From Nitratireductor sp. ZSWI3 (GTDB lineage Bacteria; Pseudomonadota; Alphaproteobacteria; Rhizobiales; Rhizobiaceae), in the NCBI RefSeq assembly GCF_024655565.1, contig NZ_JANKOF010000055.1, positions 1 to 32,937 on the forward strand: a stretch of DNA of 32,937 bases. The letters are read 5' to 3'. Position numbers and translations under genes: made by a program. A model generated the notes under the pieces. That model saw only the letters and a program-made list of their open reading frames with translations. It ran no database searches and had not been told where the DNA came from. Shown one piece after another: positions 1 through 32,937 of this stretch (position 1 is its first letter; each line of letters begins with the position of its first letter).

Positions 1-888
1 TGGTTCGGCCGCTTCGCACTGGCGCGCAGCGCCGCGGAGCGGATGCGGGCGCTGGCAAGCTTCCGCCCGCGGATGGCGAAACCGGTGATCGGCCTCGAGC
101 GCGGCCTGACGGATCCGATCACCGAACTCAACATGGGACAGACGGCCGAGAAGATCGGCCATCTCTTCGGCATCACGCGCCCCGCCGCCGACGCCTATGC
201 GCTGGAAAGCCACCAGCGGCTCGCCAAGGCGCAGAGAAGTGGCGCGCTGAAGGGCGAGGTGATTCCCGCGGTCGACCGGGACGGCACGGTCTACGAGCAT
301 GACGACGGGGTGCGGCCGGACAGTTCCATGGAGAGGCTGGCCAAGCTGAAGCCGGCCTTCGAGCGGCCCCATGGGCGCGTCACCGCGGGCAATTCCTCGC
401 AGATCACCGACGGAGCCTCGTGGGTGATCCTGGCTTCGGCGGCGGCGGTGCGCAAGCACAAGCTGACCCCGCTTGCCCGCCTCGTCGACAGCGAATGGTC
501 GGCGCTGGACCCGTCGATCATGGGGCTCGGACCGACGCTGTGCGCGACCGCGCTGATGCGGCGGCAGAACCTGGCGCGGGCCGATATCGATCTGTGGGAG
601 CTGAACGAGGCCTTCGCGGCGCAGGTTCTGGCTTGCCTGGCCGCCTGGGAGGATGAGGAATATTGCCGCGAGGCGCTCGGTCTCGACGGCGCCTTCGGGC
701 GCATCGAGCGCAACCGGCTGAACGTGGACGGCGGAGCGATCAGCCTCGGCCATCCGGTCGGCACCAGCGGCAACAGAATCGTGCTTCACCTCGTCAACGC
801 CATGCGCCAGCGCGGCTTGAAGCGGGGCATCGCTACCGAATGCATCGGCGGCGGACTGGGCGGCGCGATGCTTCTGGAGGCGGTGTGA
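1..888 (+). CDS. Acetyl-CoA acyltransferase (thiolase), 5' end outside window
   Basis: The reading frame is open from base 1, so the N-terminal part, including the acyl-accepting cysteine, lies outside the window; 295 residues are visible of a family that is usually about 390-440. What remains is the thiolase C-terminal half: NEAFAAQ, then GHPVGTSG with the catalytic histidine, then CIGGGLGGA with the second catalytic cysteine near the end. The enzyme cleaves 3-ketoacyl-CoA to acetyl-CoA and a shortened acyl-CoA. The stretch with PITELNMGQTAEKIG and a longer insert resembles the FadI-type subgroup. Its stop codon overlaps the start of the next gene by one base (ATGA), which implies translational coupling to the multifunctional beta-oxidation enzyme. 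It could be a biosynthetic acetoacetyl-CoA thiolase, but the partner gene argues for fatty acid degradation. Confidence 0.9.
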   Translation, partial: WFGRFALARSAAERMRALASFRPRMAKPVIGLERGLTDPITELNMGQTAEKIGHLFGITRPAADAYALESHQRLAKAQRSGALKGEVIPAVDRDGTVYEHDDGVRPDSSMERLAKLKPAFERPHGRVTAGNSSQITDGASWVILASAAAVRKHKLTPLARLVDSEWSALDPSIMGLGPTLCATALMRRQNLARADIDLWELNEAFAAQVLACLAAWEDEEYCREALGLDGAFGRIERNRLNVDGGAISLGHPVGTSGNRIVLHLVNAMRQRGLKRGIATECIGGGLGGAMLLEAV

Positions 889-3044
889 TGGCGGCAGGAA
901 GAAAATCCGTGAAAGACCTGCTCGCGCCGCGGGCGCTGGAACGCGGCCCCCGGACCAAACCGGTGCTGAAGACCACCCACTGGCGGCTGACCCGCGATCG
1001 CAACGACGTCGCCTGGCTCCTCCTCGACCGCGAAGGCGAAAGCGCCAACACGCTTTCGGAAACGGTGATGGCCGAGCTCGATGTCTGTCTCGGCAAGATC
1101 GAGGACACCAAGCCGAGCGCGCTTCTCATCCGCTCCGCCAAGCAGGGCGGTTTCATCGCCGGCGCCGACATTCGCGATTTCAGGCGCGATTCCAGGGGCG
1201 ATTCCGGGGGCGTCCCCGAGACCGCCGAGGTCGGCAAGCGCATGAGGCGGGCGCATGAAATCGTCGACCGCCTGGCGGCTCTGCCGATGCCGACGCTGGC
1301 GGTGATCCACGGCCACTGCCTTGGAGGCGGGCTTGAGCTGGCGCTGGCCTGCACGAGGCGCATTGCCGTGACGGGCGCGTCGTTCGGCTTTCCCGAGGTC
1401 CTGCTGGGCCTGCATCCGGGGCTCGGCGGCACGTTTCGCCTGCCCGAACTGATCGGCTCGCAGGCGGCGATGGAAATGATGCTGAGCGGACGCGCCGTGC
1501 ATGCGAAGAAGGCGCTGGCGCTCGGCCTCGTCGATGCGCTGGTCGAGGAGCGTCACCTGGAGAACGCCATCGCCATGGCCGTGGCGAAGGGCGGAGAAGG
1601 CACGCGGCGCAAGCGAACGGATCTCATCGGCCTGCCCGGCATGCGCAGCATTGCCGCCCGGCGGATGCGCGCCGAGGTGGCGCGGCGGGCGCCGGAGAAG
1701 CACTATCCGGCACCCTACCGGCTGATCGACCTGTGGAGGCAGCATGGCGGCGATGCCAAGGCGATGCAGCGCGCGGAGATCGAGTCCTTTGCTGAGCTTT
1801 TGACCGGCGAGACGGCGCAGAACCTCATCCGGCTGTTCTTCCTGCGCGAGGGGCTGAAGGCGCAGGGCAAGGGCGACAGCGGCATTGCCCATGTGCATGT
1901 CGTCGGCGCCGGCGTAATGGGCGGCGACATCGCGGCCTGGTGCGCGGCGCGCGGTCTCAAGGTCACCTTGACCGATCTTGACGGGAAGGCGGTGGCCGCA
2001 GCGTTCGGCCGGGCTTCGGCATTCTTCGGCAAGAAGCTCCACACGGGGCTCGATCGCCGCGACGCATTCGACCGGCTGGTGCCGGATTTCTCCGGCGACG
2101 GCGTGGTGCAGGCGGATCTGGTCATCGAGGCCGTGGCGGAGAAGGCGGCGGTCAAGAAGAGCGTCTATGAAGCGCTCGAGCCGCGCATGAAGGCGACCGC
2201 GCTTCTTGCCACCAACACCTCCAGCATTCCGCTCGAGGAACTGCGCGAGGGGCTGGCGCGGCCGAACCGCTTCGTCGGTCTGCATTTCTTCAATCCGGTA
2301 ACCCAGATGGAGCTGGTCGAGGTGGTGGCCCACGACAAGGCGGCCAGGGCGACCGTGGAACGCGCCCGCGCCTTCTGCGGGGCGATCGGCCGCCTGCCGG
2401 CGCCAGTGAAGAGCGCTCCCGGCTTTCTCGTCAACCGCATCCTGACGCCATACATGATGGAGGCCCTGCTCATGAACGAGCAGGGGATGGACAAGGAGAC
2501 GATCGACCAGGCCGCGGTGGAATTCGGCATGCCGATGGGGCCGGTCGAACTGGCCGACCGGGTCGGCCTCGACATCTGTCTGGAGGTCGCGCGGATGCTC
2601 AAGTCGAGCCTGCCGGCCGTGCTGCCGGATATCCCGGAATGGCTGGACAAGAAGGTCGCCGACGGCGAGACCGGCCGCAAGGCGGGCCGGGGGCTCTACC
2701 GCTACGGCAAGGACGGCAAGCCGATAAGGAAGGGGACTGCCCTGAAGCCGCATCCGGCGGTGGCCGACCGGCTGATCCTGCCGATGCTCAACGCCTGTGT
2801 CGCCTGCCTGCGTGAAGGGGTGGTGGCGGACGAGGAAACGCTGGACGCGGCCGTCGTCTTCGGCACCGGCTTCGCCCCGTTCCGCGGCGGGCCCCTGCAT
2901 TATGCCCGCGAGCGCGGGCTGGCGGCGATCATCACCGAGCTTGAACGCCTGCAGGAAAGGTATGGCGACCGTTTTGCGCCGGATCCGGGCTGGATCAAGA
3001 TCGGCAAGACGGCGGGGCGGCTGGGCGAGCCTTCACCCTTCTGA
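888..3044 (+). CDS. fadJ: Multifunctional fatty acid oxidation enzyme: enoyl-CoA hydratase / 3-hydroxyacyl-CoA dehydrogenase
   Basis: The 718-residue product is close to the usual FadJ/FadB length. The N-terminal crotonase domain (about 35-230) has the oxyanion-hole segment GGFIAGADI, HGHCLGGGLE and FGFPE, with E150 and E170 in the positions of the catalytic glutamate pair. The NAD-binding domain follows with GAGVMGG at 340-346, then NTSS and HFFNP with catalytic H466, and two copies of the C-terminal 3HCDH domain (PGFLVNRIL near 405 of the domain pair). It hydrates trans-2-enoyl-CoA and oxidises the L-3-hydroxyacyl-CoA, feeding the upstream thiolase. The ATG at 888 is chosen because it overlaps the thiolase stop; the frame stays open upstream, but that part is antisense-like filler. 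An in-frame 12-bp tandem repeat lies at 1173-1208 just after the oxyanion loop. Confidence 0.93.
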   Translation: MAAGRKSVKDLLAPRALERGPRTKPVLKTTHWRLTRDRNDVAWLLLDREGESANTLSETVMAELDVCLGKIEDTKPSALLIRSAKQGGFIAGADIRDFRRDSRGDSGGVPETAEVGKRMRRAHEIVDRLAALPMPTLAVIHGHCLGGGLELALACTRRIAVTGASFGFPEVLLGLHPGLGGTFRLPELIGSQAAMEMMLSGRAVHAKKALALGLVDALVEERHLENAIAMAVAKGGEGTRRKRTDLIGLPGMRSIAARRMRAEVARRAPEKHYPAPYRLIDLWRQHGGDAKAMQRAEIESFAELLTGETAQNLIRLFFLREGLKAQGKGDSGIAHVHVVGAGVMGGDIAAWCAARGLKVTLTDLDGKAVAAAFGRASAFFGKKLHTGLDRRDAFDRLVPDFSGDGVVQADLVIEAVAEKAAVKKSVYEALEPRMKATALLATNTSSIPLEELREGLARPNRFVGLHFFNPVTQMELVEVVAHDKAARATVERARAFCGAIGRLPAPVKSAPGFLVNRILTPYMMEALLMNEQGMDKETIDQAAVEFGMPMGPVELADRVGLDICLEVARMLKSSLPAVLPDIPEWLDKKVADGETGRKAGRGLYRYGKDGKPIRKGTALKPHPAVADRLILPMLNACVACLREGVVADEETLDAAVVFGTGFAPFRGGPLHYARERGLAAIITELERLQERYGDRFAPDPGWIKIGKTAGRLGEPSPF
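1173..1208 (+). repeat. Three in-frame 12-bp tandem units inside fadJ
   Basis: Three consecutive 12-base units, CGCGATTTCAGG, CGCGATTCCAGG and GGCGATTCCGGG, encode RDFR, RDSR and GDSG. They sit directly after the GADI oxyanion segment of the hydratase domain, so the repeat lengthens a surface loop without breaking the frame. Confidence 0.75.
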
Positions 3045-3097
3045 ACGGTCCTCGGCCCGGGCGCTGCCCGGCGCCGCTGTGGAGGACGGCGCGGGCC

Positions 3098-4309
3098 TCA
3101 GCCGGCGGCACTGCCGGTCAGGCCGGCGCCGAGCCGCTCTCCGACGAAGCGCCGCAGGCGCCGCGCCGCCTCGCCGAGCAGCGCCTCGTCCTGGCACATG
3201 GAAATGCGGATATGGCCATTCGCAGCCGCACCGAAGCTGGCGCCCGGCATGACGGCGACGTTCTCGGCTGCGAGCAGGTCCCAGGCGAATTTCTCGCTGT
3301 CCGCCTCGACGGCGCGAATGTCGAGCATGACGTACATGCCGCCCTGCGAGCCGCGCACCGTGACGCCGTTCATGCCGCGGATGGCATCGAGGAAGGCGCT
3401 GCGGCGCTTGCCGTAGCGCTCGGCGATCTCCGCCACGCCGTAGCCGTTTTCGACGGCGGCGATGGCGGCGCGCGAAATGAAGTCCGGCAGGCCGTAGGTG
3501 GCGACCAGGTTGAGGTTGGTCATCACGGCGATCATGTCGGCCGGTCCCGTCAGCCAGCCGATGCGCCAGCCGGTCATGCCGTGGCTCTTCGACAGGGAGT
3601 TGATGACCAGGGTGCGTTCCTTCATGCCGGCAAGCGCGCGTGGTGAGATGTGCTCGGCCTCGGCGCGAATCGTCCAGTAGACCTCGTCGGACAGCAGCCA
3701 GAGATCGCGCTCGCGGCAGATCTCGGCGATCCGCTCGATGGTGGCGCGGGAATAGACGGCACCGGTCGGGTTGTTCGGGGAATTGATGAGGATGGCGCGC
3801 GTGTCCGCTTCGAGCGCCGCCTCGATCTCGTCGAGCTTCGGCTCGAAACCGTTCTCTGCGTGGGTTTCGATTTCGGTGAAGCGTCCGCCGGCGGCGCGCA
3901 CCGTGCCGGGATAGGTGGCATAGTAGGGCGAAACGATCACCGCATGGGCCCCAGGGTCGAGCACGGCCTGGAAGGCGGCGTAGAGCGCGCCCTGGCCGCC
4001 GATGGTGACGAGGATCTCGTCGGCGGTGGTGGAAACGCCCGTGCATTCGCTGGACAGGCGCGCCAGACCCTCGCGCAGGCGCGGCAGGCCGGGCAGTTGC
4101 GTGTAATGATGAAAGCCGCCGCGGACAGCTTCGACACAGGCCTCGACCGTTCCCTCGGGCGTATCGAAATCGTGGTCGCCGACCGACAGCATGATGATGT
4201 CCTCACCCGCCTGCTTGCGGGCCAGGGCCGCGAAATGCACCTCCCAGCCGTTCTTGCCGGACGGCACGATTCCGGAGATGCGGGCGGAAGGCAGGGGCAT
4301 GGCGGACAC
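3098..4309 (-). CDS. Class I/II pyridoxal-phosphate aminotransferase
   Basis: A 403-residue fold type I aminotransferase. Visible landmarks are GGQGALYAA (phosphate-side loop, about 104-112), NSPNNPTG at 176-183, D208 and Y211 in LLSDEVY, the PLP-binding K241 in SLSKSHGMTGWRIG, and R368 in HIRIS, which normally binds the substrate carboxylate. The family transfers an amino group from an amino acid to a 2-oxo acid in the cytoplasm; the specific amino acid cannot be read from sequence. It is convergent with fadJ (53-bp gap) and divergent from the nitroreductase. The start at 4309 has only a weak ribosome-binding site; an in-frame ATG three codons later is an equal alternative. Confidence 0.88.
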   Translation of the reverse strand: MSAMPLPSARISGIVPSGKNGWEVHFAALARKQAGEDIIMLSVGDHDFDTPEGTVEACVEAVRGGFHHYTQLPGLPRLREGLARLSSECTGVSTTADEILVTIGGQGALYAAFQAVLDPGAHAVIVSPYYATYPGTVRAAGGRFTEIETHAENGFEPKLDEIEAALEADTRAILINSPNNPTGAVYSRATIERIAEICRERDLWLLSDEVYWTIRAEAEHISPRALAGMKERTLVINSLSKSHGMTGWRIGWLTGPADMIAVMTNLNLVATYGLPDFISRAAIAAVENGYGVAEIAERYGKRRSAFLDAIRGMNGVTVRGSQGGMYVMLDIRAVEADSEKFAWDLLAAENVAVMPGASFGAAANGHIRISMCQDEALLGEAARRLRRFVGERLGAGLTGSAAG

Positions 4310-4437
4310 TTTCTGGCGTATCTGGCTTGAAAATCTGGATGGCGGGCGAGCAAGCCGGCCGGTCGGCTAGCCTTTTAGCAAACGGGCCGTTATCAGAACA
4401 GCGCGATATACGGACGGCGCTCCATCTTTTTGTTTTC

Positions 4438-4451
4438 CCGCATTTATGCGG
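4438..4451. promoter_or_regulatory. Perfect 14-bp palindrome between divergent genes (possible operator)
   Basis: CCGCAT-TT-ATGCGG is a perfect dyad in the 245-bp space between the divergent aminotransferase and nitroreductase genes. A smaller dyad, GTGG-TT-CCAC, follows at 4459-4468. The loop is too short for a good RNA hairpin, so a protein-binding site is the likelier reading. I see no convincing sigma70 promoter in this space. Confidence 0.4.
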
Positions 4452-4554
4452 ATGTCAGGTGGTTCCACTGGACTGCAAAATGCTATAGCCGCTTGCAACA
4501 TTGGCGCCGGGGCAATAAGGCACGCCGCGAAGGGCTTTCGAAAAGGATGGCAGC

Positions 4555-5262
4555 ATGCTCGCCCCTGATGGAAAGTATGAAATGACGATGGAAGAGGCGG
4601 TCGACGAGGCGATCACCTCGCGCCGTTCCGTGCGCGCGTTTCTGCCCACTCCCGTCGAGGAGCAGACGATCTGCGACATATTGAGGGTGGCGGCACGGGC
4701 CCCCTCCGGCACCAACATGCAGCCCTGGAAGGTCTATGTGGTGACGGGCGACAAGAAGGAGGAGTTGTCGAACGCGATCCTGTCGAGCGGCGTGCGTCCC
4801 GAGAAGATCGAGTGGGACGAGTACAAATACTATCCGGACAAATTCTTCGAGCCTTATCTTTCGCGCCGGCGCGCGGTGGGCTTTGCCCTTTACAATCTTC
4901 TCGGCATCGGTCGGCGCGAGGTGGAGCGTATGCGCGCCCAGCACGATCGCAACTTCACCTTTTTCGATGCGCCGGTCGGCCTGATCTTCACCATCGACCG
5001 CCGACTGAACACCGGATCGTGGGTCGATCTCGGCATGTTCGTGCAGTCGGTGATGGTGGCGGCGCGGGCGCGCGACCTGCACACCTGCCCGCAGGCGGCC
5101 TTCGCGCCCTATCACCGCGAAATCCGGCCGATTCTCGGCATCCCGGACGAAGAGGTGGTCGTTTGCGGCATGGCGCTCGGCTATGAGGACGAATCGAAGC
5201 CGGAAAACCAGTTGCGCAGCGAGCGTGCGCCGCTCGAGGAATTCGTCTCCTTCGTGCGCTGA
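4555..5262 (+). CDS. Nitroreductase family protein
   Basis: A 235-residue FMN-dependent oxidoreductase of the NfsB/nitroreductase superfamily. The N-terminal SRRSVRAF segment (FMN phosphate contact), ARAPSGTNMQPW (about 47-58) and the C-terminal VVCGMALGYEDE motif are the family signature. Members reduce nitro groups, quinones or other electron acceptors with NAD(P)H and act as cytoplasmic homodimers; the natural substrate here is unknown. The ATG at 4555 is preceded by AAAAGGA at a suitable distance. It stands alone, divergent from the aminotransferase and followed by the EF-hand gene, which has its own leader. Confidence 0.9.
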   Translation: MLAPDGKYEMTMEEAVDEAITSRRSVRAFLPTPVEEQTICDILRVAARAPSGTNMQPWKVYVVTGDKKEELSNAILSSGVRPEKIEWDEYKYYPDKFFEPYLSRRRAVGFALYNLLGIGRREVERMRAQHDRNFTFFDAPVGLIFTIDRRLNTGSWVDLGMFVQSVMVAARARDLHTCPQAAFAPYHREIRPILGIPDEEVVVCGMALGYEDESKPENQLRSERAPLEEFVSFVR

Positions 5263-5278
5263 GAGCCCGCCCGGCGTC

Positions 5279-5316
5279 TTACGAATTTGTAATGCGCCGG
5301 CAAGGTCGCCGTAATG
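5279..5316 (+). promoter_or_regulatory. Possible regulator-binding repeats upstream of the EF-hand gene
   Basis: TTAC-GAATTT-GTAA at 5279-5292 is a dyad, and GTAATG occurs at 5289-5294 and again at 5311-5316, exactly 22 bases (two helical turns) apart. This geometry suits a dimeric activator upstream of the EF-hand gene. The regulator cannot be named from sequence. Confidence 0.35.
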
Positions 5317-5328
5317 TGAGGCCTGCCA

Positions 5329-5381
5329 AGGTCTCCTCGTTCCCTGCCGCTGCTCCGAGCGGCTCCCCTACGAGGAGACCT
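5329..5381 (+). promoter_or_regulatory. Leader hairpin that sequesters the ribosome-binding site of the EF-hand gene
   Basis: Bases 5329-5340 (AGGTCTCCTCGT) pair perfectly with 5370-5381 (ACGAGGAGACCT). The 29-base loop carries an inner 6-bp stem (5346-5351 with 5358-5363). The 3' arm contains the Shine-Dalgarno GAGGAG, six bases before the ATG at 5384, so the folded leader would hide the ribosome-binding site. The fold fits a translational switch such as an RNA thermometer or a ligand- or protein-controlled leader. The pairing is seen in the sequence; regulation is inference. Confidence 0.6.
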
Positions 5382-5383
5382 AC

Positions 5384-5986
5384 ATGAAACGCAAGATTCT
5401 CTTAACGGCACTGGCGGCGAGCCTTGTTGCCGGATCGGCCGCTGTCGCCCAGGAGAAGCCGGGCAACGGTGCGCCGCCGCCCGGCGCCGGCCAGGGCATG
5501 CAGGGCGGTCCGATGATGCGCGGCATGGCCCGCATCGACACGGACGGCGACGGCACGATTTCGCTCGAGGAATTCTCCAGCCGTCATCTTGATCGCCTCA
5601 AGGCGGCCGATGCCGATGGCGACGGCACGCTCTCCGACGCGGAACTGCAGGATTTCGTCATGAAGCGCGAGGTCGAGCGCAAGGCGCGCCGCGCCGCCCG
5701 GCGCCTCGACGTCGATGGCGACGGCACCGTGACGCTTGCCGAGATCGAGAGCCAGCACCAGAAGCGCTTCGCCTTGATGGACGCCAACGACGACGGCAAG
5801 CTCGAGCCGCGCGAGATGCGGCGCGGCTTCCGCCAGATGGCCGGCGGCCGCGACGGCCACGGCATGCGCCGCGAGATGCATCACAAGGGTGGTCACTGGG
5901 GTGGCCAATGGGGCGGCCAGTGGGGCCGCATGGATCGCGACGCTGCCCCCGCGCCCGACGCGGCGCCCGATACGGACGACGAATAG
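5384..5986 (+). CDS. Exported protein with four EF-hand calcium-binding loops
   Basis: A 200-residue protein with an N-terminal signal peptide (basic MKRK, hydrophobic 5-19, likely cleavage after AVA at about 22), so probably periplasmic. Four canonical EF-hand loops begin at D52, D76, D109 and D133, each with acidic residues at loop positions 1, 3, 5 and 12 (D/N-x-D/N-x-D-G-x-x-x-x-x-E; the second starts DADGDG). The first two form one close pair, the last two another. The tail from about 158 is rich in His, Gly and Trp (HHKGGHWGGQWGGQW) and ends in an acidic Ala/Pro/Asp stretch, which may add metal binding. It likely buffers or senses Ca2+ in the envelope. The start is set by a strong GAGGAG site that lies in the leader hairpin. 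Confidence 0.85.
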   Translation: MKRKILLTALAASLVAGSAAVAQEKPGNGAPPPGAGQGMQGGPMMRGMARIDTDGDGTISLEEFSSRHLDRLKAADADGDGTLSDAELQDFVMKREVERKARRAARRLDVDGDGTVTLAEIESQHQKRFALMDANDDGKLEPREMRRGFRQMAGGRDGHGMRREMHHKGGHWGGQWGGQWGRMDRDAAPAPDAAPDTDDE

Positions 5987-5999
5987 GGCGGGAGCACGG

Positions 6000-6057
6000 T
6001 CCGCCTCGAGTTTCGGCGGATCGACGATAGGCCCGGTGTCGCCGCGCCGGGCCTATC
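6000..6057 (+). terminator. Tandem hairpins between converging EF-hand and soxG genes
   Basis: A 6-bp stem (6000-6005 with 6015-6020) is followed by a perfect 11-bp stem, GATAGGCCCGG at 6026-6036 with CCGGGCCTATC at 6047-6057, then TTATTG on the plus strand. The second stem overlaps the soxG stop codon. It probably ends the EF-hand transcript and may work in both directions; the U tract is poor. Confidence 0.6.
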
Positions 6058-6643
6058 TTATTGTATAGCCGGCCTCTTCGGCGGCGTGGCGCAGGACGCC
6101 CGAGAAGGCGCGCGCCAGGGAGCGGAAGACGTAGAGGTCGAAGCGGCTTTCACCGGTGCGCTGGATCTGTGCGAAGACATCGTGATGCGCCGTGGCGCGC
6201 CCCGCAGAGACGGGGAAGGCGGCCTGGCTGAAGTCGAGCGCGAAGAGCTTGGCGAGAACCCATTCGGCCGCCGGCCCTTCGATGCGCAGGGCGGTGCGGC
6301 CGTGCGACAGGTCGGTGGCCGTGCCGGTCTGCGGGTCGACCGCCTGCGTCAGGCGGCCGGACAGCGCCTCGTCCTTGCCGCTCACCAGAAATCGTCCCGG
6401 CCCGATGACGAAGGCCGCCGCCTTGCCCTCCTTGAAGGCGCCGCTGCCGGGGGCGGGCTGAAGCGTCAGCCCTGCCGCCTTGCCCAGCGCCGTCGCCAAA
6501 GCCTTGTCCCGGCCCGGCCACGCCGTTGCCTCGACGATCGTGCCCGTAGGCGGCGCCGACAGGGTGACCCCCACGCCGCCTGCGATATCGCCGTAGGAGC
6601 CGGGGCGGAAATCGGTGCCGAGCGGTGTCGCGCGCTCAACCAT
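6053..6643 (-). CDS. soxG: Sarcosine oxidase, gamma subunit
   Basis: A 196-residue protein at the end of the soxBDAG operon, the usual size and place of SoxG. Segments such as DLSHGRTALRIEGP and the C-terminal RTGESRFDLYVFRSLARAF are typical of the family, which resembles a GcvT-like fold without its own cofactor. It is a structural subunit of heterotetrameric sarcosine oxidase in the cytoplasm. The ATG at 6643 overlaps the 3' end of soxA by 8 bases; the frame is open further upstream, but that part lies antisense-free within soxA and is not family-like. Confidence 0.9.
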   Translation of the reverse strand: MVERATPLGTDFRPGSYGDIAGGVGVTLSAPPTGTIVEATAWPGRDKALATALGKAAGLTLQPAPGSGAFKEGKAAAFVIGPGRFLVSGKDEALSGRLTQAVDPQTGTATDLSHGRTALRIEGPAAEWVLAKLFALDFSQAAFPVSAGRATAHHDVFAQIQRTGESRFDLYVFRSLARAFSGVLRHAAEEAGYTIR

Positions 6644-9629
6644 GCATGCGCCTCCCTTCCGGATCGAAGAAATGGTGGCTGACGATCTCCACCGGTCCGA
6701 AGCGCTTGCGCAAGGGATCGGAGACGAAGGCGCGGGTGCCGTGCCTTGCCTTGCCGCCCCTGACGAGCGCCAGTCCGATGTATTTCGACAGTTCCGGCGA
6801 ATAGCAGAAGGCGGTGATGTGGCCGATGCTCTGGCCGAGATCGTCCAGGCTGCCCTTCTCGACGATGTGCGCACCGCCGCCGAGCGGTCGCCCGTCGAGG
6901 GAGACGACGCCGACGAGGCGGATGCGGTTCTGGTCGATCAGGGCGGGACGGTCCATCAGCGCCGAGCCGACGAAGGGCTTTTTCTTCGACAGCATCCAGT
7001 CGAGATAGAGATCGCGCGCCGTGGTGCGCCCGTCGATCTCGGCGCCGGTGACATGGCCCTTCTCGATGCGCAGCGCACCGAGCGCCTCCATGCCGTAGGG
7101 CGTGATGGCGAATTCCTCGCCGGCCTCCATCAGCGCTTCCCAGACATGCAGGCCGTGGCCGGCGCCGCTATAGACCTCGTAGGCGAGCTCGCCGGAAAAG
7201 GACAGGCGGCAGATCATCACTGGCGCGCCGCCGATCGCGCCCTCGACGATGCCCATGAAGGGCAGGGCCTCGTTGTCGACCGCCGTGCCGGCGACGCATT
7301 TTTCGAGCACCTTGCGGGCGTTCGGTCCGGCGATCGCCGCGCCGGCCCACGCATCGGTGACCGAGGTGAGGTGCACGCGAAGGTCCGGCCAGATCACATC
7401 GAGGAAATATTCCAGATGCTGCATGACCGGGCCGGCATTGGCGGTGGTCGTGGTCATCAGGAAGTCGTTCTCGCCGAGCCGCCACGTGGTGCCGTCGTCG
7501 AAGGCGATGCCGTCCTCGCGCAGCATCAACCCGTAGCGCGCCTTGCCGACGGGCAGCGTCGAGAAGGTGTTGGTGTAGACGCGGTCGAGGAATTCGGCCG
7601 CGTCCGGTCCCTTGACGGCGATCTTGCCGAGCGTCGAGACGTCGACGATGCCGACCGAGCGGCGCACGGCCGCCGCCTCGCGGATATAGGCCTGCTCGAC
7701 GGTCTCGCCCGGCGCCGCGTAGACGAGCGGACGGTGCCAGAGGCCCGCCGGCGTCATCGCGGCGCCGTTCTCGACGTGCCAGTCATGCATCGGCGTCAAC
7801 CGGTCGGGCCGCAGATCGCCGTAGCGCTCGGCGGCGATAGATCCGATCGCGACCGGTGAGAAGGGTGGGCGGAAGCGCGTCGTGCCGGCTTCGGGAATGG
7901 CGATGCCGCGCGCCTCGGCCATGATGGCGAGGCCCGGAACATTGGAGCTCTTGCCCTGGTCGGTCGCCATGCCGAGCGTCGTGTAGCGCTTCAGATGCTC
8001 GACGCTGACGAAGCCTTCGCGATGGGCGAGCCGCACGTCGTCCGCCGTCACGTCGTGCTGCAGATCGACGAAGGCCTTTCCCTTCGCCTTGATCTCGAAG
8101 ACGGGGGCGGGAGCGATGTCGAGCGGCTGCGGGGCGACCTCCGGCAGCTTGGCGCGCGACGGCTTCTTGCCGGCAGCGTCGAGACCGGCGTCGCGCCCGC
8201 TCGCCAGGGCTTCAGCCGTCGTCATCCGCCCCATGAAGGCGCCGGCACCGGTCCAGCTCCGGCCGGGCTGCGGCGGCAGGAAGGCCTGCAGCGCCTCGTC
8301 CCAGTGAGCCTTGCCGCCAGCCTGCGATGCCAGGTGGATGACGGGCTGCCAGCCGCTGGAGACAGCGAGGCTGTCGCACTCGATGGGACGTGCGTCGCCG
8401 GAGAGGGCGCCGGTGGCCGCGTCGAACCGCTGCACGGTGACGCCGGCAAGCCGTTTGCCGCCGCTGGTGCCGACGACGGCTTGGCCGGTCAGCGGCACGA
8501 CGCCAGCCTCCGAGGCGAGCGCGGCGGCGGCCTCCGAGATCGACGGACGCACATCGACGATCGCCGTGACGTGACCGCCGGCGCGGCGGATTGCGACGGC
8601 CGCCTCGTAGGCGCTGTCGTTGTTGGTGAACAGGACGGTCCTGTCGCCGGGCAGCACCGCGTGCTCGGTGGCGTAGCGGCGGACGGCGCCGGCCAGCATC
8701 ACGCCGGGCCGGTCGTTGCCGGGAAAGACGATGGGGCGTTCGAGGGCGCCGGCGGCGAGCACCACCTTGCCGGCGCGGATCGTCCAGTGGCGCTGACGGG
8801 GGTTGCCCTTGGGTGCCTTGGCGAGGTGGTCGCAAACGCGCTCGGTGGCGGCCAGCGTGTTGCCGTCGTAATAGCCCCAGACCGTGGTGCGGGAGAGGAG
8901 GCGGACGGTGTCGAGCCCGGCGAGCCGCTCGGCAAGCTGTTCGGCGAAGACGCTGGCGGGCTTGCCGCCGATCGTCTCGCCCGACCAGCGGGCGAAGCCG
9001 CCGACCGCCGGTTCCTGCTCGGCCAGGATGACGCGCTTGCCCGCCTTCGCCGCCGCTTCCGCCGCCATCAGGCCGGCGAGGCCTCCGCCCACCACGAGCA
9101 CGTCGCAAAAGGCATTCATGCGCTCGTAGCGCGACGGGTCCTTGCCGTAATCGGCGCGGCCGAGACCCGCGGCGCGGCGGATGAACCGCTCGCAGAGCAT
9201 CCAGAAGCGGGTGCCCTTGAGCGGCCCGATCACCGGGCCCATGAAGGTCTTGTAATAGAAGCCGGCGCCGATCAGCCTGCCGCCGAGCTGATTGAGCGCA
9301 CCGAAATCGTAGTCGAGCGAGGGGAAGCGGTTCTGGCTCTCGGCGCGCAACCCGTCATGGAGCTCGATGCGGGTGGCCGGGATGTTGGGCTCGCGCACGC
9401 CTTCCTTCAGCACCGTCACCAGCGCGTTCGGCTCGTCGATGCCGGCGGTGAAAACGCCACGCGGGCGGTGGTATTTGAAGGAGCGGCCGACGAGCGTGAC
9501 ACCGTTGGCGAGCAGGGCCGAGGCGAGCGTGTCGCCGGGGTGCCCGTCATAGGTCTGCCCGTCGAAGGTGAAGCGGACGGTGCGGGTGCGGTCGAGGAGG
9601 CCGCCGGTCGCGGCGCGGCGCGGGCTCAT
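6636..9629 (-). CDS. soxA: Sarcosine oxidase, alpha subunit
   Basis: At 997 residues it matches the family length. The N-terminal ferredoxin-like segment (about 18-75, with SFKYHRPRG) is followed by a dinucleotide-binding site VVGGGLAG at about 179-186 and an NAD/FAD domain to about 600. The C-terminal part, from about 620, is a GcvT-type folate-binding domain (ending with SIGHITAFCYSPEL and HFFDPEGRRMHG). In the complex this subunit binds NAD+ and tetrahydrofolate, so the methyl carbon of sarcosine can leave as 5,10-methylene-THF. The start overlaps the soxD stop by four bases (ATGA), and its end overlaps soxG, so the genes are translationally coupled. Confidence 0.95.
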   Translation of the reverse strand: MSPRRAATGGLLDRTRTVRFTFDGQTYDGHPGDTLASALLANGVTLVGRSFKYHRPRGVFTAGIDEPNALVTVLKEGVREPNIPATRIELHDGLRAESQNRFPSLDYDFGALNQLGGRLIGAGFYYKTFMGPVIGPLKGTRFWMLCERFIRRAAGLGRADYGKDPSRYERMNAFCDVLVVGGGLAGLMAAEAAAKAGKRVILAEQEPAVGGFARWSGETIGGKPASVFAEQLAERLAGLDTVRLLSRTTVWGYYDGNTLAATERVCDHLAKAPKGNPRQRHWTIRAGKVVLAAGALERPIVFPGNDRPGVMLAGAVRRYATEHAVLPGDRTVLFTNNDSAYEAAVAIRRAGGHVTAIVDVRPSISEAAAALASEAGVVPLTGQAVVGTSGGKRLAGVTVQRFDAATGALSGDARPIECDSLAVSSGWQPVIHLASQAGGKAHWDEALQAFLPPQPGRSWTGAGAFMGRMTTAEALASGRDAGLDAAGKKPSRAKLPEVAPQPLDIAPAPVFEIKAKGKAFVDLQHDVTADDVRLAHREGFVSVEHLKRYTTLGMATDQGKSSNVPGLAIMAEARGIAIPEAGTTRFRPPFSPVAIGSIAAERYGDLRPDRLTPMHDWHVENGAAMTPAGLWHRPLVYAAPGETVEQAYIREAAAVRRSVGIVDVSTLGKIAVKGPDAAEFLDRVYTNTFSTLPVGKARYGLMLREDGIAFDDGTTWRLGENDFLMTTTTANAGPVMQHLEYFLDVIWPDLRVHLTSVTDAWAGAAIAGPNARKVLEKCVAGTAVDNEALPFMGIVEGAIGGAPVMICRLSFSGELAYEVYSGAGHGLHVWEALMEAGEEFAITPYGMEALGALRIEKGHVTGAEIDGRTTARDLYLDWMLSKKKPFVGSALMDRPALIDQNRIRLVGVVSLDGRPLGGGAHIVEKGSLDDLGQSIGHITAFCYSPELSKYIGLALVRGGKARHGTRAFVSDPLRKRFGPVEIVSHHFFDPEGRRMHG

Positions 9630-9904
9630 GCGGTCTCTCCGGTGCCGGGCAGCGGACGGGCGAAGGTCACCTCGTAAATCTCGTGGGTCAGCGTGTCGCG
9701 GACGACGAGGAGATGCGCCCGGCAGCCGCCGGCATGCTGCCAGAATTCACGGTGCCGGCCGGCCGGGTTGGGACGGGCATAGACGTAGCCGTACCAGGCC
9801 TTGGCATCGGTGGAGGCAGGGTCGGGCCGAATGCGGGTCGCATCGCCCTGATAGGAGAATTCGGCGAGATCGCGCGGGCCGCAATGCGGGCAGGAAATCA
9901 ACAT
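9626..9904 (-). CDS. soxD: Sarcosine oxidase, delta subunit
   Basis: A 92-residue zinc-binding subunit. C5 and C8 in CPHCG, with H57 and C61 in FWQHAGGC, match the four zinc ligands known for SoxD. The VVRDTLTHEIYEV segment is also characteristic. It packs against the other subunits and stabilises the cytoplasmic SoxBDAG enzyme. It lies 16 bp after soxB and overlaps soxA by four bases. Confidence 0.95.
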   Translation of the reverse strand: MLISCPHCGPRDLAEFSYQGDATRIRPDPASTDAKAWYGYVYARPNPAGRHREFWQHAGGCRAHLLVVRDTLTHEIYEVTFARPLPGTGETA

Positions 9905-9920
9905 CGGTCGGCTCGCTCCC

Positions 9921-11180
9921 TCAATGCAGCTTGGGCGTGGGCCCGTGGCCCGTCTCGTCGATGACGGCGCCGCGCTCGAAGCGCGACAGCGTGTAGGGCG
10001 CGTTGATGGCGTGCGGCTCGTCGCGGGCGATAGTGTGGGCGAAGGAGAAGCCGGAGGCCGGCGTCGCCTTGAAGCCGCCGTAGCACCAGCCGCAGTTCAG
10101 ATATATGCCCGGCAGCGGCCCCTTGGTGATGATCGGCGAACCGTCCATGGACATGTCCATCACCCCGCCCCAGGAGCGCAGCAGCCTCAGCCGCGCGACG
10201 GAAGGAAACATGGCGCAGATCTCGCTCATGACGTCCTCGACCGTCGGCAGGTTGCCGCGCTGGGCGTAGGAATTGTAGTAGTCGAGGCTGCCGCCGAAGA
10301 CGAGGCCGCCCTTGTCGGACTGGGACATGTAGAGATGGCCGCCGCCGAAGGTGACGACGCAGTCGACGAAGGGTTTCAGCGCCTCCGAGACGAAGGCCTG
10401 CAGGACGTGGCTTTCGATGGGGAAGCTGTCGATGCCGGCGAGCTTGAGGACGCGCCCGGTGCTGCCGGCAACCGCGAGCCCCACCTTGCGGGCGCGGATC
10501 TCGCCGCGGCTGGTCTCGACGCCGACGATGCGATCGCCGTCGCGCAGGAAGCCCGTCACCTCGCAATTCTCGATCAGGTCGACGCCGCGCCGGTCGGCGC
10601 CGCGCGCGTAGCCCCAGGCAACGGCGTCGTGGCGCGCCGTGCCGGCGCGTTGCTGCAACAGGCCGCCGACCACGGGGAAACGCGCCGAGCCGGACAGATC
10701 GAGCCCCGGCACCTTGCGGGCGATCTCCTCGCGGGTCAGCCACAGGGCATCGCCGCCGCCGTGGCGCATGGCGTTGCCGCGACGGATGTAGGCGTCTGCC
10801 TGGCCGGGATTGTGGGCGAGGTTGAGCACGCCACGCTGCGAGAACATGACGTTGTAGTTCAGCTCATGCGACAGGTTTTCCCAGAGTTTTACGGAAAAGT
10901 CGTAGAAGCGGATGGAGTCGGGCAGGAGATAGTTGGAGCGGACGATGGTGGTGTTGCGGCCGATGTTGCCGGAGCCGAGCCAGCTCTTCTCGATCACCGC
11001 CACATTGGTGATGCCGTGTTCGGCGGCGAGGTAATAGGCCGTGGCGAGCCCGTGTCCGCCGCCGCCGACGATGATGACGTCGTAGCTCGGCTTCGGGGCG
11101 GGTTTGCGCCAGGCCGGTTTCCAATCGCGGTTCCCCGAAAGGGCATTCTTCAAGAGCGAAAGAGCCGAATATTCCGCCAT
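9921..11180 (-). CDS. soxB: Sarcosine oxidase, beta subunit
   Basis: A 419-residue FAD/FMN subunit and the first gene of the operon. The Rossmann motif DVIIVGGGGHGLATAYYLA (34-52) binds FAD; IEKSWLGSGNIGRNTT follows as in other SoxB proteins. H184 in TARHDAVAWG is in the region of the histidine that carries covalent FMN in characterised enzymes (by family knowledge, not alignment). The subunit oxidises the methylamine bond of sarcosine to glycine. No strong Shine-Dalgarno precedes the ATG at 11180. A large dyad at 11277-11329 lies 97-149 bp upstream and may be the regulatory site. Confidence 0.95.
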   Translation of the reverse strand: MAEYSALSLLKNALSGNRDWKPAWRKPAPKPSYDVIIVGGGGHGLATAYYLAAEHGITNVAVIEKSWLGSGNIGRNTTIVRSNYLLPDSIRFYDFSVKLWENLSHELNYNVMFSQRGVLNLAHNPGQADAYIRRGNAMRHGGGDALWLTREEIARKVPGLDLSGSARFPVVGGLLQQRAGTARHDAVAWGYARGADRRGVDLIENCEVTGFLRDGDRIVGVETSRGEIRARKVGLAVAGSTGRVLKLAGIDSFPIESHVLQAFVSEALKPFVDCVVTFGGGHLYMSQSDKGGLVFGGSLDYYNSYAQRGNLPTVEDVMSEICAMFPSVARLRLLRSWGGVMDMSMDGSPIITKGPLPGIYLNCGWCYGGFKATPASGFSFAHTIARDEPHAINAPYTLSRFERGAVIDETGHGPTPKLH

Positions 11181-11276
11181 GCGCCGCCATTCTCTTTGCC
11201 AGAAGGAATTCCGAACCTATAGGACAGGCGGACGAGCCAAGGCAAATAAAGCGCCATGGCTTTTCACAGGGCCGAC

Positions 11277-11329
11277 CTGGTGGTCTGATCGAAGCAGATG
11301 ATACCCATCTGTCAGGATCGCACCACTAG
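11277..11329. promoter_or_regulatory. 53-bp interrupted dyad between soxB and the MscS gene (candidate operator)
   Basis: The sequence is symmetric about 11303: CTGGTGGT (11277-11284), GATC (11287-11290) and CAGATG (11295-11300) mirror CATCTG (11306-11311), GATC (11316-11319) and ACCACTAG (11322-11329). Seventeen of 24 opposed positions pair, in three blocks with equal spacing. It is in the 239-bp space between divergent genes and contains no ORF. A multi-site operator for a regulator such as the GbdR-like protein at 26657-27655 is a fair guess. Confidence 0.5.
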
Positions 11330-11419
11330 CGCTTCGCCCACGCGCAACATGCTTGCTGCCCGCGCGGGCGTCAGGCAATGTCGGCGCATTGAATCGATCC
11401 CCGATCATCCGTCGGCTTC

Positions 11420-13897
11420 GTGACACGTTTGACAGCAGTTCTGCCCATGCTCCGCCTGATTTTGTTGCCCGCCTGCCTCCTGCTGCAATTCGCTTTTGCC
11501 GCGCTGGCCGCGACACACGAGCCGTCGAGCCTGCTGGCGGCCCAGCGCGCGACGATCACCGATGTCGCGCGGGCGACCGACGTCCTGGCGAAGAAGGTCG
11601 ACGAGCAGTCGGGCGACGACGCCAAGCTGGTGGAAATCCGCGTCGAGCTGGAGCGGCTGGCGCGTGAGGTCTTCGATGCCAGCCTGGCGTTCCGCCCGCG
11701 GCTCTCGGAGATCAACACCCGGCTCGAGCAGCTCGGCGCGGCGCGCGGCGACGGCGAGCCGCCGGAGCCCGAAGCGGTGACGGCGGAGCGGACTCGTCTG
11801 CTCGACGAGAAGGCGAGCTTCAATGTGCTGATCGGCGATGCCGAACGTCTCTCGGTGCGCATCAACGGCATCATCGAGGAGATCGCCCAACTGCGCCGTG
11901 ACCTCTTCGCCAGCACGCTGTCGCGGCGCTACGACGTGACGGCGGCGCTGAGCACCGACGTGCTGGGCGAGTTCAACAGCGAACTGGGGCAGATCTACAA
12001 GACCGTCTCCTCCTGGCTGGCCTTCACGGTGAAATATCGGCTCAAGCCGTTGCTGACCGCCACCTTCCTGGCCCTGGTCTCGGCGCTCTGCCTCCTGGTC
12101 GGCGGCCGGCGCCTGTTCGGCGATTTCATCAAGCCGGATCCCACCGAGGAGGCGCCGACCTATCTCAGCCGTCTTTCCGTGGCGCTGTTCTCGACGCTCA
12201 TTCCCTCGGCGTCCCTCGCCATGTTTCTCGCCGTCGCCTATTATTTCCTCGATTATTTCAGGCTGCTGCGCGCCGATATCGCGCCCCTCCTTTGGGCGCT
12301 CTTCACGGTCCTCGTGCTTGTCTTCTTCGTCTACCGGCTGGCGCGCGCCGTATTGTCGCCGCGCATGGCCAACTGGCGTCTGCTGCCGGTGCGCTCGCAG
12401 GCGGCGCGATGGCTCGTGCTTTTGGCAGGGCTGACGGCGGCGGTGACCGGCTTCGACTACTTCATGGACCAGGTCTACCTGCTGTTCGGTTCGCAGCTCA
12501 CGCTGACGGTGGCGACCAGCCTGGTCGCCACCGTGGTGGTGGGCCTGTTGGTCATCCTGATCGGCGGCGTGCGGCCGCTCGACGACGCCGAGGGAAACCC
12601 CCGGCATTGGCCGCTGAAGTTCCGCTATCTGCTGTTCGCGATCGGCGGCGCGATCATCGCCGCGGCGCTGCTCGGCTATATCGGCTTCGCCCGCTTCCTG
12701 TCGCAGCAGGTGGTGGTGACCGGCGCCATCATCGCCACCATGTATATCGGCTTCCTCACGGCCGGCGCCGTGACCAAGGAAGGCGCCTTCGCCAAGTCAT
12801 GGCTGGCGCGGCGGCTGGAGCGCTATTCGCCCTTCGACGAGACGACGCTCGACCAGATCGGACTGGTCGTCGGCATGGTGATCAACGTTCTGGTGGTGCT
12901 GATCGGCGTTCCCCTGATCCTGCTGCAATGGGGCTTCCGCTGGGCCGACCTGATCGCCTGGAGCTACCGGCTGGCCGGGCCGCTGGAGATCGGTTCGCTG
13001 TCCTTCTCGATGGTCGGCATCCTGACCGGCATCCTCGTCTTCGTCGTCGGCTATTTCTTCACGCGCTGGTTCCAGTCCTGGCTCGACGGGTCGGTGATGG
13101 CGCGCAGCCGGATGGATTCGGGCGTTCGCAACTCTATCCGCACCGGGGTCGGGTATGTCGGCCTGGTGATCGCCGGGCTGATCGGCGTGTCGGCGGCGGG
13201 CATCAACCTGTCCAACCTGGCGCTGGTGGCCGGCGCCCTGTCGCTCGGCATCGGCTTCGGCCTGCAGAACATCGTCTCCAATTTCGTCTCCGGCCTGATC
13301 CTGCTCGCCGAGCGGCCGTTCAAGGCGGGCGACTGGATCGTCGCGGGCGCGGTCTCGGGCACGGTGCGCAAGATCTCGGTGCGCGCCACGGAGATCGAGA
13401 CGTTCCAGCGGCAGACGGTCATCCTGCCCAATTCCGAGCTCATCAACGGGGCGGTCGGCAACTGGACGCTGAGGAACAAGCTGGGGCGCGTCGAGATCCC
13501 CATCGGCGTCGCCTATGGCTCCGACGTGCGCCGGGTGCACGAGATCCTGTCCGACATCGCCAAGAGCCATCCCGCCGTCCTCAAGAACCCGGAACCCTTC
13601 GTGCTGTTCGCCGGCTTCGGCGAGTCCTCCCTCGATTTCGAGATCCGTTTCTACCTGTCGGACATCACGGCGCAGCTCCCGGTGCAGAACGACATCCGCT
13701 TCGCCATCGTCGATGCCTTCGAGGCCGAGGGTATCGAGATTCCCTTCCCGCAGCGCGACCTGCATGTGCGCTCGGGCGAACTCGGCATCACAAGCAAGCC
13801 GGCACGCGGCGGGGTGCGGGCGAGCCCCGAGCCGGTCGAGCTTCACGTGGAGGAGGGCGCGAAAGCCCGCCGCCGCCGTAAGATCGACCCGGAATAA
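11420..13897 (+). CDS. Mechanosensitive ion channel of the MscS family with large periplasmic N-terminal domain
   Basis: An 825-residue protein. A signal-like hydrophobic start (to about 30) leads into a charged, helical periplasmic domain (about 35-195, DUF3772-type), then about ten hydrophobic segments. The pore-lining helix is rich in Gly and Ala (LALVAGALSLGIGFGLQNIVSNFVSGLIL), followed by the MscS beta domain (RPFKAGDWI, ATEIETFQRQTVILPNSELINGAVGNW) and a basic tail. Such channels open on hypo-osmotic stress. The frame begins at a GTG at 11420; an ATG at 11447 is an equally good start, since neither has a good ribosome-binding site. Divergent from soxB, which may be relevant because betaine catabolism affects osmolyte pools. 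Confidence 0.88.
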   Translation: MTRLTAVLPMLRLILLPACLLLQFAFAALAATHEPSSLLAAQRATITDVARATDVLAKKVDEQSGDDAKLVEIRVELERLAREVFDASLAFRPRLSEINTRLEQLGAARGDGEPPEPEAVTAERTRLLDEKASFNVLIGDAERLSVRINGIIEEIAQLRRDLFASTLSRRYDVTAALSTDVLGEFNSELGQIYKTVSSWLAFTVKYRLKPLLTATFLALVSALCLLVGGRRLFGDFIKPDPTEEAPTYLSRLSVALFSTLIPSASLAMFLAVAYYFLDYFRLLRADIAPLLWALFTVLVLVFFVYRLARAVLSPRMANWRLLPVRSQAARWLVLLAGLTAAVTGFDYFMDQVYLLFGSQLTLTVATSLVATVVVGLLVILIGGVRPLDDAEGNPRHWPLKFRYLLFAIGGAIIAAALLGYIGFARFLSQQVVVTGAIIATMYIGFLTAGAVTKEGAFAKSWLARRLERYSPFDETTLDQIGLVVGMVINVLVVLIGVPLILLQWGFRWADLIAWSYRLAGPLEIGSLSFSMVGILTGILVFVVGYFFTRWFQSWLDGSVMARSRMDSGVRNSIRTGVGYVGLVIAGLIGVSAAGINLSNLALVAGALSLGIGFGLQNIVSNFVSGLILLAERPFKAGDWIVAGAVSGTVRKISVRATEIETFQRQTVILPNSELINGAVGNWTLRNKLGRVEIPIGVAYGSDVRRVHEILSDIAKSHPAVLKNPEPFVLFAGFGESSLDFEIRFYLSDITAQLPVQNDIRFAIVDAFEAEGIEIPFPQRDLHVRSGELGITSKPARGGVRASPEPVELHVEEGAKARRRRKIDPE

Positions 13898-14006
13898 ATG
13901 GCTTGCCGAAAGCGCGTTCAGTTGCCGTTCACATTGAAATCTCTATAAGCTCAGTGGAAAAAGGAGCTGAGGCTCCGCAGAGACAGGGGCGGTGGCGACA
14001 CCGAAG

Positions 14007-14276
14007 ATGCTGATGAAGAACCTCATTCTCGCAGCCGTGGCGCTGCTGGTGACGGGCGGTGTTGCAATGGCCGCCAGCGCCGTGAACCGCGACGGCGAGC
14101 CGCGCACGCTCGTGGTCACCGAGGGCGGCAGCCAGTCCGAGCTGACCGTCGGACCGGGCGAGACCGTCGAGTTCTGCAGCGGCGGCTGCTTCGTGACCAT
14201 GCCCAATGGCGACCGCGAGGTGCTGACCGGCACCGAAACCATCGAGATTTCGGGCGGGCGCGGGCGCATCCGGTAA
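14007..14276 (+). CDS. Small exported protein with a CxxxC motif
   Basis: An 89-residue protein with a signal peptide (MKNLILAAVALLVTGGVAMA, likely cleavage near AMA/AS) and a short beta-rich body. Two cysteines, in FCSGGCF, flank a small loop, and the body contains a TxE-type segment ending in a basic Gly/Arg tail. I do not recognise the family beyond small rhizobial envelope proteins, and no function is offered. The frame is open from a GTG at 13992; ATG at 14007 or 14013 fits the signal peptide better. AAGGAG at about 13960-13965 is too far from any of these starts, so the start is uncertain. Confidence 0.6.
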   Translation: MLMKNLILAAVALLVTGGVAMAASAVNRDGEPRTLVVTEGGSQSELTVGPGETVEFCSGGCFVTMPNGDREVLTGTETIEISGGRGRIR

Positions 14277-14316
14277 ACGGCCCGGCAAGTCAAAGCAAAA
14301 AAGACCTTCGTCAAAG

Positions 14317-14344
14317 AAAAAGCCGCGTGCCAACGCGGCTTTTT
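14317..14344 (+). terminator. Rho-independent terminator (works on both strands)
   Basis: AAAAAGCCGCG at 14317-14327 pairs with CGCGGCTTTTT at 14334-14344 across a six-base loop. The T run follows on the plus strand, and the A run gives one on the minus strand. It ends the small exported-protein gene and insulates the UbiA operon. Confidence 0.9.
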
Positions 14345-14481
14345 CTGTCTTCCATTAGAGAACTGTTAAGCCTGATCCCCGAATTCCGGGTCCGGTCTCT
14401 TGGCGTCCCCGGGAAGTTCAGACTTCGGAAGTCCATTTCGCGTAGTCCAGCCGGCAAAGGCGGAGTGGAAAGGGGGCTTTC

Positions 14482-15915
14482 ATGGACGCGCGATCCGAAC
14501 GCAATGCGGTGCCGCTTGCCGTCGATCTCGACGGAACGCTCATTGCGACAGATCTTCTGTGGGAGAGCCTGTTCCTGCTCCTGCGGTGCAAGCCGCTGTG
14601 CTTGTTCCTGCTTCCCTTCTGGCTGCTCGGCGGCAAGGCGGCCCTTAAATGCAGAATTGCCGAGCAGGTGGAGATCGACCCGGCGGGCCTGCCCTATCGG
14701 CAGGAGCTTCTGGCGCAGCTGAACGAAGACAAGGCCCGGGGCCGGCACATCGTGCTGGCGACGGCGGCGCCGAAGAAGTTCGCCGAGGCGATCGCCAGCC
14801 ATCTCGGCGTCTTCGACGGGGTGATCTCGACCGAACCCGGCCGCAACATGGCCTCGCGCGTCAAGCGCGATGCGCTCGTCACAGCCTTCGGCGACGGCGG
14901 CTTCGACTATGCCGGCAACAGCCGCGCCGACATCGCCGTCTTCGAGGCGGCGCGCGGTGCGGTCGTGGTGGCGCCCGACCGGGCGGCCGCCCGCTGGCAC
15001 GCCGAGCGGGGCGGTGCCCTGCACCCCGGCGAAAAGCCGACGCTCAAGACCTATGTGAAGATGCTGCGGGCGCATCAGTGGCTGAAGAACGCCCTGATCT
15101 TCGTGCCCGTCATTCTCAATCACGACTATCTCGACGCGCGCATCATCGGGCTGGGGCTGCTCGCCTTCATCTCCTTCAGCGCGGCGGCCTCGGCGATCTA
15201 CATCCTGAACGATTTCTTCGATCTCAGTCTCGACCGCCGGCACCCGACCAAGCACCGGCGCCCCTTTGCGAGCGGCGTTCTGTCGATCCCCTTCGGTTTT
15301 GCGGCGATGCTCGCCCTTCTGACGTTGAGCGGGGCGGCGGCCCTTTTCCTGCCGCCGCTGTTCGGCCTCGTCCTGATCGCCTACCTGATCGCCACGACGG
15401 CCTATTCGCTGTCCTTCAAGCGGATGCTTCTGGTCGACGTTCTGACGCTTGCCGGTCTCTACACGCTGCGCATCCTGGCCGGCAGCGCGGCGACCGGCAT
15501 CCCCGTGTCTTTCTGGCTGCTCGCCTTCTCGGTCTTCTTCTTCCTGTCGCTTGCCTTCGTGAAGCGCTATGTGGAACTGCGCGGCACCGAACTACCAGTG
15601 GGCGAGCGGATCGCCGGACGCGGCTACCGCTCGGAAGACCAGGAGGTGATCGCCCAGGCAGGCATGGCTTCGGCCTTCTCCTCGGCCATGGTGCTGGCGC
15701 TCTACATTCAGAGCAGCGCCGTTCGCGAGCTTTACGCCCAGCCCTGGCTGATCTGGCCGCTGTGCCCGATCGTGCTCTACATCACGATCCGGATGTGGGT
15801 GCTGGCACGCCGCAACGAGATGCATGACGATCCCATCGTCTTCATCATCAGCGACTGGCGCAGCCAGCTCGTCGGCGGGTTCGGCGCCTTCCTCCTGTTC
15901 TATGCGGGGCTCTAG
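14482..15915 (+). CDS. HAD-family phosphatase fused to UbiA-family polyprenyl-phosphate phosphoribosyltransferase
   Basis: A 477-residue fusion. Residues about 10-185 are a HAD phosphatase: D15 and D17 in DLDGT, T94, and the GN(146)SRAD segment. From about 190 it is a UbiA membrane protein with the first aspartate motif N243-D244-x-x-D247-x-x-x-D251 followed by RHPTKHRRP, and a second motif around YSLSFKRMLLVDVLTLAG, with about eight membrane helices. The HPTKHRRP signature is that of DPPR synthases (Rv3806c of mycobacteria; NoeC of Azorhizobium), which attach ribose-5-phosphate from PRPP to a polyprenyl phosphate. The fused HAD domain would remove the 5'-phosphate. Start supported by AAAGGGGG six bases before the ATG; first gene of the cluster. 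Confidence 0.85.
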   Translation: MDARSERNAVPLAVDLDGTLIATDLLWESLFLLLRCKPLCLFLLPFWLLGGKAALKCRIAEQVEIDPAGLPYRQELLAQLNEDKARGRHIVLATAAPKKFAEAIASHLGVFDGVISTEPGRNMASRVKRDALVTAFGDGGFDYAGNSRADIAVFEAARGAVVVAPDRAAARWHAERGGALHPGEKPTLKTYVKMLRAHQWLKNALIFVPVILNHDYLDARIIGLGLLAFISFSAAASAIYILNDFFDLSLDRRHPTKHRRPFASGVLSIPFGFAAMLALLTLSGAAALFLPPLFGLVLIAYLIATTAYSLSFKRMLLVDVLTLAGLYTLRILAGSAATGIPVSFWLLAFSVFFFLSLAFVKRYVELRGTELPVGERIAGRGYRSEDQEVIAQAGMASAFSSAMVLALYIQSSAVRELYAQPWLIWPLCPIVLYITIRMWVLARRNEMHDDPIVFIISDWRSQLVGGFGAFLLFYAGL

Positions 15916-15917
15916 GC

Positions 15918-17279
15918 ATGGCCTTGTATTCCGCATTCGGACTGGTGCGAAGGAAGAGGGCGCGGGCGCTGCCGGCGGCGGAGGCGATCGCCGGCCTGCG
16001 CGCCGGCAAAGGGTTTGCCTTCACCGTGCTGCCCTACGGCAACGGGCGTTCTTATGGCGACACGTGCCTCAACGATGCGGGGGCGCTGATCGACATGCGG
16101 CCGATGAACCGCATCATCGCCTTCGATGCCGGCAGCGGCCTCCTGACCGCGCAGACGGGATTGATGCTGTCCGATCTGATCGCGCAGGTGGCGCCGCATG
16201 GATGGTTCCCGGCGGTGGTGCCGGGCACGCAGTTCGTGACGCTCGGCGGCGCCATCGCCAACGACGTGCACGGCAAGAACCACCACCGGCGCGGCACGTT
16301 CGGCTGCCATGTGCTGTCGCTCACGCTGCTGCGCTCGGACGGCACGACGCGCCGCTGCAGTCTCGAGGAGAACGCAGACCTTTTCCGCGCCACCATCGGC
16401 GGCATGGGACTGACCGGCCTGATCCTCGAGGCGACGATCCGGCTGATGAAGGTCGGATCGGCGGATGTCGATGAGCGGGTGCGCGGCTTTCGCGGCCTTG
16501 GCGAGTATTTCGATCTCGCCGAGGAGGCCGACACCGAGAACGAATACGCCGTCGCCTGGATCGACCAGCTCGCGCATGGAGCGCAGGCGGGGCGCGGCTT
16601 TCTGCTGACCGCCAATCATGCGGCGGCCAATCATGTGGGCGGCCCGCCGTTCCGGCCGGCCGGCAAGCGTCGACTGGCGGTCCCCCTCAGGCCGCCGGTC
16701 AGCCTGATCAACCGCTGGTCGCTGGCGCTCTTCAACCGCGCCTTCGCCTGGCAGAAAGGACGGGCCGAGGGGCTGCGGCGCTCTTCCTACGAAAGCTATT
16801 TCTTTCCGCTCGACGCGGTGCGGCACTGGAACCGGCTCTACGGGCCGCGTGGCCTCCTGCAGCACCAGAGCGTGGTGCCTTTCGAGGCGGCGCGAAGCGT
16901 TGTCCCGGCGATGCTGGAAGAGGCGCGCAGGGCCGGCCAGGCTTCGTTCCTGACGGTTCTCAAGCGCTTCGGCGAGGTGCCGTCGCCGGGGCTGATGTCG
17001 TTTCCGCGGCCGGGCTACACGCTGACGCTCGATTTCTCCAACGCGGGCGCGGCCACCGGCGCGCTGCTCGAGCGCCTCGACCGGATGACGGTCGAGGCGG
17101 GCGGGGCGGTCAACCCCTACAAGGACGCGCGCATGGGAGCGGAGCTCTTCGATGCCTCCTTCGCCCGCTGGCGCGAGGTGGAGGCGCTGCGCGATCCGGC
17201 CTTTCTCTCCGATTTCTGGCGCCGCACGGCGATGCACCTGCCTGAGGCGCGCGTGGGAGGCCGGCATGCGGCCGAATAG
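15918..17279 (+). CDS. DprE1-like FAD-dependent polyprenyl-phosphate pentofuranose oxidase
   Basis: A 453-residue protein of the vanillyl-alcohol oxidase fold. The FAD site shows GNGRSYGD (41-48), VPGTQFVTLGGAIANDVHGKNHH (102-123) and GTFG. H118 and the HGKNHH motif are the same as in mycobacterial DprE1. The C-terminal YKDAR with K402 corresponds to DprE1 K418, a catalytic lysine. DprE1 oxidises the 2'-OH of decaprenyl-phospho-ribose to a ketone. Position T370 aligns with C387, the residue attacked by benzothiazinone inhibitors in the mycobacterial enzyme (alignment from memory, one-residue gap nearby). It starts two bases after the UbiA stop codon, so the two genes are co-transcribed. Confidence 0.87.
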   Translation: MALYSAFGLVRRKRARALPAAEAIAGLRAGKGFAFTVLPYGNGRSYGDTCLNDAGALIDMRPMNRIIAFDAGSGLLTAQTGLMLSDLIAQVAPHGWFPAVVPGTQFVTLGGAIANDVHGKNHHRRGTFGCHVLSLTLLRSDGTTRRCSLEENADLFRATIGGMGLTGLILEATIRLMKVGSADVDERVRGFRGLGEYFDLAEEADTENEYAVAWIDQLAHGAQAGRGFLLTANHAAANHVGGPPFRPAGKRRLAVPLRPPVSLINRWSLALFNRAFAWQKGRAEGLRRSSYESYFFPLDAVRHWNRLYGPRGLLQHQSVVPFEAARSVVPAMLEEARRAGQASFLTVLKRFGEVPSPGLMSFPRPGYTLTLDFSNAGAATGALLERLDRMTVEAGGAVNPYKDARMGAELFDASFARWREVEALRDPAFLSDFWRRTAMHLPEARVGGRHAAE

Positions 17280-17390
17280 TCGAGAGGCTTTGCGAACCGG
17301 GCAAGGATTTCGCGCAATGGATGCAATTTATCGCCGCGGCTTCACGCTTTGTTTGCATGCGACGGTTACGACAGGCACAGGCGGGACACG

Positions 17391-17828
17391 ATGAAATACA
17401 TTCCCTTCATACTCTTCACGGTGATGACCAACGCGGCCGCGCAGCTCATGCTGAAATACGGCATGATGACGTTCGGGCCGCTGACATTCGCCGGCGTCAA
17501 TCCGATCCTGAAGATCCTGCAGATCGTCTTCAGCCCGTGGATTTTTGCCGGCCTGTGCACCTTCGTCATCTCCATGGCATCGCATCTTTACGTGTTGTCG
17601 AAGGTCGATCTGTCCTTCGCCTATCCGTTCCTGAGCCTTGCCTATGTGGCGGTGGCCGTGTTCGCCTATTTCCTCTTCAAGGAGGACCTGAACGCCTATC
17701 GCATCGGCGGCATTGCGCTGATCTGCGTCGGAACGGTGCTGATCGCGCAGAGCGGCGCCGACACGCCCGACCGGGAAGCCGCGCTTGCCGACGAAAAACT
17801 TCAGTCCGAGAGGTCGATCATCCAATGA
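17391..17828 (+). CDS. Small four-helix SMR/EamA-like membrane transporter (possible lipid-sugar flippase)
   Basis: A 145-residue protein with four hydrophobic segments (about 3-18, 40-60, 66-85, 91-120 with the last followed by a polar tail). TNAAAQLMLKYGM at the start, and LSFAYPFLSLAYVAVAVFAYFLFKEDL, are typical of half-size EamA/SMR proteins such as ArnE/ArnF, which flip undecaprenyl-phosphate aminoarabinose. Here its neighbours make lipid-linked sugars, so flipping of that product is the natural inference. The ATG at 17391 follows a 111-bp gap without an ORF; a weak GGCGGGA precedes it. Its stop overlaps the SDR start (ATGA). Confidence 0.75.
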   Translation: MKYIPFILFTVMTNAAAQLMLKYGMMTFGPLTFAGVNPILKILQIVFSPWIFAGLCTFVISMASHLYVLSKVDLSFAYPFLSLAYVAVAVFAYFLFKEDLNAYRIGGIALICVGTVLIAQSGADTPDREAALADEKLQSERSIIQ

Positions 17829-18832
17829 GACACATCATTTTCGGCGGCGACGGCTTCGTCGGCCGTCATCTGGCACCCAAGCTGATCGCGGACGGCGAGG
17901 AGGTGATCGTCGCCGACATCGTCAAAAGCGACCTGCCGCACTATCGCAGCGCCTCCTTCGTCCATTGCGACGTCACCGATCCGGCCGCCGTGACGGGGCT
18001 CGGCATCAAGGCGGACGACATGGTCTACAACCTGTCGGCCAAGATGCTGTCGCCGATCCAGGTGCGGGCCAAGCGGCATGAATTCTTCTATCCGGTGAAC
18101 TATCACGGCACCGCGCACATCATGGACGCGATGGGCAAGGCCGGGGCTTCAAGGCTCGTCCACTTCACCACCGACATGATCTACGGTCATACCGTCACCT
18201 ATCCGATGACCGAGGACCATCCTGTCTCCCCGCTCGGCGAGTACGGTCAGTCGAAGCTCGATACCGAGGTGCTGGCGGCCGAATGGCGTGGACGCGGCAT
18301 GAATGTCTCGCTGTTCCGCCCGCGCCTGATCATCGGGCCGGGCCGACTCGGCATCCTCGAGAAGCTGTTCAAGCTGATCGATATGAACCTGCCGGTGCCG
18401 ATGATCGGCTCGGGCAGGAATCCGTACCAGTTCATCTCGGTGTTCGACTGCGCGGAGGCGGCGCGCCTTGCCTGGAAGGCGGGGGTGCCGAACGAAGCCT
18501 ACAATCTCGGCTCGCTCAACCCGCCGCCGGTGCGCAAGCTGCTCGGCGATCTCGTCAGGCATGCCGGGTCGAGATCGTTCCTGCTGCCGACGCCCGGCTG
18601 GGCGGTGAAGCGCACGCTCGACCTGCTCGATTTCGTCAACATGCCGATCATGGATCCCGAGCAGTATCTGATCGCCGACGAGATGTGCGTTCTCGACGTC
18701 GGCAAGGGCGAGCGGGACCTCGGCTGGATCCCGCAATACCGCGACGAGGACATGCTGATCGCCGCTTATGACGAATACCGCGCCAAGAAGGCCGGGCAGC
18801 CGCTCGGCGCCCAGCAGATCGCGGCCGAGTAG
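17825..18832 (+). CDS. NAD-dependent epimerase/dehydratase (extended SDR)
   Basis: A 335-residue extended short-chain dehydrogenase. The cofactor motif is FGGDGFVGRHL (6-16) with D31 for an NAD ribose contact; T115/T116 and Y140-GQS-K144 are the catalytic residues. The C-terminal half carries the usual RPRLIIGPG and PVPMIGSGRNPYQFISVFDCAEA segments of sugar-nucleotide-type enzymes. Substrate unknown: in this cluster it might reduce or epimerise the ketosugar made by the DprE1-like oxidase, in place of the classical-SDR DprE2 that is absent here. Overlaps the transporter by four bases and is followed after 10 bp by the aminotransferase. Confidence 0.88.
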   Translation: MRHIIFGGDGFVGRHLAPKLIADGEEVIVADIVKSDLPHYRSASFVHCDVTDPAAVTGLGIKADDMVYNLSAKMLSPIQVRAKRHEFFYPVNYHGTAHIMDAMGKAGASRLVHFTTDMIYGHTVTYPMTEDHPVSPLGEYGQSKLDTEVLAAEWRGRGMNVSLFRPRLIIGPGRLGILEKLFKLIDMNLPVPMIGSGRNPYQFISVFDCAEAARLAWKAGVPNEAYNLGSLNPPPVRKLLGDLVRHAGSRSFLLPTPGWAVKRTLDLLDFVNMPIMDPEQYLIADEMCVLDVGKGERDLGWIPQYRDEDMLIAAYDEYRAKKAGQPLGAQQIAAE

Positions 18833-18842
18833 GGAGGGTTTG

Positions 18843-20315
18843 ATGACCGTTGTCACCAGAACCGACACGACAGGAGCAAGGCCCGTGACGAACGCGGCGG
18901 CGCCGGCCCCGAAAGCCATTGCCAAACCCGATCTCCTGACGCTGGAGGAGGCCAAGGCCCTCGGCATCGAGCGGATGACGGAACTCTTCAAGGCGCATCT
19001 CAATCCCGGCCAGCTTCACTTCATGAAGCTGCTCGGCTTCCACAAAGTGAAGATCGAGAGCGCCGAGGGGATGTACTACATCGACCAGAACGGACGCCGG
19101 ATCCTCGACTTCTTCGGCGGTTTCGGCTCGCTCGCCTTCGGCCACAACCATCCGCGCATCCTCGCGGCGCGCAAGGCGTTCCAGGACGAGAAGCGGCACG
19201 AGATCGCCATTGCCTTCATGTCGCAATATGCGACGGCGCTGGCGGCCAATCTGGCTGCCTGCTCGCCGGGCGATCTCGACATGGTGTTTCTCGGCTCCTC
19301 GGGCTCGGAGGCGATGGAGGCGGCGGTGAAGCTCGCCGAGCGCGCCGCCGGGCCGAAACGGCCGAAGATCGTCTACGCGCAGAACTCGTTCCACGGCAAG
19401 ACGAAGGGCGTCCTGACGCTCACGGATGGCAATCTCTACCGCGCCGAGTTTCGCCTGACCGACAACACGGTGCGCGTGCCGTTCGGCGACATCGAGGCCA
19501 TCGAGACGGCGTTCCGCACCGATCCCGAGATCGGCGCCATCGTGCTGGAGACCGTGCAGGGCGGCGGCGGCATCAACGAGGCGCCGCGCGAATTCTGGCA
19601 GAAGCTGCGCCGGCTCTGCGACGAGTACGGCGTCGTCTGGGTGGCGGACGAGGTGCAGTGCGGCTACGGGCGCACCGGCCGCTTCTACGCCTTCGAACGC
19701 TATGACGTGGTGCCCGACATCACGGCGCTGGCCAAGTCGCTCGGCGCCGGCAAGGCGGCGGTCGGGGCGATGATCGCCAGGCGCGAGGTCTACATGAAGG
19801 CCTACGGAACGCCGAAGACGGCGATGATCCACGCCATGGCGACCTTCGGCGGCATCGGCGAGGCCTGCGCCACGGCCATCGAGGGCATCAACGTGCTCTA
19901 CGACGAGCGGCTGATGGAGAATGCGGAGGCGGTTGGCGCCTATCTCGTCGAGCGGCTCGAGGCGCTGAAGGAGAAGTATCCGCGCATCATCAAGGAGGTG
20001 CGTGGGCGCGGCTGCATGGTGGGTCTGGAGTTCCAGGATTTCTCGCAGACGCTTCCCGCCGTGCTGCGTCCCATGGTCGGCATGCTGGACGACAAGCTGA
20101 AGGGCTCTCTCTCGGGCTTCATCGGCGCGCTGCTGCTGCGCGACCACGATGTGCTGGTGGCCTTCACCGAGTACAATCGCAACGTCGTCCGCCTGCTGCC
20201 GCCGCTGATCGTCGAGCGCCAGCATGTCGACAAGCTCGTCGAAGCGCTCGACGCGCTTCTGGCCCGCGGCGTGGTGGCCATCGTGAAGGATTTCGTCAAA
20301 AGCCAGGTGAAGTGA
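18843..20315 (+). CDS. Class III pyridoxal-phosphate aminotransferase
   Basis: A 490-residue fold type I enzyme. The core contains GSSGSEAMEAAVKLA (about 151-165), NSFHGKTKG (181-189), D269 in VADEVQCGYGRTG and PLP lysine K298 in ALAKSLGAG. An N-terminal extension and the LTLEEAKALGIERM...HLNPGQL segment look like putrescine aminotransferase and HpnO-type enzymes. Family members usually use omega-amines or aldehydes, not sugars; HpnO acts on a ribosyl side chain, which makes use on a lipid-linked ketopentose plausible but unproven. The start has GGGAGGG five bases before ATG. Last gene of the cluster, closed by a terminator at 20399. Confidence 0.88.
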   Translation: MTVVTRTDTTGARPVTNAAAPAPKAIAKPDLLTLEEAKALGIERMTELFKAHLNPGQLHFMKLLGFHKVKIESAEGMYYIDQNGRRILDFFGGFGSLAFGHNHPRILAARKAFQDEKRHEIAIAFMSQYATALAANLAACSPGDLDMVFLGSSGSEAMEAAVKLAERAAGPKRPKIVYAQNSFHGKTKGVLTLTDGNLYRAEFRLTDNTVRVPFGDIEAIETAFRTDPEIGAIVLETVQGGGGINEAPREFWQKLRRLCDEYGVVWVADEVQCGYGRTGRFYAFERYDVVPDITALAKSLGAGKAAVGAMIARREVYMKAYGTPKTAMIHAMATFGGIGEACATAIEGINVLYDERLMENAEAVGAYLVERLEALKEKYPRIIKEVRGRGCMVGLEFQDFSQTLPAVLRPMVGMLDDKLKGSLSGFIGALLLRDHDVLVAFTEYNRNVVRLLPPLIVERQHVDKLVEALDALLARGVVAIVKDFVKSQVK

Positions 20316-20398
20316 GGCGAAGCTTCTGACAAGATGAGTCAGCGTCGCCTTACAAGGCTTTGATCATTTTACCGAATAGCGCCTCTCGCGCGACGACT

Positions 20399-20429
20399 GG
20401 CCGGGCTTGTCCCGGCCTTCTTTCTTTGT
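20399..20429 (+). terminator. Rho-independent terminator after the aminotransferase gene
   Basis: GGCCGGG (20399-20405), loop CTTGT, CCCGGCC (20411-20417), followed by TTCTTTCTTTG. It closes the plus-strand lipid-sugar operon. Confidence 0.8.
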
Positions 20430-20440
20430 AGTGGAGCTTG

Positions 20441-20562
20441 CCCCTCATCCGCCTGCCGGCACCTTCTCCCCGCCTGCGGGGAGAAGGAGGCTTTCACCAA
20501 CGTTGCGGAAATCACCCTTCTCCCCGTTCATGGGGAGAAGGTGCCGGCAGGCGGATGAGGGG
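20441..20562. repeat. 122-bp nested palindromic repeat element
   Basis: The 31-base arms at 20441-20471 and 20532-20562 are perfect inverted copies. Inside, two further hairpins sit in tandem: 20462-20487 and 20516-20541, both with CCTTCTCCCC/GGGGAGAAGG stems. The layout resembles the RIME-type intergenic repeats of rhizobia, by knowledge of the type. No ORF is in it. Confidence 0.85.
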
Positions 20563-20583
20563 CGGGCGCCCGAGGCTGAACCC

Positions 20584-22320
20584 TTATTCGATCCTGTCCA
20601 CCATGCCCGGGCCGACATAGGCGTCAAAGCACTCGTTGAGCGTGATCCGCTCATGTGCCTTCATGGCCGGCGCATAGAGCGCCAGGAGGTCGGCATTGGC
20701 GATGGTGAGCGGGCAGGTCGGATGAAGGATCAGGTCCGTTCGCCGCACCGCCTCCAGCGCATCGGCGCCCGGCGGGGGAACGGCGCGTGTCGGGTCCGCA
20801 CCGATCGCCACATGCATGGGCGCCTTTCGATCCATGAGCCAGGGGAAGGGGTTCACGAAATTAAGGTTGAGGATCGTCTCGAATACGACGCCCTGCCTGG
20901 CCTCCAGCGTGCGGATCGCATCGACGGCCTTGCCGACGGCCATCAGATGCGCGGCCTGAAAATCGAACTCGGAATAGAACATGTAGGCCGGCAGTTCCTT
21001 GATGCGGATGAGATCCGCATAGGTCTGGCGGTGGCCGGCGTAGAAGCCCAGCATCTTTTCCGCCCGCGCCAGGATTTCCGGCCGCATGTTGACGCGTCCC
21101 AGCGTTTTCAGGTTGTCGCCCGGCAGGGCGACATTCTTGAGCGCCCCCACATAGGTGCGGGCGGCGCGCTCGACGGTGTTGACGAGCGGCGGCAGGGCGG
21201 CGGCGGCGGCAAGCAGGGCTGCGACGGCGACGAGCTTTCGCGGCGCGCCCGAGCGCTGGGGATTGAGGACGGCCGGCAACAGCGCTGGCCACAGGAAGAT
21301 CAGCGCCTGGCTGCCGGTGTTCTGCGTTTCGAAGAAGATGCCGGCGAGGAGCACGGCTCCGATCCAGAAGGCATCGCGGTCGAGGAAGGCGGCGATCGCC
21401 AACGGCCGGAAGGATCGGCGCAGACGATAAAGATCCGCGCCGAGCCCGGCGCGATCGGCATAAAGAAGACACAGGACCATGAGCCCCGCGGGCAGGACGA
21501 TCCCGAAGGTGAGCGAGGCGGCCTGCAGGAACCGGGGCAGCAGGCTCTCCTCGTTCATTTCCACGAGCGCCAGGATGTCGCCCAGATAGCCGAGCGTGAA
21601 ACCGTTCCAGAGCTGCAGCCCGCCGAGCAGGGCGAGGAAGGAGAGCGCCGCGGCAAGCGCCGTGCCGAGCGCGATGCGGCCGGCGGCGAAGGCGAACAGG
21701 CACACAAGCGCGCCGGCGACGAAGCCGGTGATCTTGGTCAGGAACAGCGCGGTCATCGCGACGACGACCGCCAGGAAGAGCAGCCGCTGGCTGCGCAGGA
21801 AGACGAGGGCGGCGACCAGGGCGTAGAGAAGCTGGCAGACCTGGCGGTTGTAGATGCCGAACCCGTCCGATCCGGGATAGGGGAAAAACTCGCGCGTGTT
21901 GAAAGGCAGCACGGCGAAGACCAGGAAGGGCAGGAGAATTGCGAGCGCCGTCGCGCGCGAGCGGCGGTCGACCTCCCACAGCGCCAGCACCATGAGCGGC
22001 GCCGTGACGGCGAGCAGCGACCAGTGCACGAGAAGGAGCGGCTGGGCCCCGGGGAACAGCTTCAGTCCCCCGGCGAACAGATAGTAGCCGAGCGGGCCGA
22101 CCGGCGCGAAGAAATCGGTGGCGGGCGTCTGGCCGTCGAACAGCCGGTTGGCGGCGTCGAAATAGATGAACAGGTCCCAGTACATGGAGCCGATCGGCAC
22201 GTCGAGCGGCAGGAGGAGAAGGGCGGCAAGCACCAGGGCGAGGACCGCAAGCAGCACCGGCGGGCTGCCCACCAGGGAGCCGCTGCCGTTTTCCGTCGAC
22301 CGATCCACTGCCGTTGTCAT
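20584..22320 (-). CDS. Polytopic membrane protein, GT-C-like glycosyltransferase candidate
   Basis: A 578-residue protein with about twelve hydrophobic segments in residues 25-410 and a soluble C-terminal portion of about 170 residues. After the first helix comes MYWDLFIYFDAANRLFDGQTPATDFFAPVGP, where acidic residues in the first periplasmic loop fit the GT-C (ArnT/PMT-like) architecture; the family cannot be named more closely. GT-C enzymes use polyprenyl-phosphate sugars on the periplasmic face, which fits the convergent cluster just before it. The ATG at 22320 has GGCGGAAGCG in front; a GTG at 22383 would add 21 residues but lacks a site. The tail may act as a lid or receptor domain. Confidence 0.7.
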   Translation of the reverse strand: MTTAVDRSTENGSGSLVGSPPVLLAVLALVLAALLLLPLDVPIGSMYWDLFIYFDAANRLFDGQTPATDFFAPVGPLGYYLFAGGLKLFPGAQPLLLVHWSLLAVTAPLMVLALWEVDRRSRATALAILLPFLVFAVLPFNTREFFPYPGSDGFGIYNRQVCQLLYALVAALVFLRSQRLLFLAVVVAMTALFLTKITGFVAGALVCLFAFAAGRIALGTALAAALSFLALLGGLQLWNGFTLGYLGDILALVEMNEESLLPRFLQAASLTFGIVLPAGLMVLCLLYADRAGLGADLYRLRRSFRPLAIAAFLDRDAFWIGAVLLAGIFFETQNTGSQALIFLWPALLPAVLNPQRSGAPRKLVAVAALLAAAAALPPLVNTVERAARTYVGALKNVALPGDNLKTLGRVNMRPEILARAEKMLGFYAGHRQTYADLIRIKELPAYMFYSEFDFQAAHLMAVGKAVDAIRTLEARQGVVFETILNLNFVNPFPWLMDRKAPMHVAIGADPTRAVPPPGADALEAVRRTDLILHPTCPLTIANADLLALYAPAMKAHERITLNECFDAYVGPGMVDRIE

Positions 22321-22340
22321 CGCTTCCGCCCCAGATACGC

Positions 22341-22379
22341 TTGCCCCTGTCTTGCCGAAGCATTTTACAGGAAGGGCAA
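22341..22379. promoter_or_regulatory. Imperfect inverted repeat upstream of the GT-C-like and DMG dehydrogenase genes
   Basis: TTGCCC-CTGT at 22341-22350 mirrors ACAG-gaa-GGGCAA at 22367-22379, with a three-base bulge. It lies in the 231-bp divergent space between two genes. Either an operator or a leader hairpin of the minus-strand gene would fit. Confidence 0.3.
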
Positions 22380-22551
22380 CCACAAGAGGTTAACCGCGGG
22401 CGCTCCCTGAGCGGCCGGATGACGCGTGCCGTTCCGGCGATGTCGCATTCAGGCAACGCGCCGCCGACCCTGCCGGATTAGAGTGCGGCTGAAGACGGGA
22501 ACGAGAGCGGCTGCCGGAAGGTCTGGCCGGAAATTCGGAGGGAAGACGGCC

Positions 22552-25071
22552 ATGAAGACTGAGGCGCGCGCGGTGGTCATCGGCGGCGGCGTGGTGGGTG
22601 TCTCGACGCTCTACCACCTGGCAAAGAAGGGCTGGTCGGACGTGGTGCTCGTCGAGCGCAAGGAACTGACCTCCGGCTCGACCTGGCACGCGGCAGGCCT
22701 CTTGCCGCTGTTCAACATGAGCTATTCGGTCGGCCAGATCCACAAATATTCGGTCAGGTTCTATCAGGAGCTGCAGGAAGAGACCGGCATGAATGTCGGC
22801 TTCACCAAGTGCTCGAACATCCGCCTGGCGCGCACCAGGGATCGTTGGGACGAATATATGTACTATGCCGGCATCGCCGAGACGATCGGCGTGCCGGTGA
22901 AACTCCTGACGCCGGAGGAGGTGAAGGCGATCTGGCCGCTGTGCGAGACGGACGGGCTTCTCGGCGCGATCCAGCACCCTGACGACGGCTACATCCAGCC
23001 GGCGGACCTGACCCAGGCGCTGGCCAAAGGCGCGCGCGACCTCGGCGCCACGATCTACCGCAACACGTCGGTGACGGGCATCGAGCAGCGGGCCGAGGGC
23101 GGCTGGACGGTGAAGACCGACAAGGGCGACATCGTCTGCGAGCACGTCGTCTCCTGCACCGGCAACTTCGCCCGCAAGACGGGCGCGATGGTCGGCCTCG
23201 ACGTGCCGGTGATCCCGGTCGAGCACCAGTACATCGTCACCGAGCCGCATCCGGCGATCGTCGAGCGCAAGAAGCAGGGTCTGCCCGAGATGGGCGTGCT
23301 GCGCGAGAGCGATTCGTCCTGGTACATGCGCGAGGAGAATGGCGGGCTGCTGCTCGGACCTTACGAGGTCGGCGCGCCGTGCTGCTATGTCGACGGCCCC
23401 TCGGACGACAGCGAATACGAGCTGTTCCAGGAGGATCTGGAGCGGCTGATGCCCTATGTGGAAACGGCGATCGCCCGGGTCCCGGCCTTCGGCGAGGTGG
23501 GCATCAAGAAGATCTACAACGGCGCCATCGCCTACACGCCGGACGGCTCGCCCATCATCGGGCCGGCGCCGGGGCTGAAGAATTTCTGGCTCAACGAGGG
23601 CCACTCCTTCGGCGTGACGGCGGCGGGCGGTGCCGGCTGGCAGATCGCCGAATGGATCGTCGAGGGCGAGCCGTCCATCGACATGATGGGCGTCGATCCG
23701 CGCCGCTTCGGCCCCTATGCGACGGAGGGCTATCTGCGCGAGAAGAACGAGGAGGCCTATGCCAACGTTTTCACGATGCATTATCCGGACGAGGAACGCG
23801 CCGCCGCGCGGCCGCTGAAGACGACGCCCTGCTATGATCGCATGAAGGCGCTCGGCGCCGTGTTCGGCTCCGTCTATGGCTGGGAGCGGCCGAACTGGTT
23901 TGCGCCGCAGGGCTATGCGGTGCCGGAGAGCGAGCTCGGCGTCGGCGCCGACGTGCTCCTGAAGCACAATCACGCCCCCGCGCTGCCGGACGGCCGGGTC
24001 GTCGAGAAATGGTCGTTCCGCCGCTCGAACTACTTTGAGCATGTCGGCAACGAGGTGCGGAATGTCCATGAGAATGTCGGCCTGCTCGACATGTCGGCCT
24101 TCGCCAAGATGGAGGTGTCGGGCCCCGGCGCGCGCGCCTGGCTCGACGGTATACTGGCCAACCGCATCCCGAAGAAGCGGGGCAGGGTGGCGCTCTGCCA
24201 CCTCCTGACGAAAAACGGCGGGGTGCGCTCGGAATTCACCGTCTACGAATGGAAGCCCGGGCGCTTCTACCTGGTCTCGGCCGGCGCCTATGAGGCGCAC
24301 GACCACGACGTCCTGTTCAAGCTCCTGCCGGCCGATGGCTCGGTGGTGCTGCGGCCGATCACCCAGCAATATGGCGTGCTGGTGCTGGCCGGGCCGAAGA
24401 GCCGCGACGTGTTGCGCAAGGTGACGCATACCAGCCTTTCCAACGCCGACTTTCCCTGGCTTTCGGGCAAACCGGTGTCGATCGGTGCGGCGAGCGCGCA
24501 CGCGCTGCGCGTCAACTTCGTCGGCGAACTCGGTTGGGAGCTGCATCATCCGATCGAGATGCAGAATGCCATTTTCGACGCGCTGATGGAGGCGGGAGCC
24601 GAATTCGGCATCCGGCCCTTCGGCATTCGTGCCATGACGGCGATGGCCATCGAGAAGAGCTACCGGCTGATTCCGCGCGAGCTGTCGATCGAATACACCG
24701 CCTGGGAAAGCGGGCTCGATCGCTTCGTGCATCCCGACAAGGGAGAATTCCTTGGCCGCGGGGCTTTGCTGCGGCAACGGGAGGCCGGGCTCAACTGGCG
24801 CTATGTGACGCTGGAAATAGACGGTGTGACGGACGCCGACGCGCGCGGCAACGAGGCGATCTACCAGGCGGGAGCCCTTGTCGGCCGCGCCACCCATGGC
24901 GGCTATGGCTGGCGCACGGGCAAGAGCCTGGCCCTCGCCATGCTGCGCCCGGAGCAAGCGCAGGAGGGGACCAGGCTCGAGATCAAGATCCTCGGCAAGC
25001 TGCATCCTGCGACGGTGATCGGCGAGAGTCCCTTCGATCCCGAGAACGCGGCCTTGCGGGCGGACGGCTAG
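22552..25071 (+). CDS. FAD-dependent dimethylglycine/sarcosine dehydrogenase with GcvT-type folate domain
   Basis: An 839-residue one-chain enzyme. The FAD motif VVIGGGVVGVSTLYHLAKKG (8-27) is followed by GSTWHAAGLLP, where H46 matches the histidine that carries covalent FAD in mammalian DMGDH and SarDH. The oxidase domain extends to about 420; from about 430 a GcvT-like domain (SGPGARAWLDGILANRIP, VNFVGELGWELHHP, YRLIPRELSIEYTAWESGLD) would bind tetrahydrofolate. It would oxidise N-methyl groups of dimethylglycine or sarcosine and pass formaldehyde to THF; other methylated amines cannot be excluded. The start is supported by GGAGGGA before ATG. It is divergent from the GT-C gene and likely serves the same pathway as soxBDAG. 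Confidence 0.88.
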   Translation: MKTEARAVVIGGGVVGVSTLYHLAKKGWSDVVLVERKELTSGSTWHAAGLLPLFNMSYSVGQIHKYSVRFYQELQEETGMNVGFTKCSNIRLARTRDRWDEYMYYAGIAETIGVPVKLLTPEEVKAIWPLCETDGLLGAIQHPDDGYIQPADLTQALAKGARDLGATIYRNTSVTGIEQRAEGGWTVKTDKGDIVCEHVVSCTGNFARKTGAMVGLDVPVIPVEHQYIVTEPHPAIVERKKQGLPEMGVLRESDSSWYMREENGGLLLGPYEVGAPCCYVDGPSDDSEYELFQEDLERLMPYVETAIARVPAFGEVGIKKIYNGAIAYTPDGSPIIGPAPGLKNFWLNEGHSFGVTAAGGAGWQIAEWIVEGEPSIDMMGVDPRRFGPYATEGYLREKNEEAYANVFTMHYPDEERAAARPLKTTPCYDRMKALGAVFGSVYGWERPNWFAPQGYAVPESELGVGADVLLKHNHAPALPDGRVVEKWSFRRSNYFEHVGNEVRNVHENVGLLDMSAFAKMEVSGPGARAWLDGILANRIPKKRGRVALCHLLTKNGGVRSEFTVYEWKPGRFYLVSAGAYEAHDHDVLFKLLPADGSVVLRPITQQYGVLVLAGPKSRDVLRKVTHTSLSNADFPWLSGKPVSIGAASAHALRVNFVGELGWELHHPIEMQNAIFDALMEAGAEFGIRPFGIRAMTAMAIEKSYRLIPRELSIEYTAWESGLDRFVHPDKGEFLGRGALLRQREAGLNWRYVTLEIDGVTDADARGNEAIYQAGALVGRATHGGYGWRTGKSLALAMLRPEQAQEGTRLEIKILGKLHPATVIGESPFDPENAALRADG

Positions 25072-25163
25072 GGGAGGCGATCCGTTCGGATCGGACACCG
25101 GGACGGCCCGTCGCGGCGCGGAGCCTGCGAGCCACGATCGCGCGGTCGCCGATCATCGGTGTT

Positions 25164-25190
25164 TTGCCGGCCCCCGGCTTGGGGTATACT
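25164..25190 (+). promoter_or_regulatory. Promoter candidate that gives a leaderless message
   Basis: TATACT at 25185-25190 is a good -10 box, and TTGCCG at 25164-25169 gives a -35-like element with 15-16 bp spacing. The -10 box ends only six bases before the ATG at 25197, so the transcript would begin at or near the start codon. No Shine-Dalgarno is seen there. Confidence 0.4.
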
Positions 25191-25196
25191 CGTGGC

Positions 25197-26036
25197 ATGT
25201 TCAGGTCGAATGGAGGCCTGCGCATTTGCGGGCGCAGCGCACTGGCTGCGATCACCGGCTTATGCGGCCTCCTGGCCTTCGGCGCAGGGCCGCTGCAAGC
25301 GCAGGAAAAGGTGGATGTCGAACTGGTGCTCGCCGTCGACGTTTCCCTCTCCATGTCGGCGGGCGAACTGGAAATCCAGCGCCGCGGCTATGCCGCCGCC
25401 CTGACCCACGAGCAGGTGGTGAACGCCATCCTCGACGGGGCCTATGGCAGAATCGCCATCACCTATTTCGAATGGGCGGGGTTCCATTCGCAAAATGTGG
25501 TGGTCCCGTGGACGGTGATCGCATCGGCCGAGGATGCGGCGCGGGTCGCCGAACGGCTGAGCTTCAACCCGCCCGCCAGCGCGCGCCGCACGTCGATCTC
25601 CGGCGCCCTGCAATTCGCCGGAGACCTGTTCGCCGAGAGCGGCTTCAGCGGGGAGCGGCGGGTGGTGGACATTTCCGGCGACGGTCCCAACAATCACGGA
25701 TTGCCCGTCTCTCCGGCCCGCGATGCACTGATCGCTGCCGGCGTCACCATCAACGGGCTGCCGCTGATGACGAATGGCGGGCTCACGACGAGCTTCGACG
25801 TCCCCGACCTCGACGCCTATTATCGGGAGTGCGTGATTGGCGGGCCCGGCGCCTTCGTGATCCCGGTCAACGACTGGACGCAGTTTCCCGAAGCGATCCG
25901 CCGCAAGCTGGTGCTGGAACTTGCCCGGGCCGATGCCGAGGCTCCGCCGATCAGGCTTGTCCAGGCAAACGCCTATGACTGCCTGATCGGCGAGAAGATG
26001 TGGCAGGACCGGTCGTGGATGTGGACGGACCGCTGA
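25197..26036 (+). CDS. Exported DUF1194 / von Willebrand factor A-like protein
   Basis: A 279-residue protein with a hydrophobic signal segment (about 10-33, likely cleavage near LQAQ) and a von Willebrand A-type fold. The MIDAS motif DVSLSMS follows the first strand (about 46-52), and VVDISGDGPNNHG (about 160-172) is typical of DUF1194. Such proteins probably bind a divalent metal in the periplasm; function is unknown. The start at 25197 is chosen for the signal peptide. It lies 125 bp after the DMG dehydrogenase gene but has its own promoter-like box, so it may not belong to that pathway. Confidence 0.82.
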   Translation: MFRSNGGLRICGRSALAAITGLCGLLAFGAGPLQAQEKVDVELVLAVDVSLSMSAGELEIQRRGYAAALTHEQVVNAILDGAYGRIAITYFEWAGFHSQNVVVPWTVIASAEDAARVAERLSFNPPASARRTSISGALQFAGDLFAESGFSGERRVVDISGDGPNNHGLPVSPARDALIAAGVTINGLPLMTNGGLTTSFDVPDLDAYYRECVIGGPGAFVIPVNDWTQFPEAIRRKLVLELARADAEAPPIRLVQANAYDCLIGEKMWQDRSWMWTDR

Positions 26037-26067
26037 CGGGATCGCGGTGGCTTCCGAGCGACCGCAG

Positions 26068-26090
26068 AAGCCTTTTGATATCAAAGGCTT
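26068..26090. terminator. Hairpin overlapping the SRPBCC stop codon
   Basis: AAGCCTTT at 26068-26075 pairs with AAAGGCTT at 26083-26090 around a seven-base loop. It lies where two genes converge. No real T tract follows, so a terminator is only the likeliest use. Confidence 0.4.
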
Positions 26091-26566
26091 GATGCGACCG
26101 CTTCAAGCTGCTCGGCGCATTGGCCCCAGCCTTCGTGGAAGCCCATTTTCTCGTGCGCCTCGCGGTCCTCGACCGTCCAGTGGAGCGCGCGGGCGATGTA
26201 GCGGGTCTTGCCCTCGCCGGCATCCTCCAGGGTGATGATGGCGGTCATGAAGGGTTTTTCCGAAGGCTGCCACTCGCCGGTATAGGCGTCGGTGATGACG
26301 ATCCGCTCGTTCTCGACGATCTCCAGATAGACGCCCGGGTTGGGGTATTCGTTGCCGTCGGGGTCGCGCATGACGATCAGGTTGGCACCGCCGGGGCGCA
26401 CGTCGAGTTCTGCCTTGGCGATGGTCCACGGTGCCGGGACGAACCAGGTTTTCAGGATTTCGGCGTCGGTCCAGGCGCGGAAGATGTTTTCGCGCGGCGC
26501 GTCGATGATGCGCGCCAGCACGAGTTCGCGGTCGGAAGCGGGCTTGATGTCGATTGGGGTGGTCAT
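26081..26566 (-). CDS. SRPBCC (AHSA1-type) family protein
   Basis: A 161-residue Bet v1-like protein of the AHSA1/START superfamily. The N-terminal IDAPRENIFRAWTDAEILKTWFVP segment, RPGGANLIVMRDPDGNEYPNPGVYLEI, and the C-terminal EGWGQCAEQLE are typical. The fold makes a deep hydrophobic pocket that binds small lipids or aromatic compounds; no substrate can be assigned. The start has GAGGAGAATGGAAC ahead of the ATG. It lies 90 bp downstream of the GbdR-like regulator on the same strand and may share its transcript, or sit behind the weak hairpin at 26634-26647. Confidence 0.88.
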   Translation of the reverse strand: MTTPIDIKPASDRELVLARIIDAPRENIFRAWTDAEILKTWFVPAPWTIAKAELDVRPGGANLIVMRDPDGNEYPNPGVYLEIVENERIVITDAYTGEWQPSEKPFMTAIITLEDAGEGKTRYIARALHWTVEDREAHEKMGFHEGWGQCAEQLEAVASSL

Positions 26567-26656
26567 GTTCCATTCTCCTCAACTTGGATTGTGGCCCAAG
26601 GACGAGGCGGTCCCGGCCGATCCGACAATGATGCGGAATTTTTTCCGGCTCTTTTT

Positions 26657-27655
26657 TCAGGCCGCCAGAAGCTGCTTGCGATCGGCGCGCTCCTGCTGGG
26701 GCGAGCGCGCATAGAGTTCGCGGTAGCATTTCGAGAAGTGGGAGGCGGAGACGAAGCCGCAGGCCACCGCCACCTCGACCACCGGCATGGAGGACTGGAT
26801 GAGCAAGTGGCGGGCGCGGTCGAGCCGGATCTCGAGGTAGTAGCGGGCCGGCGAGCGCCCCATCTCCTGGCGGAACAGGCGTTCGATCTGCCGGCGCGAC
26901 AGGCCGACATTCTCGGCGATCTCGATGAGCGACAGCGGCTCGGACAGATGCGCCTCCATCAACTCGATGATGGTCAGCACCTTTGAGTTCTGGACCCCGA
27001 GACGGGCCCTGAGCGGTAGGCGCTGACGGTCTGAGGGGCTGCGCACCCGGTCGGTCAGGAGTTGCTCGCAAACGCGGTTGATGAGGCCGTCGTCGAAATC
27101 CTCGCCGATCAGCTTCAGCATCATGTCCATCGCCGCCGTGCCGCCGGCGCAGGTGTAGACGTTCTGGTCGATCTCGAAGAGGTCGGCGAAGACGTTCGCC
27201 TTCGGGTATTTTTCCGCAAATCCCGGCAGGTTCTCCCAGTGGATCGCGCAGCGCTTGTCGGCGAGCAACCCGGCAGCGGCGAGAACGTGGGCGGCCGTGC
27301 ACAGCCCGCCCAGCGCGACGCCGCGATTGTATTCCTCGCGCAGCCAGGCAAAGACGGTCTTGTTGGCATAGTTCTCGATGTTGAGGCCGCCGCAGACGAT
27401 CACCATGGAGGGGCGCTCGTGGTTCGTCATCTTGCGCCGTTCGTCGGCAAGCGAGGACCCGACCGCCACCTCGACGCCGTTGGAGGCCTGGACGGGACCG
27501 CCGTCGACGCTGGCCAGCCGCCACTGATAGGCCTGGTAGCCCGCCATCCGGTTGGCCGAGCGCAGGGGTTCCAGCGCGGCCGCGAAAGCCATCATCGTAA
27601 AGTCGGGAATGAGGAAGAAGACGATCGACCTCTTGCAGACACCTTCGTCCGACAT
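26657..27655 (-). CDS. GlxA/GbdR-type AraC-family transcriptional regulator
   Basis: A 332-residue regulator. Residues about 10-195 are a DJ-1/PfpI-like domain with C119 in GGLCTAAHVLAAAGLL at the elbow position. The C-terminal AraC domain (about 220-322) has two helix-turn-helix units, seen as SLIEIAENVGLSRRQIERLF and VAVACGFVSASHFSKCYRELY. Overall layout and sequence recall GbdR, the glycine-betaine and dimethylglycine-responsive activator of dgc/sox genes in Pseudomonas; this is family knowledge, not proof. The ATG at 27655 has GGGAGG in front. With soxBDAG and the DMG dehydrogenase nearby, a role in methylglycine catabolism is the natural call. Two hairpins lie upstream at 27717-27756. 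Confidence 0.85.
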   Translation of the reverse strand: MSDEGVCKRSIVFFLIPDFTMMAFAAALEPLRSANRMAGYQAYQWRLASVDGGPVQASNGVEVAVGSSLADERRKMTNHERPSMVIVCGGLNIENYANKTVFAWLREEYNRGVALGGLCTAAHVLAAAGLLADKRCAIHWENLPGFAEKYPKANVFADLFEIDQNVYTCAGGTAAMDMMLKLIGEDFDDGLINRVCEQLLTDRVRSPSDRQRLPLRARLGVQNSKVLTIIELMEAHLSEPLSLIEIAENVGLSRRQIERLFRQEMGRSPARYYLEIRLDRARHLLIQSSMPVVEVAVACGFVSASHFSKCYRELYARSPQQERADRKQLLAA

Positions 27656-27716
27656 TGCAACCTCCCGATATCGCAAGGCGACCGTTCCAAATCGCCAGCC
27701 GTCACCGAAGCGTCAT

Positions 27717-27756
27717 CAGGAAAGTTGTTTCCTGTCAATGGATTCCCGGTGGAATC
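27717..27756. promoter_or_regulatory. Two tandem dyads upstream of the GbdR-like gene
   Basis: CAGGAAA-gttg-TTTCCTG (27717-27734) and GATTCC-cggt-GGAATC (27741-27756) are perfect inverted repeats six bases apart. They lie 62-101 bp before the regulator's ATG. They could be operators or leader hairpins; the minus-strand transcript of the small gene at 27832 would also run through them. Confidence 0.4.
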
Positions 27757-27831
27757 GGCACACGCAGGCGACCGGCTCCTTCCGCCGGCAGCAAAGCCCC
27801 AAGCAGGCCGGGTCAACCGGCGCGTCACCGG

Positions 27832-27972
27832 TCAGTTGATGAGATATCCGAACCGCGAGGCAGCGAGCGCACCGGTTTCGCCGGGCATGGTGCGGCTGAG
27901 GCGCTGGCGCGCGAAAACGGTGTTGGGATTGGCGTCGCGGTTGCGGCGGGCAAAGCGTGCAAGGAATCTCAT
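27832..27972 (-). CDS. Unrecognised 46-residue basic protein
   Basis: A short frame that starts with ATG at 27972 and ends with TGA at 27832-27834. GGAG lies seven bases before the start. The first 30 residues are rich in Arg and Phe (begins MRFLARFARRNRD), the rest is neutral. It shares no clear motif with the DUF1127 protein 400 bp away, but its size, charge and position suggest the same kind of small RNA- or membrane-associated product. The only support is the ribosome-binding site and the intact frame. Confidence 0.45.
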   Translation of the reverse strand: MRFLARFARRNRDANPNTVFARQRLSRTMPGETGALAASRFGYLIN

Positions 27973-28140
27973 GATGCGTCTCCATCGCAGAGCAATCGGC
28001 TTTCACCGAGCGCCTTCGCATGCGTGACGGATTGGGGCCGCTCGTTCAGTCGCGCGGACCATAGGGATTGGAAAGGGCGCGTGAGATCAAAAATGCGAAG
28101 CGCGAAGCAACGAATGCGACATGCGGCGCCTTCGCGCAAA

Positions 28141-28164
28141 CGGCCCCGCTTTCCGGCGGGGCCG
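28141..28164 (-). terminator. Strong GC hairpin downstream of small minus-strand genes
   Basis: CGGCCCCGC (28141-28149) pairs with GCGGGGCCG (28156-28164) around a six-base loop, followed on the minus strand by TTTGCG. It probably terminates the DUF1127 and 41-residue genes, although the T run is short. Confidence 0.5.
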
Positions 28165-28211
28165 CTCAGTCCGAGAGGCCGGCGATCGGTGCCGTTGATC
28201 GGGCCCTCATG

Positions 28212-28337
28212 CTACGATTTCCGGCGCCGGGACGGGTTCTGTCTGGATGGCGGGCGGCCATGACGGGCGTGATGCATCATCGCATCGAACTCGGCGACGA
28301 AATCCCGAATGGCTTTCAGCGCTGTCGTGACGATCAT
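28212..28337 (-). CDS. Unrecognised 41-residue basic protein
   Basis: A frame from ATG 28337 to TAG 28212-28214, with AGGAG 10 bases before the start. An amphipathic first half (MIVTTALKAIRDFVAEFDAM) leads into a His/Arg/Pro-rich tail ending RRRKS. It follows the DUF1127 gene by 36 bp on the same strand and is closed by the hairpin at 28141, so it may be the second gene of a small operon. It does not carry a recognisable DUF1127 signature. Function unknown. Confidence 0.5.
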   Translation of the reverse strand: MIVTTALKAIRDFVAEFDAMMHHARHGRPPSRQNPSRRRKS

Positions 28338-28373
28338 CTGTTTGGCACTCCTGTCGTTCCTGTCGTGCTTCGG

Positions 28374-28568
28374 TCAGAAGCGCGAGATGCCGCGGTTGTC
28401 CTGGCCGTCCACGCGCATCGAGGGGATGTCGGTGTCGTACTGGGTCGGCCAGCCGATGTCCTTGCGGATATCGACGGGCAGGGTGCCGATCAGACGCTCG
28501 GTGCGGCGCCGGCGCAGGGAGGTGCGGTAGTTGCGGACATAGTGGTTGAAGCGGGTCAAGACAGACAT
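28374..28568 (-). CDS. DUF1127 small arginine-rich protein
   Basis: A 64-residue product with the DUF1127 pattern: basic helix RTSLRRRRTERLIGTLPVDIRKDIGWP. Such proteins are numerous in Hyphomicrobiales; known examples bind RNA or affect phosphate and carbon metabolism, and in Brucella several are controlled by the LysR regulator VtlR. The ATG at 28568 is preceded by GGAGAAGGGAA; the frame is open upstream for another 21 codons, which have no site. It is divergent from the LysR gene across a 128-bp intergenic region with three dyads. Confidence 0.85.
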   Translation of the reverse strand: MSVLTRFNHYVRNYRTSLRRRRTERLIGTLPVDIRKDIGWPTQYDTDIPSMRVDGQDNRGISRF

Positions 28569-28615
28569 TTCCCTTCTCCTTGTGTTTGCTCCACGGTTCG
28601 TCGTTGCCTGATGCG

Positions 28616-28675
28616 CTTGACTATGCGTCAAGTTTCATGTTCAATCAAACGCAATTGAATAATCCTTTTATTCAA
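28616..28675. promoter_or_regulatory. Three dyads between the DUF1127 and LysR genes
   Basis: CTTGAC-TATGC-GTCAAG (28616-28632), TTCAAT-N8-ATTGAA (28640-28659) and TTGAATAA-TCCTT-TTATTCAA (28655-28675) lie in a row. The first contains the T-N11-A pattern with dyad symmetry expected of LysR sites, and TTGAC on the minus strand could also act as the -35 box of the DUF1127 promoter. The last two share an ATTGAA half-site. Read together, they look like operator sites for the adjacent LysR protein. Confidence 0.6.
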
Positions 28676-28696
28676 AGAAATTGAACGGAGGCGATC

Positions 28697-29596
28697 ATGA
28701 ACGCACCCCTCAATCATCCCGTCCCCTTATTGGAGCTGGATGTCCTGCGCACCTTTGTCGCCATAGCGGAGACGGGCAGTTTCACGGCTGCCGCGAACGC
28801 CGTCTTCCGCACGCCCTCGGCGGTTTCCATGCAGATCAAGAAGCTCGAGGAGATGCTGGGCCGTTCGGTGTTCGAGCGCGATGCACGCTCCGTTTCGCTG
28901 ACCGCCGACGGTGAATTGTTATTGAGCTACGCACGGCGGCTCCTGGCGCTCAACCGCGAGGCGGTGTCGAAATTCGTGATGCCGGACATCAGCGGCATCG
29001 TCCGATTAGGATCGCCGGACGATTTCGGCGAACGTGTCTTACCCAGCGTCTTACGACGCTTTGCCCAAACCCATCCCTCCATTGCCGTCGACGTGGTCAT
29101 CGACCAGAGCTCGAGCCTGCGCAAGCGCATGGCAAACCGGCAACTCGACCTCACGCTTCTGACCTGCACCGGCGACATCGACCATGTCGGCGTGCAGATC
29201 ATCTTCACCGAGCCGATCGTCTGGGCGGGCGCCAAGGGCGGCTCGGCGCATCTGCGCGAGCCCCTGCCGCTGTCGCTCTGGGAAGAAGGCTGCGCCTGGC
29301 GTGCCGGCGCGCTGTCGGCCATGAGCAAGGACGGCCGCGACTACCGCATCGCCTATATGAGTGCTCACACGGCCGGCCAGCGGGCGGCGATCCTCTCCGA
29401 TCTCGCCATCGCGCCGCTGCCCAAATCCTTCCTGCGCGACGACCTCGTCGAGCTCGGGCCGAAGGACGGGCTTCCGAAACTTGGCAACTATCACATCGGC
29501 ATGATCGTTACACCGGATGCCCCGGCGCCCGTGCGGGCGGCGGCCGATCACATCCGCGCGACGTTCGACACGTTCAGCGAGACCGGCCGGTTCTAG
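28697..29596 (+). CDS. LysR-family transcriptional regulator (VtlR/LsrB-like)
   Basis: A 299-residue regulator. The winged helix-turn-helix is in residues about 12-75 (DVLRTFVAIAETGSFTAAANAV, TPSAVSMQIKKLEEMLG, FERDARSVSLTADG). The effector-binding domain follows from about 95 (IVRLGSPDDFGERVLPSVLRRFAQTHP). Its divergent partner is a DUF1127 gene, as expected for the VtlR/LsrB branch of rhizobia and Brucella, which controls DUF1127 genes and AbcR small RNAs; the assignment rests on context and general resemblance. GGAGG lies before the ATG. I see no AbcR-like RNA in the 50-bp space downstream. Confidence 0.87.
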   Translation: MNAPLNHPVPLLELDVLRTFVAIAETGSFTAAANAVFRTPSAVSMQIKKLEEMLGRSVFERDARSVSLTADGELLLSYARRLLALNREAVSKFVMPDISGIVRLGSPDDFGERVLPSVLRRFAQTHPSIAVDVVIDQSSSLRKRMANRQLDLTLLTCTGDIDHVGVQIIFTEPIVWAGAKGGSAHLREPLPLSLWEEGCAWRAGALSAMSKDGRDYRIAYMSAHTAGQRAAILSDLAIAPLPKSFLRDDLVELGPKDGLPKLGNYHIGMIVTPDAPAPVRAAADHIRATFDTFSETGRF

Positions 29597-29646
29597 CATT
29601 ACGCGTTTCCGTGGACGGGGCACAACGCCAGACCGGAGACTGTCAT

Positions 29647-30555
29647 ATGAACGATCAGCAACGCATCGAGATCGCCGGGATCGGCCTGTCCAGCCCGGAC
29701 AAGGTCCTGTTTGCCGATCAAGGGGTGACGAAGCTGGATTTGGCGCGGCACTATCAGGCCGTTGCGAATCGAATCCTGCCGCACATGAAGAACCGCCTCG
29801 TCAGCCTGGTGCGCTGTCCGGACGGAAGGCGTGGACAATGCTTCTTCCAGCGCCACGGCGGCAAAGGGTTTCCGCAGGCCGTCAAGCGCCGGGTGATCCG
29901 CGAGAAGAGCGGTGGGACGGACGAGTATCTCTACGTTTCGGACCTCTCGGGCATCGTCGCGGCGGTGCAGATGAATGCGCTCGAATTCCACATCTGGGGC
30001 GCGCGCATCGACCGCCTGGAGCAGCCGGATCGGCTGGTCTTCGACCTCGACCCGGATGAAAGCATCGGCTTTGCGGCGGTGCGCGATGCCGCCTTCATCC
30101 TGCGCGCGCGGCTGCGCGAGCTGGATCTGGAGACGGTGCCGCTGGTCACCGGCGGCAAGGGCATCCACCTGGTGGCGCCGCTGCAGCGCCGCGCCGAATG
30201 GGCCGATGTCAAGGCATTCGCCCGCGCCTTCGCCGAGGACCTCGCGCACCAGGCGCCGGAGGTCTTCCTGGCGCAGGCCTCGAAGGCCAAGCGACAGGGC
30301 CGCATCTTCATCGACTGGCTGCGCAACGAGCGCGGCGCGACCGCGATCGCGCCTTACTCGACCCGGGCCAGAAAAGGTGCGCCGGTCGCGACGCCTGTCT
30401 CATGGGACGAGCTTTCAGGGCTGAAGGGGGCGGACGGCTTCCACATCGGCGACATGGAAAAGCGCCTCGAAGCACCCGATCCCTGGCAGGAGAGCACGGG
30501 CTGGCGTCAGTCGATCACGCGCACGATGCTGAAGGCGGTCGGGGCCGACGCCTGA
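29647..30555 (+). CDS. Stand-alone LigD-type DNA polymerase/primase domain protein
   Basis: A 302-residue protein that matches only the polymerase domain of LigD (archaeal-eukaryotic primase fold). VFDLDPDE (about 137-144) supplies the metal-binding aspartates, GGKGIHL follows, and SKAKRQGRIFIDWLRNERGATAIAPYSTRARKGAPV is the family C-terminal signature. Such polymerases fill gaps and add ribonucleotides at double-strand-break ends during Ku-dependent end joining. Neither a ligase domain nor Ku is within the window, although rhizobia carry several dispersed copies. GGAG lies before the ATG at 29647; it is convergent with the ASKHA gene. Confidence 0.9.
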   Translation: MNDQQRIEIAGIGLSSPDKVLFADQGVTKLDLARHYQAVANRILPHMKNRLVSLVRCPDGRRGQCFFQRHGGKGFPQAVKRRVIREKSGGTDEYLYVSDLSGIVAAVQMNALEFHIWGARIDRLEQPDRLVFDLDPDESIGFAAVRDAAFILRARLRELDLETVPLVTGGKGIHLVAPLQRRAEWADVKAFARAFAEDLAHQAPEVFLAQASKAKRQGRIFIDWLRNERGATAIAPYSTRARKGAPVATPVSWDELSGLKGADGFHIGDMEKRLEAPDPWQESTGWRQSITRTMLKAVGADA

Positions 30556-30582
30556 TCCCTGCCGAACGGTTCGGAGGAGCCT

Positions 30583-32646
30583 TCAGGGCCGCCGGCGCCG
30601 GGCCGCGCGTTCTTCCCGCGACCGCCGTCTGGGTCGCCCGGCGTCTCCAGCACCGTCGCCGTCGCCGCCCTGCATCGCGCGCGGCGGCAGCATCACCTGC
30701 GCGGCCAGCTTGGGGAAGGCATCGACCTTGTTGGGCAGCGCCATGGCGTTGACGAAATGCTCCTGGAACTTCGGCTCCAGGGCCGTCTCGATCTTCTCGA
30801 TCCGGCGCACCGTCTCCTCGATCTCGCGGCGATGGTTGCGGTTGAGCAACGCCATGCGAGCGCCGGTGCCGGCGGCGTTGCCGACGGCCGACACGTTGTC
30901 CAGTTCGCAATCGGGGATCAGCCCCAGCACCATGGCGAATTGCGGGTCGATGAAGGAGCCGAAGGCGCCGGCGAAGCGGATGACATCGACCGTCTCGACG
31001 CCCTGCTTCTCCATGAGAAGCCTGGTGCCGGCGTAGAGGGCCGCCTTGGCGAGCTGGATGGCGCGCACGTCGTTCTGGGTGATCGTCAGGCGCGGCTCCG
31101 TCTCGGCGAGCACGTAGGAGAAAGTGCGGCCGTCGGCGACGATGCGCGGGGATCTATCGGCAAGGTTGCCGTCGATCACGCCGTCCTCGGAAATGATTCC
31201 CGACAGGTACATCTCGGCGATGATCTCGATGATGCCCGAGCCGCAGATGCCGGTGACGCCGGTCGCGCCGACCGCCTCAGCAAACCCCGGATCGTCCGAC
31301 CAAAGCTCGCAGCCGATGACGCGGTAGCGCGGCTCCAGCGTCTCGCGGTCGATGCGCACGCGTTCGATGGCGCCGGGCGCGGCGCGCTGCCCGGCGGAGA
31401 TCTCGGCGCCCTCGAAGGCCGGGCCGGTGGGCGAGGAGGCGGCGACGACCCGTTTCCGGTTGCCCAGAACGATTTCGGCGTTGGTTCCCACATCGACGAT
31501 GAGCATCATCCGGTCCTGCCGGTGGGGGCCCTCGGAGAGCGTCACGGCGGCGGCATCGGCGCCCACATGGCCGGCGATGCAGGGCAGGAGGTAGGTGCGC
31601 GCGCCCGGATTGAGCTTTAGGCGCAAGTCGTCCGCCTTCATCCTCACCGCGCCGGAGACGGCGAGCGCGAAGGGCGCGCCGCCGAGTTCGGTGGGATCGA
31701 CGCCCAGGAAGAGGTGATGCATGATCGGGTTGGCGACGAAGACGCTGTCGAGGATGTCGAGGCGCTCGATCCCGCCCTCGTCGGCCACCTTCTGCACCAG
31801 CCTGGAGATTTCCTGGCGCACCGCGCGGGTCATGGCCTCGCGCCCGTCCGGGTTCATCATCACGTAGGAAACGCGGCTCATCAGATCCTCGCCGAAGCGA
31901 ATCTGTGGGTTTGAGGCGCCGGAGGACGCCACCACGCGTCCCGAGAGCAGCGAGACGAGATGCATGGCGATGGTGGTGGAGCCGATGTCGCAGGCAAGGC
32001 CGTAGGCCTCGTTCTTGAGCCCGGGCCAGAGCGCGATGATGCGGGCCGCCTCCGTCTCGTCGTCCTGATGGACCGCGGCGGTGACCGCCCATTTGCCCTC
32101 GCGCAGGATCTTCTGGACGAGCGGCAGCAGATGCGCATCCACCTCCAGCCGGCCAAAGTCCCAGTCGCTCTGCAGCGCGGCCTTCAGCCGGTCGAGATCA
32201 CCGAGCGGCTTGTGCATGTCCGGCTCTTCCACCTCGACATAGCAAAGCTGCACGGCGGGAAAGCGCTCGATGACGCGCGTGTCGGCATCCTTGCGCACCA
32301 CCTGCGCATTGATGACGGTATCCTGCGGGACGTCGATGACGAGGTCGCCCTCAATGGTGGCCGAGCAGGACAGGCGGCGGCCGGCGGCGAGCGTGCGCTT
32401 TTCGGCGTAGCGCGCCTCCTTGGGGCCAACCGCCGAAAGATGATCGGCGGCGGAACTGATCTTGTGCTTGGCGAACTGTCCTTCCTGGACCTCGATCTGG
32501 CACCGTCCGCAGGTGGCGCGTCCGCCGCACACGCTCTCGACATAGACGCCGAGCTGGCGGGCCGCATCGAGCACCGTCGTGCCTTTGGCGAAGCGCCCGC
32601 GCTTGCCGGAGGGCATGAAGAGGACGAGGGGGTCGTCGGGGCTCAT
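30583..32646 (-). CDS. ASKHA-domain 2Fe-2S protein, reductive activator of corrinoid methyltransferase systems
   Basis: A 687-residue protein. Residues about 5-105 form a plant-type ferredoxin domain with C40, C46, C49 and C94 as 2Fe-2S ligands (CGGRATCGRC). From about 215 comes the ASKHA ATPase fold (DUF4445): DIGSTT, DVGTNAEIVLGN, TGPAFEGAEI, GICGSGIIEI and AGAFGSFIDP. Proteins of this type (RACE/RamA group) use ATP to reduce inactive Co(II) corrinoid proteins to Co(I). It lacks the C-terminal 4Fe-4S pair of RamA and instead ends in a Gly/Asp then Arg-rich tail. The start at 32646 has GGGATCCCTGCG only, so it is less sure. Corrinoid methyltransferase genes are expected beyond the right edge. 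Confidence 0.85.
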   Translation of the reverse strand: MSPDDPLVLFMPSGKRGRFAKGTTVLDAARQLGVYVESVCGGRATCGRCQIEVQEGQFAKHKISSAADHLSAVGPKEARYAEKRTLAAGRRLSCSATIEGDLVIDVPQDTVINAQVVRKDADTRVIERFPAVQLCYVEVEEPDMHKPLGDLDRLKAALQSDWDFGRLEVDAHLLPLVQKILREGKWAVTAAVHQDDETEAARIIALWPGLKNEAYGLACDIGSTTIAMHLVSLLSGRVVASSGASNPQIRFGEDLMSRVSYVMMNPDGREAMTRAVRQEISRLVQKVADEGGIERLDILDSVFVANPIMHHLFLGVDPTELGGAPFALAVSGAVRMKADDLRLKLNPGARTYLLPCIAGHVGADAAAVTLSEGPHRQDRMMLIVDVGTNAEIVLGNRKRVVAASSPTGPAFEGAEISAGQRAAPGAIERVRIDRETLEPRYRVIGCELWSDDPGFAEAVGATGVTGICGSGIIEIIAEMYLSGIISEDGVIDGNLADRSPRIVADGRTFSYVLAETEPRLTITQNDVRAIQLAKAALYAGTRLLMEKQGVETVDVIRFAGAFGSFIDPQFAMVLGLIPDCELDNVSAVGNAAGTGARMALLNRNHRREIEETVRRIEKIETALEPKFQEHFVNAMALPNKVDAFPKLAAQVMLPPRAMQGGDGDGAGDAGRPRRRSREERAARRRRP

Positions 32647-32700
32647 CGCAGGGATCCCCGGGACGACGCCACCGGCACACCCCCCTCTGCCCTGCCGGGC

Positions 32701-32807
32701 ATCTCCCCCTCAAGGGGGGAGATTGGCTGGCATCGATGTTTCGCGCGTTCTGCAACGCCGGCGATTGGCGAAATCCTTACGGCCGCCCAATCTCCCCCCT
32801 TGAGGGG
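32701..32807. repeat. Inverted palindromic repeat pair I upstream of the ASKHA gene
   Basis: Bases 32706-32726 and 32787-32807 are perfect inverted copies of 21 bases (CCCCTCAAGGGGGGAGATTGG type). The left copy also folds on itself (9-bp stem at 32701-32723). The 60-base spacer holds no ORF. Confidence 0.8.
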
Positions 32808-32860
32808 CAGGGCAATCGCATATGATTTTTTTTGCAGGCTCCGCCTGCGACCCCCACCCT

Positions 32861-32936
32861 CAATCCCTCCCCTCAAGGGGGAGGGAAGAAAGGTGGTGCG
32901 CCCGATCATCCCCCTCCCCCTTGAGGGGAGGGATTG
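32861..32936. repeat. Inverted palindromic repeat pair II at the right edge
   Basis: A 25-base unit at 32861-32885 is repeated in perfect inversion at 32912-32936. The left copy has a self-complementary stem (TCCCTCCCC/GGGGAGGGA). All four units in 32701-32936 share the core CCCCTCAAGGGG. The window ends inside this array. Confidence 0.8.
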
Positions 32937-32937
32937 A

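Follow-up and report, generated by a model that had tools for sequence, protein, structure and literature searches.

A conserved rhizobial gene cassette that may build and use a lipid-linked amino-pentofuranose

What does a rhizobial gene cassette make when it encodes a relative of DprE1, the oxidase of the mycobacterial arabinose pathway, together with a class III aminotransferase? Six such genes lie in the window, i.e. the whole stretch of 32,937 nucleotides of Nitratireductor sp. ZSWI3 that was analysed (contig NZ_JANKOF010000055.1). All six genes claimed in the original prediction were found in place; each is an intact open frame, with a third-position GC typical of genes among the frames scored. 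The set, which is conserved in many rhizobial relatives, appears to build a lipid-carried pentose, to oxidise it, to flip it and to attach it outside. Most likely the cassette also adds an amine to that lipid-carried five-carbon sugar.

The first gene (14482..15915, plus strand) encodes a HAD-UbiA fusion of 477 amino acids, a predicted polyprenyl-phosphate phosphoribosyltransferase with a phosphoribose phosphatase domain. It scored 624 bits against NF006088 (cut-off 351), matched both the HAD and the UbiA families of Pfam and matched the solved DPPR synthase 8j8j with an E-value of 4e-29. The protein carries the motifs NDxxDxxxD and RxxE, whose residues were examined in ORF15 of Citrobacter youngae according to the main text of PMC11127046. 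D15, D17, N243, D244, D247, D251, R362 and E365 were conserved in 98/98 alignment rows. Because some loci represent the same genome twice (L042/L055, L038/L056, L037/L059 and L041/L060 were judged to be such pairs), the rows of this and the other conservation counts are not all independent. The UbiA motif and the HAD phosphatase feature of the three-component pentofuranose systems are both present. HAD-UbiA would use PRPP to place ribose-5-phosphate on polyprenyl phosphate and would then remove the 5'-phosphate; PRPP-dependent transfer and removal of the 5'-phosphate were demonstrated for C. youngae ORF15, as the main text of PMC11127046 describes.

The second gene (15918..17279, plus strand) encodes a DprE1-like FAD oxidase of 453 amino acids, predicted to act as a 2-oxidase of lipid-linked ribose. 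The protein has the features of the DprE1 of the mycobacterial pathway, though its score against the DprE1 model (335 bits) was below the equivalog cut-off of 500. The alignment with solved DprE1 (E-value 3e-65) covered residues 30-436 and showed that HGKNHH and the KD(S/A)R lysine are retained; H118, H122, H123 and K402 were conserved in 99/99 rows. Mycobacterial DprE1 oxidises C2. By analogy the enzyme of the cassette would convert C2 to a ketone.

The class III aminotransferase (AMT) is encoded at 18843..20315 on the plus strand. Its start is probably at 18843 rather than at 18768, where the open reading frame opens, because several relatives begin there; from this start the protein has 490 amino acids. 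AMT matched Aminotran_3 of Pfam with 290 bits. The nearest solved chains were 4ppm and the putrescine aminotransferase 4uox, and PigE and putrescine aminotransferase were the nearest named families among the NCBIfam profiles. The predicted PLP lysine K298 was invariant in an alignment of 15 of 21 family AMTs, the window included, which omitted a sequence read as only 314 amino acids (L040) and five further members of the genus. The same residue, K323 in the numbering of a 515-residue frame, was conserved in 100/100 rows of the larger alignment. AMT may convert the ketone to an amine in place of the reduction by DprE2, which would give polyprenyl-phosphate-2-amino-2-deoxy-pentofuranose.

Two genes lie between the oxidase and AMT and overlap by 4 bases. 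The gene at 17391..17828 (plus strand) encodes an SMR/EamA-type membrane protein of 145 amino acids, the predicted flippase of the lipid-linked sugar. It matched EamA above the Pfam cut-off. The nearest NCBIfam profile was ArnF with 50.5 bits (cut-off 99), and ArnE scored 36.6 bits (cut-off 92), so that the protein stays under the thresholds of both flippase families. An SMR gene was within the cassette of 20/20 relatives fetched, the protein being of the SMR/EamA type and not MATE as in C. youngae (main text of PMC11127046). The gene at 17825..18832 (plus strand) encodes an extended SDR of 335 amino acids, predicted to be an accessory sugar epimerase or reductase. It matched Pfam Epimerase with 116 bits; its score against HpnA, the hopanoid sugar SDR, was 55 bits with a cut-off of 368. 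Filing the cassette under ArnT or hopanoid systems was rejected with such scores under the cut-offs. G7/G10/G13, Y140 and K144 of the SDR were conserved in 99/99 rows; a smaller alignment comprised 13 of 20 SDRs.

The original prediction had proposed a search for the same gene neighbourhood in other genomes and had held that a lack of conservation would count against a novel product; the gene set was conserved. The flanks of the loci were compared mainly with proteins of the window. The order UbiA-DprE1-SMR-SDR-AMT was found in 20/20 UbiA-bearing genomes of the genus and family that were fetched, one of them without the SDR, and in 78/80 named loci, the remaining two being interrupted by contig ends. 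This order is far beyond chance. The search for UbiA covered 60 genomes, while AMT, DprE1, SDR and the candidate transferases were followed through 199 Rhizobiaceae genomes. An AMT orthologue was present in 106 of the 199; all co-occurrence counts over these genomes are uncorrected for shared ancestry. DprE1 was found in 106/106 genomes with AMT and in 7/93 others, and with the cut-offs used the SDR was found in 103/106 and 0/93. In 11 of the 106 DprE1 was present away from AMT; in G070, G074, G120, G134 and G205 the sole DprE1 reported was 41-50% identical and located elsewhere in the genome. Furthermore, the cassette was divided between two loci in G078 and G170, and in the remote genome G434 the set was re-ordered with a UbiA that has no HAD part.

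The SDR was missing in two species that kept UbiA, DprE1, SMR, AMT and GTC, the GT-C-like protein described below: the best match in the whole genome of G028 had 52 bits, and in G222, a genome that is 79% complete, no SDR was found. G121 is the third genome with AMT but no SDR, and its AMT is at a contig edge. The best reading of the SDR is that of a dispensable accessory epimerase, which would epimerise another carbon in most species, similar to ORF13, the C. youngae O2 epimerase (main text of PMC11127046).

The sixth gene, convergent to the other five, encodes the polytopic GTC (20584..22383, minus strand), a predicted periplasmic transferase. Its start is probably at 22320, as implied by the end coordinate of the original prediction. 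GTC had no match in Pfam or NCBIfam at E <= 0.01 and hence none to the ArnT transferases. The AlphaFold model was weak (pLDDT 58, pTM 0.60), the C-terminal region being modelled less confidently; 7/8 of the best fold matches were to proteins which we take to be of the GT-C type, none with E < 0.04 with this model. W69 and D70 were conserved in 22/22 rows. GTC was found in 65/106 AMT genomes and in 0/93 others (E <= 1e-15). A second GT-C-like protein, c11, occurred in 47/106 and 0/93; its fold matches were mostly of the GT-C type, again none with E < 0.04, with ArnT 5f15 at E 0.12. Taken together, with the cut-offs used, 106/106 AMT genomes had GTC or c11, six had both, and 0/93 others had either. 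Treating the two as a single family was rejected, since hhalign gave a probability of 0.4% and matched them over 15 columns, at the WD motif. In 11/65 genomes GTC and AMT shared a contig but were more than 6 kb apart; in 13/65 GTC was solely on a different contig, although a contig break may explain some of these cases. Linkage alone therefore does not account for the co-occurrence, and GTC as a chance neighbour was rejected. No shared envelope gene was seen among the ORFs listed for the remote GTC neighbourhoods L135-L140, judged by the first 40 residues of each. GTC, or c11 in other genomes, would transfer the sugar to an envelope acceptor.

If the product were plain polyprenyl-phosphate-arabinofuranose (or xylofuranose), the SDR would be a ketone reductase replacing DprE2 and AMT would do a separate job. 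In mycobacteria the same step is carried out by an SDR, DprE2, the SDR of the cassette accompanies AMT in nearly all genomes, and C. youngae ORF13, aligned with GalE, turns lipid-linked ribose into xylose (main text of PMC11127046). Yet the cassette SDR is of the extended and not of the classical type, the two species without it retain the remaining genes, and AMT would be left without a ketone to act on, although DprE1 is present in every AMT genome. The original prediction that a classical DprE2 is missing held in the cassette genomes tested (0/4 at E <= 1e-25); DprE2 was equally absent from 2/2 cassette-less family genomes. In 2/2 outgroups without AMT a DprE2-like gene adjoins UbiA-DprE1 (179 and 176 bits, under the cut-off of 250). 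A DprE2 relative is present in G220, which has no AMT, and a DprE2-like gene lies near the displaced DprE1 of G070. Because DprE2 was absent from the four cassette genomes and the SDR is dispensable, the plain decaprenyl-phosphate-arabinose pathway was set aside as the default, and we consider a plain pentose unlikely.

Somewhat more doubtful still is an AMT acting at another position that the SDR has oxidised, e.g. C5 or C3, to give a non-2-amino aminopentose. PigE and putrescine aminotransferases, the named class III relatives, use terminal aldehydes. G089 has a distant set of AMT (38-39%), UbiA, HAD, GMC oxidoreductase, SDR and PMT_2 GT-C; the GMC oxidoreductase is at the expected place of DprE1, and therefore the oxidised carbon may differ in G089, whose AMT (39%) was excluded from the 106. 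On the other hand, DprE1, which works on C2 in mycobacteria, accompanies AMT throughout the 106, and both species without the SDR retain AMT. That AMT and SDR act in some unrelated pathway and owe their position beside the other genes to history is very improbable: distant AMT relatives in G607 and G268 had no match to the UbiA or DprE1 of the window within the 20 kb fetched, which places enzymes of this type in other settings too, but the full set survives re-ordered, split and scattered, which a historical neighbourhood does not predict.

Thus we favor a lipid-linked amino-pentofuranose as the sugar that the cassette produces and then uses, a reading that we regard as probable. The predicted sequence of making, oxidising, aminating, flipping and transferring was strongly supported by gene order and co-occurrence, while 2-amino-2-deoxypentofuranose as the product, and the acceptor, are inferred. 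The first steps are already known, because UbiA-HAD chemistry and the three-component logic were demonstrated by Kelly et al. 2024 (PMC11127046).

The O1/O2 systems of C. youngae, as presented in the main text of that paper, share with the cassette a HAD-UbiA with the same motif residues for polyprenyl-phosphate-ribofuranose, a dedicated flippase and a GT-C transferase (both predicted here), and a GalE-like SDR epimerase that is gained or lost. The cassette differs by its extra DprE1-like oxidase and class III aminotransferase, by an SMR-type flippase instead of MATE, and by GTC/c11 without a clear family where the three-component system has a GT136 GT-C. The main text mentions DprE1/E2 homologues for Araf systems and has no occurrence of 'aminotransferase' or 'amino sugar'. 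With the mycobacterial decaprenyl-phosphate-arabinose pathway (Rv3806c, DprE1/DprE2, Rv3789, Emb/Aft) the cassette has in common the UbiA phosphoribosyltransferase, the DprE1 oxidase, an SMR-type exporter (as in the main text of PMC11127046) and GT-C transferases (the last two predicted here); in contrast, its HAD phosphatase is fused to UbiA, and it has an aminotransferase and no DprE2 in the four cassette genomes tested. The ArnE/ArnF-ArnT modification of lipid A likewise combines a small flippase of broadly the same type with a GT-C using a lipid-linked aminopentose. The Arn amino sugar arises as a UDP-pyranose through a DegT-type aminotransferase, whereas the cassette has a class III enzyme, a predicted PRPP-derived furanose and an SMR protein under the ArnE/ArnF cut-offs. 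A related UbiA enzyme in a rhizobium is NoeC of Azorhizobium, which serves Nod-factor arabinosylation. Literature term searches found no paper on an aminopentose lipid of the predicted kind.

The chances are about even that hundreds of Rhizobiaceae aminate the DprE1 ketone to polyprenyl-phosphate 2-amino-2-deoxy-pentofuranose and that the envelope is decorated with it by two unrelated families of GT-C-like proteins, which in the sampled family occur only alongside the pathway; the activated amino sugar would then be of a new kind, and the DprE1 product would have a new fate. If so, amination would join the chemistry performed on polyprenyl-linked furanoses, with a type of donor not found named in the literature term searches, and GTC and c11 would represent two candidate GT-C families whose donor can be predicted. 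Drugs against tuberculosis target DprE1, and a version of it that supplies a different enzyme would be useful for comparison. In Mesorhizobium and Nitratireductor, an amine-bearing envelope sugar could alter surface charge, peptide resistance or symbiosis.

The six genes of the original prediction were all found in the window as described: the HAD-UbiA fusion (UbiA, 14482-15915, +), the DprE1-like oxidase (DprE1, 15918-17279, +), the SMR/EamA protein (SMR, 17391-17828, +), the extended SDR (17825-18832, +), the class III aminotransferase (AMT, 18843-20315 from its likely start, +) and the convergent GT-C-like protein (GTC, 20584-22383, -). UbiA and DprE1 are 2 bases apart and DprE1 and SMR about 110, SMR and SDR overlap by 4 bases, and about 10 separate SDR from AMT. 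A small gene 5' of UbiA (13992-14276, +) encodes 94 amino acids with a putative signal peptide by appearance; its product had no match in a Pfam search. By hand count it precedes UbiA in 71 of the 80 named loci, and in genome G127 it remains at the locus, where UbiA and DprE1 are missing. Its product is possibly an accessory periplasmic protein. Further upstream are sarcosine oxidase genes with alpha, delta and beta-type Pfam domains (6636-11180, -), of which that at 9921-11180 was found again upstream of the cassette in many named loci. GTC is adjoined by a dimethylglycine/sarcosine dehydrogenase-like gene (22426-25071, +; Pfam DAO, GCV_T). Because many cassette loci lack it at this position, it is probably outside the pathway. 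A stand-alone LigD primase-polymerase domain protein is encoded at 29611-30555 (+; Pfam 308 bits).

UbiA was present in 26 of 60 genomes searched, the window's own included (genus 10/10, family 11/26, order 5/24). The search for the six-gene neighbourhood proposed with the prediction showed that the order UbiA-DprE1-SMR-SDR-AMT is kept in the 20 other UbiA-bearing genus and family genomes, G028 alone lacking SDR. A scan of named genomes yielded 436 AMT relatives; among the best 80 of these all five genes were present in 78, and the other two loci were cut by contig ends. The named loci belong mainly to Mesorhizobium, and also to Nitratireductor, Chelativorans, Aquibium, Aquamicrobium, Tianweitania and some metagenome-assembled genomes. 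None of the five order-level UbiA loci had an SMR or AMT match. Two of them had UbiA-DprE1, one with a 29% SDR match 8 kb off, and in both a DprE2-like classical SDR follows DprE1 (179 and 176 bits; cut-off 250).

Co-occurrence of AMT, DprE1, SDR and two GT-C-like proteins was counted in one set of 199 family genomes, the UbiA search covering the 60 genomes above. AMT orthologues were present in 106, a count that excludes a 39% copy in G089. DprE1 (E <= 1e-50) was found in 113 genomes, i.e. all 106 with AMT and 7 others. SDR (E <= 1e-40) occurred in 103 genomes, GTC (E <= 1e-15) in 65 and c11, another GT-C-like protein (E <= 1e-12), in 47, every one AMT-bearing. The AMT genomes without SDR were G028, G222 and G121, the last with AMT at a contig edge. 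GTC and c11 occurred together in 6 genomes, and their union is exactly the 106 AMT genomes. Fisher tests without ancestry correction gave 2e-24 for GTC, 3e-16 for c11 and 1e-48 for DprE1. Of the 65 genomes with GTC, 41 have it no more than 6 kb from AMT and 11 have it farther off along that contig, whereas 13 encode it solely on a different contig. For c11 the distance was at most 6 kb in 42 of its 47 genomes.

In cassettes without GTC the polytopic c11 of about 410 amino acids follows AMT on the same strand. Of the 80 named loci 69 had c11 and 10 GTC, and the contig of L064 stops 0.9 kb past AMT. No relationship between GTC and c11 was detected apart from a WD motif close to the N-terminus. 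The AlphaFold model of GTC (pLDDT 58, pTM 0.60) matched AglB (three entries), ALG12, a GPI transamidase chain, AftB, EmbC and one unrelated pyrophosphatase as its first eight PDB hits, with E of 0.04 or worse and many unrelated folds lower down. The c11 model (pLDDT 71, pTM 0.73) had ALG12, ALG9, ArnT and PglB as its best matches, at E of 0.09 or worse, and of two c11 proteins one had a weak match to Pfam GT87 (21 bits; cut-off 25). The matched transferases share the GT-C type. A Nitratireductor (L141, G005:C61, 715-4953) has a second GTC-like copy (about 48%) on a contig of 5.8 kb, where its neighbour is an SDR 29% identical to that of the window.

DprE1 was more than 6 kb from AMT, or on another contig, in 11 of the 106 AMT genomes. 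In G121 and G206 the separation looks like a contig-edge effect. In G078 and G170 the set is split into UbiA-DprE1 and a separate SMR-SDR-AMT locus, and in G114 the UbiA-DprE1 pair is located elsewhere than AMT. In G070, G074, G120, G134 and G205 SMR directly follows UbiA, and the DprE1 of these genomes, more divergent at 41-50%, maps to a different place. In G127 SMR-SDR-AMT-c11 form one group and DprE1 lies on a different contig. Sampled at the class level, 385 genomes, including the window's own, contained one other AMT orthologue (G434, 66%), in the order SMR-SDR-UbiA-DprE1-AMT with a UbiA devoid of the HAD part, and three further genomes with 34-36% relatives. Of the weaker relatives, G089 has AMT, PMT_2 GT-C, UbiA, HAD, a GMC oxidoreductase and SDR, with no DprE1 reported at E <= 1e-50 in the family-genome search. 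At the remote locus L148 (2740-10492) a GMC oxidoreductase, encoded in two overlapping frames, adjoins AMT, UbiA, HAD, SDR and a PMT_2 GT-C. In G556 AMT adjoins a DprE1-like gene and a protein slightly below the PMT_2 cut-off; in G607 and G268 the window's UbiA and DprE1 were unmatched within the 20 kb fetched. G220, a member of the Rhizobiaceae without AMT, carries UbiA-DprE1-DprE2-like-SDR (L168, 6215-10798), which is the DprE2 type of the system within the cassette's own family.

Residues N243, D244, D247, D251, R362 and E365 of UbiA with D15/D17 of its HAD part (98/98 rows), H118, K120 and K402 of DprE1 (99/99), G7/G10/G13, Y140 and K144 of SDR (99/99), D294 and K323 of AMT (515-aa numbering; 100/100) and W69/D70 of GTC (22/22) were invariant, some rows coming from duplicate genomes. 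The AMT and SDR residues have known functions in their families. The kept residues are compatible with working enzymes and do not prove the substrate. The closest solved relatives of AMT were putrescine aminotransferase and 4ppm, listed just as 'Aminotransferase', which we take to be PigE; the best NCBIfam match was the PigE model.

Literature searches, combined-term ones included, yielded no paper on an aminopentofuranose, and for polyprenyl, ribofuranose and GT136 from 2024 only Kelly et al. 2024 (PMC11127046), in a coverage that leaves out most subscription papers. SDR appears dispensable, like the Citrobacter youngae epimerase, whose loss alters only which sugar results (PMC11127046).

Taken together, because DprE1 is conserved, DprE2 was not found in the 4 cassette genomes tested and AMT did not occur without DprE1 (106/106 family genomes), the gene pattern is best explained by AMT aminating the keto sugar that DprE1 would make. 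Steps beyond general pathway logic, among them which carbon would be aminated, with what stereochemistry and from which amino donor, and the predicted flipping and transfer to an acceptor, we infer.
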